This document shows, in pieces, positions 1-64,000 of a stretch of DNA of 64,000 bases (position 1 is the first letter of the stretch; each line of letters starts with the position of its first letter). Source of the stretch: Shinella pollutisoli (GTDB lineage: Bacteria > Pseudomonadota > Alphaproteobacteria > Rhizobiales > Rhizobiaceae); assembly GCF_024609765.1 (NCBI RefSeq), contig NZ_JANFDG010000007.1:1-64000 (forward strand), read 5' to 3'. The notes below the pieces were generated by a model. That model made no database searches. It saw only the letters and a list, made by a program, of their open reading frames with translations, and was not told the origin of the DNA. Position numbers and translations under genes: made by a program.

Positions 1-18
1 AACCACCACAATGACAAG

Positions 19-50
19 AGGCCGGAACATCGTAACCGATGTTCCGGCCT
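19..50. terminator. Strong hairpin at left edge, probable terminator
   Basis: A perfect 14-bp inverted repeat (positions 19-32 and 37-50, arm AGGCCGGAACATCG) closes on a TAAC tetraloop. It has no long T run on either side. It probably ends a gene lying to the left of the window, or serves both sides as a bidirectional terminator. Confidence 0.65.
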
Positions 51-62
51 TCCAATGTATAA

Positions 63-82
63 GCCCCGCACGGTGGCGGGGC
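63..82. terminator. Second GC hairpin next to the left-edge terminator
   Basis: Arms GCCCCGC (63-69) and GCGGGGC (76-82) flank a 6-base loop. It follows the larger hairpin at 19-50, so the pair may act together at the end of an upstream transcript. From here to 311 I recognise no gene. Confidence 0.4.
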
Positions 83-311
83 GAAATGGCGTCGCGAAAT
101 AATGCCTGACGAGGTGCGAGGCTATTGGACGTTATGCCATCTCAGTGCGCTCCTCGGCACGAGTTCGCCGGGATGGGGATCGACCGAAGCATGTATTCCC
201 GGATGGCTTTCCCAAGCCGTATCTGCCATGCTCCCAGCCTGATCTCTGTCCGTTCATGGTGTCGGTCGTCCTGACCAGAACGGACCTCCTCTACCATCGA
301 TCCCCCAAATT

Positions 312-1376
312 TTAAGGAGCCGTCCGTTCCCAGTACCATGCGACGTACATGCGTTTCCTGTCGTGCTGCCGGCTCTTCAGGGCGGCGCGGATGAGGCGGA
401 TGTCTTCCCGTTCGCAAGCGGCCCAGACGAAGGTCTCGGCGGTGACGCCGGCGAGCGCCGCCTTCGCCGTCTCGGCGAGGATGTTGCTCGCTCCTGCGGG
501 GTAGGCCTCGCGGTGCAGCCAGCGGACCGTCAGCGTGCCCGCGGTCGCGAGCGGCTGTTCCTCGGCCGCGTCCGCGACCTCGATCAGGGCGTCCATCCGC
601 GTTCCCGCCGGCACCTCCGCGGCGATGCGGGCAATGGCGGGCAGGGCGCTTTCGTCGCCGACGAGGAAGATCGTCTCCGCCTTCGGCAGGCCGCCGCCGC
701 CGGGGCCGAGCAGGGCGACCCTGTCGCCCCGGCGCGCGTCCCTCGCGAAATCGGCGCCGGGGGTCGCGATGCCGGCCGCGGGATGCTGCAGGAAATCGAT
801 CCACAGCTCGCCGCGGGCGATGTCCACCGCGCGGATCGTATAGACACGCACGAGCAGCTCGTCGTCGCCCTCCGGCCAGGCGATGCGGCCGTCCTCGCGC
901 AGCCCCGGCCAGACGGGCGCGTGGCCCTTCGGCGGAACGAGCAGGCGCACATGCATGTCCCCGCCGACGAACGGGGCGACGTCGGCGCAGGAGACGACCA
1001 CGCGCCGCATGTGCGGCGTCACGTCGACGGCGGAGACGACCGTCGCCTCGTGGAGATTGGCGAGCCGTGCCCGCGGGGCGGGCTCCGACCAGGTCAGCTC
1101 GAACGGGTCCTCCCCGGCGAAGTAGAACAGGTGCTCGGCGAGCATCGTCCGGCTCAGCTGCAGCGCCTCCCGGCTCGGGCAGGAGAGGTCGATCAGCAGC
1201 CGGCCGTCCTCGACGCGTATATGCGCGGTGCCGACCTCGCTCTTCAGCGTCGCCGCCGCGCCGGTCCGTTCGACCGCGGCATGCTCGACGAAGTGCTCGC
1301 AGACCTCCCGGAGCATCGCGTCCGCGTGCTTCGGCCGGGCGATGCCGGAGAGCTTGAATTCCGTCACGGTCGTCAT
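312..1376 (-). CDS. Siderophore-interacting protein (NAD(P)H ferric-siderophore reductase)
   Basis: This 354-residue cytoplasmic flavoprotein is expected to reduce the iron of an imported ferric siderophore so that it is released. An N-terminal DUF2218 domain (about residues 5-95) precedes an FAD-binding domain with the VRVYTIR flavin motif (176-182), a GPGGG turn (224-228) and the C-terminal SIP domain beginning LVGDESALPAIAR (238-250). The ATG at 1376 overlaps the stop of the upstream ABC ATPase gene as ATGA, so this is the last gene of the ferric-siderophore operon. The frame stays open further upstream, but that stretch overlaps the ATPase gene and is not protein-like for this family. Family assignment is firm; the siderophore is unknown. 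Confidence 0.9.
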   Translation of the reverse strand: MTTVTEFKLSGIARPKHADAMLREVCEHFVEHAAVERTGAAATLKSEVGTAHIRVEDGRLLIDLSCPSREALQLSRTMLAEHLFYFAGEDPFELTWSEPAPRARLANLHEATVVSAVDVTPHMRRVVVSCADVAPFVGGDMHVRLLVPPKGHAPVWPGLREDGRIAWPEGDDELLVRVYTIRAVDIARGELWIDFLQHPAAGIATPGADFARDARRGDRVALLGPGGGGLPKAETIFLVGDESALPAIARIAAEVPAGTRMDALIEVADAAEEQPLATAGTLTVRWLHREAYPAGASNILAETAKAALAGVTAETFVWAACEREDIRLIRAALKSRQHDRKRMYVAWYWERTAP

Positions 1377-2203
1377 GGCGCGGCCTCGCTTTCTATGGCG
1401 TCGTCGGAGAGCATGCGGTGCCGGCCGATCGGCAGCATGACCGGCCGGCCCGATGTCGGATCGGTGATGATGCGGCTGTCGAGGCCGAAGACCTCCCTCA
1501 CGGTCTCTTCCGTCAGCACGGCATCCGGAGGGCCCGCGACATGCAGCCGTCCGTTCGCCATGGCGACGAGGTGGTCGGCGTAGCGCGCGGCGAGGTTGAG
1601 GTCGTGCAGCACCATGACGATGGTGGTGCCGCGCGTCTGGTTGAGGTCGGTCAGAAGGTCCAGCACCTCGATCTGGTGGTTGATGTCGAGGAAGGTGGTC
1701 GGCTCGTCGAGCAGCAGGACGTCGGTCTGCTGGGCGAGCGCCATGGCGATCCACACCCGCTGGCGCTGGCCGCCGGAAAGCTCGTCGACCGGCCGCTCGG
1801 ACAGGGTGTCGGTCCTGGTCGCCGCCAGCGCCGCGGCGACCGCCTCGTCGTCCGCGCGCGTCCAGCGCGAGAAGACGCCGTGGTGCGGGTGGCGCCCGCG
1901 GCTGACGAGGTCGGCGACGGTGATGCCCTCCGGCGCGATCGGCGATTGCGGGAGCAGGCCGAGCGTGCGTGCGAGCTCCCGCGAGGGCATGGCGTGGATC
2001 GACTTGCCGTCGAGCAGCACGTGGCCCCTGCTGGCGGGCAGGAGGCGCGACATGGTGCGCAGCAGCGTGGACTTGCCGCAGGCATTGGCGCCGACGATCA
2101 CGGTGATCCGGCTCGGCGGCACGGCGAAGTCGAGCCGGTCGAGGACGAGCCTCTCGCCGTAGCCGGCCGAAAGCGCGCTTGCGGTGAGGGTGTGGGACAT
2201 CAT
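1373..2203 (-). CDS. Ferric-siderophore ABC transporter ATP-binding protein (FepC/FhuC type)
   Basis: This 276-residue ATPase powers import of a ferric siderophore through the two FecCD permeases encoded just upstream. Walker A is GANACGKST (38-46), the ABC signature LSGGQRQR is at 142-149, and Walker B VLLLDEPT is at 162-169, all intact. Length is normal for the family. Two ATG codons sit together (2203 and 2200). The first is chosen because it overlaps the permease stop as ATGA, the coupling used throughout this operon. Confidence 0.92.
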   Translation of the reverse strand: MMSHTLTASALSAGYGERLVLDRLDFAVPPSRITVIVGANACGKSTLLRTMSRLLPASRGHVLLDGKSIHAMPSRELARTLGLLPQSPIAPEGITVADLVSRGRHPHHGVFSRWTRADDEAVAAALAATRTDTLSERPVDELSGGQRQRVWIAMALAQQTDVLLLDEPTTFLDINHQIEVLDLLTDLNQTRGTTIVMVLHDLNLAARYADHLVAMANGRLHVAGPPDAVLTEETVREVFGLDSRIITDPTSGRPVMLPIGRHRMLSDDAIESEAAP

Positions 2204-3234
2204 AGCGAACCTCCGGACCGGTTGACGCGCACGATCAGGAAAATCAGATAGGGCGCACCGAGCGCCCCGGTGACGACGCCGACGGGATAGCGGCTCGGCA
2301 GCAGGAACTGGCCGCAGTAATCGCCGACCAGCACGAGTGCCGCGCCCACCAGCGCCGCGGGGACGGGGAGGGAGCCGTTGTTGCCGACGATGCGGGCGGC
2401 AATAGGGCCGGACAGGAAGGCGACGAAGGCGATCGGCCCGCAGATGGCGGTGGCGCTCGCGATCATGCCGACGGCGGCGGCGATGACGAGGACGCGCGTG
2501 CGCCCGACCCGCACGCCGAGCGCTGCGGCTGTGTCGTCGCCGAGCCTCAGCGCCTCGAGGTCGCGGCCGTGGCCGAGCAGCAGGCCGCCGAAGACGGCGA
2601 GCGCGGCAAGCAGCGGCAGCATCGCGCCGAGCTGCGCGCCGTTCACGCTGCCGGTCAGCCAGCGCAGGGCCTCCTGGAGCGTCCAGGCCGGGGCGGTGGA
2701 CAGGATATAGGCGATGACGCTCTCCAGCATGGCGGAGACGCCGATGCCGACGAGGATGAGGCGCGTGCCGGCGACGCCGTTGCGGAAGGAGAGGGCATAG
2801 ACGAGGAGCGCCACCCCGAGCCCGGCGACGACGGCGAGAACCGAGACCGCCGGCCCCTTCAGGCCGAAGACGACGATGGCGATGACTGCTGCGGCGCTGG
2901 CGCCCCAGCTGATGCCGATGATGTCGGGGCTGGCCAGCGGGTTGCGCAGCATGATCTGGAAGGCGACGCCGCCGAGGCCGAAGCTGAGCCCGGCGAGAAT
3001 GGCGAGCAGCGCGCGCGGCAGGCGGAGCTGGCCGACCGTGAAGGCGACGCCCGGCACGTCTTCGCCCAGCAGCGTGCGCAGGATGTCCTGCGGCGGCGTG
3101 AAGGACTGGCCGAGCAGCAGCGTCAGCAGGAAGGTCGCCGCGAGAAGGGCGAGGAGAAGGCCGACGACGAGGCCGCGCCGTCCGGCGCGGCGGCGGCGGC
3201 TCTCGGCGACGGAATCGGTGAGGGCGGCAAGCAT
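2200..3234 (-). CDS. FecCD-family iron-siderophore permease, subunit 2
   Basis: This is a 344-residue polytopic inner-membrane permease of the BtuC/FecCD family. A basic N-terminus (SRRRRAGRR) leads into a long hydrophobic helix, and the conserved block around PLASPDIIGI and the GxxAxxxL helices typical of the family follow. With the neighbouring permease it forms the heterodimeric channel. The ATG at 3234 lies two bases past the upstream permease stop. Its own stop overlaps the ATPase start. The cargo is probably a ferric siderophore, judged from the receptor and reductase beside it. Confidence 0.9.
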   Translation of the reverse strand: MLAALTDSVAESRRRRAGRRGLVVGLLLALLAATFLLTLLLGQSFTPPQDILRTLLGEDVPGVAFTVGQLRLPRALLAILAGLSFGLGGVAFQIMLRNPLASPDIIGISWGASAAAVIAIVVFGLKGPAVSVLAVVAGLGVALLVYALSFRNGVAGTRLILVGIGVSAMLESVIAYILSTAPAWTLQEALRWLTGSVNGAQLGAMLPLLAALAVFGGLLLGHGRDLEALRLGDDTAAALGVRVGRTRVLVIAAAVGMIASATAICGPIAFVAFLSGPIAARIVGNNGSLPVPAALVGAALVLVGDYCGQFLLPSRYPVGVVTGALGAPYLIFLIVRVNRSGGSL

Positions 3235-3236
3235 GG

Positions 3237-4280
3237 TCAGAGGTCCCGCACCCGCTGGCGGCGGACGATCCAGATGAAGAAGGGCGCGCCGATGAAGGCG
3301 GTGACGATGCCGACGTCGAGCTCGGCGGGCCGGGCGATGATGCGCCCGACGATGTCGGCGGCGAGCAGCAGGCCGGCGCCGCCGAGGGCGGAAAAGGGCA
3401 GCAGCCAGCGGTGGTCGCTTCCCGCAAGCAGGCGGCAGAGATGCGGCACGACGAGGCCGACGAAGGCGATGGGGCCGCAGACCGCCGTCGTCGCGCCGCA
3501 CAGGAGAATGGCGGCGAAGGCGGCGATCGCCCGCGTCGCGGCGACATGCTCGCCGAGGCCGGCGGCGAGCTCGTCGCCGAGGGCGAGCGCGTTCAGCTTG
3601 CGGGCGGAGAGGAGCGCGACGACGAAGCCGGCCGCGAGGAACGGCAGGACGGGATGGATCCGCTCGAAGGTCGCTCCGCCGACCCCGCCGACTTGCCAGG
3701 CGCGGATGCCGCCGGCGATGTCGGCGCGCGGCAGGACCACCGCGATGACCAGCGAGGAGAAGGCGATGGAGGTGGCGGCCCCGGCAAGCGCGAGCTTCAG
3801 CGGCGTCGCCCCGCCGCGTCCCAGCGAGCCGATGACGTAGACGAAGGCCGCCGCAGCCCCGGCGCCGAGGATGGCGGTGAAGATGTAGGCATAGGCGGAG
3901 GCGATCTCGAACCAGGCGACGCCGACCACGACGGCAAGCGAGGCGCCCATGTTGACGCCGAGGATGCCGGGATCGGCGAGGGGATTGCGCGTCACGCCCT
4001 GCATGATCGCGCCGGCGAGGCCGAGGGCGCCGCCGGCGAGCAGCGCCAGCAGCGTGCGCGGGATGCGCATGGCGACCGCCGCCTCGGCGATCGTCTCGAT
4101 GCGTCCGCCGAGCGCCGCGAGGATGTCGCCGAGGCCGACGTCGCGCGTGCCGATCGCCACGGAGAGCGCCGCGAGCACGACGAGCGCCGCGGCGAGCAGG
4201 AGCAGCCACAGGGCGGGGAGGCGATGCGCGCGCCCGGCCGGCGGCGGCCGGCGTCCGGCCGTGACGGCCCCGCTCGTCAT
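3237..4280 (-). CDS. FecCD-family iron-siderophore permease, subunit 1
   Basis: This 347-residue integral membrane protein has about nine or ten hydrophobic helices and the family block NPLADPGILGVNMGAS, which corresponds to the PLASPDIIGI block of its partner. It is the first of two permease genes, as in FecC-FecD and FhuB-split systems. Its ATG overlaps the binding-protein stop as ATGA, which implies translational coupling and co-assembly. Confidence 0.9.
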   Translation of the reverse strand: MTSGAVTAGRRPPPAGRAHRLPALWLLLLAAALVVLAALSVAIGTRDVGLGDILAALGGRIETIAEAAVAMRIPRTLLALLAGGALGLAGAIMQGVTRNPLADPGILGVNMGASLAVVVGVAWFEIASAYAYIFTAILGAGAAAAFVYVIGSLGRGGATPLKLALAGAATSIAFSSLVIAVVLPRADIAGGIRAWQVGGVGGATFERIHPVLPFLAAGFVVALLSARKLNALALGDELAAGLGEHVAATRAIAAFAAILLCGATTAVCGPIAFVGLVVPHLCRLLAGSDHRWLLPFSALGGAGLLLAADIVGRIIARPAELDVGIVTAFIGAPFFIWIVRRQRVRDL

Positions 4281-5266
4281 TTCGCCTTCCCGGCCGCTTC
4301 GGCCAGCAGCGCCACGTAGTCCTTCAGCACCCAGGAGATCGAGAGGGGCGTGGGGTTGGCGGCGGTGCCGACGGGATCGCGGCCGAGCATGACGAGGGCG
4401 TCCCTGTTGACGGCGGGCATGCGCGAGAGGAGCAGGTCCGCCTTCACGGCGTCGAGCAGGGGCATGCCGCCATAGGCGACGACGATGTCGACATCGTCGA
4501 AGACGTCGACCCGCTCGGCGCTGACGCTGGCGGCGAACTGCCCGGGCTTCGTCGCCTCGACCACGCTCTTCGGCGAGCGCAGCCCGAGGTCCGTGAAGAA
4601 TTTCACACGGGTGTCGTTCGCGGTGTAGAAGTTGACCGTGCTCAGATTGGTCACGTCGAGATGGGTGACGAAGATCGCCGACTTGCCTCTCAGGATGGGG
4701 TAGCCCGCGACCGTGTCGGCGATCTCCTTCTCGATGCGGGCGATCAGCGCCTCGCCCTCGGCGGCCATGCCGAGCCCGGTGCTGTTGAGGCGGATCATCT
4801 CGCGCCAGTCGGTCGACCAGGCGGATTGCGGATAGGCGACGACGGGGGCGATCTGGCTCAGCGTGTCGTAGTCGGCCTGGCTCAGGCCGGAATAGGCGGC
4901 GAGGATGACGTCCGGCTTCGTGGCGGCGACCGCCTCGAAATCGATGCCGTCGCCCTCGTCGAAGAGCACGGGCGTCCCGCCGCCCAGTTCCTTCAGCTTC
5001 TCGGCCACCCAGGGCAGCAGCCCGTCGCCGTCGTCGTCGCCGAAATTGGCCGCGGCAAATCCGACGGGAACGACGCCGAGCGCCAGCGGAACCTCGTGGT
5101 TGGCCCAGGCGACGGTCGCCACGCGCTGCGGCTTCCTCGCGATCGTCGTCGTGCCGAAGGCGTGTTCTATGACGACGGGATAGGAGCCGTCGGCGGCCCG
5201 GGCGCCGGCGGCCATCCAGAGGCAGGCCGTCAGCAGGATCAGGGACAAGCGGATAAGCCGCGGCAT
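4277..5266 (-). CDS. Periplasmic ferric-siderophore-binding protein (FecB/FepB type)
   Basis: This is a 329-residue substrate-binding protein of the helical-backbone class III fold (PF01497). Residues near 30-60 hold the typical segment HAFGTTTIARKPQRVATVAW, followed by DFEAVAATKPDVILA. The N-terminus is an export signal. It can be read as a type I signal cut after ARA at about residue 24, or as a lipoprotein signal with lipobox LTAC (Cys15). The ATG at 5266 is preceded by GGAGGG at good spacing, and the open frame further upstream is not signal-like. It is the first gene of the five-gene uptake operon, divergent from the receptor gene. Confidence 0.9.
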   Translation of the reverse strand: MPRLIRLSLILLTACLWMAAGARAADGSYPVVIEHAFGTTTIARKPQRVATVAWANHEVPLALGVVPVGFAAANFGDDDGDGLLPWVAEKLKELGGGTPVLFDEGDGIDFEAVAATKPDVILAAYSGLSQADYDTLSQIAPVVAYPQSAWSTDWREMIRLNSTGLGMAAEGEALIARIEKEIADTVAGYPILRGKSAIFVTHLDVTNLSTVNFYTANDTRVKFFTDLGLRSPKSVVEATKPGQFAASVSAERVDVFDDVDIVVAYGGMPLLDAVKADLLLSRMPAVNRDALVMLGRDPVGTAANPTPLSISWVLKDYVALLAEAAGKAK

Positions 5267-5376
5267 CGGCGAAACCCTCCAGGCGATTAAAAGTGGAGTT
5301 TCCGTTTCAGGTTCATGGGGCAGCGTCAAGGCGAATGCGGGCGTTGCCGCGCGGAGCCTGCGAAGTTTCCGTGGGT

Positions 5377-5406
5377 TTGTACAAAACCGCGGAAATCTAC
5401 AATACT
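5377..5406 (+). promoter_or_regulatory. Candidate promoter for the TonB receptor gene
   Basis: TTGTAC (5377-5382) and AATACT (5401-5406) are 18 bases apart, a plausible -35/-10 pair reading toward the receptor. The leader to the chosen ATG would be about 160 bases. This is inferred from sequence only. Confidence 0.3.
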
Positions 5407-5408
5407 GG

Positions 5409-5427
5409 ATAATTGATCTCAAGTTAT
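5409..5427. promoter_or_regulatory. Candidate regulator-binding dyad between siderophore genes
   Basis: ATAATTGATCTCAAGTTAT contains TTGA-TC-TCAA with outer ATAA/TTAT, an imperfect dyad with a one-base offset. It lies just downstream of the candidate promoter, where a bound protein (for example the AraC-family product of 7743-8618) could affect both divergent transcripts. The binding protein is a guess. Confidence 0.3.
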
Positions 5428-5570
5428 TGCCGCCTCAGGGGACATCGCGCATCGCCGCCGCTGACCCGGCAGGGTAGGGATGCGGCGGGCCTTTGTGTTC
5501 CGGACCGGCATCGGCATGCGTGGGGCTTGCCGGCCGCCGGTGCGCGCAACTTCGAATTCGGGACTCGACG

Positions 5571-7697
5571 ATGGACATGATGAAAGCAGGCAACCGGCAA
5601 TCCTCCAGCCGCTACAGGACGATGGTTCTCCTCGGCTGCACGGCCCTCGTCGCGCTGACGCCGGTGGCCGTTCTGGCGCAGCAGGCGGAGGTGGGCTCGG
5701 CGACGGTGCTGGAGACCATCACCGTCGACGGCAACGGCACGGCGACGGGCGGGGACTCGGATTCGACGTCCATCGTCGCGCGCAGGACCACGGGCGGCGG
5801 CAAGATGGCGACGGACATCCTCACGACGCCCGCCACGGTGTCCGTCATCACGGCCAAGGAGATCGAGCAGCGCGGCGCGACGAATGTCGAGGAGGTGCTG
5901 AACTACACCGCCGGCGTGACGACCGACTTCTACGGCTCGGACGACCGCTACGACTATTTCAAGATCCGCGGCTTCGACGCCTACATGTATCGCGACGGCC
6001 TGACCATCGGCGCGCCCTTCGGCGGCATCCGCGAGGAGCCCTATGCGTTCGAGCGGGTCGAGGTGCTGAAGGGGGCCAATTCCACGTCCTTCGGCGTGTC
6101 CGATCCGGGCGGCTCGGTCAACTACGTGACGAAGCTGCCGAAGAGCGAGCGGTTCGGCGAGGTCTACGTCACCGGCGGTTCGTTCAGCCACAAGGAGACG
6201 GGCTTCGACTTCGGCGACAACCTCACCGCGGACGACACGCTTTCCTACCGCATCACCGGCAAGATACAGGATGCCGACAAGGAATACGATTTCTCGCGCG
6301 ACGACGAGAAGTTCATCATGGGCGGCCTGACGTGGCGCCCCACCGACGCGACGAGCCTTTCCATCGTCTACGACCATCTCAACCGCGACAGCGTGCCGGG
6401 CGGCGGCGGCCATCCGGTGGGCTACGATCTCGACCGCAGCCTGTTCCTCGGCGAGCCCGGCTACAATTACGACGTCACCAACCGCAACACCGTCAGCGTC
6501 CTGTTCGACCACGACTTCGGCTCCGGCCTGACGTTCCACACGAATGCGCGCTACAGCAAGTCCAATACCGGCTTCGGCTACGCCTATGTCTACGAGCCGG
6601 TGGACAACGGCGACACCATCGCCGACCGCTATTTCTTCGGCAATGCGGGTTCGGACAGCGAGTTCATCATCGACACGCATGTCGAGTACGCGGCGAGCCT
6701 GGGTTCGGTCGACACGCGCACGCTGGTCGGCGCGGAGTTCAGCCGGCGCAGCGGCGACAACGACCTCTATTATGCGCCCGCGGCCGGGATCGACTGGACG
6801 AACCCGATCTACAGCGGCGGGCCGGTCTATGCCGGGCCCTACAGCAGCACGCGCAGCAAGCGGACCACGACGGCGCTCTACCTCCAGGAGGAGCTGACCA
6901 TCGACCGGCTGACCGCGTCGTTCGGCCTGCGCAACGACTGGATCGACGCCGAGGAGCACGACAAGCTCACCGGGCTCGACAGCGAGGGCGACTTCAGCGA
7001 GCTGACGTCGCGGGTCGGCCTGTCCTACAAGGTGACGGACGAGCTTGCGCCCTTCGTGAGCTACGCGCAATCCGTCGCCCCGCCGCAGGTCGGCACGGAG
7101 CCGGAGCGCGGCGAGCAGTACGAGGCCGGCGTCAAGTACCAGCCGGCGGGCTTCCCGGCGCTCATCACCGCGTCCATCTTCGACCTGACGAAGAGCAACG
7201 TGACCGTCACAGAGGCCGGCACGCCGCCGGTGCGCTCGACGATCGGCGAGGTGCGGGTGCGCGGCTTCGAGGTGGAGGCGAAGGCGGAGCTGACGAGCGA
7301 CTGGAGCCTCACGGCGGCCTATGCCTATCTCGACTCCAAGATCGTCGAGGACGGAAACGGGACCAACGAGGGCAACCGCTTCGCCATGGTGCCGGAGCAC
7401 ATGGCGTCGCTGTGGCTCAACTACACGCTCGAAGGCGACGGCCGCCGCGGCGACATGACCTTCGGCGCCGGCGCGCGCTACAAGGGATCCTACTATCTCA
7501 ACGACGCGAACACGGCCATGGCCGACAGCAGCGTCGTCTTCGACGCCGCCTTCACGTACAAGGTCGCCGAGAACACCTCGTTCCAGCTGAACGTCACCAA
7601 CATATTCGACGAGAAGCATGTCGCGAACGGCGGCTTCGGGGCGGACTGGTACAATCCGGGCCGCGCGATCTACGCGACCATCCGCCAGACCTGGTGA
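5571..7697 (+). CDS. TonB-dependent siderophore receptor
   Basis: This 708-residue outer-membrane ferric-siderophore receptor is energised by TonB. A signal peptide covers about residues 1-36, ending in VLA-QQ. A TonB-box-like ETITVDG follows, then the plug domain with TPATVSVITAKEIEQRGATN and the beta-barrel. The chain ends in IRQTW, an aromatic C-terminus typical of these barrels. The ATG at 5571 (MDMM) gives a normal signal; the longer in-frame start at 5493 adds a non-signal extension. No strong ribosome-binding site precedes it. It is divergent from the ABC uptake operon and convergent with the AraC regulator. Which siderophore it takes cannot be told from sequence. Confidence 0.92.
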   Translation: MDMMKAGNRQSSSRYRTMVLLGCTALVALTPVAVLAQQAEVGSATVLETITVDGNGTATGGDSDSTSIVARRTTGGGKMATDILTTPATVSVITAKEIEQRGATNVEEVLNYTAGVTTDFYGSDDRYDYFKIRGFDAYMYRDGLTIGAPFGGIREEPYAFERVEVLKGANSTSFGVSDPGGSVNYVTKLPKSERFGEVYVTGGSFSHKETGFDFGDNLTADDTLSYRITGKIQDADKEYDFSRDDEKFIMGGLTWRPTDATSLSIVYDHLNRDSVPGGGGHPVGYDLDRSLFLGEPGYNYDVTNRNTVSVLFDHDFGSGLTFHTNARYSKSNTGFGYAYVYEPVDNGDTIADRYFFGNAGSDSEFIIDTHVEYAASLGSVDTRTLVGAEFSRRSGDNDLYYAPAAGIDWTNPIYSGGPVYAGPYSSTRSKRTTTALYLQEELTIDRLTASFGLRNDWIDAEEHDKLTGLDSEGDFSELTSRVGLSYKVTDELAPFVSYAQSVAPPQVGTEPERGEQYEAGVKYQPAGFPALITASIFDLTKSNVTVTEAGTPPVRSTIGEVRVRGFEVEAKAELTSDWSLTAAYAYLDSKIVEDGNGTNEGNRFAMVPEHMASLWLNYTLEGDGRRGDMTFGAGARYKGSYYLNDANTAMADSSVVFDAAFTYKVAENTSFQLNVTNIFDEKHVANGGFGADWYNPGRAIYATIRQTW

Positions 7698-7742
7698 CGG
7701 GTGCGCCCATCCGGACCGTGGCCGGATGGGACCGCTTCCGCG

Positions 7743-8618
7743 TCAGGAAGCCTGCCGCATCCGCCGCCAGGCGGCGGGTGTGCCTCCGACGATCTGCCGG
7801 AAGGCCTTCGTCAGGTGCGCCTGGTCGGAAAAGCCGAGCTGGGCGGCGATGTCGGCGATGGTCAGCTCGCTTTCCAGAAGCAGTTGCTGCGCCCTGTCGA
7901 TGCGCTTGCCGAGCTGCCATTGCAGCGGCGTCTTGCCGGTCGTCTGCTTGAAGACGTTGGCGAACCAGCTTTCGGAGAGGCCCACGGTTTCCGCCATGTC
8001 GGCGACGCTCAGGCGGCCGTCGCTGCAGGCGCCGAGGCGCGAGACCAGCTTGTTCATCTGCGCCTGCGTGAGCCGGCCGTTGACGTGCTCGGCGCCGTGG
8101 TCGGGAATGTCGAGCAGGCCGGCGACGATGCTCGCCACGAGGCTTTCGGCATAGACCGCATGTTTCGTCGGGTTCGACACCTCGTCGACGAGCAGGCCGG
8201 CCAGGGCCTCGATTGCGCCGACGTCCTGGATCTCCACCGGCCGGCGCAGGGCCGCCAGCGCCGCCGACGCGCCGACGGAGGGGGAGAGGAACCGCAGCAG
8301 GCGGTCCCTGTGGATATGCAGGTCGAGATGGGAGAAGCGGTGCGCGGACGTGAAGCCGGTCCACAGCGGCACGCCGGCCGGCACGTATATGGCCCGCATC
8401 ATCGGGCGGGAATGCACGCCGATGCCGCCTTCGCGGTTCGTCATCTGGATGAAGGGCGAGACGTCGTTGAAGAAGATCACGATGCGCGGATCGGGCGACA
8501 GGTAATAGCCTTTGGCGCCCGCCTGGCCTTCCGCATCCCAGAATACGCCCACCAGGCCGTCCATGCTGCGCCATCTGACCGGCGCGAGCACCTTGATGCC
8601 TTCCGTATAGCAGGTCAT
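7743..8618 (-). CDS. AraC-family transcriptional regulator
   Basis: This is a 291-residue regulator with the usual pair of C-terminal helix-turn-helix motifs (roughly residues 190-290; recognition segments LSVADMAETVGLSESWFANVFK and LTIADIAAQLGFSDQAHLTKAFR, each shown here only in part by family pattern). The N-terminal half is a ligand or sensor domain with no recognised signature. The position beside the receptor suggests control of the siderophore locus, as with PchR/RhrA-type activators. The start is uncertain: ATG 8618 is used, but an in-frame GTG six codons upstream is also possible. Confidence 0.82.
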   Translation of the reverse strand: MTCYTEGIKVLAPVRWRSMDGLVGVFWDAEGQAGAKGYYLSPDPRIVIFFNDVSPFIQMTNREGGIGVHSRPMMRAIYVPAGVPLWTGFTSAHRFSHLDLHIHRDRLLRFLSPSVGASAALAALRRPVEIQDVGAIEALAGLLVDEVSNPTKHAVYAESLVASIVAGLLDIPDHGAEHVNGRLTQAQMNKLVSRLGACSDGRLSVADMAETVGLSESWFANVFKQTTGKTPLQWQLGKRIDRAQQLLLESELTIADIAAQLGFSDQAHLTKAFRQIVGGTPAAWRRMRQAS

Positions 8619-8940
8619 TGAGTGCAGATACGTCACCGCCCGAAGTGGCTCCCGTCTTTTGGCAATCCCGGCATATCTTTTCCGCTGGCATCCCGAACGA
8701 TGCAAGACCCTGCGAAAGCTCCCGGCTGCAGACGACAGCCGCGCAAGGTCCGGACGTCGGTTTTAAGATGACAAAAAATATCATGTTTTTCCGACGAGGC
8801 AAGGGATGCCGCGTGAACACGCCGAAAATGTGCCTTGGGAGGCCGGTTCGCCGAGATTCACGTGGAGGGAATGCCGCCGTCCGATAGGGGCGCAGGCGGA
8901 TGGGGCCGCGACCGCTACCGGACGACTCGTCCGCGACCGG
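8619..8940. other. Intergenic region upstream of the AraC gene
   Basis: This 322-base stretch separates the AraC start from the stop of the sugar ABC permease, both on the minus strand. I see no convincing gene. The AT-rich patch at 8760-8790 contains the candidate iron box listed separately. Confidence 0.45.
8769..8783. promoter_or_regulatory. Candidate iron-responsive operator (TGA-N9-TCA)
   Basis: TGACAAAAAATATCA matches the TGA-N9-TCA pattern described for RirA boxes in rhizobia. It lies about 150 bases upstream of the AraC start in an AT-rich patch. The motif carries little information, so a chance match is quite possible. Confidence 0.35.
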
Positions 8941-9942
8941 CTAGGCGCCGACGCTCTTGCGCTCCCTGCGGCGGCGCGCGTATTCCGCAAGGCCGACCGT
9001 CGTGATGAGCATCGCGCCGTTGAACAGCGGTTCGACGAAGAACGGGGCGCCCAGCTGGCTGAGGCCGGTCACTGCGATGGCCAGCACGGCCACGGCGAGC
9101 AGCGTGCCGCCGACATTGGCCCGTCCCGGGCGGACGGACGTGACGCCGAGCAGGGCGCCGGTGAAGGCCGGCAGCAGCATCTCCTGCCCGACGGTGCTCT
9201 GGCCGACCAGAAGCTGCGCCTGGAGGATGACGCCGGCGAAGGCGGCGATCACGCCGGAGGCGATGAAGGCGAGCGTCACGTAGCGCGCCGAGCGGATGCC
9301 CATCAGCTCGGCCGCACGGGGATTGTCGCCGATGATGTAGAGGAAGCGGCCGACCGGCAGGTACTCGAAGACGATCCACAGCACGATGGCGAAGAAGGCC
9401 ACATAGAGAATGACGACGGGGATGCCGAGGCCCGGGATCATGCCCGACAGCGACGTGAAGGCTTCGGGCAGGGCGCCGATCACCTGCTGTCCGCCCGTGT
9501 ACCACTGGTTGAGGCCCAGCAGCACCGTGCCCGAGCCCAGCGTGGCGATGAAGGAGCTCACGCCCGCCCGGCTGACGAGCAGGCCGTTGATCCAGCCGAC
9601 GATCCCGCCGCCGACGAGGATGATCAGCACGGTCGCCTGCCAGGAGAGGCCCTGCTGCGTCTGCAGGCCGTTCGCCAGCACCTGGGCGAAGCCGAGCGTC
9701 GAGGCGACGGACAGGTCGAAATGGTTCGCGGCGAGCGGAATCATCACGGCCAGGGCCAGCAGCGCATAGATGGAGCGCGCATTGAGCACCGAGTTGAAGG
9801 TGAAGGCGGTGAGGAACGTGTCGCCCTTGAGGATCGCAAACAGCAGGAAGAGCGCGACGAGCAGCACGAGGAGTCCCCAGGAGGACAGCAGATGCTGGAG
9901 GCGTGCCACGGGATTGGTCTTGGCGATGGATGACGAGGACAT
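8941..9942 (-). CDS. Ribose-type ABC transporter permease (RbsC family)
   Basis: This is a 333-residue inner-membrane permease of the BPD_transp_2 family that carries sugars or sugar acids. It has about ten hydrophobic segments, the conserved DLSVASTLGFAQVLANG region (about residues 75-92), and the family block GRFLYIIGDNPRAAELMGIRS. The ATG at 9942 overlaps the ATPase stop by one base (TGATG). It is the last gene of a three-gene SBP-ATPase-permease operon. Substrate is unknown; context suggests a sugar acid or its lactone. Confidence 0.9.
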   Translation of the reverse strand: MSSSSIAKTNPVARLQHLLSSWGLLVLLVALFLLFAILKGDTFLTAFTFNSVLNARSIYALLALAVMIPLAANHFDLSVASTLGFAQVLANGLQTQQGLSWQATVLIILVGGGIVGWINGLLVSRAGVSSFIATLGSGTVLLGLNQWYTGGQQVIGALPEAFTSLSGMIPGLGIPVVILYVAFFAIVLWIVFEYLPVGRFLYIIGDNPRAAELMGIRSARYVTLAFIASGVIAAFAGVILQAQLLVGQSTVGQEMLLPAFTGALLGVTSVRPGRANVGGTLLAVAVLAIAVTGLSQLGAPFFVEPLFNGAMLITTVGLAEYARRRRERKSVGA

Positions 9943-11480
9943 CAGTCTTTTCCTGTATGGGCCGTGTCGGCGCTGTCGGCCGAAAGGGCCACGAGCTTCG
10001 ACACCGAAAGCTGGTCGCGGCCGACTTCGTGCGTGATGCGTCCGCGATTGAAGACGAGCGCCCGGTGGGCGATGCCGGCGACCTCTTCCATGTCGGCGGA
10101 GATGAGAAGGATGGCCATTCCCGCGTCCAGCGCCTCCTGGAAAAGCCCGTAGATCTCGGCCTTGGCGCCGACGTCCACCCCGAGCGTCGGCTCTTCGAGG
10201 ACGATCACGCGCCGTCCCGCGGCGAGCCAGCGGGCGACGATGATCTTCTGCTGGTTGCCGCCGCTGAGCGTCGCGATGATGCGCTCGGGGTCGGCGGGGC
10301 GAACGGAGAAGCGCCGGATGATCTCCCGGGCGTCCTGCCGCTCCCTGGCCGGTCCGATCGGCGTAAAGGCGCTGCGTCCGAACAGGCCCGGGTCCGGATA
10401 GAGGTTCTCGCGGACGGTCAGCCCGCCGGCGAGGCTCTCCTCACGGCGCTTGGAGGACACGAAGCCGATGCCGCGCCGTGTCGCCTCGAAGGGCGCGCGC
10501 ACCCTGGCGTCGGCGCCGTCGAGCCGCACGACGCCTCCGCGGATCTCCATGTCGCCGTAGATCGCCCGGCCGATCTCGGCCTGCCCGGCGCCCCTCAGGC
10601 CCACCAGGCCGAGGATCTCGCCGGCGCGCAGGGAGAAGGAGACGGGTCCGACCTTGCGGACCGTCAGCTCCTCGACCTCCATCACGACCCGGCCCGTCTC
10701 GGCGACGGGCGTGACGAAGACCTCGTCGAGCGGCCGCCCGACGATGGCGTGAACGAGCTGCGCCGAATCGACCGCGCTCACCGGATCGGAGCGCACGCGC
10801 TTTCCGTTGCGCAGCACCGTGATGCGGTCGGCGATCCGGAACACCTCGTCGAGGCGATGGGTCACGTAGAGCACGGCGACGCCGCGGTCGCGCAGCCGCA
10901 CCACGGTGTCGAGGAGCCTCGACACGTCCTGTTCCGGCAATGCGGCGGTCGGCTCGTCGAGCACGACGATCTGCGCGTCGAGCGCAAGGGCGCGGGCGAT
11001 GGCGACGATCGCCTTGTCGGCCGCCGAGAGGCCGCCGACGCGCGCGTCGGGATCGATGTCGGTGCTGAGTCGGGACAGCGCCTCGACGCCGGCCCGGCGC
11101 GTCCCGCGCCAGTCGATCAGCCCCGCCCTGCGCCGGTAGCCGGCGATGAGCGCGACGTTCTCGGCCACCGTCATCGTGTCGACGAGGCCGAGATCCTGGT
11201 GGATGAAGGCGATGGGAAGCGCGCCGGGCGCGGGCTCGACCGGCTTGCCGTCGAGCAGGAACGTGCCGGCATCGGCCTGGTACACGCCGGCCAGGATCTT
11301 GATCAGCGTGGACTTGCCGGCGCCGTTCTCGCCGAGCAGGGCATGCACTTCGCCGCGGTGAAGGTCGAGCGCCACGTCGTCCAGCGCCCGCGTCCCCACG
11401 AAGCTCTTCTCCAGGCCACGGATGGCGAGGAAAGCCTCGCCATCCGTGGCCGCGGCCGCCTTGGGAGCAACCTTGTTCAC
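9942..11480 (-). CDS. Ribose-type ABC transporter ATPase (RbsA family, duplicated domains)
   Basis: This 512-residue protein holds two fused ABC domains. The first has Walker A GENGAGKST and VVLDEPTAAL. The second has a degenerate Walker A region (GLVGLRGAGQAE), the signature LSGGNQQK, and VLEEPTLGVDVGAK, where Glu replaces the usual first Asp of Walker B. Asymmetric domains of this kind are normal for RbsA/MglA. The GTG start at 11480 overlaps the binding-protein stop as GTGA. The longer open frame upstream runs antiparallel in character to the binding-protein gene and is not used. Confidence 0.9.
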   Translation of the reverse strand: MNKVAPKAAAATDGEAFLAIRGLEKSFVGTRALDDVALDLHRGEVHALLGENGAGKSTLIKILAGVYQADAGTFLLDGKPVEPAPGALPIAFIHQDLGLVDTMTVAENVALIAGYRRRAGLIDWRGTRRAGVEALSRLSTDIDPDARVGGLSAADKAIVAIARALALDAQIVVLDEPTAALPEQDVSRLLDTVVRLRDRGVAVLYVTHRLDEVFRIADRITVLRNGKRVRSDPVSAVDSAQLVHAIVGRPLDEVFVTPVAETGRVVMEVEELTVRKVGPVSFSLRAGEILGLVGLRGAGQAEIGRAIYGDMEIRGGVVRLDGADARVRAPFEATRRGIGFVSSKRREESLAGGLTVRENLYPDPGLFGRSAFTPIGPARERQDAREIIRRFSVRPADPERIIATLSGGNQQKIIVARWLAAGRRVIVLEEPTLGVDVGAKAEIYGLFQEALDAGMAILLISADMEEVAGIAHRALVFNRGRITHEVGRDQLSVSKLVALSADSADTAHTGKD

Positions 11481-12574
11481 TCGACGCCCCAGAGCTTCAG
11501 GTAGCGGTTCGCGAAGTCGTTGTCGGGAATGTAGGTGTTCTTGTCGCCGCCCTGCGCGTCGACGTTGCTCGCGGTCACGAGATACGGCAGCGGCACGGTG
11601 CCGCTCGGCGGAAGCTTGTGCAGCGCGCGGTTCATCTCGTCCACCGCCTGGTAGCCGACATAGGCGTTCGGTTCGGCGACCGTCACCGCCTGGTACTGGT
11701 TGCCGGCGCGGATGCGGCCGTAGGCCGACTTCGTTCCGTCGGAGCCGACGAGGATGACCTGGCTCGGATCGGCGCCGCCGGCCTTCAGGGCCGGAACCTG
11801 GAAGTCCAGCGTGAAGTCGGCGATGGCGGTGATATAGAGCGGCGTGCCGTATTTCTGCACCCATGAGGCCACGAGCTGCGGCTGGCGCTGGGCCGCCTCG
11901 GCGAGCGGCGTGTTCGAGAATTCGAGGACCTCGCAGCCTTCGCACTGCGCCAGCCGGTCTTTGACCGCCGTCGCCTTGACCATCGCGATCGCATATTCGC
12001 CGCTCGTGGTGACGACGACGCGCGCCTTGCCGTCGGAATGGGCGATGACCCAGTCCGCCTGCGCTTCGCCGATGGCCTTGGGATCCTGCTGGATATTGGT
12101 GAAGAGGCCGAGGTCCGGCTGCGGGCCGGGCGTGCCGGCCGCATGGATTCCCACCACCGGGATGTCCTGGGCGGTCGCCTGCTTGATGGCTTCGGCGAGG
12201 CTGCGGGCGTCGGCGCTGGTGATGATGCCGTCGACCTTCAGCGAGATGGCCTGGTTCATGCCGGACAGCCAGCTGACCGGGCTGCCGCGGCCGTCGATGA
12301 CGGTGACCTTCCAGCCGGCCTTCTCGCCCGCCTCCACGATCGCCCGGCCCCATTCGCGCTCGGCATCGTTCTGCTCGTTCGCGGAGACATAGGCGATGTG
12401 CTTGCCCTTCTCGATCTTCGGCCCCTCGCTCGGTCCGGACCATTCGGTCTTTTCCGCGCCGAGGCGCTCGATGTTCTGCTTCGCCTCGCTCACGATATCC
12501 TGTGCGAGGGCTGGCGACGCCAGCGCAACCGTCAACCCCACGACGAGCGCCTGCGCTCTACGAAACGTCTTCAT
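11477..12574 (-). CDS. Ribose-type ABC transporter substrate-binding protein
   Basis: This 365-residue periplasmic binding protein has a clear signal peptide (MKTFRRAQ then a hydrophobic core, cut after ALA near residue 24) and a type I sugar-binding fold (PF13407-like). The ATG at 12574 is preceded by GGAGGAAG. It opens the transporter operon and lies divergent from the amidohydrolase gene, with one copy of the 13-bp GntR-type operator between them. Ligand unknown. Confidence 0.9.
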   Translation of the reverse strand: MKTFRRAQALVVGLTVALASPALAQDIVSEAKQNIERLGAEKTEWSGPSEGPKIEKGKHIAYVSANEQNDAEREWGRAIVEAGEKAGWKVTVIDGRGSPVSWLSGMNQAISLKVDGIITSADARSLAEAIKQATAQDIPVVGIHAAGTPGPQPDLGLFTNIQQDPKAIGEAQADWVIAHSDGKARVVVTTSGEYAIAMVKATAVKDRLAQCEGCEVLEFSNTPLAEAAQRQPQLVASWVQKYGTPLYITAIADFTLDFQVPALKAGGADPSQVILVGSDGTKSAYGRIRAGNQYQAVTVAEPNAYVGYQAVDEMNRALHKLPPSGTVPLPYLVTASNVDAQGGDKNTYIPDNDFANRYLKLWGVE

Positions 12575-12632
12575 ATCTTCCTCCGCCCGGTGAAATCCCT
12601 TCGCAATGCCGATCGGCATGCTGGACTAACCT

Positions 12633-12645
12633 AATGTCTGATATT
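12633..12645. promoter_or_regulatory. 13-bp operator, copy 1 of 3
   Basis: AATGTCTGATATT, identical to the copies at 14448-14460 and 15968-15980. It is a near palindrome around the central T: five of six base pairs match. It sits in the 140-base divergent region between the ABC transporter operon and the amidohydrolase gene, so one bound regulator could control both. The FadR-type GntR protein at 13671-14432 is the likely partner. Confidence 0.75.
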
Positions 12646-12714
12646 ATGATGTGTCAATGGAGTTGCTTCACGATGACAGGAAGCGCCCATTCAAGCCAGC
12701 GTCAGGACGAGAGA

Positions 12715-13566
12715 ATGCCGAGCTTTCCGATCATAGACAGCCATGTCCACCTCTATGACGTGAATCGTCTGAGCTATAGCTGGCTGGAGAGGCGCCCGGG
12801 AATCAACCGGCCGCATCTCTTCGAGGACTATGCCCGGGCAACGGCCGGCGTCGAGGTCGAGAAGCTCGTTTTCGCGGAAGTCTGGGTCGATCCGCACCTC
12901 AATCTCGCCGAGGCGGACTGGCTCGCCGAGCAGGCCGCCCGCCATCCCGCCATCGCCGGCATGATCGCGGCCGCGCCGCTGGAGATCGGCCGCCGGATCC
13001 AGCCGCAGATCGAGCATCTGCGGCGCCATCCGACCTTCCGGGCCATCCGACGGATCACCGAGGCCGAGGCCGACGACGCCTATTGCCTGCGGCCCGATTT
13101 CGTCGAGGGCGTGCGGCTTCTCGGCGAGCAGGGCATCGTCTGCGACGTCTGCGTCTTCCACCACCAGCTTCCCGGCGTCATCGGCCTGGCGCGGCTCTGC
13201 CCGGACACGACGATCGTGCTGGATCACATCGGCAAGCCGCCGATCCGGACCGGAGAGCGCGATCCCTGGCGCGACAATCTCAGGCAGCTGGCCGCGCTTC
13301 CGAATGTCCATTGCAAGATCTCGGGCGTGGTGACCGAGGCCGATCAGGCGAACTGGAGCCGCGAGATCATCCGGCCGTATGTCGATCATGCCATCGAGTG
13401 CTTCGGCTTCGACCGCATCATGTTCGGAAGCGACTGGCCGGTGCTCGCGCTCACCACCGGCTACGGGGAATGGGTCGAGATGGTCGACTGGATCGTCGAG
13501 GAGTGCGCAGTGGGCGACAGGCGGAAGCTCTACCGGGACAATGCCGCGAAAGTCTATCGCCTCTAG
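12715..13566 (+). CDS. Amidohydrolase-2 family protein, probable sugar-acid lactonase
   Basis: This 283-residue TIM-barrel metal-dependent hydrolase belongs to COG3618, whose studied members open lactones of fucose, rhamnose and related sugars. Metal-site motifs are present: HVHLYD near the N-terminus (residues 10-15), VLDHIGKPP in the middle, and GSDWPV near the end. The ATG at 12715 follows AGGACGAGAG; an in-frame ATG at 12673 would add 14 residues of no family value. The gene is co-directional with the GntR gene 105 bases downstream. Lactone hydrolysis is inferred from the family; the substrate is unknown. Confidence 0.8.
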   Translation: MPSFPIIDSHVHLYDVNRLSYSWLERRPGINRPHLFEDYARATAGVEVEKLVFAEVWVDPHLNLAEADWLAEQAARHPAIAGMIAAAPLEIGRRIQPQIEHLRRHPTFRAIRRITEAEADDAYCLRPDFVEGVRLLGEQGIVCDVCVFHHQLPGVIGLARLCPDTTIVLDHIGKPPIRTGERDPWRDNLRQLAALPNVHCKISGVVTEADQANWSREIIRPYVDHAIECFGFDRIMFGSDWPVLALTTGYGEWVEMVDWIVEECAVGDRRKLYRDNAAKVYRL

Positions 13567-13670
13567 GAGGGACGCCGGGAATCGGCTCGCATTGAAGGGT
13601 GCGACAGCGTTATGTTATTGATCCTGAAACGTCGGCCACAGTGCACCCGACATCACCCGAGAGGGCATCC

Positions 13671-14432
13671 GTGAAGAAAGACATCCTGCAAAACGCCTCG
13701 CAAGCCATCGATCCCGAACGGATCTTCGCGACGCCGCGGGAGATCGTGCCGATCCAGCGCGCGACCCTGCCGCAGGAAATCGTCAAGGCGATCGCCGATC
13801 TCATACGCCGCGGCGTCTGGCGGGCAGGCGACATGATCCCGGCGGAGAAGGAGCTCGCCACGCAGTTCGGCGTCGGGCGGTCCACCATCCGGGAAGCGGT
13901 CAAGAGCCTCGCGGTGATGGGCGTGATCGAGTCGCGCGCCGGCGAGGGCTCCTTCCTGCGGCAGCCGTCCTCCGAGGCGCTGGCGGGCGCCATGATGTGG
14001 GGCCTGCTTCTGAGCGAGCGCAATCTCGACGATCTGCTCGAGGCGCGGATCCTGATCGAGGTGGAGTGTTCCTCCAAGGCGGCGGAGCTTCGCGGCGACG
14101 ACGTCCCGCCGCGGCTCTACAGGATCGTCGAGGAGATGCGGAACCATTTCTCGGACTATTCCCGCTTCATGGCGCTCGACAACGAGTTCCATGTGCTTCT
14201 TGCGCGCTCGGCGGGCAACGTCCTCTATTCCACGATGGCCGAGACGATCCAGGGCCTCGTCCGCATATGGTATTCGGCGACCTACGACATTCCGGGAACG
14301 ATGGACCTGACGATCGCCGAGCACATGCGGATCGTCGACGCCGTGAGGGACCGGAACGAGCTCGCTGCGAAGGAGGCCATGCGTGCGCATCTCTCCCGCG
14401 CGGGGTCGCGGCTCAAGCTCGCGCTCGGATAG
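13671..14432 (+). CDS. GntR-family regulator, FadR subfamily
   Basis: This 253-residue regulator has an N-terminal winged helix (PAEKELATQFGVGRSTIREAVKSL pattern, about residues 40-70 from this start) and a C-terminal FCD ligand domain with the metal-binding His spread (DNEFHVLLA, EHMRIVDA). The GTG at 13671 is chosen because GAGAGGG precedes it at suitable distance. Another in-frame GTG at 13599 would add 24 residues that do not look like this family. It is the probable reader of the three 13-bp operators that flank it. Confidence 0.87.
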   Translation: MKKDILQNASQAIDPERIFATPREIVPIQRATLPQEIVKAIADLIRRGVWRAGDMIPAEKELATQFGVGRSTIREAVKSLAVMGVIESRAGEGSFLRQPSSEALAGAMMWGLLLSERNLDDLLEARILIEVECSSKAAELRGDDVPPRLYRIVEEMRNHFSDYSRFMALDNEFHVLLARSAGNVLYSTMAETIQGLVRIWYSATYDIPGTMDLTIAEHMRIVDAVRDRNELAAKEAMRAHLSRAGSRLKLALG

Positions 14433-14447
14433 GGTTTCGCGTTTTTA

Positions 14448-14460
14448 AATGTCTGATATT
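14448..14460. promoter_or_regulatory. 13-bp operator, copy 2 of 3
   Basis: AATGTCTGATATT lies 15 bases after the GntR stop and about 90 bases before the chosen start of the FMN dehydrogenase gene. It marks a separate promoter for that gene. An ATG at 14468, only 7 bases on, is therefore unlikely to be the translation start. Confidence 0.75.
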
Positions 14461-14551
14461 CGGAAATATGATTGACGAACGAACATGGGCAGGACAGAAA
14501 GGCATGGGGCTTACAGCATCCGAACTATCGAGGGGCTCATGGAACGTGGCG

Positions 14552-15754
14552 ATGCCGGAAAAATCATCTGAGACCGTTCCGCGGGACCACCGGTTCACAA
14601 GCATCGATGCCGTGCGGGAAATCGCCCGGCGCAGGCTGCCGCGGATGGTGTTCGACTTCGCCGACGGCGGCGCCGAGACCGAGCGCACGATGCGCCGCAA
14701 CGAAGAAGCCTTCGGCAACCTGCAGCTGATGCCGCGTCCCCTAAGCGGCGGCGCGGAACGGGATCTCTCCGTCACGCTTCTCGGCACCAGGCTGTCCATG
14801 CCGCTGATCATCGGGCCGACGGGCTTCGCCGGTCTCTTCTGGCCGCAGGGCGAACTCGCCGCCGCCCGGGCGGCGCACGCGGCCGGGACGGCCTATGTGA
14901 TGAGCCATGCCTCGACGATCACGATCGAGAGGCTGGCGCGGGACGCCGCCGGGCCGAACTGGTTCCAGAATTTCATCTACAGGGACCGGGGCCTGACCAG
15001 GTCCTTCGCCGAGCGGGCGCTCGCGAGCGGCTACGACGCCATGGTGATCACCATCGACAACCAGGTGCCCGGGTTTCGCGAGCGCGACGTCCGGAACGGC
15101 TTCGTCGTTCCGCCGCGGATCACCGTGCGGAATGCGGTCGACCTGATTCTGCACCCGGGTTGGGGGTTGCGGATGCTGCGCACGCCGAACCTGACCTTCG
15201 CCAACTACGCCTCCGCCGAGCATGCCAGCATCATGGCGCTGAGCGCCTACATGGCCAGCAACCTCAATCCCGACGTGTCCTGGGACGATATCGACGCCGC
15301 CCGCAGGACATGGCCGGGAAAGCTGCTGGTAAAGGGGATCCTGCATCCGCTCGATGCCGTCGAGGCCATCGAGCGGGGGGCGGACGGCATCATCGTGTCG
15401 AACCACGGCGGCCGCCAGCTCGACGGCGCCCCCGCGACGATCGAGGTCCTGCCGGCGATCGTGGAGGCTGTCGCCGGCCGTGTGCCGGTGCTGCTGGACG
15501 GAGGTGTCAGGCGGGGCGCGGACGTGGTCAGGGCGCGCGCGCTGGGGGCTGCGGCATGTCTCATCGGTCGGCCCCAGCTCTGGGGCCTGGCCGCCGGCGG
15601 AGAATACGGCGTTCGCCAGGTGCTCGAGATCCTGCGCGAGGAGATGGACCGCGTGCTCGCCCTCTGCGGCATCCGAAGCGTCGCAGACATCGATGCATCC
15701 TGCCTCCGGCGCGAGGGGAATCCCGGCAGCGACCCCGCTTCCGGAACCGTGTGA
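14552..15754 (+). CDS. FMN-dependent alpha-hydroxy-acid dehydrogenase
   Basis: This 400-residue TIM-barrel flavoenzyme belongs to the L-lactate dehydrogenase/glycolate oxidase family and oxidises an alpha-hydroxy acid to the 2-oxo acid. Recognisable blocks are ARRRLPRMVFDFADGG, MPLIIGPTGFAGLFWPQGE, GFRERDVRNGF, the catalytic-histidine block VSNHGGRQLDGAP, and the FMN phosphate region LLDGGVRRGADVVRARALGA. Start 14552 gives the usual short N-terminal extension; 14504, which follows an AGAAAGG, is an alternative adding 16 residues. It may oxidise the sugar acid released by the neighbouring lactonase, which is inference from context only. Confidence 0.87.
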   Translation: MPEKSSETVPRDHRFTSIDAVREIARRRLPRMVFDFADGGAETERTMRRNEEAFGNLQLMPRPLSGGAERDLSVTLLGTRLSMPLIIGPTGFAGLFWPQGELAAARAAHAAGTAYVMSHASTITIERLARDAAGPNWFQNFIYRDRGLTRSFAERALASGYDAMVITIDNQVPGFRERDVRNGFVVPPRITVRNAVDLILHPGWGLRMLRTPNLTFANYASAEHASIMALSAYMASNLNPDVSWDDIDAARRTWPGKLLVKGILHPLDAVEAIERGADGIIVSNHGGRQLDGAPATIEVLPAIVEAVAGRVPVLLDGGVRRGADVVRARALGAAACLIGRPQLWGLAAGGEYGVRQVLEILREEMDRVLALCGIRSVADIDASCLRREGNPGSDPASGTV

Positions 15755-15967
15755 CATGGGAAGCGGAACGGCTTCACGCTTCGAAAGGAAGCGGAAACGC
15801 TCCGGGTCGACGTGTGCGTCGGGCGCCTGTGGTTTGCGGGCCATCGGATCGTTCAGGCTTTCGGCGGGCCGGCGGGAACGACGTTCCGGGACGTACTGGA
15901 TGCCGGAACGCGCCAAAAATATCGGCGTAGCGCCGTCATGAAGGGCCGCATGCTCGACAGCTTGTCA
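15755..15967. other. Gap before the ApnO-like gene, nothing recognised
   Basis: About 210 bases between the FMN dehydrogenase stop and the third 13-bp operator. Open frames crossing it on both strands have no recognisable protein character, and I see no terminator with a T run. Confidence 0.4.
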
Positions 15968-15980
15968 AATGTCTGATATT
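15968..15980. promoter_or_regulatory. 13-bp operator, copy 3 of 3
   Basis: AATGTCTGATATT, exact repeat of the other two copies, 72 bases before the ApnO-like start. It places the ApnO-like gene, and probably the TRAP transporter behind it, under the same regulator as the ABC transporter and the lactonase. Confidence 0.75.
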
Positions 15981-16051
15981 CAGTTGTTTAATCGATGGCT
16001 CTGGGAAACCCCGGCGGCCACCAGATCCGGAATGGAAGGAAGGAACGGGAA

Positions 16052-16879
16052 ATGACGGTAATTGCCCTGGTCGGCGCGGGCGGGAAAATGGGATATCGCC
16101 TGTCCAAGAACCTGATCGGCTCGCGCTTTCAGGTCCGCCATGTCGAGGTCAGCGATGCCGGCAAGGCGCGGCTGGAGAAGGACCTCGGAATCCGCACCGT
16201 GGGCATGGACGATGCGCTGAACGGGGCGGAGGTGGTCATCCTCGCCGTACCGGACACCGCGATCGGCAAGGTCGCCGGCGGCATCGTCGACAAGCTTGCG
16301 GCCGGCACCATGCTCGTCATCCTGGACGCTGCGGCGCCGATGGCCGGGCATCTGCCCGCCCGTGAGGACATCAGCTATTTCGTGACGCATCCGTGCCATC
16401 CCCCGATCTTCAACGACGAGACGGAGCCTGCCGCCAAGCGCGATTTCTTCGGCGGTGTCGCCGCCAAGCAGCACATCGTCTCGGCTCTCATGCAGGGGCC
16501 GGAGGAAGCCTACGCGCTCGGCGAGGAGGTCGCCAAGGTCATCTGGGCGCCGGTGATGCGCTCGCACAGGGTGACGGTCGAGCAGATCGCGCTTCTCGAG
16601 CCCGGCCTGTCGGAGACGGTCTGCGCCTCGCTGCTCAGCGTCATGCGCGAGGCGATGGACGAATGCGTCGAGCGCGGCGTGCCGAAGGAGGCCGCGCGCG
16701 ATTTCCTGCTCGGCCACATGAACGTGCTCGGCGCCGTCATTTTCGAGGAGACGCCCGGCGTCTTTTCGGATGCCTGCAACAAGGCGATCGAATTCGGCGT
16801 GCCGGCCCTCATGAAGAACGACTGGAAGAAGGTGTTCGAGCCGGAGGAGATTCTCGAAAGCGTCCGCCGCATAACCTGA
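16052..16879 (+). CDS. NAD-binding oxidoreductase with phosphogluconate-dehydrogenase-like C-terminus (ApnO-like)
   Basis: This 275-residue protein has an N-terminal Rossmann fold with GAGGKMG at residues 8-14 and an all-helical C-terminal domain of the 6PGDH/PDH_C kind. From memory the sequence resembles D-apionate oxidoisomerase ApnO, including the opening TVIALVGAGGKMGYRL and the THPCHPPIFNDE segment. ApnO converts D-apionate to 3-oxoisoapionate. The ATG at 16052 follows AGGAAGGAACGGG. It has its own operator copy upstream and precedes the TRAP genes by about 155 bases. Activity on another branched or linear sugar acid is equally possible. Confidence 0.7.
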   Translation: MTVIALVGAGGKMGYRLSKNLIGSRFQVRHVEVSDAGKARLEKDLGIRTVGMDDALNGAEVVILAVPDTAIGKVAGGIVDKLAAGTMLVILDAAAPMAGHLPAREDISYFVTHPCHPPIFNDETEPAAKRDFFGGVAAKQHIVSALMQGPEEAYALGEEVAKVIWAPVMRSHRVTVEQIALLEPGLSETVCASLLSVMREAMDECVERGVPKEAARDFLLGHMNVLGAVIFEETPGVFSDACNKAIEFGVPALMKNDWKKVFEPEEILESVRRIT

Positions 16880-17035
16880 CGCACAACGGCTGGCGCCGCG
16901 CACCGGAAGGCGTGCGTGGCGCGAGGGGGAAGACTTCGGACGGCCGTTGACGTCCGACTGTCCGATGCGCGTCCGAGGATGGGACGTGCGCTATTTACCG
17001 CCGCTGACAGCAAGCGGCCAATTGGGAGGAAGAGG

Positions 17036-18028
17036 ATGAAATTTTCGCAGATTCTCATGACCATGGCTTTGGTCGCGTCCGGTGCCGTCCATGCGATGGC
17101 GCAGGAGGTCAAGGAAATCCGGCTGGGCTCGCCCTGGCCGACGTCGAGCACGATCCATGTGGCGCTGCCGGTCTTCGCAGACGAGGTGGAGCGCCTTTCC
17201 GAGGGGCGCATCAAGGTTCGCGTCTATCCCGACAGCCAGCTCGGCGACATCCAGTCGCTGATCAACGGCGTGCAGCTCGGCACGGTGGACATGACCTATC
17301 TCGCGATCGGCAATGCCGGTGTCCTGCGCGGCGGCCAGGCCCTCAACGTCGCCTATGTCCCGTACCTGTTCAAATCCAAGGAGCAGGCGGAGAAGATCGC
17401 CAACGGCGAGCTCTTCAAGGGGCTCTACGACGACCTTGCCGAACAGTCCGGCGTGCGGATCTTCGCCGTCTACGGCGCCCGTTCGCCCAGAGCGGTGCAG
17501 AACAGCCAGCGTGCCATCGCGAAGCCCGAGGACCTGCAGGGGCTGAAGATCCGGATACCGCCGATCGACGGCATACGGGCGGCGTTCGAGGCCATGGGCG
17601 CGCGGCCCGTCGTCCTCGGCCTCGGGGATACCTACAACGCCATCGAGCGCCATCAGGTCGACGGGCACGAGAACGGCATCGACGCGGCGGTCGGATACAA
17701 GTGGTACGAGGTCGCCAAGCACTTCACGCCGACCGAGCACATCTACGAGACCGCCGCCTGGTACATCAACGACAAGCTGTGGAATTCCTTCACCGACGAG
17801 GAGCGGTCCATCTTCCTCGAGGCGGCGAAGGCCGGCGGCACGGCGATGACGGCGGCCGGTGAGAAGATCGACGCCGAGGGCTACGCGATCTTCGAGGCCG
17901 AGGGCGTCACGGTCACGCAGCCGGATACGGAGGCGTTCCGCGCGTTCCTCAAGGACGTGCACCTGCCCTTCGAGGGCAAGGTCTGGCCGGAAGGGCTGGT
18001 CGAGCAGATCCGGGCGATGCAGGAATAG
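17036..18028 (+). CDS. dctP: TRAP transporter substrate-binding protein DctP
   Basis: This 330-residue periplasmic binding protein has a signal peptide ending AMA-QE near residue 22 and the family pattern EVERLSEGRIKVRVYPDSQLG, then the central PEDLQGLKIRIPP block with the ligand-carboxylate Arg. TRAP systems import sugar acids and other organic acids by sodium gradient. The start follows GGGAGGAAGAGG. A perfect hairpin follows the gene, before DctQ, as expected where the binding protein needs higher expression than the membrane parts. Confidence 0.9.
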   Translation: MKFSQILMTMALVASGAVHAMAQEVKEIRLGSPWPTSSTIHVALPVFADEVERLSEGRIKVRVYPDSQLGDIQSLINGVQLGTVDMTYLAIGNAGVLRGGQALNVAYVPYLFKSKEQAEKIANGELFKGLYDDLAEQSGVRIFAVYGARSPRAVQNSQRAIAKPEDLQGLKIRIPPIDGIRAAFEAMGARPVVLGLGDTYNAIERHQVDGHENGIDAAVGYKWYEVAKHFTPTEHIYETAAWYINDKLWNSFTDEERSIFLEAAKAGGTAMTAAGEKIDAEGYAIFEAEGVTVTQPDTEAFRAFLKDVHLPFEGKVWPEGLVEQIRAMQE

Positions 18029-18041
18029 CGCCCCGGCTCCA

Positions 18042-18074
18042 AGGGCGCGCCCGTCCCCCGGATGGGCGCGCCCT
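18042..18074 (+). terminator. Intra-operon hairpin between dctP and dctQ
   Basis: Perfect 11-bp arms AGGGCGCGCCC (18042-18052) and GGGCGCGCCCT (18064-18074) with an 11-base loop and no T run. It is likely an mRNA-stabilising or partial termination structure that favours dctP. Confidence 0.6.
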
Positions 18075-18156
18075 GTGCCGTTTCCGTAAGCAAGCCGTCC
18101 ACGAAACCGCAGATCCAAGCTCTGCTTGGCCCGCCTGGCCGAATGAGGAACCGTGT

Positions 18157-18666
18157 ATGAAGTTTACTACAATCGATCGATACGTCGGGATCTTCGGCTT
18201 CTGGTTCGGAAGGCTGCTGGACACGGTCATCGGCCTGCTGATCGCCGGCCTGCTCGCGGTCGTCTTCTCGCAGTTCATCGACCGGAACTTCTTTCCGTTC
18301 TGGCGGGACTCGCCGGAGGAATACGTCAAGATCGGGCTCACGTGGCTTTGCTTCATCGGGGTCGTCCGGGCGTTTTCCGCCAACGAGCATATACGCGTCA
18401 CGATCCTCCAGGATTCGCTGCCCCCGTGGCTGGTGGTGTGGATCGATACGTTCATAGACGCGCTCCTTCTGGTGCTGCTGCTGATCCTCACCGTGAAGTG
18501 CTGGCAGATGGTCCAGGCCGCGCAATATCAGATCGTGCTGGGGACGGACCTGTCCCTGGCTGTGCCGGCCAGCGGGATACTGGTGGGCATCGCGCTGATG
18601 GTGCCGCTCACGGCGTGGCGCATCGTGCGCCGGATCGTTCTTGGCTCCGCCGAGCAGGAGGGCTGA
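18157..18666 (+). CDS. dctQ: TRAP transporter small permease DctQ
   Basis: This 169-residue membrane protein shows four hydrophobic helices, and the SPEEYVKIGLTWLCFIGVVRAF segment between helices 1 and 2 is characteristic of the DctQ family (shared EE..R pattern). It forms the small membrane subunit with DctM. The GAGGA upstream of the ATG at 18157 is a usable ribosome-binding site. The stop lies two bases before the DctM start. Confidence 0.88.
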   Translation: MKFTTIDRYVGIFGFWFGRLLDTVIGLLIAGLLAVVFSQFIDRNFFPFWRDSPEEYVKIGLTWLCFIGVVRAFSANEHIRVTILQDSLPPWLVVWIDTFIDALLLVLLLILTVKCWQMVQAAQYQIVLGTDLSLAVPASGILVGIALMVPLTAWRIVRRIVLGSAEQEG

Positions 18667-18668
18667 GG

Positions 18669-19943
18669 ATGTCGTCCCTGTTCATCATCTTCCTCGTGCT
18701 GCTGTTCATCGGCACGGAGATCGGCTTTGCGATGATCATCGCCGCCTGGCTCGGGATCGAGCTCAAGACCGATCGCTTCGTCGACATGGTCATGCTGCCC
18801 AACTCGATGCTGGGCGGGATCGGCCTTTACGCGCTGGTGCAGATTCCTCTCTTCATCCTCGCCGGCGAGATCATGAACCGCGGCGGCATAACGCGGCATC
18901 TCATCAATTTCGCCTCCGTGTGGGTCGGCCGCGGGCGCGGCAGCCTGGGGCAGGTCTCCGTCGGCGCGAACCTCATGATGGGCGGCATCTCCGGCTCGGC
19001 GGTAGCCGACGCGGTCGCCATCGGCAAGGCGATGATCCCGGAGATGGAGGCCAAGGGCTACGGCAAGACCTATCCGAGCGCGATCGTCGCCGCGGGTGCG
19101 CTTGTCGCCCCCATTCTCCCGCCCTCCATTCCGATGGTGATCTATGCGCAGATGGCCAACGTGTCCGTGGCCAAGATGTTCATGTCCGGCCTGCTTCCGG
19201 GGTTGATCCTCGCGGTCGGGTTCATGACGATCGCCGCGGTGATCGGCCGGCGACGAAACCTGCCGGCCGGCGAAAGGGTCGGATGGGCGGAGAAGGTGCA
19301 GGTGTCGCTCAATGCCGGCTGGGCCATCCTGATGCCGGTCATCATCCTGGTGGGGATCCGGCTCGGCTACATGACGGACACCGAGATCGCGGCGGTCGCC
19401 GTCGTGTATGCCCTCCTGGTCAGCTTCTTCGTCTACCGGTCGATCGCGATAGCGGACCTGCCGGCTCTGTTCGCCTCCGCCGGACGCTCGAGCGCCGTGA
19501 TCCTCTTCCTCCTCGCCGCCGCCGCGCCGTTTTCGTGGCTGGTCGCGGAAAGCCAGGTCGCCGACCATGTCGTGGACGCCATCCACAGCATCTCGACCAA
19601 TCCGATCGTTGTCCTCATCATCGTCAACGTCTTCCTGCTGATCGTCGGGCTGGTGCTGGAGCCGCTGCCGGCAATGGTCATATTCCTGCCGGCGCTGATC
19701 CCGATTGGGCACGAGCTCGGCATCGATCCCGTCCACTTCGGCGCGACCGTCGTCATCAACCTGATGATCGGCCTGATCACGCCGCCGGTCGGCCTGCTGC
19801 TTTTCGTGGTGTCCAGCATATCGCGCGTGCCGTTCGTGAGCATCGCGCGGGAAATAATGCCGTTCCTCCTCTGGGCGCTGGTGCTTCTCGTCCTGACCAT
19901 TCTCTTTCCGCCGCTCACGCTGCTGTTCACGTCCGGCATGTGA
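18669..19943 (+). CDS. dctM: TRAP transporter large permease DctM
   Basis: This 424-residue polytopic permease is the ion-coupled translocation subunit. Around twelve hydrophobic segments are visible, with the typical blocks PLFILAGEIMNRGG, GGISGSAVADAVAIG, and ILPPSIPMVIYA in the middle, and NLMIGLITPPVGLLLFV near the end. It follows dctQ by two bases with GGAGGGCTGAGG as its site. It ends the sugar-acid locus; a GC-rich hairpin lies 17 bases beyond the stop. Confidence 0.9.
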   Translation: MSSLFIIFLVLLFIGTEIGFAMIIAAWLGIELKTDRFVDMVMLPNSMLGGIGLYALVQIPLFILAGEIMNRGGITRHLINFASVWVGRGRGSLGQVSVGANLMMGGISGSAVADAVAIGKAMIPEMEAKGYGKTYPSAIVAAGALVAPILPPSIPMVIYAQMANVSVAKMFMSGLLPGLILAVGFMTIAAVIGRRRNLPAGERVGWAEKVQVSLNAGWAILMPVIILVGIRLGYMTDTEIAAVAVVYALLVSFFVYRSIAIADLPALFASAGRSSAVILFLLAAAAPFSWLVAESQVADHVVDAIHSISTNPIVVLIIVNVFLLIVGLVLEPLPAMVIFLPALIPIGHELGIDPVHFGATVVINLMIGLITPPVGLLLFVVSSISRVPFVSIAREIMPFLLWALVLLVLTILFPPLTLLFTSGM

Positions 19944-19959
19944 CGGTGCCTGCATGCCT

Positions 19960-19998
19960 GCCGGCCGTTCCCGCGAGTTCGCGGGAGCGGCCGCCGGC
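19960..19998 (+). terminator. Hairpin after dctM, probable operon terminator
   Basis: CCGTTCCCGCGA pairs with TCGCGGGAGCGG across a GT turn (one G-T wobble), and outer GCCGG/CCGGC bases extend it to 19960-19998. No T run follows, so termination may be partial or Rho-assisted. Confidence 0.5.
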
Positions 19999-20319
19999 AG
20001 CATGAAACCGGTCCCGACGGTATCCCGGTTTCTCCGGCGAGCAGTGGCGACTCCGACACCTCGTTCGGCGCAACAGGCCGCTCAAACCTACGATACCGAA
20101 AGCACTCCGTGCATCACGCGCAATTCGTGGGCGGCGATCCCTTCGGCACGATCGGGGCCACCATGCCGCTTCCTCTTCTCGTCGTGACAGCACATGAGAA
20201 TGAATGGATGCGTGCTAGCCGCCGATAAGCTATTCCTCGCATTGCCATGGCGCGGACGGCTTTTCCCGCGCTCCCTCCTTGCCTCATCCCGCACGGAATG
20301 AAGTTGCGGGTCACGCTAT

Positions 20320-20355
20320 TTTGTGCGTATATTGAAATTTGTTCGTATTCCGCAC
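20320..20355. promoter_or_regulatory. 36-bp IclR-type operator, copy A (before the IclR gene)
   Basis: The element begins TTTGTGCG, has TGAAATTTGTT in its centre and ends CGCAC. It aligns base for base in length with the elements at 28707-28742 and 35344-35379. It ends 11 bases before the IclR start, so autoregulation is likely. Confidence 0.75.
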
Positions 20356-20366
20356 GGAAATGCATC

Positions 20367-21128
20367 ATGGCCATCAAGGAAACTGATTATCTCGGCGGGC
20401 TGGCGAAGGGCCTCAGCGTCATCGAGGCGTTCACCGCCGAGACGGAGCGCATGTCGATCAGCGACGCGTCGCAGATCACCGGGCTCGACCGGGCGACCGC
20501 GCGCCGCTGCCTCCTGACGCTGCACACGCTCGGCTACGCCAATTACGACGGCAAGTATTTCAGCCTGACGCCGCGCGTTCTGCGCCTCGGCACCGGGTGT
20601 CTCGCCACCATGCCGCTGCCGCGCATCGTCCAGCCCTGGCTGGACACGCTCTCCGCCGAGATCGGCCAGAGCGTCTCGGTGTCGATCCTCGACGGCTGGG
20701 ATATCGTCTACGTGGCGCGTTCGGCCCAGCAGAGGGTCATGTCGATCAGCCTGATGCCCGGCAGCCGCCTGCCGGCCTATTGCACCTCGATGGGCCGGGT
20801 GATTCTCGCCTCGCTGCCGGAGGAGGAGGCGCGTGCCATCCTCGCCATGCGCCCGCTGGAGCAGCGCACCCGCATGACCCGCACCGATATCGAGGACATC
20901 GTGGCGGAGCTGAGGGCGGTGAAGGCGCAAGGCTATGCCATCATCGACCAGGAGGTCGAGATCGGCCTGCGCTCCATCGCCGTGCCGATCCTCAACGCCC
21001 GCGGCCAGACCGTCGCGGCGCTCAATACCGGCGTCGCCGCCCTCCATGCCGATCCGGCGGAGCTGCGCACCCAGTATCTCGAACCGCTGCTGGCGCTGCA
21101 GAAGAACGTCCGGCCGCTCCTGAAATAG
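20367..21128 (+). CDS. IclR-family regulator (PcaR/PobR type)
   Basis: This 253-residue regulator has an N-terminal winged helix (ISDASQITGLDRATARRCL, about residues 32-50) and a C-terminal effector domain with GSRLPAYCTSMGRVILA, the hallmark of the PcaR/PcaU/PobR branch that senses 3-oxoadipate-pathway compounds. The ATG at 20367 (MAIKETDYLGGLAKG) matches the usual N-terminus; the longer frame upstream runs through the operator. The 36-bp element before it recurs at two other promoters of the aromatic locus, which makes this protein the obvious local regulator. Confidence 0.88.
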   Translation: MAIKETDYLGGLAKGLSVIEAFTAETERMSISDASQITGLDRATARRCLLTLHTLGYANYDGKYFSLTPRVLRLGTGCLATMPLPRIVQPWLDTLSAEIGQSVSVSILDGWDIVYVARSAQQRVMSISLMPGSRLPAYCTSMGRVILASLPEEEARAILAMRPLEQRTRMTRTDIEDIVAELRAVKAQGYAIIDQEVEIGLRSIAVPILNARGQTVAALNTGVAALHADPAELRTQYLEPLLALQKNVRPLLK

Positions 21129-21146
21129 CGGCCGGCCGGGCTTTCC

Positions 21147-22901
21147 TCATCGGCCGAGGACGGCGCGGAGCACGCGCGTGAGCTCGGCAGCGGGATCGGC
21201 GCCGAGCCCGGCGCTGCGCCAGGCCACGTGATGGTCGGGCCGCACCAGCACGCAGCCGGCATCCGTAACCTCCCGCAGCTCCGCCCATTCCCCGCCGTGA
21301 TCCTCGTAGTCCCGGCGCGGGCCGATGACGTGGGTGCGGACGTTGATCCCGAGCGCGTCTCCCACCGCTTCGGCCGCCGCCACCCAGGCCTCGCCGCCGA
21401 TGCCGGTGAGCAGCGTGAACCGGCCCCGGCCGGTGAGGTCGAGGGTCGAGTGCCTGGCGCCGGCGCGGTCGTAGACCCAGGCATGCGGCAGGCGCGCGCC
21501 CGGCCATGTGGTCGGCGCATAGTGCAGCTCCGCGTCCTGCGGATAGGCCGGCTCCGGCTCGCCGACGGTGACGGCCGCGCCGGACGCGTAGCGCTGGTTC
21601 ATCTCGACGCCGTGGCAATCGAACTCGTATTTCTTGAAGGCGATCGCCTTGCGCAGCGCCTCGCGCTGCCGCTCGGCGGCGGGCGTGGCGTCGCAGCGCT
21701 GGTCCATGTTGCGCTGGATCTTGTCGTGGTCGACGCCGCCGTCCATGCCGAGCGCCTCGAAGATCGGCCCGAACTCGCCAATCGACTTGTTGGCGCGGGT
21801 GACGATCTGGCGGGCGACCGGCACGCGCTCCTCGCTGTAGCTGTCGAGCAGCGTCGGCGACGCCTCGCCCTTCACCACCATGGCGAGCTTCCAGGCGAGG
21901 TTGAAGGCGTCCTGGATCGAGGTGTTGGAACCGAGGCCGTTCGAGGGCGGATGCCGGTGCGCCGCGTCGCCCATGATGAAGACGCGGCCCTCCTGCATGT
22001 TCGTCGCGAACATGTTGTTGACCGTCCAGGTGTTGGCCGAGAGCAGCTCGATCTCCAGCTCCGGATCGCCGACGAGCTGGCGCGCGACGTTCGTCGCCAT
22101 CGCCGCATCCACCACCGGCGCCGGCTGGCCGATGTCGTAGCCCCAGACGATCAGCCATTCGTTCCACGGCCGCACCATGCGCACCAGGCCCATGCCGATG
22201 CCGCCGACGTCGGCGCCGGGCTGCATCACCCAGTAGAGCACCGAGGGGCGGTGGGCGACGTGGCGCGAGAGATCGGCCCGGAACAGGATGTTCATCGAGC
22301 CGCCGACGCCCATGCGGCCCTCGAAGGGCAGGCCCGCCTGCTGGGCGACCAGCGAATTGGCGCCGTCGGCGCCCACAAGATATCTTGCCCGGATGGTGAA
22401 GTCCTTGCCCGTCAGCCGGTCGCGACAGGTCGCCGTCACGCCGTCGTCGTCCTGCGCGAAGGACAGGAACTCGGTGCTCATGCGCGCCTGAGTGCCGCGC
22501 GTGCACGCAGTCTTGAACAGGAGCGGCTCCATGAAGGTCTGCGGCAGGTCGTTCATGTGACAGGGCGAGGAGAGCTGGTGCTCGGCGCGCGACATGGGGT
22601 GGGTACCCCAGCTCTTCATCCGGCCGAGCTCCTCGCCCGCCAGGCTGACGCAGAAGACGTTCTCGCCCATCAGGTCCTGCCCGGTGGCGAACATGTAGGC
22701 CTCGTCCTCGACGTCCCGGCCGAGGTCGCGCAGCACCTCCATGCAGCGCTGGTTGGTGATGTGCGCGCGCGGCGTGTTGGCGAGCCAGCGGTAGCGGTTG
22801 ACGATCAGGTTGTCGACGCCGTAGCTCGACAGGAGCGCGGCGGTCGCCGTGCCCGCCGGCCCGGTGCCGATGATCAGGACGTCGGTGGTGATGTCTGCCA
22901 A
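21147..22901 (-). CDS. FAD-dependent aromatic monooxygenase (phenol hydroxylase/TfdB type)
   Basis: This 584-residue group A flavin monooxygenase hydroxylates a phenolic ring with NAD(P)H and oxygen. It shows the dinucleotide motif GTGPAG (residues 12-17), the ADGANS segment, and the second FAD motif GRVFIMGDAAHRHPPSNGLG, then a C-terminal thioredoxin-like domain. It resembles 2,4-dichlorophenol 6-monooxygenase and similar phenol hydroxylases. It lies at the end of the ABC-transporter operon after maleylacetate reductase, so its product is probably hydroxyquinol or a precursor. The exact substrate is not determined. Confidence 0.87.
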   Translation of the reverse strand: MADITTDVLIIGTGPAGTATAALLSSYGVDNLIVNRYRWLANTPRAHITNQRCMEVLRDLGRDVEDEAYMFATGQDLMGENVFCVSLAGEELGRMKSWGTHPMSRAEHQLSSPCHMNDLPQTFMEPLLFKTACTRGTQARMSTEFLSFAQDDDGVTATCRDRLTGKDFTIRARYLVGADGANSLVAQQAGLPFEGRMGVGGSMNILFRADLSRHVAHRPSVLYWVMQPGADVGGIGMGLVRMVRPWNEWLIVWGYDIGQPAPVVDAAMATNVARQLVGDPELEIELLSANTWTVNNMFATNMQEGRVFIMGDAAHRHPPSNGLGSNTSIQDAFNLAWKLAMVVKGEASPTLLDSYSEERVPVARQIVTRANKSIGEFGPIFEALGMDGGVDHDKIQRNMDQRCDATPAAERQREALRKAIAFKKYEFDCHGVEMNQRYASGAAVTVGEPEPAYPQDAELHYAPTTWPGARLPHAWVYDRAGARHSTLDLTGRGRFTLLTGIGGEAWVAAAEAVGDALGINVRTHVIGPRRDYEDHGGEWAELREVTDAGCVLVRPDHHVAWRSAGLGADPAAELTRVLRAVLGR

Positions 22902-22924
22902 TGTATCCTCCCGTTTTTTTGCGT

Positions 22925-23962
22925 TCAGCCGGCCGCGGGCGGGCGGCCGTGGAATGCGTCGTCGAGCAGGCGCCGGATAGCGGCGCGCTCCAGCGGGCGC
23001 GGATTGGGATAGGGGCTCGCGACGGCGATATCGGCGGCCCTCTCCAGCCCGTCCTCCGGCATGCCGATCTCCTTCAGCGAAAGCGGCGCACTCAGCGATT
23101 TCGAAAGCACGTGGAGGCCCATGGCGGCATCGTCCGCGCCGAGCGCCCGGGCGATGCGCGCCATGGCGCCGGGGGCGGCCGCCGCGTTGTAGGCGGTGGC
23201 GTGCGGCAGCACGACCGCGTGGGTCTCCGCATGCGGTAGGTTGAAGGTGCCGCCGAGCACGTGGCAGAGCTTGTGATGCAGCGCCATGGCGGCGCTGCCG
23301 AGCACGGCGCCGCAGAGCCAGGCACCGTAAAGCGCCTCGTCGTGGCCCGCGCGGCCTTTCGGCAGGGCCGCGGCCAGCGCGCGGATGCCGTCTTCTGCCA
23401 TCAGCGTGACGATGGGATTGCCGTCCGCCGCATAGAGCGCCTCGACCGCATGCGCGATCGCGTTGAGGCCGCTGGTCGCGGCGAAGGCGTCCGGCAGCGT
23501 GGCGAGGAGGTCGGGATCGTAGATCACCGTCTCCGGCCGGATGGCGGGATCGCGCCTCGTCGTCTTCAGCCCGCCCTCGGTCTCGCCGAGGATGTCGGTC
23601 ATCTCCGATCCGGCATAGCTGGTCGGGATGGCGAGCTGGTCGAGATCGGTGCGCAGCGCGATCGCCTTGCCGAGCCCGGTCGAGGAGCCGCCGCCGAGCG
23701 ACACGATCCCGTCGACGCCGTTGTCGCGGACGAAGGCGACGGCCGTCTCGGTGACGTCGACCGGCGTGTGCATCACCGCGTGCGGATAGGCGAGGCCGCC
23801 GATCGCGCGGGCGAGATCCTCGCAGGCGTCCGCCTGCTGCGCCGTCGCGATGACGATCGGCCGCGTCATGCCGAGGCGCTCCGCCTCGGCCCGGGCCTGC
23901 GTGATGCGGCCGTGGCCGAACACGACGCGCGTCGGCACGGGCATGTAGATGAAAGGCTTCAC
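22925..23962 (-). CDS. Maleylacetate reductase
   Basis: This 345-residue iron-alcohol-dehydrogenase-family enzyme reduces maleylacetate to 3-oxoadipate with NAD(P)H. It shows GGGSSTGLGKAIAL for nucleotide binding, the TSYAGSEMT block, and MALHHKLCHVLGG with the downstream HAETHAVVLPH, as in GraC and TfdF. The GTG at 23962 follows AGAGGGGAG and overlaps the LivM stop as GTGA, so the enzyme is translated directly behind a transporter subunit. It is the step between ring cleavage (hydroxyquinol dioxygenase) and the CoA-transferase. Confidence 0.9.
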   Translation of the reverse strand: MKPFIYMPVPTRVVFGHGRITQARAEAERLGMTRPIVIATAQQADACEDLARAIGGLAYPHAVMHTPVDVTETAVAFVRDNGVDGIVSLGGGSSTGLGKAIALRTDLDQLAIPTSYAGSEMTDILGETEGGLKTTRRDPAIRPETVIYDPDLLATLPDAFAATSGLNAIAHAVEALYAADGNPIVTLMAEDGIRALAAALPKGRAGHDEALYGAWLCGAVLGSAAMALHHKLCHVLGGTFNLPHAETHAVVLPHATAYNAAAAPGAMARIARALGADDAAMGLHVLSKSLSAPLSLKEIGMPEDGLERAADIAVASPYPNPRPLERAAIRRLLDDAFHGRPPAAG

Positions 23963-24975
23963 GGCTTCTCCCCTCTCGTCTCGACGCGGTATCCGACCGG
24001 GAACAGCGACAGGCCCCGGCGCCCGGCGATCAGACCCCATATGCCCTGCGGCGACAGCATCATCACGGCGATGGCGAGCGCGCCGAGGATCATCAGGTAG
24101 ACGGAGCCGAGATCGGCGAGGAACTCGCGCAGCACGAAGAACAGGATCGTGCCGATGATCGGCCCCTCGATGGTGCCGATGCCGCCGATCACCACCATGA
24201 AGATGACGAGCACGGTCCAGTCGTTGACGGAGAAGGCCGCGTCCGGGGCGATGCGCAGCTTCTGCAGGAAGATCAGCGCGCCGACCATCGCGGTCGCGGC
24301 GGCAACGCAGACATAGACGGCGAGCTTGATGCGCGGGATGGCGATGCCGAGGCTGGAGGAGGCCGTCTCGTTGTCGCGGATCGCCGTCAGCGCCAGGCCG
24401 ATGCGCGAGCGCAGGAGCAGGTAGACGAAGGCGACCGATCCGGCGCCGAGCGCCAGCGCCGCCCAGTAGATCAGGGATTCCCGCATCGCCTTGGACGAGG
24501 CCATGTCCCGCATGATGGCGACCGGCAGGCTGGAGCCGGAGCCGCCGCCGAGCGAGGACATCTGCGCGAAGCCGAGGCGGAAGACCTCTGCCACGACCCA
24601 GGTGCCGATGGCGAAATAGGCCCCGTTCAGCCGGAACACCAGCTTGGCGACGGGAATGGAGACGAGCGCCGCGGCAAGGCCCGCCAGCGGGATGGCGACC
24701 AGCGGGTTCCAGCCGAGATAGAGCGCGATGGTGAAGAGCATGTAGCCGCCGAAGCCGACATAGGCCTGCTGGCCGACGGAGACGAGGCCGGTATAGCCGG
24801 CAAGCAGGTTCCACAGGCTCGCCAGCGCCAGGTAGATCATCATCTCGCCGATGAGGCGCAGCGTCGCCGTCGACCCCCACCACGGGGCCGCGGCCAGGAC
24901 GACGACGAGAAGGACGGACAGCGCAAGCGCGAAGCGGCTGAGCCCCGTGGCGCGCGTGACGTGGAACCGGTTCAT
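23959..24975 (-). CDS. livM: Branched-chain-type ABC permease LivM (aromatic locus)
   Basis: This 338-residue inner-membrane permease has about nine hydrophobic segments and the LivM family blocks SLWNLLAGYTGLVSVGQQAYVG and RSRIGLALTAIRDNETASSSLGI. The ATG at 24975 overlaps the LivH stop as ATGA. Located among ring-cleavage genes, it likely carries an aromatic acid or phenol rather than amino acids, as several HAAT transporters do. The gene name marks the family, not a proven substrate. Confidence 0.88.
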   Translation of the reverse strand: MNRFHVTRATGLSRFALALSVLLVVVLAAAPWWGSTATLRLIGEMMIYLALASLWNLLAGYTGLVSVGQQAYVGFGGYMLFTIALYLGWNPLVAIPLAGLAAALVSIPVAKLVFRLNGAYFAIGTWVVAEVFRLGFAQMSSLGGGSGSSLPVAIMRDMASSKAMRESLIYWAALALGAGSVAFVYLLLRSRIGLALTAIRDNETASSSLGIAIPRIKLAVYVCVAAATAMVGALIFLQKLRIAPDAAFSVNDWTVLVIFMVVIGGIGTIEGPIIGTILFFVLREFLADLGSVYLMILGALAIAVMMLSPQGIWGLIAGRRGLSLFPVGYRVETRGEKP

Positions 24976-25838
24976 GCGACCCCCTTCGGGAACAGGCCCT
25001 GCGGCCTGACCGCCAGGATGAGGAGGAAAACGATGTGTCCGGCGAGCAGCTGCCAGCCGGGATCGATCTGGGCGCCGACGGCCTGGGCCACGCCCAGGAT
25101 GACGCCGCCGGCGAGCGTGCCCCAGAGATTGCCGAGGCCGCCGATGATCACCGCCTCGAAGCCGAAGATCAGCCGGCCCGGCCCCATGAACGGGTCGAAA
25201 TTGGAGCGGATGGCGAGCAGCACGCCGGCGATCGCCACGACGACCATGCTGAGCGCCATGGCGGCGGCATAGACGGTGCGGTTGTTGAGGCCCATCAGCT
25301 GCGAGACCTCCGGATCGTCGGACACCGCGCGGAAGGAGCGCCCCATCGGGCTGTGATAGAAGAGGTATTGCAGGCCCCAGACCACCGCGACCGCGCAGGC
25401 GAAGGTGAGAAGCGGCACATAGCCGATGTCGAGGCCCGGCATCAGGCTGAAGCTGCTGATCTCGATTGCGCCCGCATTGAGCCTGCGGCTGTCGGCGCTG
25501 AAGGTTTCGAGCAGGAAGTTCTGGATGATGATCGACAGGCCGAAGGTCACGAGCAGCGGCGGCAGGATGCCCTTGTCCAGCGTGCGGTTGAGGACGGCGA
25601 GCTGCAGCCCGTAGCCGAACAGCGCGGAAAGCGGCAGCACGACGACGAGGCTCGCCAGCGGATGCAGGCCGGTGAGCTGGATCACCGTATAGGCGAGATA
25701 GGCGGCGGCGATGATCAGGTCGCCATGGGCGATGTTGACGAGGCGCATGACGCCGAAGATCAGCGACAGGCCGGTGGCGAAGAGCGCGTAGAGGCCGCCC
25801 ACCAGAATGCCCTGGACTATGATGTTGATCCATTCCAT
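24972..25838 (-). CDS. livH: Branched-chain-type ABC permease LivH (aromatic locus)
   Basis: This is a 288-residue inner-membrane permease with the LivH pattern: QGILVGGLYALFATGLSLIFG at the N-terminus, MRLVNIAHGDLII, and GRSFRAVSDDPEVSQLMGLN in the middle. It pairs with LivM to form the channel. The ATG at 25838 is four bases past the LivF stop. Confidence 0.88.
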   Translation of the reverse strand: MEWINIIVQGILVGGLYALFATGLSLIFGVMRLVNIAHGDLIIAAAYLAYTVIQLTGLHPLASLVVVLPLSALFGYGLQLAVLNRTLDKGILPPLLVTFGLSIIIQNFLLETFSADSRRLNAGAIEISSFSLMPGLDIGYVPLLTFACAVAVVWGLQYLFYHSPMGRSFRAVSDDPEVSQLMGLNNRTVYAAAMALSMVVVAIAGVLLAIRSNFDPFMGPGRLIFGFEAVIIGGLGNLWGTLAGGVILGVAQAVGAQIDPGWQLLAGHIVFLLILAVRPQGLFPKGVA

Positions 25839-25842
25839 CCCG

Positions 25843-26547
25843 TCAGGTCCCGAAATAGGCGTTGGTGATCTCTTCGCGGCCGAAGGCGTCCGGCCTGCCC
25901 TCCAGCTTCACCTTGCCCTCCAGCATGCACATGAAGCGGTCGGCGACGCCGAGCGCCCGGCTGACGTCCTGCTCGACGAGGATGACGGAGAGGCCGTTTC
26001 CGGCGATCTTCGGCAGGAGGTCGTAGATGTCCTTGATGACGACCGGCGCAAGCCCGAGGCTCAGCTCGTCGAGCAGCAGGATATCCGGATTGGACATCAG
26101 CCCCCGCCCGATCGCTACCATCTGCTGCTGGCCGCCGGACAGCAGGGTGGACGGGGATTTCCGCTTCTCCTTCAGGATCGGGAACAGGTCGTAGATCGCT
26201 TCCAGGGACCAGGCGCCCGGGCGGGCGACCTTGCCGCCGAGAAGCAGGTTCTCCTCGACGCTGAGCGAGGGAAAGAGCCGCCGGCCCTCCGGCACCAGCG
26301 CGATGCCCCGCGCGGTGATCTCGAAGGCGGGCACGGGGATGAGGTCCTCGCCCTTGAAGCGGATCGTGCCCGTGCGGTTCTTCACGAGGCCGGTCAGGCA
26401 TTTGAGCAGCGTGCTCTTGCCCGCGCCGTTGGCGCCGATCAGCGCGAGCAGCTCGCCGCGGGCGAGCGTCAGGTCGACGTCGAACAGCGCCTGCGCATCG
26501 CCGTAGAAGGCGTTCAGTCTCTCGACGGTGAGGAGCGGTTCAGACAT
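25843..26547 (-). CDS. livF: Branched-chain-type ABC ATPase LivF (aromatic locus)
   Basis: This 234-residue ATPase is of normal LivF length. Walker A is GANGAGKST (38-46), the signature region is STLLSGGQQQMVAIGR, and Walker B is ILLLDELSLGL, where the usual P is replaced as is common in LivF. Its start overlaps the LivG stop by eight bases. Confidence 0.9.
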   Translation of the reverse strand: MSEPLLTVERLNAFYGDAQALFDVDLTLARGELLALIGANGAGKSTLLKCLTGLVKNRTGTIRFKGEDLIPVPAFEITARGIALVPEGRRLFPSLSVEENLLLGGKVARPGAWSLEAIYDLFPILKEKRKSPSTLLSGGQQQMVAIGRGLMSNPDILLLDELSLGLAPVVIKDIYDLLPKIAGNGLSVILVEQDVSRALGVADRFMCMLEGKVKLEGRPDAFGREEITNAYFGT

Positions 26548-27259
26548 GGACGTCGTCCCCGAGATAGACGGATTTCACTTCCCTGCTGGCCATCACCGCG
26601 TCCGGCACGCCGTCGGCGATCTTGCGGCCGAAATCGACCACCACCAGCCGTTGCGCGACCGAGAGCAGCGCGTGGACCACGTGCTCGATCCAGACCATGG
26701 TCACGCCCGCGGCGTTCACCTCGCGCAGCACCTCCAGCAGTTCGTGGCACTCGCTGTCGGTCAGCCCGCCGGCGATCTCGTCGAGCAGCAGCAGGCTCGG
26801 GTCGGTGGCAAGCGCGCGCGCCAGCTCCAGCCGCTTGCGGTCGAGCAGCGGCAGCGAGCCGGCGAGCTGGTTGGCCTTGCGGGTCAGCCCGCTGAGTTCG
26901 AGCGCGCGCATGGCGAAATCCGACGCGCCCGCCCGGTCGCGGCCGAAGGTGGCGCCGACGAGGACGTTCTCGAACACGGTCATGCCGGTGAAGGGCTGCG
27001 GCACCTGGAAGGAACGGGAGATGCCGGCCCGGCAGCGCACGGCCGCCCCCTCGCGGGTGATGTCGCGGCCGTCGAAGGTGATGGTGCCGGAATTGGGCTT
27101 CACCGTGCCGGCGATCAGGTTGAACAGCGTCGTCTTGCCCGCGCCGTTCGGACCGAGGATGCCGACGATCTCGCCCCTGTCGACGGACAGCGAGATGCCG
27201 TCCGTCACGAGAAGCGCACCGTAGCGTTTGCTGAGTTGATCGAGAACCAGTATCGACAT
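26540..27259 (-). CDS. livG: Branched-chain-type ABC ATPase LivG (aromatic locus)
   Basis: This 239-residue ATPase has Walker A GPNGAGKTT (36-44), ISRSFQVPQPF at the Q-loop as in LivG, and LLLLDEIAGGL for Walker B. The ABC signature is altered: LPLLDRKRLELARAL stands where LSYGQQRRLEIARAL is usual, so the SGG/YGQ core is missing. This is also seen in some HAAT ATPases of aromatic loci. The ATG at 27259 is a few codons after the hairpin that follows LivK. Confidence 0.87.
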   Translation of the reverse strand: MSILVLDQLSKRYGALLVTDGISLSVDRGEIVGILGPNGAGKTTLFNLIAGTVKPNSGTITFDGRDITREGAAVRCRAGISRSFQVPQPFTGMTVFENVLVGATFGRDRAGASDFAMRALELSGLTRKANQLAGSLPLLDRKRLELARALATDPSLLLLDEIAGGLTDSECHELLEVLREVNAAGVTMVWIEHVVHALLSVAQRLVVVDFGRKIADGVPDAVMASREVKSVYLGDDVHV

Positions 27260-27265
27260 GGCCTT

Positions 27266-27288
27266 GCGGGTGGGCCGGGCCCACCCGC
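27266..27288 (-). terminator. Intra-operon hairpin between LivK and LivG
   Basis: Arms GCGGGTGGG (27266-27274) and CCCACCCGC (27280-27288) around a 5-base loop lie between the LivK stop and the LivG start. On the coding strand an A run precedes it and no T run follows, which suggests an mRNA 3'-end stabiliser that favours the binding protein. Confidence 0.55.
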
Positions 27289-27297
27289 CTTTTTTCG

Positions 27298-28581
27298 TCA
27301 GGAGAGGAGCTTCAGCTCGCCGCCGACCGGGATCGACGGGGCCTGGCTGTTGTTGGTGATGACGAGCTCGAACCGGTCGCCCGTCTTCTGCCACTGGCCG
27401 CCGACCAGCGGCGTGCGCACCACGTTCCTGACCGGGTTGAGCGGCCCGCCCTTCCAGGAGATCGGCCCGACGATCGACTGCATGTCGGTCGCGGCGAGCG
27501 TGTCGACGACCGACTGCGGATCGGAGAGATCGTCCGCGCGCCGGATGACGTCGGCGGCGACCTCGAACAGGGCATGGTTGAAGCCGATCGGCTGCGTCCA
27601 CTGCTTGCCGGTCGCGGCCATGTAGCCGTCGGCGATCTCCTTCGCGCTTTCGCCCGTCAGGCTGGAGGTGAAGGGATGGCTCGGCGACCACCAGATCTCC
27701 GAGGTAAGGCCGTCGCCGCGCTCGCCGAGGGATTCGATCACCGACGGGAACAGCAGCGCCTTGCCGATGGTCACGACCTTCGGCCGGAAACCCTGCTGGC
27801 CGGCCTGCGACCAGAAGGTGGCGAAGTCAGGCGGGATCATGTTGCCGGTGACGATCTTGCAGCCGGCCTTCTTGAAGGCGGCGATCTGCGAGGAGAAGTC
27901 CGCGTTCATGACCTGGTAGCGGCCGGGATCGACCAGCGCATAGCCGGCCTCGGAAAGCGGCGTCGGCATGCCGAGCTTGGCGTCGCCCCAGGCGTTGCCG
28001 TCGGCGTCGTTGGGGAACAGGCCGCCGATACTCTTGGCGACGCCGGACTGGTCCCAGATCGCCAGGAAGTTGGCGATGACGTCCTCCAGGCCCCAGAAGA
28101 AATGGTAGGTCCAGCTGAAGCCGCTCGCCGGGTCGCCGTTGCGGCCGAAGAAATAGGGCTGCCAGGGCGTGACCGAGGTGATGCAGGGGATCTCGTTCAG
28201 CTCCGCCTGGTCGGCGACCGGGTTGGCCGTGTCCGGCGAGGCGGAGGCGAGCAGCATGTTCACGCCGTCCTTCTCGATGAGCTCGGTGGCGACCTCGGCG
28301 GCGCGGTTGGAGCTCGACTGGCTGTCCTTGGTGATGATCTCCACCGAAACCGGCTTGCCGTTGTTGGTGAGGCCGGCGAAGGCTTTGCGCACGCCGTCGA
28401 GGATGAAGGCGTCCGCCTCGGCGAAGCCGGCGATCGGGCCGGTGTTGGGCGAGACGTAGCCGATCTTGAAGACCGCGTCCTGCGCCGAGGCGCGTGTGGC
28501 GCGCAGGATCGCCGGTGCCGCCAGAAGCGCGCCGGCGCCGCGAAGTACCTGTCTGCGGTTGAGCATGATGATTCTGGACAT
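27298..28581 (-). CDS. Branched-chain-type ABC substrate-binding protein (aromatic locus)
   Basis: This 427-residue periplasmic binding protein is of the LivJ/LivK class (PF13458). The N-terminus is a probable Tat signal, with RRQVLRG and a hydrophobic stretch ending in ASA-Q near residue 34. The body opens VFKIGYVSPNTGPIAGFA. The ATG at 28581 follows GGGAGGG. It is the first gene of an operon running through LivG, F, H, M, maleylacetate reductase and the monooxygenase. The 36-bp element, copy B, lies 126 bases upstream of the start. Confidence 0.88.
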   Translation of the reverse strand: MSRIIMLNRRQVLRGAGALLAAPAILRATRASAQDAVFKIGYVSPNTGPIAGFAEADAFILDGVRKAFAGLTNNGKPVSVEIITKDSQSSSNRAAEVATELIEKDGVNMLLASASPDTANPVADQAELNEIPCITSVTPWQPYFFGRNGDPASGFSWTYHFFWGLEDVIANFLAIWDQSGVAKSIGGLFPNDADGNAWGDAKLGMPTPLSEAGYALVDPGRYQVMNADFSSQIAAFKKAGCKIVTGNMIPPDFATFWSQAGQQGFRPKVVTIGKALLFPSVIESLGERGDGLTSEIWWSPSHPFTSSLTGESAKEIADGYMAATGKQWTQPIGFNHALFEVAADVIRRADDLSDPQSVVDTLAATDMQSIVGPISWKGGPLNPVRNVVRTPLVGGQWQKTGDRFELVITNNSQAPSIPVGGELKLLS

Positions 28582-28706
28582 GAAGACCCTCCCGGTTTGC
28601 CCGTTTCTCGGTGCGGATGCCGCCCACCCTCTCCTGCGCGGCGCCGCGTTTCTTGCGAGATTTCAAGAGTGAGATTGGGCGACGGAGGGCGGCAGGGTCA
28701 AGGCGA

Positions 28707-28742
28707 TTTGTTCTTATATTGAATTTAGTTCAATTATCGCAC
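28707..28742. promoter_or_regulatory. 36-bp IclR-type operator, copy B (before the transporter operon)
   Basis: The element begins TTTGTTCT, carries TTATATTGAATTTAGTTC and ends ATCGCAC. It matches the copies at 20320 and 35344 at most positions and in total length. It lies upstream of the binding-protein gene that opens the operon. Confidence 0.7.
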
Positions 28743-28822
28743 GCAACAATGGCAGCCCGAAACGCCGGAAGCCGCGGGACCGGACCGATCCGCGGTTTTC
28801 CATAGCCGGCGGCGGCACCGCC

Positions 28823-29155
28823 CTATTTCAGGGCGAGATAGGTCTCGGGATCAAGCTGCGTCGAGCGTATCACCGTGCGCTCGCCGGAGGCTTCGGCGAG
28901 CATGTCGCGCAGCCGTTCGCAGGCCCCGAGGATCACCTCGCGGGTCCGCTCCGGTTTCGGCAGGATCTGCATCTCGGCCGCCACCGGCGCCTGGTCGTCG
29001 ACCCCGTAGACCGGGATGATCGCCAGCTGGCAGAGGCCGGCGTCGACCTTGAACGTCTCGCAGAGCATGGCGCGGATCGGCTTCAGGGCGCCGGTCAGCG
29101 CCGCGCCCCGTTCGCTCCAGACGACGTTCTCCACATGGATCTTGACGAGCGGCAT
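28823..29155 (-). CDS. Tautomerase-superfamily protein in the hydroxyquinol operon
   Basis: This 110-residue protein has Pro immediately after Met (MPLVKIHVENVVW), the catalytic proline of the 4-oxalocrotonate tautomerase superfamily. It is longer than 4-OT itself (about 62 residues) and nearer to CHMI or MSAD in size. Its gene is 9 bases after the dioxygenase stop in the same operon. It could interconvert enol and keto forms of maleylacetate or a related product. The role is inferred from context. Confidence 0.7.
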   Translation of the reverse strand: MPLVKIHVENVVWSERGAALTGALKPIRAMLCETFKVDAGLCQLAIIPVYGVDDQAPVAAEMQILPKPERTREVILGACERLRDMLAEASGERTVIRSTQLDPETYLALK

Positions 29156-29164
29156 CGGCTTTCC

Positions 29165-30010
29165 TCAGGCGGAGACGGGCGTGAGGACGAAGTCGAAGGG
29201 CGAGCGCCAGAGCGTGGCGCCGTCCTTCAGGCGCTCGAAAGGCGCCACCAGCGACTTCTTCACGCCGAAGACGGCGTCCGATTCCAGGTACGCGTCGTCG
29301 CCGACGAAGGTGTGCGTCACCAGCCGCTGGTAGCCGTCGGCCGTCACCAGGTAATGCATGTGCGCGGGCCGGTAGGGATGCCGGCCGAGCTTTCCCAGCA
29401 TCTTGCCGACGGGACCGTCGTCGGGGATGGGATAGGAGACCGGCTTGATGCCGACGAAGGAATAGGCCCCGTCCTTTCCGGTGACGAACACGCCGCGATT
29501 GTTCCACTTCGGCTGGATGCCGGGCTGCTGGACGTCGTAGAAGCCGTCGGCATTGTCGGACCAGACGTCCACCCTGGCGCCCTCGATCGGGTTGCCGTGC
29601 AGGTCGATCACCTTGCCCTCGAACAGGCAGCTCTCGCCCTTGCCGTCGAGCGAGATGCAGGTGCCCATCGCCCGGACCGGCGCGCCGTCGACGTGGAAGG
29701 GACCGAAGACGGTGTTCTCCGTCGCGCCGGCGGGGCGGCGGTTGTTGATCGCGTCCACCAGCATCGAGAAGCCGAGCACGTCCGACAGCAGGATGAATTC
29801 CTGCCGCTCGCCGCTGCAGATCTGCCCGGTCTTCGTCAGGAAGTCGATGCCGACCTCCCACTCCTCCTGGGTCAGGTGGATCTCCTTGGCGAAGGCGTGC
29901 AGGTGCCTGACCAGACAGGCCATGACCTCCCGCAGGCGCGGATCGACATCCGCGCCCATGCGGGCGTTGACCGTTTCCATCGAGGTCTCTTCGGTGAAAT
30001 AGCGTGACAT
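29165..30010 (-). CDS. Hydroxyquinol 1,2-dioxygenase
   Basis: This 281-residue intradiol dioxygenase cleaves hydroxyquinol (1,2,4-trihydroxybenzene) to maleylacetate. The N-terminal dimerisation domain (to about residue 100) precedes the catalytic beta-sandwich. The iron ligands are visible as Tyr158, Tyr193, His217 and His219 (RPAHMHY). The substrate choice rests on similarity to GraB/ChqB-type enzymes and on maleylacetate reductase in the locus. The ATG at 30010 follows GGGAGGGG. Confidence 0.9.
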   Translation of the reverse strand: MSRYFTEETSMETVNARMGADVDPRLREVMACLVRHLHAFAKEIHLTQEEWEVGIDFLTKTGQICSGERQEFILLSDVLGFSMLVDAINNRRPAGATENTVFGPFHVDGAPVRAMGTCISLDGKGESCLFEGKVIDLHGNPIEGARVDVWSDNADGFYDVQQPGIQPKWNNRGVFVTGKDGAYSFVGIKPVSYPIPDDGPVGKMLGKLGRHPYRPAHMHYLVTADGYQRLVTHTFVGDDAYLESDAVFGVKKSLVAPFERLKDGATLWRSPFDFVLTPVSA

Positions 30011-30057
30011 GTTCCCCTCCCGGCGCGCATCCTCCCGATGCCGCGCCCAAACCGTTC

Positions 30058-30606
30058 CTATAGGTAGTCGTCCCCGCCGCCGCCGAAGCCGGCGAAGATC
30101 TTGCGCAGCTGGCGGAAGCGGCGCGCGCCGTAGAGCAGCGTGTCCTGCCCCTTGACGTGGCCCGTCGCCACCACGTCGCCGAAGAAGACGGTGTGGCTCG
30201 CCTGGTCGGAGGTCTCGCCGACGAGGCAATCGAAGGTCGCGAGAGCCCCGGCCAGCGCCGGGGCGCCGGTCTTCATCCGCACCCATTCTCCCGTCGCGAA
30301 ACGGTCCTCCTTGCTGCCGCCCATGCCGGCGAACACCATCGCCACCTTGTCCTGGCCCTCGGCCAGGACGTTGACGCAGAAGCGCCCGGCCGCGGCGATC
30401 TTCTCGTGCGTCAGCCCGTTCTTGTTGACGCAGACGAGGAGCCGCGGCGGCTCGGCCGAGACGGAGGAGACGGCCGTCGCCGTCAGGCCGAAGCGCTCGC
30501 CGTCCAGCTCGGTGGTGATGACGCAGACCGACGAGACGTGTTGGGCGATCGCCGCGACATAGTCCGCCGCCGGCACGGGCGCGAGGCGCGTTGTCGTCGC
30601 ATCCAT
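30058..30606 (-). CDS. Flavin reductase component of a two-component monooxygenase
   Basis: This 182-residue protein is a HpaC/GraD-type flavin:NAD(P)H reductase that supplies reduced flavin to the oxygenase encoded just upstream. It shows the family block FGLTATAVSSVSAEPPRLLVCVN and the following FCVNVLA. The start at 30606 lies 10 bases after the oxygenase stop. It probably serves resorcinol hydroxylation, by analogy with GraA-GraD. Confidence 0.87.
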   Translation of the reverse strand: MDATTTRLAPVPAADYVAAIAQHVSSVCVITTELDGERFGLTATAVSSVSAEPPRLLVCVNKNGLTHEKIAAAGRFCVNVLAEGQDKVAMVFAGMGGSKEDRFATGEWVRMKTGAPALAGALATFDCLVGETSDQASHTVFFGDVVATGHVKGQDTLLYGARRFRQLRKIFAGFGGGGDDYL

Positions 30607-30616
30607 CGGCCCGGCC

Positions 30617-31813
30617 TCAGATGACGCCGGTGCCGGGATCGACACCGAGCAGCACCCGGCCGTAGATCTCCGCACCCGCGTCGTGCAGCAGGAAGCCGTG
30701 CATGCTGGCGGCCTGCAGGTTGCGGGCGTTGAGCTGGATCGGGCTCTTGAGCGACAGGCCGGCCGCCCCGCCGATCGTGTAGAGCTTGTGGACGGCGTCC
30801 CGGCAGAGCCGCGGCACGGTGGTGATGTCCATGCGGATGCGGCCGCGCATCTCCATCGGCATCTTCTCGCCGCGGCGGGCATGGTCGTCGACGTCATCGG
30901 CGGCCCGGTAGAAGATCAGCTCGGCGGCATTGATCATGGAGGCGGCCTCGCCGACGGCGATCTGCAGCGCGCTCCACTCGTGCGAGATGTGGCTCGTGTA
31001 CATGACCTTCTTGCCGGGAACGACCTTCAGGAACTCCTCCAGCGCGCGCCGTGCGGCGCCGAGCGCGGAGGTGGCGATATACATGCCGAGCGCCGGCCCG
31101 CCCTGACATTTGTAGATGGCCGGCGCGTCCGGCTGCGCGAAGACCGGCGTCTGGTTCTCCAGGATCGCCGGCAGCGAGACGAAGCGGTGGGCGGGCACCG
31201 GGACGTTCGTGCATTTCACCGAGTTGGAGCCGGTGCCCTGCAGGCCGGCCACGTGCCAGTCGTCGATCGCCTCGACGTCGCCGACCGGGACGGCGAGATC
31301 GCCCTCGTCCAGCTTGTTGCCGGCCTCGTCGAAGACCTCCGCGCCGAGCAGCAGCCAGTGCGAGGCGGAATTGCCCGAGACGAAGGGCCAGAAGCCGTTC
31401 AGGATGTAGGAGCCGTCCGCCTGGCGCACGGCCCGGCCGCGCGGGCCGATGACGGCGGCGACCGCCTGGATCTCGCCGGTGGAATAGATCTCGGCCTGCG
31501 CCTTCTCGGCCATGTGGCCGATGATGTAGTCGTGCGCATGGTAGACGCCGAGCACCCAGGCCGTCGCCTGGCAGCCGCGCGCCACGGTGGCGACGGCGTC
31601 GACATGGGCGCGCATGGACAGTTCGGAGCCGCCCCACCTGCGGGCGCGGAAGATGCCGAGCAGCCCGCTGTCGTGCAGGAGCTTGATGTTCTCGGCCGGC
31701 ACCTTGCGGTCCCTGTCGGTCTGCAAGGCGCGTTCGGAAAAGACCGGGACGAGGCTCTCGGCCACCGCCTTGACCTCGGATTCCGTGATGCGCGAATCGA
31801 CATGCATGTTCAT
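30617..31813 (-). CDS. Acyl-CoA-dehydrogenase-fold flavin monooxygenase, probable resorcinol hydroxylase
   Basis: This 398-residue group D flavin-dependent monooxygenase has the acyl-CoA dehydrogenase fold, as HsaA, HpaB and GraA do. It shows GCQATAWVLGVYHAHDYIIG, the beta-domain block LNGFWPFVSGNSASHW and the C-terminal AAGLSLKSPIQLNARNLQAASMH. With the flavin reductase behind it and the hydroxyquinol dioxygenase next, conversion of resorcinol to hydroxyquinol is the best fit. The ATG at 31813 follows GGGAGG; 31807 is also an ATG. It is divergent from the TetR gene. Confidence 0.83.
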   Translation of the reverse strand: MNMHVDSRITESEVKAVAESLVPVFSERALQTDRDRKVPAENIKLLHDSGLLGIFRARRWGGSELSMRAHVDAVATVARGCQATAWVLGVYHAHDYIIGHMAEKAQAEIYSTGEIQAVAAVIGPRGRAVRQADGSYILNGFWPFVSGNSASHWLLLGAEVFDEAGNKLDEGDLAVPVGDVEAIDDWHVAGLQGTGSNSVKCTNVPVPAHRFVSLPAILENQTPVFAQPDAPAIYKCQGGPALGMYIATSALGAARRALEEFLKVVPGKKVMYTSHISHEWSALQIAVGEAASMINAAELIFYRAADDVDDHARRGEKMPMEMRGRIRMDITTVPRLCRDAVHKLYTIGGAAGLSLKSPIQLNARNLQAASMHGFLLHDAGAEIYGRVLLGVDPGTGVI

Positions 31814-31851
31814 GTAAGCCTCCCTGAGCGCTTCCTCCTGCGCGATATAAA

Positions 31852-31923
31852 TGAACGTCATTCAGTTTCGATTTTATGTCAATTGTGATTTTGGCCGGTC
31901 GTGAATTTGTTCAATTCCGACCG
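31852..31923. promoter_or_regulatory. Divergent control region with two dyads (oxygenase operon / TetR)
   Basis: TGAACGTCATTCA (31852-31864) carries a TGAA/TTCA dyad just upstream of the oxygenase start. CGGTCG (31896-31901) and CGACCG (31918-31923) flank GAATT/AATTC inner repeats with one base offset. Either could bind the TetR protein encoded to the right. No 36-bp IclR element is present here. Confidence 0.4.
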
Positions 31924-31993
31924 TCATTCGAACTTGACTTTGCCGTCCCTCCTGCGGCAAGCAGGAAGAGGCGACGGGGAGGGGGTGGGTTCT

Positions 31994-32644
31994 GTGACGG
32001 CAAGCAAGGTTCCGCCGAAAGGCAGGGTGGCTCTGAGGCAGGAGCGCAACCGCGAGGCGCTGGTGCAGGCGGGCTACCGGGTGATCTCCGAGAAGGGCAT
32101 AGACAGCGCCACCATGCACGAGATCGCCGAGCTGGCGGATGTGGGCGCCGGCACGGTCTACAGCTATTTCAAGTCCAAGGACGACCTCGCCATCTCGGTG
32201 ATGGAGCGGGTGATGCACAATCTCGCTCTGCGCATCGAGGAGGTGACGGACACCTTCTCCGATCCGGCCCAGGTCTATGCCTTCGGCGTGCGCACCGTCA
32301 TCGACCACGCGACCGGCGACATGCGCTGGAAGCAGCTGCTGAACCGGCCGGAGGTCATCGCCGGCGCGATGTTCCGCGTGATGGGACCCTTTGCCATCCG
32401 CGACCTGGAGAACGCCACCCGCGCCGGCCGGTTCCGCGTCGCGGACGCGGCGCTGACCTGGAAGATGGCGACCTTCGCCATCGTCGGCGTCAGCCTGTCG
32501 ATCACCCGCGGCGAGCTGGCGCCGTCGCTGATCGAGGAGACGGTGGTGCGCCTGCTCTGCATGACCGGAATCGGCGAGGAGGAGGCGATCGAGCTTGCGG
32601 CCCGGCCGCGCCCCGTCCTGTCCCCGGAGCGGAAGACGCTCTGA
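31994..32644 (+). CDS. TetR-family regulator
   Basis: This 216-residue regulator has an N-terminal TetR helix-turn-helix (RNREALVQAGYRVISEKGIDSATMHEIA pattern, then VGAGTVYSYFKSKDDL, about residues 17-60). The GTG at 31994 follows GGGGAGGGGG and gives the usual short N-terminus; 31985 (GTG) and 31901 are longer alternatives. It is divergent from the resorcinol-hydroxylase operon and probably represses it, adding a second control level to the IclR protein. Confidence 0.85.
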   Translation: MTASKVPPKGRVALRQERNREALVQAGYRVISEKGIDSATMHEIAELADVGAGTVYSYFKSKDDLAISVMERVMHNLALRIEEVTDTFSDPAQVYAFGVRTVIDHATGDMRWKQLLNRPEVIAGAMFRVMGPFAIRDLENATRAGRFRVADAALTWKMATFAIVGVSLSITRGELAPSLIEETVVRLLCMTGIGEEEAIELAARPRPVLSPERKTL

Positions 32645-32665
32645 CTGCCGCGCGGGCCGCATCAC

Positions 32666-33871
32666 TCAGGCCCGTTCCAAGGCGACGGCGATCCCCTGTC
32701 CGACGCCGATGCACATGGCCGACAGCGCATGGCGCCCGCCGCCGAGCTGCAGCTCCAGCGCCGCCGTGCCGGCGATGCGCGCGCCCGACATGCCGAGCGG
32801 ATGGCCGAGCGCGATCGCCCCGCCGTTGCGGTTGACGCGCGGATCGTCGTCGGCGATGCGAAGCAGGCGCAGCGTGGCGAGCGCCTGGCTGGCGAAGGCC
32901 TCGTTGAGCTCGATGACGTCGAATTGCCCGGCCGTCATGCCGAGCCGCGCCATCAGCTTCTCGGCGGCGGGCGCGGGCCCGATGCCCATGATGCGCGGCT
33001 CCACCCCGGCGCTCGCGCCGCCGAGGATGCGCGCCATCGGCGTGAGGCCGTATCGGCGCGCGGCCGCCTCCGAGGCGACGATCAGCGCCGCCGCGCCGTC
33101 GTTGACGCCCGAGGCATTGCCCGCCGTCACCGTGCCGCCCTCCTTGCGGAAGGGCGTGGCGAGCTTGCCGAGCGCCTCCAGCGTCGTGGCGCGCGGATGC
33201 TCGTCCTTCTCGACGCGCACGGGATCGCCCTTGCGGACGGGGACCGCGACCGGTGTGATCTCGCGGGCGAGGCGGCCGTTTGCCTGCGCTTGCGCCGCCT
33301 TCGCCTGCGAGCGCAGCGCGAATGCGTCCTGGTCCTGCCGGCTCACCGAAAACTGCTCGGCGACGTTCTCGCCGGTCTCCGGCATGGAATCGACGCCGTA
33401 CCGCCTCTTCATCAGCGGGTTGACGAAGCGCCAGCCGATGGTCGTGTCGTGGATCTCCGCCTGCCGCGAATAGGCGGCTTCCGCCTTGGGCAGCACGAAG
33501 GGTGCGCGGCTCATGCTCTCCACGCCGCCGGCGATCATCAGCTCGGCCTCGCCGGCGCGGATCGCCCGCGCCGCGGTGATCACCGCGTCCATGCCCGAGC
33601 CGCAGAGCCGGTTGATGGTGGTGCCGCCGACGGAGACGGGAAGGCCCGCGAGCAGGAGCGACATGCGCGCGACGTTGCGGTTGTCCTCGCCCGCCTGGTT
33701 GGCGCAGCCGAGCACCACGTCGCCCACGGCCTCGAAATCCACGGCCGGGTTGCGGGCCATCAGCGCCTTCAGCGGGATCGCCCCGAGATCGTCGGCTCGC
33801 ACGCCGGCGAGCGCGCCGCCGAAGCGGCCGATCGGGGTGCGGACATAGTCGCAGATGAAGGCCTCGGCCAT
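32666..33871 (-). CDS. pcaF: 3-oxoadipyl-CoA thiolase
   Basis: This 401-residue thiolase splits 3-oxoadipyl-CoA into succinyl-CoA and acetyl-CoA, the last step of the pathway. Catalytic Cys90 lies in INRLCGSGMDAV, the histidine block is ALGHPLGMSGARI, and the second cysteine is in MCIGVGQGIA near the end. The 3-oxoadipyl specificity is inferred from similarity to PcaF and from its place two bases after the 3-oxoadipate CoA-transferase. The ATG at 33871 is clear. Confidence 0.92.
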   Translation of the reverse strand: MAEAFICDYVRTPIGRFGGALAGVRADDLGAIPLKALMARNPAVDFEAVGDVVLGCANQAGEDNRNVARMSLLLAGLPVSVGGTTINRLCGSGMDAVITAARAIRAGEAELMIAGGVESMSRAPFVLPKAEAAYSRQAEIHDTTIGWRFVNPLMKRRYGVDSMPETGENVAEQFSVSRQDQDAFALRSQAKAAQAQANGRLAREITPVAVPVRKGDPVRVEKDEHPRATTLEALGKLATPFRKEGGTVTAGNASGVNDGAAALIVASEAAARRYGLTPMARILGGASAGVEPRIMGIGPAPAAEKLMARLGMTAGQFDVIELNEAFASQALATLRLLRIADDDPRVNRNGGAIALGHPLGMSGARIAGTAALELQLGGGRHALSAMCIGVGQGIAVALERA

Positions 33872-33873
33872 GG

Positions 33874-34545
33874 TCAGAACTCCGGTACGACGAGGTCGGC
33901 GACGGTGTCGGGGACGAGGAACTCGGCCCCCGTCAGGGCCTGCAGCTCTTCCAGCGAGAGGGAGGGCAGCTTCTCGCGCAGGACGAAGCGTCCGTTCTCG
34001 ATGTCGATCACGGCGAGGCTGGTATAGACCCGCGTCACGCAGGCGACGCCCGTCAGCGGCAGGGTGCAGCGCTTGACGAGCTTCGGCGCGCCCGTCTTGG
34101 TCACGTGCTCGGTGATGACGGCGACGCGCTTGGCGCCGTGCACGAGGTCCATGGCGCCGCCCACGGCCGGCACGCCGCCCGCGCCGATGCTCCAGTTGGC
34201 GAGGTCGCCGTTCTCCGCCACCTGGTAGGCGCCGAGGATGGCGACGTCGAGATGGCCGCCGCGCACCATCGCGAAACTGTCCGCATGGTGGAAGAAGGCC
34301 GCGCCGGGGTTCAGCGTCACCGCCTTCTTGCCGGCGTTGATCAGGTCCCAGTCCTCCTCGCCGGCGATCGGCGGCTCGCCGAAATTGAGGATGCCGTTCT
34401 CCGTGTGGAACACCGCCTGGCGTCCCGGCGGCTGGTATTGCGCCACCATCTCGGGAAAGCCGATGCCGAGATTGACATAGGCCCCGTCGTCGATGTCCTG
34501 GGCGGCGCGCCAGGCGATCTGCGCGTTGGACAGTTTCGTCGTCAT
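33874..34545 (-). CDS. pcaJ: 3-oxoadipate CoA-transferase subunit B
   Basis: This 223-residue family I CoA-transferase subunit carries the catalytic glutamate in HTENGILNFGE (about residue 49). The chain shows NLGIGFPEMVAQY before it and the Gly-rich GAGGVPAVGGAMDLVHGAK after it. With the A subunit it moves CoA from succinyl-CoA to 3-oxoadipate. The start at 34545 overlaps the subunit A stop as ATGA. Confidence 0.92.
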   Translation of the reverse strand: MTTKLSNAQIAWRAAQDIDDGAYVNLGIGFPEMVAQYQPPGRQAVFHTENGILNFGEPPIAGEEDWDLINAGKKAVTLNPGAAFFHHADSFAMVRGGHLDVAILGAYQVAENGDLANWSIGAGGVPAVGGAMDLVHGAKRVAVITEHVTKTGAPKLVKRCTLPLTGVACVTRVYTSLAVIDIENGRFVLREKLPSLSLEELQALTGAEFLVPDTVADLVVPEF

Positions 34546-35264
34546 GGATGGCGCGCTCCTGCGCGGTTCAGGACTTCTTCCTGCTGCGGATCGGCAACCG
34601 CCACCAGGGCCTGCACGAAGATGCCGGGCGTGACGACGGCCTCGGGGTCGATCTCGCCCGGCGCGACGATCTCGGAGACCTGGGCGATGGTGGTTGCGGC
34701 CGCCGTGCACATCAGCGGATTGAAGTTCCGCGCGGCCTTGTTGTAGGTGAGATTGCCGTGGCGGTCGCCCCGATGGGCCTTGACGATGGCGAAGTCGGCC
34801 CTGAGCCAGCGCTCCTGCACATAGGGACGGCCGTCGAACACCTCGATCGGCTTGCCGGCGGCGAGGTCCGTGCCGTAGGCGGTGGGCGTATAGAAGGCGG
34901 GAATGCCCGCGCCCCCGGCGCGGATGCGCTCGGCAAGCGTGCCCTGCGGCACCAGTTCCAGCTCGATTTCGCCCGACAGGTAGAGATCCGTGAAAACCCT
35001 TGGGTCGGCCGAGCGCGGGAAGGAGCAGATCAGCTTGCGCGCCATGCGCTGCTCGATGAGGGCGGCGAGCCCGACATGGCCGTTGCCGGCATTGTTGTTG
35101 ACGATCGTCAGGTCCTTCGGGTGGCCCGTCGCGACGAAGCGGTCGATCAGCGCGTGAATGAGCTCGATCGGCGCGCCGGAGCCGCCGAAACCGCCGATCA
35201 TCACCGTCGCGCCGTCGCCGATGCCGGACACGGCCGCGACGAGGCTCGGGACCGTCTTGTCCAT
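34542..35264 (-). CDS. pcaI: 3-oxoadipate CoA-transferase subunit A
   Basis: This 240-residue CoA-transferase alpha subunit has the signature GGFGGSGAPIELIHAL (residues 24-39) and NNNAGNGHVGLAALIE. The ATG at 35264 follows TCTGGAGGGAAAG. It opens a three-gene operon with subunit B and the thiolase. The best-conserved copy of the 36-bp element lies 80 bases upstream of the start. Confidence 0.92.
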   Translation of the reverse strand: MDKTVPSLVAAVSGIGDGATVMIGGFGGSGAPIELIHALIDRFVATGHPKDLTIVNNNAGNGHVGLAALIEQRMARKLICSFPRSADPRVFTDLYLSGEIELELVPQGTLAERIRAGGAGIPAFYTPTAYGTDLAAGKPIEVFDGRPYVQERWLRADFAIVKAHRGDRHGNLTYNKAARNFNPLMCTAAATTIAQVSEIVAPGEIDPEAVVTPGIFVQALVAVADPQQEEVLNRAGARHP

Positions 35265-35343
35265 CGCCTTTCCCTCCAGAGCACGGCCGCGAGCGCAGCC
35301 GCCTCCCTCTGGATAGGAAAACGCGTTGGGGCGGGCAACAGAT

Positions 35344-35379
35344 TTTGTGCGATATATGAAATTTGTTTCCATATCGCAC
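35344..35379. promoter_or_regulatory. 36-bp IclR-type operator, copy C (before pcaI / divergent transporter)
   Basis: The element starts with arm TTTGTGCGATAT (35344-35355), repeated as the exact inverse ATATCGCACAAA (35371-35382), a perfect 12-bp dyad with a 15-base centre holding TGAAATTTGTT. It is the most symmetrical of the three copies and lies between the divergent pcaI and EamA genes. Confidence 0.8.
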
Positions 35380-35504
35380 AAATTAAAGATGATACATGGG
35401 AGAGGGGCGAAACGGGTTTCCATCGGCGGGAGGAGAAAATTCTCGACGGAATCGGGCGGAAAGCTGGTACGAGGGGCGATCAGCAGTCCACAGGCGTCGC
35501 CACC

Positions 35505-36422
35505 ATGACCGAGACCACCGCGCAAGAAACCCGGGCGAACCTCGCCGGCAGCCTCTGGATGGTCGCGGGCATGGCGGCATTCGCGGTCGAGGATGCGATG
35601 GTGAAGGCCGCCGCGGCGTCCCTGCCGATCGCCGAGGTCCTCGTTCTCTTCGGCCTCGGCGGGGCCCTGCTGTTCGCCGTCTTCGCGATCGTGCGGGGGG
35701 AGCCGATGTTCGGTGCCGATGCGCTCTCGCGCCCCATGCGCGTGCGCGCCTGCTTCGAGGTGACGGCGCGGCTGTTCTACGTGCTCGCGCTTGCGCTGAC
35801 GCCGCTCTCGGCGACGACGGCGATCCTCCAGGCAACGCCCATCGTCGTCGTGCTCGGTGCGGCGATCCTCTTCGGCGAGCGGGTCGGCTGGCAGCGGTGG
35901 ACGGCGATCCTCGTCGGCCTCGTCGGCGTGCTCATCGTCCTGCGGCCGGGCGCGGAAAGCTTCTCGGCGTTGTCCGTGCTGGCGCTGGTCGGCATGCTGG
36001 GCTTCGCGGCGCGTGACCTCGCGAGCCGTGCGGCGCCGCGCTCCATCGCCACCGCGGTCCTCGGGTTCTACGGCTTCGCGGCGATCGTGCTCGCCGGCGC
36101 CGCCTACGCCCTGGTCTGGGAGAGGAAGGCGTTTGTCATCCCCGAGCCCGTCCCCGCTCTTCTCCTGTCGGCGGCGGTGATCTGCGGCGTGCTCGCCTAT
36201 GCCGCGCTGATGAAGGCGATGCGCACCGGCGCCGTCTCGGTCGTCACCCCCTTCCGCTACACGCGGCTCATCTTCGGCATCGCGCTCGGCGTTCTCGTCT
36301 TCGGCGAGCGGCTCGATCTTCCGACCGTCGTCGGCTCGCTGGTCATCGTCCTGGCGGGGATCATCATCCTGAAGCCGTCCGCCGCACTCGACCTCGCGCG
36401 GGCAGGCCGGCGGACGTCGTGA
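35505..36422 (+). CDS. EamA/DMT-family membrane transporter
   Basis: This 305-residue protein has ten hydrophobic segments in two EamA repeats; the first spans about residues 15-145 and ends in LVGVLIVLRPG, the second ends in LVIVLAGIIILKPS. Such proteins export or import small metabolites. The ATG at 35505 follows no strong ribosome-binding site. It is divergent from pcaI, sharing operator copy C, so its substrate may be linked to the aromatic pathway, though this is only positional evidence. Confidence 0.83.
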   Translation: MTETTAQETRANLAGSLWMVAGMAAFAVEDAMVKAAAASLPIAEVLVLFGLGGALLFAVFAIVRGEPMFGADALSRPMRVRACFEVTARLFYVLALALTPLSATTAILQATPIVVVLGAAILFGERVGWQRWTAILVGLVGVLIVLRPGAESFSALSVLALVGMLGFAARDLASRAAPRSIATAVLGFYGFAAIVLAGAAYALVWERKAFVIPEPVPALLLSAAVICGVLAYAALMKAMRTGAVSVVTPFRYTRLIFGIALGVLVFGERLDLPTVVGSLVIVLAGIIILKPSAALDLARAGRRTS

Positions 36423-36523
36423 GGCCGCACGACCATGCGGGTTTTCGATGGCATGGCGAGGAAAGACTCGCTACCTTCGCTCCATCGGCCTATGATCCGC
36501 GTCCCTGTCGGAATGGATAGCGC

Positions 36524-37573
36524 ATGAATGCAGCCCCGTCCCCCGTCGTTTCCCAGCCGGTCGCGACGCGGCTGACGCGGGCGGCCATTTTCCTGGTCGT
36601 CACGCTCGCCCCGGGCCGCGAGGCCGAAAACGCCGTGCGGGCGCTCTGTGCGGACCTCTCCGGCCTGCTGCGTGCGGTCGGCTTCCGCGATCTGGAGGGC
36701 GGGCTCTCCTGCGTCCTCGGCATCGGCTCGGACGCGTGGGACCGGCTCTTCGGCGCGCCGCGCCCGAAGGACCTGCATCCTTTCCGCGAGATCCGCGCAA
36801 AGCACCACGCCGTCTCGACGCCCGGCGATCTCCTGTTCCATGTCCGTGCCACACGCATGGACCTCTGTTTCGAGCTGGCGAGCCGGATCATGGGCCGGCT
36901 GGCGGGATTCGTGTCGACCGAGGACGAGGTGCACGGCTTCAGCTATTTCGACGACCGCGACCTGATCGGTTTCGTCGACGGCACGGAAAATCCGGTCGAT
37001 GCGGCCGCTATCGCGGCGACGATCATCGGCGACGAGGATCCGGGCTTTGCCGGCGGCAGCTATGTGATCGTGCAGAAATACCTGCACGACCTCGAGGGCT
37101 GGAACAGGATTCCGGTCGCCGAGCAGGAGCGGATCATCGGCCGCGAAAAGCTCTCCGACATCGAGCTCGACGAGGCCGCGAAGCCGAGCTACGCGCACAA
37201 CGTGCTGACGAACATCGTCGAGAACGGCGAGCAACTGCAGATCCTGCGCGACAACATGCCCTTCGGCGATATCGGCAAGGGCGAGTTCGGCACCTATTTC
37301 ATCGGCTATGCGCGCTCGCCGCGGCGCATCGAGACGATGCTGGAGAACATGTTCGTCGGCCGTCCGCCCGGCAATTACGACCGGCTGCTCGACTTCAGCC
37401 GCGCCGTCACCGGCACGCTGTTCTTCGTCCCCTCAGCCTCCTTTCTCGACACGGTTTCGCCGGATGCGGCTCCGGTTCTCGATACCGTCGCACCGGCCGC
37501 GCAAGACCCGGCGCCGCGCCGCGACGGATCGCTCGGCATAGGCTCTCTCAGGAAAGGGGTTTCCCATGAATAA
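36524..37573 (+). CDS. Dye-decolorising peroxidase with encapsulin targeting tail
   Basis: This 349-residue heme peroxidase belongs to the DyP family. The GxxDG motif is GFVDG at 149-153 with the catalytic Asp152. The likely proximal heme ligand is His225 in PSYAHNVLTN. After the catalytic domain a Pro/Ala-rich linker (about 310-333) leads to SLGIGSLRKG (336-345), which fits the encapsulin cargo-loading peptide. The stop overlaps the encapsulin start by eight bases. The enzyme therefore should be packed inside the shell. No signal peptide is seen, so it works in the cytoplasm. Confidence 0.93.
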   Translation: MNAAPSPVVSQPVATRLTRAAIFLVVTLAPGREAENAVRALCADLSGLLRAVGFRDLEGGLSCVLGIGSDAWDRLFGAPRPKDLHPFREIRAKHHAVSTPGDLLFHVRATRMDLCFELASRIMGRLAGFVSTEDEVHGFSYFDDRDLIGFVDGTENPVDAAAIAATIIGDEDPGFAGGSYVIVQKYLHDLEGWNRIPVAEQERIIGREKLSDIELDEAAKPSYAHNVLTNIVENGEQLQILRDNMPFGDIGKGEFGTYFIGYARSPRRIETMLENMFVGRPPGNYDRLLDFSRAVTGTLFFVPSASFLDTVSPDAAPVLDTVAPAAQDPAPRRDGSLGIGSLRKGVSHE

Positions 37574-38369
37574 CCTGCATCGCGAACTGGCGCCCATTTC
37601 CGAGGCCGCCTGGGCCGAGATCGAGCAGGAGGCGACGCGCACGCTGAAGCGGCACCTCGCCGCCCGCCGCGTCGTCGACATGGTCGGCCCGTCCGGCCCC
37701 GGCCTTTCCGCGGTCGGCACCGGCCATGTCACGCCGATCACGCCGCCGTCGGACGGCGTGCAATCGGTGGCGCGCGAGGTCAAGGCGCTGGTCGAGCTTC
37801 GCGTGCCTTTCCAGCTCGCCCGCAGCGCCATCGACGACGTGGAGCGCGGCGCGCTCGACAGCGACTGGTCGCCCGTCAAGGAGGCGATGCGCAGGATCGC
37901 CTTCGCCGAGGACCGCGCCGTGTTCGATGGCTACGCCGCCGCCGGCATAGAGGGCATCCGCGCGGCGGCGAGCAATCCCGCTTTGCCGCTTCCGGCGGGC
38001 GTGAAGCGCTATTCGGACGCGGCGGCGCGGGCGGTCGGCCAGCTCCGGCTCGCCGGCGTCGAGGGACCCTATGCGCTGGTGCTCGGCGCCGATGCCTATA
38101 TGGCGGCAAGCGGCGGCTCAGACGACGGCTATCCGGTCTTCCATCACCTCGACAAGGTGGCGGACGGCGGCATCATCTGGGCGCCGGCCATCGAGAACGG
38201 CCTGGTGCTGTCGCTGCGCGGCGGGGATTTCGAGCTGACCGTGGGGCAGGACTTCTCCATCGGCTATCTCGGCCATTCCGCCGCCACGGTCGATCTCTAC
38301 GTGCAGGAGAGCTTCACCTTCCGCGTGCTGACGACGGAAGCGGCCGTGCCTCTGACGGCCGAACCGTAG
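37566..38369 (+). CDS. Family 1 encapsulin shell protein (linocin M18/CFP29 type)
   Basis: This 267-residue HK97-fold shell protein self-assembles into a hollow nanocompartment. It opens MNNLHRELAPISEAAWAEIE, the typical N-terminal helix that binds cargo tails, and ends in the conserved VDLYVQESFTFRVLTTEAAV. Length is normal for the family. It overlaps the DyP gene by eight bases, so shell and cargo are made together. Older databases label such proteins as bacteriocins, which is not the role expected here. Confidence 0.94.
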   Translation: MNNLHRELAPISEAAWAEIEQEATRTLKRHLAARRVVDMVGPSGPGLSAVGTGHVTPITPPSDGVQSVAREVKALVELRVPFQLARSAIDDVERGALDSDWSPVKEAMRRIAFAEDRAVFDGYAAAGIEGIRAAASNPALPLPAGVKRYSDAAARAVGQLRLAGVEGPYALVLGADAYMAASGGSDDGYPVFHHLDKVADGGIIWAPAIENGLVLSLRGGDFELTVGQDFSIGYLGHSAATVDLYVQESFTFRVLTTEAAVPLTAEP

Positions 38370-38427
38370 CCGTCGCGTTCAGGCGCCCGACCGTGGACGG
38401 CAGGGTCGTCGACGATGCCGCGCGCCT

Positions 38428-38850
38428 CTACCGCTTGCGGATATCCGTGAGCACCGCGGCACCCACCCGTCCCACGTCGCCATCGGCCTCGTCGCTTGCG
38501 CCCGAGACGCCGATCGCGCCGATGATCTCGTCGCCCGCCTTCAGCAGCACGCCGCCGTCGAGCGGGATGCCCTTGGGGATGCAGAGCAGGGCAAGACGGC
38601 CTTCGCCTTCGACCACGTCCTGGAAGTCCCGGGTGTGGCGGCGGAACAGCACGGCGGTGCGCGCCTTGAGCGTGGCGATCTCGACGCTGCCGACCTGCGC
38701 GCCGTCGTCGCGGTGGAGCAGGACGAGATGGCCGCCGTCGTCGACGATGGCGATCACGAGCCGCAGCTCCAGCCTCTTCGCTTCCGCCTCGCAGGCGGCC
38801 GCGATCGTCTTCGCGGCCTCGATGGTCAGCGCGGTTTTCGTGGCGAGCAT
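38428..38850 (-). CDS. GlcG/HbpS-family protein
   Basis: This 140-residue protein has the GlcG/HbpS fold (PF03928), with VIAIVDDGGHLVLLHRDDGA and the C-terminal GAIGVSGASDEADGDVGRVGAAVL. Members occur beside glycolate and other catabolic genes or bind heme; the function is usually unclear. The ATG at 38850 follows GGAGGAAAG. It is the last gene of the D-erythronate operon, 17 bases after OtnI, and convergent with the encapsulin gene. Confidence 0.82.
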   Translation of the reverse strand: MLATKTALTIEAAKTIAAACEAEAKRLELRLVIAIVDDGGHLVLLHRDDGAQVGSVEIATLKARTAVLFRRHTRDFQDVVEGEGRLALLCIPKGIPLDGGVLLKAGDEIIGAIGVSGASDEADGDVGRVGAAVLTDIRKR

Positions 38851-38867
38851 TCTCTTTCCTCCATTCC

Positions 38868-39644
38868 TCAAAGCGTGACGTTCAGCGTCCTCGTCCAGGC
38901 GAGCCCCTCGTCCGTGCCGGCGCGCGGCTTGTATTCGCAGCCGACCCAGCCGCGATAGCCGAGGCGGTCGAGCTCGGCGAGCACATGGGCGTAGTCGATC
39001 TCGCCCTCGTCCGGCTCGGCGCGGCTCGGCACGGCGGCGATCTGGACATGGCCGATCAGCGGAAGGTAGGCGGCGAGCTTGCGGAAGATGTCGCCCTCCG
39101 AAACGCCCGCATGGTAGACGTCGAACATGATCCGCACGTTCGGCGCGCCGGTCTGCCCGATGACGTCGGCCTTCTCGGCGATGGTCGAATAGAAGTAGCC
39201 CGGCTTGTCGCGCTGGTTGATGCCTTCAAGCAGCAGCGTCGTCTCCGGCGCGAGCGCCGCCGCCTTCCGCAGGTTGCCGATCAGCGTGGCGCGGCCGGCC
39301 TCCTTCCGCTCGGGCGCGACGACGCCCGCCATCACGTGGATCGCGCCGGCGCCGGCCGCCTCCGCCCATTCGAGGGCCTGCAGGAAGCCTCGCTCGAAAT
39401 CCGCCTCGCGGCCGGGCACGGCGCCGAGGCCGAACTCGCCCGCGTCGACGCGGCCGAGCGGCGTGTTGATGCCGAGCAGCAGAAGGCCGTGCCGGCCGCA
39501 CCGCTCGCGCACGGCTTCCGCCGACACGTCGTAGGGCCAATGCAGCTCTATCGCGCGGAAACCCGCCCGAGCGGCGGCATCGATGCGGTCGAGCAGCGGG
39601 CGGTCCGGCCAGAGGAAACCGAGGTTGGCGGAGAATTTCGGCAT
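38868..39644 (-). CDS. otnI: 2-oxo-tetronate isomerase (OtnI), hydroxypyruvate-isomerase family
   Basis: This 258-residue TIM-barrel isomerase has the Hyi-family metal-site blocks LLLEGINQRDKPGYF, IMFDVYHAGVSEGD and GHVQIAAVPSR followed by WVGCEYKPRAGT. It is expected to isomerise 2-oxo-tetronate to 3-oxo-tetronate, because denD, otnK and otnC are its neighbours. Without that setting it would be called hydroxypyruvate isomerase. It begins five bases after the OtnC stop. Confidence 0.88.
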   Translation of the reverse strand: MPKFSANLGFLWPDRPLLDRIDAAARAGFRAIELHWPYDVSAEAVRERCGRHGLLLLGINTPLGRVDAGEFGLGAVPGREADFERGFLQALEWAEAAGAGAIHVMAGVVAPERKEAGRATLIGNLRKAAALAPETTLLLEGINQRDKPGYFYSTIAEKADVIGQTGAPNVRIMFDVYHAGVSEGDIFRKLAAYLPLIGHVQIAAVPSRAEPDEGEIDYAHVLAELDRLGYRGWVGCEYKPRAGTDEGLAWTRTLNVTL

Positions 39645-39648
39645 CGGG

Positions 39649-40281
39649 TCACCGCAGCTTGAAGGTGGCGTTGAGGTCGGCGACGGCGTCCTGCGACAGG
39701 TGCCTCACCGGCATGCCGCGCGTCAGGATCGCGAGCTTCGCCGCTTCCTCCAGCTCCTCGATGGCGAAGACCGCGGCGTCGAGCGTCGCGCCGCAGACGA
39801 TCGGCCCGTGGTTTTCGAGAAGGGCGGCGCTGTGGCCGGCGACGATCCCGGCGATGAGCCGCTTTCCCTCCGCAGCGCCCGGCCGCGTATAGGGCACGAC
39901 CGGAACGCGACCCACGCGCATCACGACATAGGGTGTGATCGGCGGCAGCGCGTCCGTCGGGTCGACGTCCGACAGGCAGGACAGCGCGGTCGCGAAGGTC
40001 GAGTGGAGATGGACGACGGCGGCGCAGCCCCGGCCCTCGTAGAAGGCGAAGTGGAGCGGGGTTTCCTTGGTCGGCGGATCGCCGGAAATATGGTTGCCGG
40101 CGGCATCGAGCTTCGACAGGCGGTCAGCGTCGAGGAAGCCGAGGCAGGAATTCGTCGGCGTCGCGATGAAGCCGTCGTCGACCCGCGCGGTGATGTTGCC
40201 GGACGAGCCGGCGGTGAGGCCGCGGTCGAACAGCGACTTGCCCCATCGGACGATGTTCGCGCGGACGGCGGCCTCGCTCAT
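39649..40281 (-). CDS. otnC: 3-oxo-tetronate 4-phosphate decarboxylase (OtnC), class II aldolase family
   Basis: This 210-residue zinc-dependent class II aldolase/adducin-family enzyme decarboxylates 3-oxo-tetronate 4-phosphate to dihydroxyacetone phosphate. It has LTAGSSGNITARV near residue 22, the zinc-ligand motif HLHSTFATAL (about 95-104), and ENHGPIVCG. The ATG at 40281 overlaps the OtnK stop as ATGA. The assignment rests on the surrounding DenD/OtnK/OtnI set. Confidence 0.9.
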   Translation of the reverse strand: MSEAAVRANIVRWGKSLFDRGLTAGSSGNITARVDDGFIATPTNSCLGFLDADRLSKLDAAGNHISGDPPTKETPLHFAFYEGRGCAAVVHLHSTFATALSCLSDVDPTDALPPITPYVVMRVGRVPVVPYTRPGAAEGKRLIAGIVAGHSAALLENHGPIVCGATLDAAVFAIEELEEAAKLAILTRGMPVRHLSQDAVADLNATFKLR

Positions 40282-41528
40282 GGTGCACCCACTTGGCGAA
40301 GCGCCTTCTCGAAGAAGTCCTCCGCGCCGAAGTTTCCGCTCTTGAGGGCTAGGCCGAGCGGGCCGTCGCGCTCGCCGACGAGCACCGGCACGCCGGGATC
40401 GATCTCGCGGCCGACATGCATGCTCGACAGTTCGAGCGCCTCGACGATCGCCCCCGAGGTCTCGCCGCCGCCGACGACGATGCGGCGCGTGCCGGTGTCG
40501 GCAAGGCGGCGGGCGAGCGCGGCGAAGAAATCCTCGAACCGTGCCGCGACCGCCGCCCTGCCGAAGCGCGCCTGCGCGTCGGCGACGGCCTCCGGCGCTG
40601 CCGTCGAATAGACGATCGGTGTTCGCCGTCCCTGCCGCGCGATCCAGTCCGCGACGCCGTCGACGGAAATTTCGCCCTCCATCAGCGCCGCAGGATCGAC
40701 GGCGAGGGCAGGGTGGCTCGCGGCGTAGAGCGCCACCTGCCGCTGCGAGGCGGTGGAGCAGGAGCCGCAGAGAACCACGCCCGGGCCGGTCACGGCCGGC
40801 ACGGCCGCCGCATCCGCGGGGCCGCCGAGCCGTGCCCGAAAATTCCGGGGAAGGCCCTGGGCGATGCCCGATCCGCCCGTGACCAGCCGATGATCCGCCA
40901 CGGCGGCGCCGATCGTCATCAGGTCCTCGTCCGCGATGGCATCGGCCACGACGAGGCGCCGCCCGGCCGCGGCCTCGGCGGCGAAGGCGGCGCGGACCGC
41001 CTCCGGACCGGCGCGGACGGTGTCGAGGAGGATGCTGCCCACGTCTCCCGCCGTCTGGAGCGCCAGCCAGCGCCGGATGTCGGGATCGGTCATCGGCGTC
41101 AGGGGATGGTGCCGCATGCCGGTCTCCGACAGGAGGCGGTCGCCGACGAAGAGATGCCCCATGAAGAGCCGCCGGCCCGCGCCCGGGAAGGCCGGGCAGA
41201 CGACCGCGACCTCGGCGCCCAGCAGGTCGAGCAGCGCCTCGGCGACGGGGCCGATGTTGCCCTGGGGGGTGGAGTCGAAGGTGGAGCAATATTTGAAGAC
41301 GAGCTGCTCGCAGCCCTGGTCGAGCAGCCAGCGTGCGGCGGCAAGCGACTGGGCGACCGCGTCCCCGACGGGGGCGGAGCGCGTCTTCAGCGCGACGACG
41401 CCCGCCTCGCAGTCCGGCGCCGTGCCGCCGAAGCCGGAAAACTGCACCGTCGACATGCCGCCCTTGGCGAGCGTGTTGGCGAGGTCGCTTGCGCCCGTGA
41501 AGTCGTCCGCGATGGCACCCAGCAGCAT
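40278..41528 (-). CDS. otnK: 3-oxo-tetronate kinase (OtnK), four-carbon acid sugar kinase family
   Basis: This 416-residue DUF1537 kinase phosphorylates 3-oxo-tetronate. It opens MLLGAIADDFTGASDLAN, the typical N-terminus, has FKYCSTFDSTPQGNIGP, and near the end the nucleotide block RIVVGGGETSGAIV. The same family includes OiaK, the 3-oxoisoapionate kinase of apionate breakdown, worth noting because an ApnO-like gene lies at 16 kb. Operon context favours erythronate. Confidence 0.9.
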   Translation of the reverse strand: MLLGAIADDFTGASDLANTLAKGGMSTVQFSGFGGTAPDCEAGVVALKTRSAPVGDAVAQSLAAARWLLDQGCEQLVFKYCSTFDSTPQGNIGPVAEALLDLLGAEVAVVCPAFPGAGRRLFMGHLFVGDRLLSETGMRHHPLTPMTDPDIRRWLALQTAGDVGSILLDTVRAGPEAVRAAFAAEAAAGRRLVVADAIADEDLMTIGAAVADHRLVTGGSGIAQGLPRNFRARLGGPADAAAVPAVTGPGVVLCGSCSTASQRQVALYAASHPALAVDPAALMEGEISVDGVADWIARQGRRTPIVYSTAAPEAVADAQARFGRAAVAARFEDFFAALARRLADTGTRRIVVGGGETSGAIVEALELSSMHVGREIDPGVPVLVGERDGPLGLALKSGNFGAEDFFEKALRQVGAP

Positions 41529-41529
41529 G

Positions 41530-42522
41530 TCAGGCGTGCTCCCGGACGCGGTTTTCCAGCTCGTCCTCGATATGGACCCGGATGATCTCCTCGAAGGACG
41601 TCTCGCCGCGGAAGCCGAGCGCCTCGGCGCGCCGGGCGTCGAAGCTCTGCGGCCAGCCGGCGATGATGGCGGCGATCATCTCGTCGGGCTCGCGGCGGAT
41701 GAGCTTCGTCGCGGCGTCTCCGGCGACGCGGCGCAGCGCCTCGATCTGGTCGCCCACCGTCGCCGAAAGGCCGGGCATGGTGAGCGTGCGCAACTGGCCG
41801 AGCGAGCCGGTGTCGAGCGTCGCGGCGTGCAGCAGGAAGCGGGTCGCGGCGCGCGGGCTTGCGAACCAGTGGCGCACGGTCTCGCTGACGGGGAGGATCG
41901 CCTCCTCGCCGATCAGGGGCTCGCGCAGGATTGACGAGAAGAAGCCGGATGCGGCCTTGTTGGGCTTGCCCGGCCGGATCGAGATGGTCGGCAGGCGGAT
42001 GCCGATGCCGTCGAAGAAGCCCTTGCGCGAATAGTCCGCAAGGAGAAGCTCGCCGATCGCCTTTTGCGTGCCGTAGCTCGTGAGCGGCGTGAGGCAATGG
42101 GTGTCGCTGATGACGGGGGGGAGGGGCTCGCCGAAGACCACGATCGAAGAGGTGAAGACGATCCGCGGCGTATAGCTGCGCTTGGCGCCGGCAAGGCGGA
42201 CGGCCTCGAACAGCGAGCGGGTGCCGTCGAGATTGACGCGGTAGCCCTTCTCGAAGTCCGCCTCCGCCTCGCCGGAGACGATGGCGGCCAGGTGGAATAT
42301 GACGTCCGGCCGCGAGGCGACGAGGCTGGCGGCAGCGTCGGCGCTGGAGAGGTCGATCGCCATCGCCTCGATCTCGCCGTCGAAGTCGGGCCTTTCCGGC
42401 ACGACAATGTCGGCGAGCGTCATCCGCCGTATCGGCCGGCCGCCCAGCCTGCCGGCCTCGGCGAGCGCGCAGGAGAGCTTGCGGCCGATCATGCCGGCCG
42501 CTCCGATGATCAGAATGTTCAT
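41530..42522 (-). CDS. denD: D-erythronate dehydrogenase (DenD), NAD-dependent SDR
   Basis: This 330-residue extended short-chain dehydrogenase oxidises D-erythronate to 2-oxo-D-erythronate with NAD. It has the GAAGMIGRKL nucleotide motif (residues 7-16) and the catalytic YGTQK. The ATG at 42522 follows AGGAGTCGG. Its stop is one base before the OtnK start, and the regulator gene lies 13 bases upstream. DenD, OtnI, OtnK and OtnC together form the known erythronate-to-DHAP route. Confidence 0.9.
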   Translation of the reverse strand: MNILIIGAAGMIGRKLSCALAEAGRLGGRPIRRMTLADIVVPERPDFDGEIEAMAIDLSSADAAASLVASRPDVIFHLAAIVSGEAEADFEKGYRVNLDGTRSLFEAVRLAGAKRSYTPRIVFTSSIVVFGEPLPPVISDTHCLTPLTSYGTQKAIGELLLADYSRKGFFDGIGIRLPTISIRPGKPNKAASGFFSSILREPLIGEEAILPVSETVRHWFASPRAATRFLLHAATLDTGSLGQLRTLTMPGLSATVGDQIEALRRVAGDAATKLIRREPDEMIAAIIAGWPQSFDARRAEALGFRGETSFEEIIRVHIEDELENRVREHA

Positions 42523-42535
42523 ATCGGCCGACTCC

Positions 42536-43324
42536 TTACTTTCTGCCGGCAGGGACGAAGGGCACGGCCTCGGCGGGCTTCCTGCCCGCTTGTGCGAGGC
42601 CGCCTTCATCGACGGCGCGGGATGTGTCGTGAATTCTCAGGATATGTTCGGAAAACGCCGCGGCGACCGCGTCCGGGTTGCGCATCTTCAGCGCCCGCAC
42701 GATGAAGCGGTGGTCCTCCAGGCTCTTCTCGATCGCACCCGGCTGGCCCATGGCGATGCGGCGATGGTCGAGCATGTAGGTGTAGAGGTCGACGACGAAG
42801 TCGGCCAGCAGCCGGTTCGTCGAGGCGTAGTAGATCGTCAGATGGAACTCGCGGTCGCAGATCAGGAAGCGGATCGGGTCGTCGAGCGCCTGCTCCTGCG
42901 CGGCGATCGAATCCTCCAGGCGGCGGATGTCGTCCGCGTCGAGGTTGCGCGCCGCGTCGGCGGCGACGGCGGTCTCGACGAGCAGCCGCGCGGCGTGCAC
43001 CGCCTCGAGGCTGTAGCCGTTGATGGAGGTGGGATTGGTGACGCCGATGCGCTGGGTGCTGATCGTCACGTCGGCCCGGGCGACGCGCGTCCGCGCGCCC
43101 TGGGAGACCTGGACGACGCCCTCGCCGGCGAGCAGCTGGATCGCGCCGCGCACCGTCTCCCGGCTGACCGCCAGCATGGTCGAGAGCTCCCGCTCGCTCG
43201 GAAGCTCGTCGCCTAGCTGCAGGATGCCCGACGCGATCATGGAGACGATCTTGTCGCGGATCATCTCCTTGGCGGTCTGCTTGTGGATCGTCTCGTGCAG
43301 AGGCGATAGCGGAAGGCTGGGCAT
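42536..43324 (-). CDS. GntR-family regulator of the erythronate operon (FadR subfamily)
   Basis: This 262-residue regulator has a winged helix with LPSERELSTMLAVSRETVRGAIQLL (about residues 40-64, shown as family pattern) and an FCD domain with the metal-site residues in DREFHLTIYYAS and LEDHRFIVRAL. The ATG at 43324 follows GGTGAG. An operator-like dyad 13 bases upstream, and another of the same geometry before the ABC gene at 43803, suggest it controls both its own operon and that transporter. Confidence 0.9.
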   Translation of the reverse strand: MPSLPLSPLHETIHKQTAKEMIRDKIVSMIASGILQLGDELPSERELSTMLAVSRETVRGAIQLLAGEGVVQVSQGARTRVARADVTISTQRIGVTNPTSINGYSLEAVHAARLLVETAVAADAARNLDADDIRRLEDSIAAQEQALDDPIRFLICDREFHLTIYYASTNRLLADFVVDLYTYMLDHRRIAMGQPGAIEKSLEDHRFIVRALKMRNPDAVAAAFSEHILRIHDTSRAVDEGGLAQAGRKPAEAVPFVPAGRK

Positions 43325-43336
43325 TGGCTCACCACG

Positions 43337-43359
43337 ACTGGACTGATGTATAGTCCAGT
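43337..43359. promoter_or_regulatory. GntR operator 1, ACTGG-N13-CCAGT
   Basis: ACTGGACT and AGTCCAGT are exact inverse 8-bp arms around a 7-base centre. It lies 13 bases upstream of the GntR start, and a TATACA on the minus strand inside the element may be the -10, so binding would repress the erythronate operon. Confidence 0.75.
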
Positions 43360-43574
43360 TAAACTATTCGTAGCCGGCTGTCACCTCCCCGGTGTCAAAA
43401 AAAAGGCCGCGGCGCGCCGGAGCAAGCGGACGACTGGCGGCCCACGTTGCGCAATGCTGGGCCGAGCATGTATAAAATTGCTTTGATATCATGTGAATAG
43501 CAGCTTGTCTCCGTCGTCTTCCGCCGCTGGGCCTGCCGGGGACGGTGACCGGTCGTCGGGTCGCCGCCCGGAAT

Positions 43575-43590
43575 CGGGTCTAAAGACCCG
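43575..43590. promoter_or_regulatory. Perfect 16-bp palindrome
   Basis: CGGGTCTAAAGACCCG is fully symmetrical. It could be a second regulator site or a small hairpin in a longer transcript. No other copy was noticed in the window. Confidence 0.4.
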
Positions 43591-43624
43591 CCCGGCGCGG
43601 CTGGCTGCCGGAACACAAAAAACA

Positions 43625-43647
43625 ACTGGTCTGGTGCCTCGACCAGT
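43625..43647. promoter_or_regulatory. GntR operator 2, ACTGG-N13-CCAGT
   Basis: ACTGGTC and GACCAGT are exact inverse arms, and the ACTGG to CCAGT spacing of 13 bases equals that of operator 1. Its last base is the first base of a consensus TTGACA. Confidence 0.75.
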
Positions 43648-43675
43648 TGACAAGTTGGGATGCCGCCTCTAGCGT
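43647..43675 (+). promoter_or_regulatory. Candidate promoter of the sugar ABC operon
   Basis: TTGACA (43647-43652) is a perfect -35. TAGCGT (43670-43675) at 17-base spacing is a weak -10. The promoter abuts operator 2, consistent with repression when the regulator is bound. Confidence 0.5.
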
Positions 43676-43802
43676 GAAGACCGTCAGCAGCGAAGCCCCG
43701 GTTTCGCGACGGGTCCGCTTGAGGAGCGGTACGCCCTGGCAAGGGAGGATCGGAAATGGTTCGGGTTGAGCGCGGCCGGCATCGTACGGCAGGAGACCGG
43801 TC

Positions 43803-45326
<1,524 letters not shown>

Positions 45327-45344
45327 CGTCGGGGAGAGATTTGA

Positions 45345-46412
45345 ATGGCACTGGAGAACACACCGATGAGCGACGTCGCCCCCGCAGGACACGGCAAGCT
45401 GCCCGGACTTCGCGGCCGCATATCGTTCATCGACCTGATGCAGAGCGTCGGCCTTCTGGCGGTCATCCTGCTCGGCGGCGGCATCATGAGCATTTTGAGC
45501 CCGGTCTTCGCGACCGTGCGCAACATCGAGAACGTGCTGCAGTCGGCGACGATCATCGCGGTCGTGGCGATCGGCCAGACCTTCGTCATCCTCGTCGCCG
45601 GCATCGACCTGTCGGTCGCGTCCGTCCTGGTGCTCTCGTCGGTCCTTTCGGTAGGGCTTGTCCAGTTCCAGGGCTTCTCGCCGGAGATCGGCGTGGCGGT
45701 GGCGCTGCTCGCGGGGCTCGGCATCGGGCTGGTCAACGGGCTCGCGGTGACCAAGCTGCGCATTCCCGCGCTGATCGCCACCCTTGCGACGATGACGATC
45801 GGCCGCGGCCTCGCCTACATCTATTCCGGCGGCACCAACATCGCGCCGGTGCCGCAGTTCTTCGTCGATCTCCAGGCGGCGCGCATCTTCGGCATTCCGG
45901 CGGTGATCGTGCTGACCCTGGTGCTGGCCCTGATCGCGCAGATCGTCCTTTCGCGCACCTCCTTCGGGCGCTCCGTCTATGCGACCGGCGGCAATCCGCT
46001 CGCCGCGCGCCTCGCCGGCATCAACACCGAGCGCGTCGTCATCATCGCCTTCATGATCTCCGGCCTGATGTCCGCGATCGCCGGCCTGCTGATCACGGCG
46101 CGCTTCGAGGCGGGCGCGGCGACGGCGGCCCAGGGGCTCGAACTTGCCGTCATCGCGGCGGTGGTCATCGGCGGCGTCAGCCTGTTCGGCGGCGAGGGCA
46201 ACATGGGAAGCATGCTGCTCGGGGTGCTGCTGCTCGGCCTCGTCCAGAACGCGGTCAACCTGCTCAACGTGCCGCCGAACTGGGATTCGGTCGTCTCGGG
46301 CCTGGTGATCGCCGCGGCCGCCGCCCTCGACGTCTATCGCCGCAGCTATCTGGAGGCGGGAATGCGCAAGAAGGTGATCGCGACCAAATCGTCGAGATCG
46401 CAGAAGAGCTGA
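45345..46412 (+). CDS. Ribose-type ABC transporter permease (RbsC family)
   Basis: This 355-residue permease has about ten hydrophobic segments and the family blocks VAGIDLSVASVLVLSSVL and GRSVYATGGNPLAARLAGIN. It starts 18 bases after the ATPase stop with GGGGAGAG; an internal ATG seven codons on (45366) is an alternative start. It forms the membrane channel of the sugar-class transporter. Confidence 0.9.
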   Translation: MALENTPMSDVAPAGHGKLPGLRGRISFIDLMQSVGLLAVILLGGGIMSILSPVFATVRNIENVLQSATIIAVVAIGQTFVILVAGIDLSVASVLVLSSVLSVGLVQFQGFSPEIGVAVALLAGLGIGLVNGLAVTKLRIPALIATLATMTIGRGLAYIYSGGTNIAPVPQFFVDLQAARIFGIPAVIVLTLVLALIAQIVLSRTSFGRSVYATGGNPLAARLAGINTERVVIIAFMISGLMSAIAGLLITARFEAGAATAAQGLELAVIAAVVIGGVSLFGGEGNMGSMLLGVLLLGLVQNAVNLLNVPPNWDSVVSGLVIAAAAALDVYRRSYLEAGMRKKVIATKSSRSQKS

Positions 46413-46580
46413 ACGTTCCGGCGGGGCGCCCGCGTCCCGCCGCACAAGCAAGCCGACGCAAGCGGATGAGACATGCGCCCTTCGGGGCGAACGGGATCGC
46501 TTTGCCCGAAGACCGGCGAAGCGGGAATGGCAATACCACCCGGCACGGGTGGCTCACGGGTCCAATTGGGAGGAAACAGG

Positions 46581-47591
46581 ATGGACGCCAAGACCAGAAT
46601 GCCAACGACACGCCGTACACTCCTGCAGCTTGCGGCCGGTGCCGCCCTGCTGCTGACGGGTACCGCCGCCCTGCCGGGGACGGCCCTTGCCGAGGACAGC
46701 GCGCTCAAGGGCAAGAACCTCGCCTATATCGCCTTCGGCCTGCAGTACGAATACCAGGTCACGCTCGTCGACCACGTGAAGAAGCTCGCGGCCGAGAAGG
46801 GCATGAACATCTCCGTCTACGACGGCAAGGGCGATCCCTCGACGCAGACGACGCAGATGCTCGACGTGCTGTCCAAGTCGCCGGACATCATCCTGCTCAA
46901 CCCGGTCGACGCGAAGCTGCTGCAGGGCGGCGTGCGCAAGGCGAACGAGGCGGGCATCCCGCTCTTCATGCTGGAGAACCTGCCGCCGGAAGGCGAATGG
47001 ATCGCCTACAACACCTTCGACGACGTCGCCGGCGGCCGCGCGGCGGCCGACGCGGTGGCGAAGCTGACCGGCGGCAAGGGCCGCGTCCTGGAGGTCCGCG
47101 GCGCGATCGGCTCCGGCCAGTCCGAGAAGCGCTACCAGGGCTTCCACGAGCAGATGGAGGCGAAATATCCCGACATCACGATCGAGACGCTGAAGGCGGA
47201 ATGGACCGCGGACAACGCCCAGACCCTGACCGTCGACGCCTTCACGCGTGACCCGAACGTCGCGGCGATCTGGGCGCACAACGACGAGATGATCCGCGGC
47301 GTCGTCTCGGCGCTGCGCCAGATCGACCGGCTGAAGCTCGCCGGCGAGGAGGGCCACATTCCGGTGATCGGCTTCGACGGCACGCCGCTCGGCCTCCAGC
47401 GCATCCGCGAGGGAACGCAGACGGCCGACGTCGGCCAGAACCCGTTCTCGATGGGCACCTCCATCGTCGAGGAGATGGAGAACCATTTCAGCGGCAAGCC
47501 GGTGAACAAGACGACGCTCATCCAGCCCGTGATGATCTGGAAGGAGAACGTCGACAGCGAGGAGAACTGGGGCAACATGGTCAAGGGCTGA
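46581..47591 (+). CDS. Ribose-type ABC transporter substrate-binding protein
   Basis: This 336-residue periplasmic sugar-binding protein has a type I fold. The N-terminus holds TTRRTLLQLAAG and a long hydrophobic stretch ending ALA-E near residue 38, a possible Tat signal. The start follows GGGAGGAAACAGG; the 14 bases before it match those before dctP. The ligand is not determined, and a hairpin follows the stop. Confidence 0.9.
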   Translation: MDAKTRMPTTRRTLLQLAAGAALLLTGTAALPGTALAEDSALKGKNLAYIAFGLQYEYQVTLVDHVKKLAAEKGMNISVYDGKGDPSTQTTQMLDVLSKSPDIILLNPVDAKLLQGGVRKANEAGIPLFMLENLPPEGEWIAYNTFDDVAGGRAAADAVAKLTGGKGRVLEVRGAIGSGQSEKRYQGFHEQMEAKYPDITIETLKAEWTADNAQTLTVDAFTRDPNVAAIWAHNDEMIRGVVSALRQIDRLKLAGEEGHIPVIGFDGTPLGLQRIREGTQTADVGQNPFSMGTSIVEEMENHFSGKPVNKTTLIQPVMIWKENVDSEENWGNMVKG

Positions 47592-47607
47592 CCTTTTACC
47601 CGGAACG

Positions 47608-47635
47608 GGCAGGGCGCGCCGCGGTGCGCCCTGCC
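47608..47635 (+). terminator. Intra-operon hairpin after the binding-protein gene
   Basis: Arms GGCAGGGCGC (47608-47617) and GCGCCCTGCC (47626-47635) with an 8-base loop and no T run. It is likely a partial terminator or transcript stabiliser between the transporter and the enzymes. Confidence 0.6.
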
Positions 47636-47668
47636 GCATGACGAACGACGACACGAACGGATTGACGC

Positions 47669-48922
47669 ATGACGACAGACATCATGAAACCCGATCACGC
47701 CCGCAACATGCGGCTCGTCGGCCATTGCGACCAGGGCGGCCGGCGCGACGGCATCCAGGTGATGGTGGAGGACGGGTTCGCCTATGTCGGGCACCTGTTC
47801 AGCCAGGGCTTCTCGATCGTCGACGTGCGCGATCCGGCGAACCCGAGGCCGGCCGGCTACGTCCCGGCGCCGGCCAACACCTGGAACGTGCACCTGCAGG
47901 CCGCCGACGGCCTGCTGCTCGTCATCCACGGCAAGGACGTCTTCGCCGACGCCGCCTTCGCCGACGAGGCGGCCTACTACAAGGCCGCCGCCGGCACCGC
48001 GCTCGGGACGGCCGCGCCGAAGGCAGAGCGCAACTGGGACGCCGGGCTTGCGGTCTACGACATCGCAAGCAGGCCGGGCGAGCCGCGCCGCATCGGCTTC
48101 ATGCCGGTCTCCGGCGGCATCCACCGTATCTGGTGGACCGGCGGCCGGTGGGCCTATGTCTCGGCCCTGCTCGACGGCTACACCGACTTCATCTTCATGA
48201 CCGTCGACATGTCCGACCCGGCCAATCCGCGCGAGGCCGGCCGCTATGCGCTGCCCGGCATGCACCAGGCGGCCGGCGAGACGCCGGCATGGCCGGCGAA
48301 CGCGAAGTTCGGCCTGCACCATGCCATCGTCGACGGCGACATCGCCTGGGGCGCCTGGCGCGACGCCGGCCTGGTGGTGATGGACGTCTCCGACCGGACC
48401 AGGCCGTCGCTGATCCGCCACACCAACTGGTCGCCGCCGTTCCAGGGCGGCACCCACAACTGCCTGCCGATCGCCGGGCGCGACCTGCTCGTCGTCGTCG
48501 ACGAGGCGGTGCTCGACGATTTCGAGGACGGGCTGAAGAACATCTGGATCTTCGACGTGAAGAACCCCGCCAATCCCGTGCCGATCGCCACCATGCCGCC
48601 GCCGTCGGACCAGGATTATACGCACAAGGGCGCCCATTACGGGCCGCACAACATCCATGAGAACCGGCCGGGCAGCTTCCAGAGCACGTCGCTGATCTTC
48701 TCGACCTGGCAGAACGCCGGCGTGCGCGTCTACGACATCTCCAACGCCTACCAGCCGAAAGAGGTCGGCGCGCTGGTGCCGCCGCCGCCCGCGGGCCTCA
48801 TGGACAGGCGCCCCGGCAAGAAGCCGATCATCCAGTCCTGCGACATCTTCGTCGACAGGGCGGGCCTCGCCTACGTGACCGACTACAATGCCGGTCTCTA
48901 CATCATGGAATATACCGGCTGA
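47669..48922 (+). CDS. LVIVD-repeat protein of unknown function
   Basis: This 417-residue protein contains several LVIVD-type repeats, a beta-propeller pattern seen in FSIVDVRDPANPRPAGY, LVVMDVSDRTRPSLI, IWIFDVKNPANPVPI and VRVYDISNAYQPKEVG. No signal peptide is seen, so it appears cytoplasmic, although many LVIVD proteins are exported. Histidine-rich patches (GGTHNCLP, HYGPHNIHEN) might bind metal. It sits between a sugar ABC transporter and two flavoenzymes in one operon. Its role is unknown. Confidence 0.8.
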   Translation: MTTDIMKPDHARNMRLVGHCDQGGRRDGIQVMVEDGFAYVGHLFSQGFSIVDVRDPANPRPAGYVPAPANTWNVHLQAADGLLLVIHGKDVFADAAFADEAAYYKAAAGTALGTAAPKAERNWDAGLAVYDIASRPGEPRRIGFMPVSGGIHRIWWTGGRWAYVSALLDGYTDFIFMTVDMSDPANPREAGRYALPGMHQAAGETPAWPANAKFGLHHAIVDGDIAWGAWRDAGLVVMDVSDRTRPSLIRHTNWSPPFQGGTHNCLPIAGRDLLVVVDEAVLDDFEDGLKNIWIFDVKNPANPVPIATMPPPSDQDYTHKGAHYGPHNIHENRPGSFQSTSLIFSTWQNAGVRVYDISNAYQPKEVGALVPPPPAGLMDRRPGKKPIIQSCDIFVDRAGLAYVTDYNAGLYIMEYTG

Positions 48923-48963
48923 CCGCGCGGGCCGGATCGACGCTGTCTCGAAAGGAATGACTG

Positions 48964-50346
48964 ATGAACCTGTTCGGCTCTTATGACGTGGTGGTGACCG
49001 GCGCCGGCTCCTCCGGCATCGTCGCGGCCATCCGCGCCGCGCGCGAGGGGGCGAGCGTGCTGCTCCTCGAAGGCACCGGCTTCCTCGGCGGCCTCATCAC
49101 CGGCGGCCGGCTGACCAAGCCGACGGGCCTCATCAACTCGAAGATCTTCGAGGAGATGCTGGACCGCTGCGTCGGCTATCGCGGCGCCGACGGGCGCGTG
49201 CGCGAATCCTACTGGGGCAAGTACACCGGCACCTTCGATGCGGAGGTGATGCAGCGCGTCATCATCGAGATGGTGGAGGAATCGGGCATCGAGGTGCTGC
49301 TGCGCGCCAACGTCGTGCAGACGGTGATGAAGGACGGCGCCGTGCACGGGCTTCTCATCCGCACCAAGTCCGGCGAGAGCCTGGTGCTGGCGAAGGCCTT
49401 CGTCGACGCCTCCGGCGACGGCGACGTCGCCGCGCTCGCCGGAGCGGACTTCATGCTCGGCCGGGAGGGGGACGGGCTGACCCAGCCGATCACCTCCTAT
49501 TTCCGCGTGCTGAACGTCGACGTGCCGGCTCTGATCGCCGATTGCGAGGAGAACCGCGCCGACATGTGGGAGGTGGTCTATCCGAAGGAGGCGGGCAGCC
49601 GCAACGAGGACTACGCCATGGCCGTGCTCCTCACCGGCTTCCAGCAGCGTATCAAGGACAAGGTGGCCGAAGGGTTCGACTGGATCATCCCCAAGGACCA
49701 CATCACCATGAAGACCGGCCTGATCCCCGGCGAGATCAGCGTCAACGTCACCCGCTTCCAGGGCAACGGCCTCGACGACCGCGACCTCAGCTGCGCCGAG
49801 ATCGAGATCCGCAAGCAGGCCTATTGTGCCTTCGACTTCCTGCAGCGCTATGTGAAGGGCTTCGAGCAGGCGATCTTCCTCGAGGTCGCGCCCAAGCTCG
49901 GGGTGCGGGAGACGCGCCGCGTCACCGGCCCCTACGTGCTGACGGAGGCCGACGTGCGCGGCAACCGCCGCTTCGAGGATGCGATCGGCCTGTGCAACTC
50001 GCCGGTCGACGTGCACGAGCCCGGCGGCAGCCGCGCCATCATGGACCATGTCGGCATCGGCTACGGCATTCCCTATCGCTGCCTCGTGCCGCTGAAGGTC
50101 GACAACCTGCTTCTGGCCGGGCGCTGCATCTCCGTCGACGAGATCGCCTTCGGCTCGACGCGCAACGTCCCGGCCTGCACCATGACGGGCGAGGCGGCGG
50201 CGATCGCCGCCGCCCTGGCCGCGAAGCGCGGCGTGCCGACCTCGCGAATACCGGTGGCCGACGTGCAGGCGCGCCTGCGCGCGCTCGGCGTCTGGCTCGG
50301 CACGCCGGAGGAGGCGGTGCCCGACGTGCTGCGGCAGACGGGCTGA
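48964..50346 (+). CDS. FAD-dependent oxidoreductase (FAD_oxidored family)
   Basis: This 460-residue flavoprotein begins with a Rossmann fold, VVVTGAGSSGIVAAIRAAREGA (nucleotide motif near residues 10-20), and has VDASGDGDVAALAGA and near the end LLLAGRCISVDEIAFGSTRN, all typical of PF12831-type FAD dehydrogenases. The substrate is not known. It is 41 bases after the LVIVD gene and 18 bases before the next flavoprotein, so the three likely act in one pathway. Confidence 0.83.
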   Translation: MNLFGSYDVVVTGAGSSGIVAAIRAAREGASVLLLEGTGFLGGLITGGRLTKPTGLINSKIFEEMLDRCVGYRGADGRVRESYWGKYTGTFDAEVMQRVIIEMVEESGIEVLLRANVVQTVMKDGAVHGLLIRTKSGESLVLAKAFVDASGDGDVAALAGADFMLGREGDGLTQPITSYFRVLNVDVPALIADCEENRADMWEVVYPKEAGSRNEDYAMAVLLTGFQQRIKDKVAEGFDWIIPKDHITMKTGLIPGEISVNVTRFQGNGLDDRDLSCAEIEIRKQAYCAFDFLQRYVKGFEQAIFLEVAPKLGVRETRRVTGPYVLTEADVRGNRRFEDAIGLCNSPVDVHEPGGSRAIMDHVGIGYGIPYRCLVPLKVDNLLLAGRCISVDEIAFGSTRNVPACTMTGEAAAIAAALAAKRGVPTSRIPVADVQARLRALGVWLGTPEEAVPDVLRQTG

Positions 50347-50364
50347 CGGGGAGGGGAGGCGGAC

Positions 50365-52458
50365 ATGTCCAGGGCGGCGGCCATTGCGGCGGGCGAAGCG
50401 GTCTCGGGGTACCCCCATCTCCTGAGCCCGTTCTCGATCGGCCGCGTTTGCCTGCGCAACCGGGTGGTGTTCCAGCCCCATTTCACCGCCCTCGGCCATC
50501 TCGACGGCATGCCCTCCGACGACCACGTCGCCTATCACGAGGAGAGGGCGCGGGGCGGCGTCGGGCTGATCATCCTCGAAAGCATGGCCGTCCATCCGAC
50601 CGGCAAGATGTCGCGGCGCTTCGTCAATGCCTGGGACCCCGCGGTGGTGCCGGGCCTGGCGCGGATCGCCGATGCCGTCCACCGCCACGGCGCCAGGCTG
50701 TTCGGCCAGCTCACCCATGGCGGCCACACCTCGCTGGAGAAGCCGCCGCACATCATGTGGGCGCCGACCCAGATGCCCGAGCCGTCGAGCCACCACTCGA
50801 CCAAGGCCATGGACGAGGACGACATCCGCGCGGTAATCGACGGCTTCGCGCAGAGCGCGCGCAACCTCGTCGACGCCGGCCTCGACGGCATCGAGATCAA
50901 GATCGCCCATGACGGCCTGCTGCGCTCCTTCGCCTCGCCCTTCTTCAACCGCCGCACGGACCGCTACGGCGGCTCGTTCGAGAACCGCATGCGGCTTTCC
51001 CTCGAGGTGATCGAGGCGATCAAGGCGGCGACGGGGCCGGACGTCCCGCTCGGCGTGCGCATCTGCGTCAACGAGTTCACGCCCTTCGGCTACGACACGG
51101 ACTACGGCCTCGACATGGTCCGCGCGCTGGAAGCGACCGGCAGGGTCGACTATTTCAACGCCGACGCCGGGTCGTTTTCGAGCTACTGGATGGAGATCCC
51201 GCCGGCGGCGGTGGCGGCGTCGGACTTCCGGCGCATCAACGCCGCGCTGAAGGGCGCGACGTCGCTGCCGGTGATCGGCTTCGGGCGCCTGTCGCCGCAG
51301 GGGGGCGAGGCGCTGCTGGCGGCGGGCGAGGCGGACCTCGTCGGCATGGCACGCCAGCTCATCGCCGATCCGGAGACGGTCAACAAGGTCGCCGCCGGGC
51401 GCGGCGATCTCGTGCGGCTCTGCATTTCCTGCAACGACGGCTGCATCTACCAGGTCGGCCAGGAGAAGGGCGTGCGCTGCGTCCACAATCCCGGCGCCGG
51501 GCAGGAGCGGCGGATGAGCGAGCGGCTGGTCGGCAGGGCCGCGGCGGTGCGCCACGTCGTTATCGCCGGCGGCGGCCCGGCCGGGCTGAAGGCCGCCGAG
51601 ATCGCCGCGCGCCGGGGCCACCGCGTGACGCTCATCGAACGGGCACGCGCCCTCGGCGGGCAGGTCAACCTCGCCGCCCTGCAGCCCGAGCACGCCAGCA
51701 TCGGCGAGGTCACGGCCTATCTGGAGGCGGCGATCGCCGACCTCGGTGTCGCCGTCCAGCTCGGCACGCCTGCCACGGCGGAGGCGATCGCGGCGCTGGA
51801 ACCCGACGTGGTCGTCGTCGCCACCGGCTCGGAGCCGAACCTGCCCGCGGGACCGGGCGACGCGACGCGGATGTCGCGGGCGCTCGGGCGGCAGGTGCTG
51901 CCGGACATCGAGGGGCTCGACCGGGATTTCGTCGTCTCGGGCGATCAGGTGCTTTCCGGCGAACGCTGTCTTTCCGGCCACGTGGTCGTCGTCGACAACA
52001 ACGGCCACTGGGAGGCCGCCGGCACGGCGGAGTTCCTGGCGGACGCGCAGTGTCGCGTCACCGTGATCGCCTCGCACGGCATGGTGGGCGAGGACATCGA
52101 GGCAGGCACGCGCACGCTCTTCCAGCGCCGGGCGGCGATCAAGGGCATCACGCTCCTGCCGGGCATGTCGCTTGCCGCGATCGAGCCGGGGCGGGTGTGC
52201 ATCGCGCCGGTCTTCTCGGACGCGGATGCGATCGGCTGGGCGAAATACATCCTGATGCCCGGCGAGGAGCGGATCATCGAGGACGTGGACTGGGTGGTGC
52301 CGGTGATCGGCCGCCGCTCGCGCGAGGACCTCTACCTGGCGCTCAAGGCCGATCCGGGCCTGCGGCATGTCGAGATCGTCCGGATCGGCGACTGCGTCGC
52401 GCCCCGCCTGATCCAGAGCACGATCCTCGAGGCCTTCGAGGTGGCGCGCAATCTCTAG
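50365..52458 (+). CDS. Old-yellow-enzyme/FAD/iron-sulfur oxidoreductase
   Basis: This 697-residue multidomain enzyme has an N-terminal FMN TIM barrel of the old yellow enzyme family (to about residue 350). A 4Fe-4S cluster site follows, with Cys in CISCNDGC and a fourth Cys twelve residues later in VRCVHNP. Then come FAD/NAD domains beginning HVVIAGGGPAGLKAAEIAARRG. This layout is shared by 2,4-dienoyl-CoA reductase, trimethylamine dehydrogenase and N-methylproline demethylase. The gene's partners suggest a demethylating or dehydrogenating role, not proven. Confidence 0.85.
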   Translation: MSRAAAIAAGEAVSGYPHLLSPFSIGRVCLRNRVVFQPHFTALGHLDGMPSDDHVAYHEERARGGVGLIILESMAVHPTGKMSRRFVNAWDPAVVPGLARIADAVHRHGARLFGQLTHGGHTSLEKPPHIMWAPTQMPEPSSHHSTKAMDEDDIRAVIDGFAQSARNLVDAGLDGIEIKIAHDGLLRSFASPFFNRRTDRYGGSFENRMRLSLEVIEAIKAATGPDVPLGVRICVNEFTPFGYDTDYGLDMVRALEATGRVDYFNADAGSFSSYWMEIPPAAVAASDFRRINAALKGATSLPVIGFGRLSPQGGEALLAAGEADLVGMARQLIADPETVNKVAAGRGDLVRLCISCNDGCIYQVGQEKGVRCVHNPGAGQERRMSERLVGRAAAVRHVVIAGGGPAGLKAAEIAARRGHRVTLIERARALGGQVNLAALQPEHASIGEVTAYLEAAIADLGVAVQLGTPATAEAIAALEPDVVVVATGSEPNLPAGPGDATRMSRALGRQVLPDIEGLDRDFVVSGDQVLSGERCLSGHVVVVDNNGHWEAAGTAEFLADAQCRVTVIASHGMVGEDIEAGTRTLFQRRAAIKGITLLPGMSLAAIEPGRVCIAPVFSDADAIGWAKYILMPGEERIIEDVDWVVPVIGRRSREDLYLALKADPGLRHVEIVRIGDCVAPRLIQSTILEAFEVARNL

Positions 52459-52561
52459 AGCATTTCCGGTGAACGCTGGCTCACCGGAAATGCTCTAGCT
52501 TTTTGTTTTTGCCGCATTATCCGACGCCGAAGCGATCCCGCTTCGGCTGGAAATGCTCTAG
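52455..52561. repeat. Palindromic intergenic element (RIME-like) with terminator
   Basis: A perfect 18-bp inverted repeat (52455-52472 and 52481-52498, arm beginning CTAGAGCATTTCC) encloses an 8-base loop. It starts inside the last codons of the preceding gene and is followed by a T-rich run (52500-52510), so it can terminate transcription. A second hairpin, GCCGAAGCG (52526-52534) with CGCTTCGGC (52539-52547), follows, and GGAAATGCTCTA, part of the first arm, recurs at 52549-52560. The mosaic form resembles elements dispersed in rhizobial genomes. Confidence 0.7.
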
Positions 52562-52576
52562 GACGGGGGAAAACCG

Positions 52577-53404
52577 ATGAAACTTGCATTCAACACCTGG
52601 GTCTATTCGAGCTTTCCCGTCTGGGTCCCGGCCTATCCGCTGTCGGAGGTGATCGAGCGGATCGCCCGGATCGGCTACGACGGCATCGAGATCGGTGCGG
52701 CGAGCCCGCACGCCTTTCCCGACTATCTCGGGCCGGCGCGCCGACGCGAGATCCGCGGTATGCTCGAGGCGAACGTCCTGGCGCTCGCCAGCATGCTGCC
52801 GGCGCCGGGCGGCGGGCCGGGCTACAATGTCGCCTCGCCCCTTGCGGAGGAGCGTGCGGCGGCGATCGAGCAGTACAGGAAGGTCGCCGATCTCTGCGCC
52901 GATCTCGGCGGCTCGACCCTGCTCTACGTCGCCGGCTGGCAGGTCTTCGGCACGGACCGGCGGCAGGCATGGGACTGGAGCCGGGCGGCCCTGGAAGCCG
53001 TGGCCGACCATGCCGCCGGGCGCGGCGTCACGGTCGTCATCGAGCCGACCTCGGCCGACAGCAACCTCATCGATTCCTGCGACGATGCCATCGGCCTCAA
53101 GGCCGAGGTCGGCCGGGCGAATGTGAAGCTGATGTTCGACACCTATCACGTCATCTACCGCAACGAGGCGTCGAGCGACTACATCCGGCGCATGGGCGCG
53201 GACCTGCATCACATCCATCTCGCGGACGCCAACCGGGCCGCACCCTCGGACGCCGGAAAGGCGGACTATCGCGCGATCGTCCGCGACCTCAAGGAACTGG
53301 ATTTCGGCGGCTACGTCACGATGGAGATCGGCTTCGACCGCCGCGCGGTCGAGGCGGACCGCATGGCGCGGGATGCGTTCGACTATATCAGGTCGCTGCT
53401 GTGA
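52577..53404 (+). CDS. Sugar phosphate isomerase/epimerase-family protein
   Basis: This 275-residue AP-endonuclease-2-type TIM barrel is of the xylose-isomerase-like group. It begins MKLAFNTWVYSSFP, with IGYDGIEIGAASPHAF, and metal-site blocks VVIEPTSADSNLIDS, KLMFDTYHVIYRN, HHIHLADANR and TMEIGF. Sugar or inositol-derivative isomerases and epimerases share this fold, so the reaction cannot be named. It lies after the palindromic element and converges on the GntR gene, overlapping its 3' end by 17 bases. Confidence 0.82.
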   Translation: MKLAFNTWVYSSFPVWVPAYPLSEVIERIARIGYDGIEIGAASPHAFPDYLGPARRREIRGMLEANVLALASMLPAPGGGPGYNVASPLAEERAAAIEQYRKVADLCADLGGSTLLYVAGWQVFGTDRRQAWDWSRAALEAVADHAAGRGVTVVIEPTSADSNLIDSCDDAIGLKAEVGRANVKLMFDTYHVIYRNEASSDYIRRMGADLHHIHLADANRAAPSDAGKADYRAIVRDLKELDFGGYVTMEIGFDRRAVEADRMARDAFDYIRSLL

Positions 53405-54119
53405 GGTTCGACACCCTTCCTTCTTCCGCTGCTTCCCAGCCGTTGACCAGGATGTGTACGGCCGTGGGCTGGTAGCTGTCCTCGGCATTCGCCCTGATGT
53501 GGTCGGCCATCATCTGCGCGACCTCCTCGGCCGAGCCGTTGAGGATGGCGTGGAACAGCTCGCGATGGGTCTCCGCCTCGCGCACGAGCCGGCCGGAGGC
53601 ATAGACGTTCTTCAGCCCGTAGAGCCGGGTCTGGTCGCGGAGTTGGCCGATGATGTCGTTGAGATACTCGTTCTCGAGGACCTCGATGATCGCGAGGTGG
53701 AATTTCCGGTCGGCGGCGAGATAGCCGACGAAGTCGCCCTTCTCGGCGCAGGCCTCGATCTCGGCCAGGAAATCCTCGATCTCGTCCCTTTTCGCCGCGA
53801 TCCGGTCGCGCACGCCCAGCACCTTCACCACGGTGGGGACCTCGAGCATCAGCCGGATCTCGATGATCTTGCGGCGGGATGCCTCGTCGAACTCGACGAC
53901 GCGAAAGCCCCTGTTGCGGACCGCCTCCATGAGGCCGAGGTCGACGAGCGACAGCAGAGCCTCCCGGATCGGGCTGTTCGAGACGCCCAGTTCCTGGGCG
54001 ATCGCGGTGGAGGAGTAGATTTCCCCGGCCTTGAAGTCCCCCATCAGGACCCGCGTCTTCAGGATATGGAGTGCCTGCCCCCTCAGGCTTTCGTGCATCA
54101 GAATCTGGGCGTTTGCCAT
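53388..54119 (-). CDS. GntR-family regulator, FadR subfamily
   Basis: This 243-residue regulator has the winged helix SSTAIAQELGVSNSPIREALLSL (pattern about residues 35-57) and an FCD domain with DRKFHLAIIEV and AETHRELFHAIL. The ATG at 54119 follows AGGAGACACC; the frame upstream to 54209 is not protein-like. It is divergent from the HpaI-type aldolase gene, and palindromes in the gap are its likely sites. The last 17 bases overlap the convergent isomerase gene. Confidence 0.87.
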   Translation of the reverse strand: MANAQILMHESLRGQALHILKTRVLMGDFKAGEIYSSTAIAQELGVSNSPIREALLSLVDLGLMEAVRNRGFRVVEFDEASRRKIIEIRLMLEVPTVVKVLGVRDRIAAKRDEIEDFLAEIEACAEKGDFVGYLAADRKFHLAIIEVLENEYLNDIIGQLRDQTRLYGLKNVYASGRLVREAETHRELFHAILNGSAEEVAQMMADHIRANAEDSYQPTAVHILVNGWEAAEEGRVSNLTAAT

Positions 54120-54200
54120 TCGGTGTCTCCTGTGTGCGCTCCGGGCGCAAATGCCGTCCCGTCGCCTCATCGCTAAATCGCATTGACAGAGAAAGCAATC

Positions 54201-54252
54201 ACGTGTCACTCTGTACGTGTCACGTGTAATATATTACACGCCACATGTGGCG
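54201..54252. promoter_or_regulatory. Palindrome-rich operator region (GntR / aldolase operon)
   Basis: CGTGTAATATATTACACG (54223-54240) is a perfect 18-bp palindrome. CGCCACATGTGGCG (54239-54252) is a second perfect palindrome overlapping it by two bases. ACGTGTCAC occurs twice (54201-54209, 54215-54223). The GntR protein encoded to the left is the natural candidate binder, controlling the aldolase and transporter operon. Confidence 0.65.
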
Positions 54253-54276
54253 TATAGCACAATATGGAAGCCCAAT

Positions 54277-55047
54277 ATGAACCTGCGCACCGCCTTCTCC
54301 GCCCCCCTGCGAAACAAGTCGACGGTCCTTGGGACCTGGATGCAGATTCCCGACACCTACGTGGCCGAGATCATGGCCCAGGCCGGGTTCGATTTCGTGC
54401 TCGTCGACGGCGAGCATGCGCCGGTCACCCCGGAAGACCTGCGCGTGCTGCTTCCCGCCTTCGAGAAGAACGGCACCCCGGTTCTCTACCGCGTGCGCAA
54501 GAACGCGTCCGACGCCATCAAGGCCGCCTTGGACCAGGGCATCCCGGCGCTCATGGTTCCCATGGTCAATTCCGCCGAGGAGGCCCGCGAGGTCGTGGCC
54601 GCGGCCAAGTATCCCCCGGCCGGCGTGCGCGGCATGGGGCCCCTGCGCGCGTCGAACTTCTACATGAACGAGGCCGCATACGTCGCCGCCGCCAATGCCG
54701 AGACGGCCGTCGTCGTGCAGATCGAGACGCGCGGCGGCCTGGAAGCCGTCGAGGAAATCGCCGCCGTTCCCGGCATCGACTGCCTCTATGTCGGCCCCGC
54801 TGACCTCGCCATGTCGCTGGGCATCAAGGTCGGCGTGCTGTCGGAGGAGCTGAAGGCAGCCTGCGCCCGCGTGTGCGCGGCGGCGGCCGGCAACGGGATC
54901 GCCGCGGGCATCGACGTGGCCTCGCTCGATTTCATCCCCGCCTATCGCGAGCTCGGCTTCACGCTTTTCACCCACGGTCTCGACACCGGCTACCTCGCCG
55001 ACGGCGGCCGCCAGACCTCCGCAAAACTCCGGGAGCTGTGTTCCTAA
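54277..55047 (+). CDS. HpcH/HpaI-family aldolase
   Basis: This 256-residue class II-type pyruvate aldolase of the HpcH/HpaI family splits or forms 2-oxo-hydroxy acids with a divalent metal. It has the motifs GTWMQIPDTYVAEIMAQAGFD, LVDGEHAP, VVVQIETRGGLEAVE with the metal-ligand Glu, and YVGPADLAMSLG. The ATG at 54277 gives the usual start; an earlier in-frame start at 54217 lies inside the palindromic region. The true substrate is unknown. Confidence 0.88.
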   Translation: MNLRTAFSAPLRNKSTVLGTWMQIPDTYVAEIMAQAGFDFVLVDGEHAPVTPEDLRVLLPAFEKNGTPVLYRVRKNASDAIKAALDQGIPALMVPMVNSAEEAREVVAAAKYPPAGVRGMGPLRASNFYMNEAAYVAAANAETAVVVQIETRGGLEAVEEIAAVPGIDCLYVGPADLAMSLGIKVGVLSEELKAACARVCAAAAGNGIAAGIDVASLDFIPAYRELGFTLFTHGLDTGYLADGGRQTSAKLRELCS

Positions 55048-55096
55048 GAGCCTGCCCCGGCCGTCCGAGCTCAACCATCGAAAAGGGAGATATTCG

Positions 55097-56143
55097 ATGC
55101 AACTCACACGTCGTGCATTACTCGGAAGTACAGCGGCACTGGGCCTTGCCAGCGCTTTCTCAGGCCTCCTGGGCGCCGGCCGTGCGCTGGCGCAATCCGG
55201 CAGCGTCACCATCGCCACCTCCGGCGGCGCGTTCGAGGAGGCGCTGCGGGCTGCGTTCTTCACGCCCTATCAGGAGGCGAACCCGTCGCTGGTCATGCGC
55301 TTCGACACGCCCGACGATCCGTCGCGCCTGAAAGCCATGGTCGAGGCCGGCAACGTCACCGTCGACCTGTGGACGACCGGCGACTATTTCGGCTTCGACA
55401 GCGATGCCGAATGGCTCGAGGAGATCGACTATTCGGTCGTCGACGGCGACGCCCTCCTGCCGGGGCGGGCGATGAAATATCGCGTCGGCCTCGATATCGA
55501 GCAGACCCTGATCACCTACCGCACCGACGCCTTCCCCAACGGCGGCCCGCAGACGCTCGCCGACTTCTTCGACGTCGAGAAGTTCCCCGGCATGCGCGCC
55601 TGCTGGAAGTGGGTCGCCGGCGGCATCTTCGAGGCTGCCCTGCTTGCCGACGGCGTGAAGAAGGAGGACCTCTATCCGCTCGACATCGAGCGGGCGCTCG
55701 CCAAGCTGGAGACCATCCGCGACTCGATCATCTGGTGGGACACCGGCGCCCAGTCGCAGCAGCTGCTCACCAGCGGCGAGGCGGCGATGGGCATCCTGTG
55801 GGGGTCGCGCGCCTTCCCGGCGATGGAGGCCGCTCCGATCGGCGTGGCGTGGGGCGAATGGTTCTCGGCGGGAACCTGGTGCATGGTGCCGAAGGGTGCC
55901 GCGAACAAAGAGGAGGCCTTCAAGGTCATCGCCTTCGCTGTGTCGACGGAGCCCCAGATCAAGCTCACCTCGCTGCTGCCCTACGGCCCGACCAATGCCG
56001 AAGCGGCTAAGCGGGTGGACGAGCGCTACAAGGGCAATCTGCCGACCGATCACCTCGACACCCAGATCGCGATCGACAACACCTGGTGGATCGCCAACCA
56101 GGCCGCCGTCGACACGCGCTTCCAGGAATGGCTCCTGGGCTGA
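55097..56143 (+). CDS. PotD-type ABC substrate-binding protein
   Basis: This 348-residue periplasmic binding protein of the spermidine/putrescine class has a Tat-type signal (TRRALLGSTAALGLASAF, cut after ALA-Q near residue 32). The mature part starts SVTIATSGGAFEEALRAAFF and shows DLWTTGDYFG. It could bind a polyamine or a related cation or amino acid derivative. A hairpin follows the stop before the permease genes. Confidence 0.88.
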   Translation: MQLTRRALLGSTAALGLASAFSGLLGAGRALAQSGSVTIATSGGAFEEALRAAFFTPYQEANPSLVMRFDTPDDPSRLKAMVEAGNVTVDLWTTGDYFGFDSDAEWLEEIDYSVVDGDALLPGRAMKYRVGLDIEQTLITYRTDAFPNGGPQTLADFFDVEKFPGMRACWKWVAGGIFEAALLADGVKKEDLYPLDIERALAKLETIRDSIIWWDTGAQSQQLLTSGEAAMGILWGSRAFPAMEAAPIGVAWGEWFSAGTWCMVPKGAANKEEAFKVIAFAVSTEPQIKLTSLLPYGPTNAEAAKRVDERYKGNLPTDHLDTQIAIDNTWWIANQAAVDTRFQEWLLG

Positions 56144-56150
56144 GCCCGCA

Positions 56151-56174
56151 GTCCCCGCTCTTGCGGGCGGGGAC
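56151..56174 (+). terminator. Intra-operon hairpin after the PotD-type gene
   Basis: Arms GTCCCCGC (56151-56158) and GCGGGGAC (56167-56174) around an 8-base loop, followed by CCCC and TTTT. It is probably a partial terminator that raises binding-protein output over the permeases. Confidence 0.6.
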
Positions 56175-56198
56175 CCCTTTTCCTCCTGAAGGCAGACG

Positions 56199-57074
56199 AT
56201 GACTATCGCAGCAAACCCGGAAACGGCTGGAGAGCGCGGCGGGCTGCTCCGCAGGATGGCACGGGCCAACTGGCTCCTGCTCGCCCTGCCGGCGCTTGCC
56301 TTCTTCAGCATCTTCTTCGTCTATCCGCTGATCGACATCGCGATGCGCAGCCTGCAGGGCGGCGTCGTCAACTACGAGCGCATCTTCGGCACGACGCTCT
56401 ACGTGCGCGTCGTGATGACGACCTTCGAGATGGCGCTGATCGTGACGGTCTGCTGCCTCGTGATCGGCTACGCCTACGCCTATGCGCTGTCGGCCACCGG
56501 CGGATATCTGCAGGTGTTCCTCACGCTGGCGCTGCTCCTGCCCTTCTGGGTCAGCGTGCTGCTGCGGACCTTCGCCTGGCTCGTCCTGTTGCAGAACACC
56601 GGCCTGATCAACCAGGGCCTTCTCGCCCTCGGGCTGATCGATGCGCCGTTCCAGCTCGTGCGCAACAAGTTCGGCATCGCGGTGGGCATGGTCAACATCC
56701 TCCTTCCCTACATGGTGCTGCCGATCCTCTCGGTGATGAAGGGGATCGATCCGAAGCTGATGCTGGCGGCCCGCATTTCCGGCGCCTCCTATCTGCGCTG
56801 CTTCTTCCGAGTCTACCTGCCGCTGACGCTGCCCGGGATCATATCGGGCTGCGTGCTCGTGATGACGCTGTCGCTGGGCTTCTACATCGTTCCGGCCGTC
56901 CTCGGCGGCGGGCGCGACACGATGATCGCGCAGCTGATCGCCGACCAGATCACCCGGCAGGTCAATTTCAGTTTCTCGAGCGCGCTGGCGGTGACGCTGA
57001 TGCTGTTCACCGGCATCGTCTTCGCGCTGTTCGCCCTGTCGCTGCGCCTTGCGAAGAAACGGCTGGGTGGCTGA
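56199..57074 (+). CDS. PotB-type ABC permease
   Basis: This 291-residue inner-membrane permease has six main hydrophobic helices and the EAA-loop region LMLAARISGASYLRCFFRVYLPLTLPGI. It is the first permease of the polyamine-class transporter. Its stop is one base before the next start, so the two subunits are co-translated. Confidence 0.88.
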   Translation: MTIAANPETAGERGGLLRRMARANWLLLALPALAFFSIFFVYPLIDIAMRSLQGGVVNYERIFGTTLYVRVVMTTFEMALIVTVCCLVIGYAYAYALSATGGYLQVFLTLALLLPFWVSVLLRTFAWLVLLQNTGLINQGLLALGLIDAPFQLVRNKFGIAVGMVNILLPYMVLPILSVMKGIDPKLMLAARISGASYLRCFFRVYLPLTLPGIISGCVLVMTLSLGFYIVPAVLGGGRDTMIAQLIADQITRQVNFSFSSALAVTLMLFTGIVFALFALSLRLAKKRLGG

Positions 57075-57075
57075 G

Positions 57076-57870
57076 ATGGATCGTTTCATCCAGACCTTCG
57101 GCAAGGGCCTCTACGTCGTCTTCATGGCGCTCGTCGTCGTCTATCTCGTCTTCCCGGTCCTCGTCATGATCCCGATCTCGTTCAACGAGATCAACGATCT
57201 GCGCTTTCCTCCGGTGGGCTTCTCCTTCCGCTGGTACGAGGCCTTCGCGAACGACCCGGTATGGGTGCATGCCCTCTTCACCAGCACCAAGGTCGCCTTC
57301 GGCACGGTCGCGGTGTCCGCCACGCTCGGCACGCTGGCGGCGATGGGCCTGTTCCAGTGCCGCAGCCTGATGCGCGCGCCGTTGCAGGGCTACATGCTGT
57401 CGCCGATCGTGACGCCGGTCGTGGTGCTGGCGATCGGCGTCTTCATGGTGTTCTCGCGCTGGGGCATCGCCGGCACGATCCCCGGCCTCATCATCGCGCA
57501 CAGCGTGCTGGCCATCCCGGTCGTCATCGTCGCCGTGCTGACCGCGCTGCAGACCATGCCGCCGAACGTCGTCCCGGCCGCCACGGGCCTGGGCGGCAGC
57601 CGCCTGCGCGTCTTCTTCCGCATCGAGCTGCCGCTGCTGCGGCCCGGCATCTTCAGCGGCGCGGTCTTCGCCTTCATCACCTCCTGGGACGAGGCCGTCA
57701 TCTCGACGTTCCTCACCGCCCCCGCCACCAAGACGCTGCCGGTCCTCATCTGGGGCGGCGTGCAGACCGGCCTCAGCCCGATCATCGCCGCCGTCGGCAG
57801 CATCATGGTCACGTTGACCGCCCTGGCTTTCGTCGTCGTCTGGATCTTCCGGACCCGAAAAGCCGCCTGA
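57076..57870 (+). CDS. PotC-type ABC permease
   Basis: This 264-residue inner-membrane permease has the EAA loop VPAATGLGGSRLRVFFRIELPLLRPGI. The ATG at 57076 is one base after the PotB-type stop; a longer start at 57049 would overlap that gene by 26 bases. It is the second permease of the transporter. Confidence 0.88.
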   Translation: MDRFIQTFGKGLYVVFMALVVVYLVFPVLVMIPISFNEINDLRFPPVGFSFRWYEAFANDPVWVHALFTSTKVAFGTVAVSATLGTLAAMGLFQCRSLMRAPLQGYMLSPIVTPVVVLAIGVFMVFSRWGIAGTIPGLIIAHSVLAIPVVIVAVLTALQTMPPNVVPAATGLGGSRLRVFFRIELPLLRPGIFSGAVFAFITSWDEAVISTFLTAPATKTLPVLIWGGVQTGLSPIIAAVGSIMVTLTALAFVVVWIFRTRKAA

Positions 57871-57887
57871 ACCCTGGGACCCGCTCG

Positions 57888-58970
57888 ATGACCTACGCGC
57901 TTCAGCTTGAGGCTATCTGGAAAAGCTTTGGGAGCCACGTCGTTCTCAAGGATGTCTCCCTCGATCTCAGGAAGGGGGAGTTCATGACGATGCTCGGGCC
58001 GTCGGGCTCGGGCAAGTCGACGACACTCAACATCATCGCTGGCTTCTACTACCCGGACCGCGGCAATCTCTATCTCCACGGCAAGGAGATCGCGCATGTG
58101 GCGCCGAACCGGCGCAACATCGGCATGGTGTTCCAGGACTATGCGCTGTTTCCGCACATGACGATCCTCGACAACGTCGCCTTCCCGCTCGAGGCGAGGG
58201 GGATCGCGCGGCGCGCGCGGCGGGACAAGGCCGCCGAGATGCTCGGGGTGGTGGGGCTCGCCGAATATGTCGACCGCAGCCCCTGGCAGCTTTCCGGCGG
58301 CCAGAGGCAGCGCGTGGCGCTGGCACGGGCGCTGGTGTTCAATCCGGACATCGTGCTGCTGGACGAGCCGCTCGGCGCGCTCGACAAGAAGCTGCGCACC
58401 GAGATGCAGATCGAGATCCTGCGCATCACCCGCCAGCTCGGCGCCACCGTCATCTCGGTGACCCACGACCAGGAGGAGGCGCTGATCATGTCCGACCGCA
58501 TCGCCCTGTTCAGGAAGGGCGAACTCGCCCAGGTCGGGCTGCCGCGCGAGCTCTATGCGGAGCCGAACAGCGTCTTCACCGCGGATTTCCTCGGCGAATC
58601 CAACTTCCTCAACGCGACGCTGTCCCGCGGCGGCGGGCAGGCCGTCCTGCAGGGCGACGGGTGGCGCTATGCCGTCCCGAGCGACCGCATCGGCCCGAAT
58701 GTGGCGGACGGTCCCGTCAAGGTCATGCTGCGCCCCGAGCAGATGACGCGGCTTGCCGGCGCGGACGCCGCCGCGGACAGGGCGTTCGTGCGGGCGGTGA
58801 TCCGCGACGCGGTGTACCTCGGCTCCGGGATCCGCGTGTTCGCCGTGACGCGCGACGGCACCGAGGTCCAGATAACCCATCCCGTCGACGCCGACGCCCG
58901 ATCGCTGGAGCGCGGCTGCGAAATCCTGCTCGGCTGGAAGAGCACCGTCGGCACGGTGCTGCAAGGCTGA
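57888..58970 (+). CDS. PotA-type ABC ATPase
   Basis: This 360-residue ATPase has Walker A GPSGSGKST, a VFQDYALFPHMT Q-loop segment, signature LSGGQRQR, and Walker B IVLLDEPLGALD. The C-terminal 120 residues are a TOBE regulatory domain (VKVMLRPEQMTRL). It follows the PotC-type gene by 17 bases and completes a four-part transporter of polyamine or related cation class. Confidence 0.9.
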   Translation: MTYALQLEAIWKSFGSHVVLKDVSLDLRKGEFMTMLGPSGSGKSTTLNIIAGFYYPDRGNLYLHGKEIAHVAPNRRNIGMVFQDYALFPHMTILDNVAFPLEARGIARRARRDKAAEMLGVVGLAEYVDRSPWQLSGGQRQRVALARALVFNPDIVLLDEPLGALDKKLRTEMQIEILRITRQLGATVISVTHDQEEALIMSDRIALFRKGELAQVGLPRELYAEPNSVFTADFLGESNFLNATLSRGGGQAVLQGDGWRYAVPSDRIGPNVADGPVKVMLRPEQMTRLAGADAAADRAFVRAVIRDAVYLGSGIRVFAVTRDGTEVQITHPVDADARSLERGCEILLGWKSTVGTVLQG

Positions 58971-58997
58971 CACCAACTCTCGAGAATGGAGACGATC

Positions 58998-60491
58998 ATG
59001 AATGTTCAAGGCGGGACGGCGGAGAACGCCGTGCGTAACTACCGGTTGTTCATCGACGGAGACCATGCGGCCTCCGAAAGCGGCCGGGTGATCGAGCGGC
59101 ACAATCCCGCGACCGGCGCCCTGGTGGCGACCTGGCCCGCCGGCACCGCGAAGGATGCCGAGCGCGCGATCGCCGCGGCGCGCGCCGCCTTCGCCGATCG
59201 CCGCTGGTGCGGCCTCAGCGTCGCGGAGCGTTCCGCCGTCCTGTTTGCCGTCGCCGACCGCATCCGCGACAACGCGGCCGAGCTTGCCCGCATCGAGAGC
59301 CTGGAGTCCGGCAAGACGCTGGCGCAGGCGACCGACGAGGTGCTCTGGGCCGCGGATATCTGGCGCTACGCCGCAGGCCAGGCGCGCGCGCAGCACGGCG
59401 ACAGCCACGGCAATCTCGGCGACGGCAAGCTGGCCCTGGTCCTGCGCGAGCCCGCCGGCGTCGTCGGCATGATCACGCCCTGGAACTTCCCGCTCGTCAT
59501 CCTCTCGCAGAAGCTGCCGTTCGCGCTCGCCGCCGGCTGCTCCGTCGTCATCAAGCCGAGCGAGCTGACCTCGGGCACCACCCTCATCGTCGCATCCTAC
59601 CTCTCCGACGCCGGCCTGCCGGCCGGCGTCTTCAACGTCGTCACCGGCTACGGCAAGGACGTCGGCGCGGTCCTGTCGGCGCATCCGGCGGTCGACGTGA
59701 TCACCTTCACCGGCTCCACCGCGACCGGGCAGGCGATCATCGCGGCGGCGGCTCCGACGATGAAGAAGACCGTCCTCGAGCTCGGCGGCAAGAGCCCGAA
59801 CATCGTCTTCGCCGACGCGGATATCGACGCCGCCGTCGACGCGGCGATCAAGGGCGTCGTCCTGAACCAGGGGGCCGAATGCTGCGCGGGCAGCCGCGTC
59901 CTCGTCCAGTACTCGATCCTCGAGGACTTCAAGGCGCGGCTCCTGGAGAAGGTGCGCCGCGTCACGGTGGGCGACCCTCTCTCGCCCGACAGTACCATCG
60001 GTGCGATCGTCAACGAGACGCAGTTCGAAAAGATAAAGGCCTACATCGCCAAGGGCAGGGCGCAGAACACGCTGCTCTGCGGCGGCGAACCCGTCGCCGG
60101 CCTGCCGGGCTACTTCCTGCAGCCGACGATCTTCTGCGACGTCAGGCCGGGCGACGCGATCGCCACCGACGAGATCTTCGGGCCGGTCATGGCGCTGATC
60201 GGCTTCGACACGCCCGAGGAGGCGGCCATAATCGCGAACGACACCGCGTACGGCCTCGCGTCGGGGATATGGACCTCCAGCGTCGACAACGCCATCTGGA
60301 TGGCGCGCGCAATCCGCGCCGGCATCGTCTGGGTCAACACCTATCTCGACCTGCCGACGGAGGTCCCCATCGGCGGCATCAAGCAGTCGGGCTACGGCCG
60401 CGAGAACGGGCGCTTCGCGATCGAAGAGTTCCAGGTCCTCAAGACCGTGGTGATCCAGGACAGCCGTGCCTACGGCAAGTACCTGGGCTGA
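58998..60491 (+). CDS. NAD(P)-dependent aldehyde dehydrogenase
   Basis: This 497-residue ALDH has ITPWNFPLV, the glutamate block VLELGGKSPN, and the catalytic-cysteine block GAECCAGSRV, with two adjacent Cys. It resembles betaine aldehyde or gamma-aminobutyraldehyde dehydrogenases, which fits a polyamine-class transporter. The ATG at 58998 is preceded by GGAG at nine bases, while the earlier ATG at 58986 lacks a site. The substrate is inferred only. Confidence 0.88.
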   Translation: MNVQGGTAENAVRNYRLFIDGDHAASESGRVIERHNPATGALVATWPAGTAKDAERAIAAARAAFADRRWCGLSVAERSAVLFAVADRIRDNAAELARIESLESGKTLAQATDEVLWAADIWRYAAGQARAQHGDSHGNLGDGKLALVLREPAGVVGMITPWNFPLVILSQKLPFALAAGCSVVIKPSELTSGTTLIVASYLSDAGLPAGVFNVVTGYGKDVGAVLSAHPAVDVITFTGSTATGQAIIAAAAPTMKKTVLELGGKSPNIVFADADIDAAVDAAIKGVVLNQGAECCAGSRVLVQYSILEDFKARLLEKVRRVTVGDPLSPDSTIGAIVNETQFEKIKAYIAKGRAQNTLLCGGEPVAGLPGYFLQPTIFCDVRPGDAIATDEIFGPVMALIGFDTPEEAAIIANDTAYGLASGIWTSSVDNAIWMARAIRAGIVWVNTYLDLPTEVPIGGIKQSGYGRENGRFAIEEFQVLKTVVIQDSRAYGKYLG

Positions 60492-60496
60492 CCGGC

Positions 60497-61537
60497 ATGC
60501 GATCGCTTCTTTCGATCAATGTCGTCGGGTGCCATGCCGAAGGCGAGGTGGGGGATGTCATCGTCGGGGGCGTCCTGCCTCCGGCGGGCGGCACGATGAT
60601 GGAGCGCATGATCAGCATGGAGCGCGACCACGACCACATCCGCCGGATGCTGATCTGCGAGCCGCGCGGCTCCGTCGCGCGGCACGTCAACCTGATCGTC
60701 CCGGCGGTCAATCCGGACTGCGTGGCGGGCGCCATCATCATGGAGCCCACCGAATATGTGCCGATGTCCGGCTCCAACACCATCTGCATCGCCACCGTGC
60801 TGCTCGAGACGGGCATGGTGCCCATGCGGGAGCCGGTCGCCCGGTTCAAGCTCGACATGCCCGGCGGGGTGATCGAGGTGACCGCGCACTGCGACAACGG
60901 GAAATGCCGCTCCGTCACCTTCCGCAACGCGCCCGCCTTCGCGGCCGTTCTCGGCGGCGCGCTCGAGGTCGAGGGCCACGGAACCATTCCGCTCGACATC
61001 GCCTATGGCGGCATGTTCTTCGGCATCGTCGACGCGAAGGCGCTCGGCTTCGACGTGAAACCGGACGAGGCACGCGATCTGGCGCTGCTCGGCGAGAAGA
61101 TCCGCAGGGCGGCGCGCGAGCAGTTCGACGTCGTGCATCCGGACTTCCCGAACGTGCGCGGCGTCTCGATCGTGCAGTTCGCGATGCCGTTCGAGGGCAG
61201 CGGCAAGGTCACGCGCAATACCTGCATCGTCTCGCCGGGCCGCTCCGACCGCAGCCCGACCGGCACGGGCACCTCGGCACGGATGGCCGTCCTGCAGGCG
61301 CGCGGGCTGATGAAGAAGGGGGATGTCCTCATCCATTCGTCCATCATCGGCTCCGAATTCCGCGGCGAGATCCTCGACGTGCGGGAGCGCAACGGCCGCA
61401 CCGAGATCATCCCCCAGATCACCGGGCGCGCCTGGATCACCGGTACCCACACCTACCAGCTCGATCCGGACGACCCCTGGCAGGCCGGCTACGTCCTGTC
61501 CGACACCTGGGGCGTCACCCCCTCGCTGAAGCAGTAA
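60497..61537 (+). CDS. Proline racemase-family protein with Ser/Thr active-site pair
   Basis: This 346-residue protein belongs to the proline racemase superfamily (proline racemase, 4-hydroxyproline 2-epimerase, trans-3-hydroxy-L-proline dehydratase). The two positions that hold catalytic Cys in racemases are Ser91 (PMSGSNTICIA) and Thr255 (DRSPTGTGTSA). The Thr is typical of 3-hydroxyproline dehydratase, but that enzyme keeps a Cys at the first position. The start is ATG at 60497, five bases after the ALDH stop. The activity is uncertain. Confidence 0.85.
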   Translation: MRSLLSINVVGCHAEGEVGDVIVGGVLPPAGGTMMERMISMERDHDHIRRMLICEPRGSVARHVNLIVPAVNPDCVAGAIIMEPTEYVPMSGSNTICIATVLLETGMVPMREPVARFKLDMPGGVIEVTAHCDNGKCRSVTFRNAPAFAAVLGGALEVEGHGTIPLDIAYGGMFFGIVDAKALGFDVKPDEARDLALLGEKIRRAAREQFDVVHPDFPNVRGVSIVQFAMPFEGSGKVTRNTCIVSPGRSDRSPTGTGTSARMAVLQARGLMKKGDVLIHSSIIGSEFRGEILDVRERNGRTEIIPQITGRAWITGTHTYQLDPDDPWQAGYVLSDTWGVTPSLKQ

Positions 61538-61569
61538 CGGCCCGCCGAGGCGAGCCGCGGAGAAACGTC

Positions 61570-62958
61570 ATGACCGAACTCCTGGATGCCGTGATCATAG
61601 GCGGCGGTCCTGCCGGAATGAGCGCTGCCTGGGAGCTTCGGGATCGGCGGATCCGGCTGCTCGAAGCCGGAGACAGGCTCGGCGGGCGGATGCATTCCGA
61701 GCCGCGCGGCGACGTCTGGATGAATTTCGGGGCGCATCTCTTTCCCGGCCCCGGGTCGCGCATCCAGTCGATGCTCGCCGACCTCGGCCTCCGCACGATC
61801 GAAATTCCCGGCAACAAGTTCGCCGTCTGGAGCGACGGAAGGCTGGTCGCGCCGCGCTCGGTCGCCATGATGCCGTTCCTCCTCGATTTCTCGCTGCGCG
61901 AGCGGATCGCGCTGTGCATTGCCGGGCTGCGCATAATGCGCGAGGTCGCGCGGTTCAAGCGGTTCCAGGCGCAAGGTGCCACACTTCCCGTCACCGAGCG
62001 TCGCCAGAAGGTCGCGTCCTATCGCGGCAACCGCTCCTTCGAACAGTTCCTCGGCCGGCTGCCGGCCCGCGTGCGCGCCCTTTTCGCGGCCTCCGGCCGC
62101 CGCGCCTCCGTCGAGATCGACGAGCAGGGCGCGGGCGTCGGCATCTCGCTTTTCGCCTCGGTCTGGGCGGGCAAGGCGAGCTCGATGGCGCTGAACCTGG
62201 ACGGCGGGACGGGCGCCCTGCCGCGGGCCGTCGAGGCCGCCCTGGGAAGCGCCGTCTCCTGCGGGGCGACCGTCCTGCGGGTCGTCGGGGCGGACGGCGG
62301 CGTTGCGGTCACGTTCGAGCGCGGCGGCGTGGTCGAGACCGTTCATGCACGGCGTGCCGTCGTGGCCGTTCCGGCCACCGCCGCGGCCGCCGTCTGCGAC
62401 GTGCCGGAAGCCGTGCGGAGCGCGCTCCTTGAGGTGCAATACGGGCCCTTCGTGTCGCTCGGCGTGCTGACCGACGAGAAGGACGCGCCGGACTGGAACG
62501 ATATCTACGCGATCACGGCCCTCGACGCGCCGTTCGACATGGTGTTCAACCACACCAACGCGATCCGGGCCGCCCGGCCCGGCGTCCGTCACGGCAGCTA
62601 CATGATGTATGCCGGCGGACGGCAGGCGAAATCGCTGCTCGGCCGCAGCGAGGAGGAGATCACGGCCCTTTACCTCGCGGCGTTTTTGCGCATCTTTCCT
62701 GCGCTGAGGGACAAGGTCGTCGAGACCAAGCTGTTCAAATGGTCGCCCGGCAACGCCTGCCGCGCGGTCGGCGCCGACTTCTCGCCGGTTGTCGATCACA
62801 CGGGCAGGGCCGTCCAGGCGATCCGTTTCTGCGGAGACTATTTCGCGGAGATCGGAAACATGGAGATCGCGGCCTCGACGGGACTTGAGGCGGCGCGGCT
62901 GGTCCGCGCGGAGCTGGATGCAAATCGGAAGGACGACCCATGCCCATCGTCAGAATAG
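61570..62958 (+). CDS. FAD-dependent amine-oxidase-type protein
   Basis: This 462-residue flavoprotein has the dinucleotide motif VIIGGGPAGMSAAWEL (residues 8-23) and LGGRMHSEP, the FAD-ribityl motif of the amine oxidase/protoporphyrinogen oxidase group, and the C-terminal FAD block IRFCGDYFAEIGNMEIAASTG. It may oxidise an amine or a hydroxylated ring made in this operon. Start ATG 61570 follows GGAGA. The 3' end overlaps the tiny tautomerase gene by 19 bases. Confidence 0.82.
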   Translation: MTELLDAVIIGGGPAGMSAAWELRDRRIRLLEAGDRLGGRMHSEPRGDVWMNFGAHLFPGPGSRIQSMLADLGLRTIEIPGNKFAVWSDGRLVAPRSVAMMPFLLDFSLRERIALCIAGLRIMREVARFKRFQAQGATLPVTERRQKVASYRGNRSFEQFLGRLPARVRALFAASGRRASVEIDEQGAGVGISLFASVWAGKASSMALNLDGGTGALPRAVEAALGSAVSCGATVLRVVGADGGVAVTFERGGVVETVHARRAVVAVPATAAAAVCDVPEAVRSALLEVQYGPFVSLGVLTDEKDAPDWNDIYAITALDAPFDMVFNHTNAIRAARPGVRHGSYMMYAGGRQAKSLLGRSEEEITALYLAAFLRIFPALRDKVVETKLFKWSPGNACRAVGADFSPVVDHTGRAVQAIRFCGDYFAEIGNMEIAASTGLEAARLVRAELDANRKDDPCPSSE

Positions 62959-63128
62959 AACTGTTCCCCGGTCGCCCGACCGAGGTGAAGCACGAACTCG
63001 CGCGCGAGATCACGGCGACGCTGGAACGCGTCGCCGGCATCAAGCCGTCCGCGACGACCGTCGTCTTCATCGAGGTGGAGCCGACGGACTGGATCGTGGG
63101 CGGCGAACCCTTCGCACGCCAGCGGTAG
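62940..63128 (+). CDS. 4-oxalocrotonate tautomerase-family small protein
   Basis: At 62 residues this has the standard 4-OT length, with the catalytic N-terminal proline (MPIVRIELFPGRP) and an alpha/beta pattern ending WIVGGEPFARQR. It is translated from within the end of the flavoprotein gene, which supports joint expression. It may tautomerise an enol product of the operon. Confidence 0.8.
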   Translation: MPIVRIELFPGRPTEVKHELAREITATLERVAGIKPSATTVVFIEVEPTDWIVGGEPFARQR

Positions 63129-63223
63129 CCGAATACGGGACCGGGCCGGGTCATTTCACCAGCTTCGGCGTGTCGGCCTGCTGGCCCCATTCGTGCCGGG
63201 AGCCGTCGCAGAGGCGCCAGCCG

Positions 63224-64000
63224 TCAGCTGTCCTCCACGCCGCACCAGTCCGCCGCGAACAGGGCGAGGGTCTTGGTGACGCGCCGCAGCGAGGAGAGGC
63301 TGACCCGTTCGTCGATGCCGTGGATGTTCTCGGCGACCGGACCGTAGACGAGGGCGGGAATGCCGCCGTGGACGGAGAAGACGGCGGCGTCGAGATAACA
63401 GGCCATCACGTACGCTCTCAGGTCTTCTCCGGCATGGGTGTCCGCGTGCGCGGCGCGCAGGCAGGTCTCGGCCTCGCCGCCTTCGGGCAGTTCGTAGCCG
63501 GCATGCATCACCCCGACCCAGTCGAGGCCGACGAGGCGTTCGCCGGCGAAGGCCGGATCCTCCGCCTGGATCCGCTCGACGAAAGCCTCGAATTCGGCGG
63601 CGCGGGCCTTCGGGTCCTCGCCGGGGTAGAAGCCGATCCGGCCTTCGACGGCGCAGTCGCTCGGGATCGATGCGATCCAGTCGCCGCCGGCGATCGTGCC
63701 GATCGTCAGCGCGACGGGATTGGCAAGGTCCCCGAACAGGCGCTTGTCCTGCCTTTCGGCGATCCACCTCGCTTCCAGGGTCCTGAGATGGCCGATCAGG
63801 CGGATCATGAGGTCGATGGCGCTCTGTCCCGATTCCGGCTCGCGGGGATGGGCCGGGCGCCCCTTCGTCTCCAGCCGGAACTTCAGGACGCCGGCATTGG
63901 CGCGCACGAGCTGCTCGTCCGTCGGCTCCGGGCTCAGGACGGCATCGGCCGTGAAGCCGAGCGTGAAGGCCGTCGCCGCGCCGTTGCCGGTGATCTCCTC
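63224..64000 (-). CDS. M20-family peptidase/deacylase, partial (start beyond window)
   Basis: The frame is open to the right edge; 258 residues of the C-terminal part are visible. At the edge it reads EEITGNGAATAF followed by TADAVLSPEPT, the metal-site Glu region of the ArgE/DapE/M20 family, then a dimerisation domain with KGRPAHPREP and NPVALTIGTIAGGDW. The end has FSVHGGIPALVYGP and IHGIDERV with a metal-ligand His. An amide-cleaving role on an acylated amino acid fits the family. A GTG within (63907) is not the start. Confidence 0.88.
   Translation of the reverse strand, partial: EEITGNGAATAFTLGFTADAVLSPEPTDEQLVRANAGVLKFRLETKGRPAHPREPESGQSAIDLMIRLIGHLRTLEARWIAERQDKRLFGDLANPVALTIGTIAGGDWIASIPSDCAVEGRIGFYPGEDPKARAAEFEAFVERIQAEDPAFAGERLVGLDWVGVMHAGYELPEGGEAETCLRAAHADTHAGEDLRAYVMACYLDAAVFSVHGGIPALVYGPVAENIHGIDERVSLSSLRRVTKTLALFAADWCGVEDS

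Follow-up and report, generated by a model that had tools for sequence, protein, structure and literature searches.

Genes around a repeated word

In the 64,000-nucleotide stretch of DNA analysed here (the window), a 13-base word, AATGTCTGATATT, occurs exactly at 12633-12645, 14448-14460 and 15968-15980, each time on the plus strand, as an earlier note on this DNA had reported. All three copies lie between genes when gene starts are picked by homology, which bears out the intergenic placement given there. Site 1 (12633..12649, plus strand; the exact 13-mer followed by ATGA) separates an ABC transporter operon on the minus strand from a lactonase-GntR transcript on the plus strand. The operon encodes a substrate-binding protein (11477..12619, minus; Peripla_BP_4, 2.3e-23), whose likely start is at 12574 (MKTF...), a sugar-type ATPase (9942..11480, minus; a 512-aa frame) and a permease (8941..9942, minus; BPD_transp_2, 7e-27). 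Relatives of the ATPase and permease are present in loci L012-L020, and each of ten orthologues of the GntR protein has a relative of the substrate-binding protein, 37-87% identical, only a few kb away. The plus-strand transcript begins with an Amidohydrolase_2 lactonase-like protein (12715..13566), for which the best NCBIfam model is L-fucono-1,5-lactonase; the score is 168.5 bits, whereas the cut-off of that model is 400. It is followed by the GntR/FCD regulator (13671..14432, plus; Pfam GntR 2.1e-18, FCD 6.5e-25), the proposed binder of all three sites. The gap that runs from the lactonase stop at 13566 to the start of GntR contains nothing within three mismatches of the 13-mer; since no copy lies directly before the GntR gene, it is probably co-transcribed with the lactonase gene behind site 1.

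Site 2 (14448..14464, plus; the 13-mer followed by CGGA) precedes an LldD-like FMN-dependent 2-hydroxyacid dehydrogenase (14552..15754, plus; FMN_dh, 2.5e-134), which has a 76% identical counterpart in L012. Additional in-frame starts of this gene are present at 14468 and 14504. Site 3 (15968..15984, plus; followed by CAGT) precedes a gene for a PGDH_C oxidoreductase (16052..16879, plus; PGDH_C 3e-75, PDB 5t57 1e-126), called ApnO-like in the earlier note (ApnO, D-apionate oxidoisomerase), and the genes of a TRAP transporter: a DctP-type binding protein (16916..18028, plus; DctP, 1.8e-60), a DctQ small permease (18157..18666, plus; 1.5e-15) and a DctM-like large permease (18669..19943, plus; a 424-aa frame), 28% identical to an L012 protein that Pfam calls DctQ-DctM. 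The right extensions of the three sites were taken from an alignment of 15 sites. The link of site 3 to the ApnO-like gene is seen only in the window.

Three further ApnO-like genes, 86, 82 and 53% identical, are encoded in the genome. No 13-mer at up to two mismatches was found in 14 and 18 kb around the other ApnO-like genes, and the operator is therefore tied to the window copy only. Ten frames near those genes were queried against Pfam: three matched families of binding proteins (two Peripla_BP_4, sugar-type, and one ZnuA), one matched GFO_IDH_MocA, and six were unmatched; some of the ten are probably not genes. When positions 9000-20000 were compared with plasmids, no match extended over 80% of the length, and the ten listed of 186 matching records cover 7-8%, at the ApnO-like gene.

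Two of the three sites overlap promoter-like elements. At site 1, TGGACT-17-TATGAT spans 12622-12650; the 13-mer occupies part of the spacer and reaches the first base of the -10 box. At site 2, TTTAAA-17-TATGAT spans 14444-14472, and here the 13-mer covers the final two -35 bases and continues into the spacer. No promoter-like pair was found at site 3 under the promoter-scan rule; by eye, TTGTCA (15962) and TTTAAT (15987) can be seen there with a spacer of 19. A looser scan, run without shuffles, placed pairs near nine of 16 sites and none at the other seven.

Occurrence of the word in genomes and beside GntR orthologues

The claim that three copies are far above chance holds: when the window was shuffled 100 times with its dinucleotides preserved, three matches were never reached. 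The full-genome count that the earlier note had proposed returned only these three copies in 5,221,616 bases; many unrelated copies elsewhere had been named as evidence to the contrary, and this 5.22-Mb search found no exact one outside the window. The reversed form of AATGTCTGATATT, used as a control, has zero exact copies in the same genome. A looser pattern, AWTRTCWGAYAWT, also finds these three places only, and its reversed control finds two (two matches on each strand). At up to two mismatches the 13-mer has 11 additional places in the genome (one with one mismatch, ten with two), which we regard as background because the control word gives five.

We identified ten orthologues of the window GntR, 50-79% identical to it. 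The 13-mer is found with at most one mismatch near nine of them and with two mismatches near the tenth (L019), and at most one mismatch was reached in none of 18 control loci, five of which contain a two-mismatch word. Among 3,900 words compared from the region, no other is shared as widely. The word thus travels with the GntR orthologues, which strongly supports the view, put forward in the earlier note, that the copies are operators of the neighboring FadR-type GntR. Shuffling of the gaps, whose limits were drawn manually on the basis of ORF calls and homology (for L015, the gap before a dehydratase-GntR pair), never equalled the observed match in 1000 trials for nine loci and did so once in 1000 for one. 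A weight matrix built from 12 orthologue sites, window excluded, ranks the window sites as the top three in the 64 kb, at 25.7 bits each versus 13.6 for the next place. In one 6.9-Mb genome (G169) the single copy at up to one mismatch adjoins the GntR orthologue, and in a Rhizobium locus with rearranged gene order sites are again found ahead of the FMN dehydrogenase, of the ABC operon and of GntR. What the orthologous loci have in common is the ABC transporter and GntR; the lactonase and FMN dehydrogenase are found in just one of them. An exact 13-mer also occurs in 23 of 201 genomes that have no close GntR orthologue (24 copies versus three for the reversed word), so the word is not specific alone. 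In 11 loci examined among those 24 copies, no GntR-like gene lies closer than about 1.5 kb.

The same comparison bears on the idea that another regulator binds the sites, namely the AraC-type (7743-8705) or IclR-type (20247-21128) protein or one encoded elsewhere, with GntR controlling something else. Both of these genes do lie within the window. However, neither was matched (E up to 1e-8) in L005 and L012-L020 (L005, at 3.7 kb, L016 and L018 being covered in part), where the word and GntR occur together, and the core of the 13-mer agrees with published operators of FCD GntR proteins. We consider this explanation quite improbable.

Extent and asymmetry of the probable operator

The element conserved among the 15 aligned sites is longer than 13 bp and reads AWTGTCTGATATT-MNGA. 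A further site with two mismatches, L012:7680, was excluded because it falls within a called ORF (6742-7761). Conservation extends to GA at positions 16-17 and falls at position 18; TRTCWGAYATNNNGA matches sites 1 and 2 only, site 3 being without the final A. This profile argues against the copies being a common coding word, in which ATGTCTGATATT would encode Met-Ser-Asp-Ile and mark alternative start codons rather than operators. Many exact copies in relatives do lie within open frames, where some seem to coincide with MSDI peptides, and site 1 shares the reading frame of the lactonase ORF. Sites 2 and 3, however, are by coordinate arithmetic in a different frame from the genes behind them, and of 11 sites in L012-L020 (a count that left out L005 and L012:7680) only that of L018 is within a called ORF, one that extends upstream of its substrate-binding protein homology. 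A coding origin is therefore extremely unlikely.

Operators of the FadR subfamily are palindromes of the form GT-N3-AC with A/T-rich flanks, as given in an excerpt of PMC4494728. The symmetry claimed for the 13-mer was confirmed, with five of six core pairs complementary and pair 4/10 as the sole mismatch, and the spacing of a FadR-type operator fits as well; the site is, however, longer and more lopsided than that claim had it. The left half contains GT in 14 of 15 sites, while the right half is GATA and not GACA, with AT in place of AC, in 14 of 15, and so is without the G that is contacted by the family's arginine. A -10 box was considered as the cause of the asymmetry and rejected: TATTAT at positions 10-15 agrees with seven of 15 sites but not with sites 2, 3 and L012:8765, and L012:11018 is oriented away from its gene.

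The fixed asymmetry would be accounted for if more than one GntR dimer bound a direct repeat, as in E. coli NanR (period 8: CTRA-N4-CTGA-N4-MTGA), and not a FadR palindrome. Identity at lag 8 within the 21-base element is 0.53, versus 0.15-0.38 at other lags from 4 to 12, although this value comes from a few columns in a single consensus, without computed significance. Among NCBIfam models, NanR (NF003011) fits the window GntR best, and the NanR and LldR models match all 11 orthologues; the NanR score of 137.5 bits is nevertheless far under the curated cut-off of 260. The N-terminal region is short or unalignable in nine of ten orthologues, their ORF starts being uncertain, and the inverted symmetry of the core also speaks against a repeat. 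We judge it unlikely that the site is of this kind. The direct-repeat reading overlaps with a FadR-type operator, and the difference is how the site is read.

It is possible, if less than probable, that the operator is directional, with a consensus TGTC half, a GATA half without the arginine-contacted G and a one-sided GA box at +9/+10, throughout orthologues 50-79% identical to the window GntR. In that case the dimer would always read the DNA the same way round, and its site would be intermediate between the palindromes of FadR and the direct repeats of NanR. The asymmetry is the one unusual feature of an otherwise ordinary gene switch of known kind, and provides a test case for how a symmetric FCD dimer tolerates losing a key arginine-guanine contact on one side.

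The regulator, its proposed role and known systems

The window GntR belongs to the FCD subfamily of the GntR superfamily, which pairs an N-terminal GntR winged HTH with an FCD domain at the C-terminus (PF00392, 66.2 bits, cut-off 27; PF07729, 88.4 bits, cut-off 24.3). Residues G69-T72, R74 and E75 are invariant across the 11 orthologues. Metal-binding FCD regulators have an Asp and three His in their ligand pocket; D170, H174, H218 and H240 are invariant across the 11 proteins and align with the D/H/H/H of 2di3, so that, judged by alignment, the window GntR has this residue set. A predicted model (mean pLDDT 76.5, pTM 0.60) contains seven C-terminal helices (101-114, 119-140, 145-158, 163-180, 184-206, 210-226 and 230-252). 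The effector domain has seven helices in the FadR group and six in the VanR group, according to an excerpt of PMC12042122, and by the helix count of the model the protein is of the FadR group, not VanR. Among plasmid records, 1,397 match the GntR protein, none at 60% identity or more and, among the 40 matches listed, none above 34.5%; phage records gave no match at 1e-30.

The conserved sequences indicate that the 13-mers are very probably GntR binding sites. We hold it highly likely, taking the reading as a whole, that they are operator cores bound by the FadR-group protein encoded at 13671-14432, which would repress four transcripts (ABC, lactonase-GntR, FMN-dehydrogenase and ApnO-TRAP) until released by a sugar-acid-like effector. 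A GntR dimer on each site would block RNA polymerase. The single operator in the divergent gap may serve the ABC operon on one side and the lactonase-GntR transcript on the other, which would imply autoregulation of GntR, and operators 2 and 3 would serve the FMN dehydrogenase and ApnO-TRAP genes, respectively. A carboxylate formed from the sugar acid or lactone that is taken up could bind at the conserved Asp/His3 site of the FCD domain and release the repressor. The uptake and breakdown genes behind the sites are probably for a sugar acid. A single regulator, three sites, two transporters and three enzymes make up the candidate regulon of this sugar-acid pathway, a composition which suggests that the inducer be sought among lactones and aldonates. 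If confirmed, the extended motif AWTGTCTGATATTMNGA would make the regulon easier to annotate in further bacteria that carry this GntR. No GntR operator appears among the titles listed for the 13-mer and its parts, and no regulator of this kind among the titles and abstract starts listed for apiose and apionate.

The comparisons that follow draw on excerpts of the cited papers. The operators of LhgR (TTGTCTGACAA), AlkR (ATTGTCAGACAAT) and AnsR (CTGTCTGACAG) (PMC8206213, PMC12042122, PMC9145765) resemble the window sites in that a GntR/FCD-type protein acts on catabolic genes through a TGTC-N-GA core at the 13-bp scale. AlkR, assigned to the VanR group by its authors (PMC12042122), has its operator over -10 regions, a placement over promoter elements like that seen here, while the AnsR operator is just downstream of the start. 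All three read TGTC-N-GACA, in contrast to GATA in 14 of 15 sites and the one-sided GA in our element, and their target genes differ.

E. coli NanR binds asymmetrically, with one domain on consensus and the other on non-consensus DNA, and its N-terminal extension is required for cooperativity (PMC8012715). The points of likeness are this asymmetry and the below-cut-off NanR match of the window GntR; the NanR operator, (GGTATA)3, is unlike the 13-mer, its ligand and targets are unrelated, and the orthologues of the window GntR show no conservation in their N-terminal region. Atu1419 of Agrobacterium fabrum is a tetramer of the VanR group that binds a perfect palindrome, ATGTATACAT, and its binding was lost when G was changed to A and C to T in both half-sites (PMC7797058), which counts against GntR binding at right halves that lack AC. 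As is proposed for the window GntR, it is an FCD regulator with three identical short operators; these overlap the -10 box or sit between -35 and -10, its own promoter included. It differs in its VanR-group membership, whereas in the model of the window GntR the C-terminal helices number seven, as in the FadR group.

Copies of the 13-mer and the genes around them

The 13-mer AATGTCTGATATT has exact matches on the forward strand at 12633-12645 (site 1), 14448-14460 (site 2) and 15968-15980 (site 3). The earlier note had proposed these three copies and had held them to be above chance, and both points are borne out: three matches were reached in 0 of 100 shuffles of the window. The genome-wide count suggested there was run over 5,221,616 bases in 79 contigs and gave three, all in the window, with no fourth copy. 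The looser pattern AWTRTCWGAYAWT adds no place to these three (its reversed control matches two), and with up to two mismatches the 13-mer has 11 further places in the genome versus 5 for the reversed control word.

Gene layout also agrees with the proposal that each copy stands ahead of a separate transcript. Left of site 1 is an ABC operon (binding protein, ATPase, permease) that runs leftward, and right of it a lactonase gene of amidohydrolase type that runs rightward, followed by the GntR/FCD regulator gene (13671-14432, forward strand); site 2 lies between that gene and one for an FMN-dependent dehydrogenase; site 3 precedes genes for an ApnO-like (PGDH_C) oxidoreductase (16052-16879, forward strand) and a TRAP transporter. 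The gap between lactonase and GntR holds no match to the 13-mer at up to three mismatches. In a promoter scan, sites 1 and 2 each gave a single sigma-70-like pair, respectively TGGACT-17-TATGAT at 12622-12650 (shuffle mean 0.2) and TTTAAA-17-TATGAT at 14444-14472 (shuffle mean 0.0); site 3 gave none. At the first two sites the candidate operator lies within the promoter-like spacer; at site 1 it also touches the first base of the -10, and at site 2 the final two bases of the -35. On the minus strand at 12657-12652, visual inspection shows a perfect TTGACA that is directed across site 1 toward the ABC operon, although its -10 is poor. A looser scan of 16 sites, run without shuffles, placed some pair near nine and none at seven; at two orthologous loci (L014 and L020) it gave TTGACA-19-CATAAT directed away from GntR, with the -10 abutting the operator.

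Association of the word with GntR orthologues

We searched 201 related genomes for GntR at E <= 1e-30, scoring up to 13 candidates per genome. Six genomes matched, the window's own among them, and the only orthologue-like match in the other five was that of G169 (53%). This search found no orthologue-like GntR among 20 same-genus genomes, and the gene cluster at 12633-16000 therefore looks accessory and was perhaps acquired. Scanning contigs of GTDB genomes, we obtained 22 matching loci; nine (L012-L020, 53-80%) are clear orthologues and the remaining 13 are short HTH matches.

These nine, together with L005 of G169, form ten orthologous loci, which are not fully independent, gene order and ancestry being common to several. 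The word is exact at five (L005, L012, L013, L016, L020), has one mismatch at four (L014, L015, L017, L018) and two at L019. Allowing at most one mismatch, it is thus present in 9/10 orthologous loci versus 0/18 controls, comprising L006-L010 (stretches of about 3.7 kb that carry 34% GntR paralogues) and L021-L033 (mixed length and composition); five of the 18 controls have a two-mismatch word. Shuffled gaps matched the observed word in 0/1000 cases for nine loci and 1/1000 for L012. We compared 3,900 words with start positions in 12301-16200, and no other is shared by more loci than the 13-mer; five reach 8/10 orthologous loci, one of which overlaps it. A weight matrix built from 12 orthologue sites, window excluded, ranks sites 1-3 top in the window, at 25.7 bits each versus 13.6 for the next place. 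For eight of the nine contig loci (all except L017) the whole genome was searched, and the word was located at up to one mismatch in 14 places, which coordinate arithmetic splits into eight at orthologous loci and six elsewhere.

Taken alone, the 13-mer is present in 25 of the 201 genomes, the window's own and G169 included. Genomes lacking a close GntR orthologue hold 24 copies, and at the 11 of those loci examined no GntR-like gene was nearby (0/11). ATGTCTGATATT encodes Met-Ser-Asp-Ile, and such coding probably accounts for some copies. At L039 and L041 exact 13-mers lie in open frames that read MSDIFE by eye and resemble DnaJ. The distinctive feature is the cluster of three in the company of GntR, not the bare word. 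The proposal that sites 1-3 are operators of the neighboring GntR is well supported by the comparative evidence.

Gene content of the loci

An ABC transporter stands alongside GntR at L012-L020, and its binding protein is present in the 3.7 kb covered at L005. Relatives of the lactonase and FMN dehydrogenase were found, within the stretches covered, only at L012 (Rhizobium sp. S152), where gene order differs from the window. Its sites are an exact one ahead of the FMN dehydrogenase (8765), one with two mismatches ahead of the ABC binding protein (11018) and one with a single mismatch in the gap between a TRAP operon and GntR (7836). Scanning ten neighboring proteins, we found a DRL-type oxidoreductase in L013, 3-hydroxyacyl-CoA-dehydrogenase-like proteins in L013 and L014, and a galactarate/altronate-type dehydratase with a second GntR in L015. 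Regulator, transporter and putative operator thus travel together, while the nearby enzymes vary. The second FCD GntR gene of L015 (5482-6258) is directly ahead of the operator that precedes the dehydratase and the orthologue.

At the orthologous loci, within the stretches covered, no match was found to either the AraC- or the IclR-type regulator of the window. In the window, a PcaR-type IclR regulator adjoins an FAD aromatic-ring hydroxylase on the opposite strand (20247-22901), and a siderophore-type cluster (SIP/FAD-binding protein, ABC ATPase, FecCD permease, Peripla_BP_2) occupies 312-5422 on the minus strand.

The lactonase, FMN 2-hydroxyacid dehydrogenase, ApnO-like enzyme, and one ABC and one TRAP transporter suggest that a sugar lactone or aldonate is taken up and oxidized. 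The genome has four ApnO-like genes, the three outside the window being 86, 82 and 53% identical to the window copy. The operator was not found near those three, and therefore the window copy, which alone has it, may have been recruited to the GntR regulon.

The regulator and its proposed operator compared with known systems

The window regulator has GntR and FCD domains. Recognition-helix residues G69, R70, S71, T72, R74 and E75 are invariant in 11 orthologues, as would fit a single operator common to them. D170, H174, H218 and H240 align with the D/H/H/H of 2di3 and are invariant in the orthologues; by analogy with such FCD proteins, the effector may be a metal-held carboxylate. From the FadR sequence and the PMC4494728 table, we take K60 to be at the place of FadR Arg35. 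In PMC4494728, arginine at that position occurs together with a second-base G in TKGT, whereas the candidate operators have T. Seven C-terminal helices appear in the predicted structure (mean pLDDT 76.5), which would match the FadR group, for which PMC12042122 gives seven effector-domain helices.

We aligned 15 sites: three from the window, one from L005, three from L012 and one each from L013-L020. No variation occurs at positions 1, 3, 5, 6, 8, 9 and 11; G stands at position 4 in 14/15 sites and T at position 10 in 14/15. To the right of the 13-mer, position 14 is always A or C, 16 is G in 15/15 and 17 is A in 13/15; the left mirror positions are weaker (C 8/15, T 8/15). For 11 of the sites, mean pairwise column identity ranges from 0.20 to 0.44 at position 18 and rightward, and from 0.18 to 0.53 ahead of position 1. 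Since conservation passes the 13-mer at 14, 16 and 17 and the flanks are weaker, we read the putative element as AWTGTCTGATATTMNGA, extended beyond the 13-mer on its GATA side. A candidate period-8 direct repeat within it scores 0.53 at lag 8 versus at most 0.38 at other lags from 4 to 12, but the regulator's N-terminal region is short or unalignable in 9/10 orthologues.

The regulon is ordinary in kind; its proposed operator is lopsided. Relative to the FadR-subfamily consensus GT-N3-AC, the left half of the candidate operators conforms, whereas the right half has AT for AC, and their GA at +9/+10 fits the accessory half-boxes, weaker and 7-12 nt away from the center, of 23 GntR-family groups (both from PMC4494728). 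In Atu1419, binding was reported lost once the G contacted by arginine and its C had been changed on both strands, which makes a one-sided natural loss of the contacted G notable; for NanR, one domain is described on non-consensus DNA. The candidate operators are consistent with the published FCD operators of LhgR, AlkR and AnsR.
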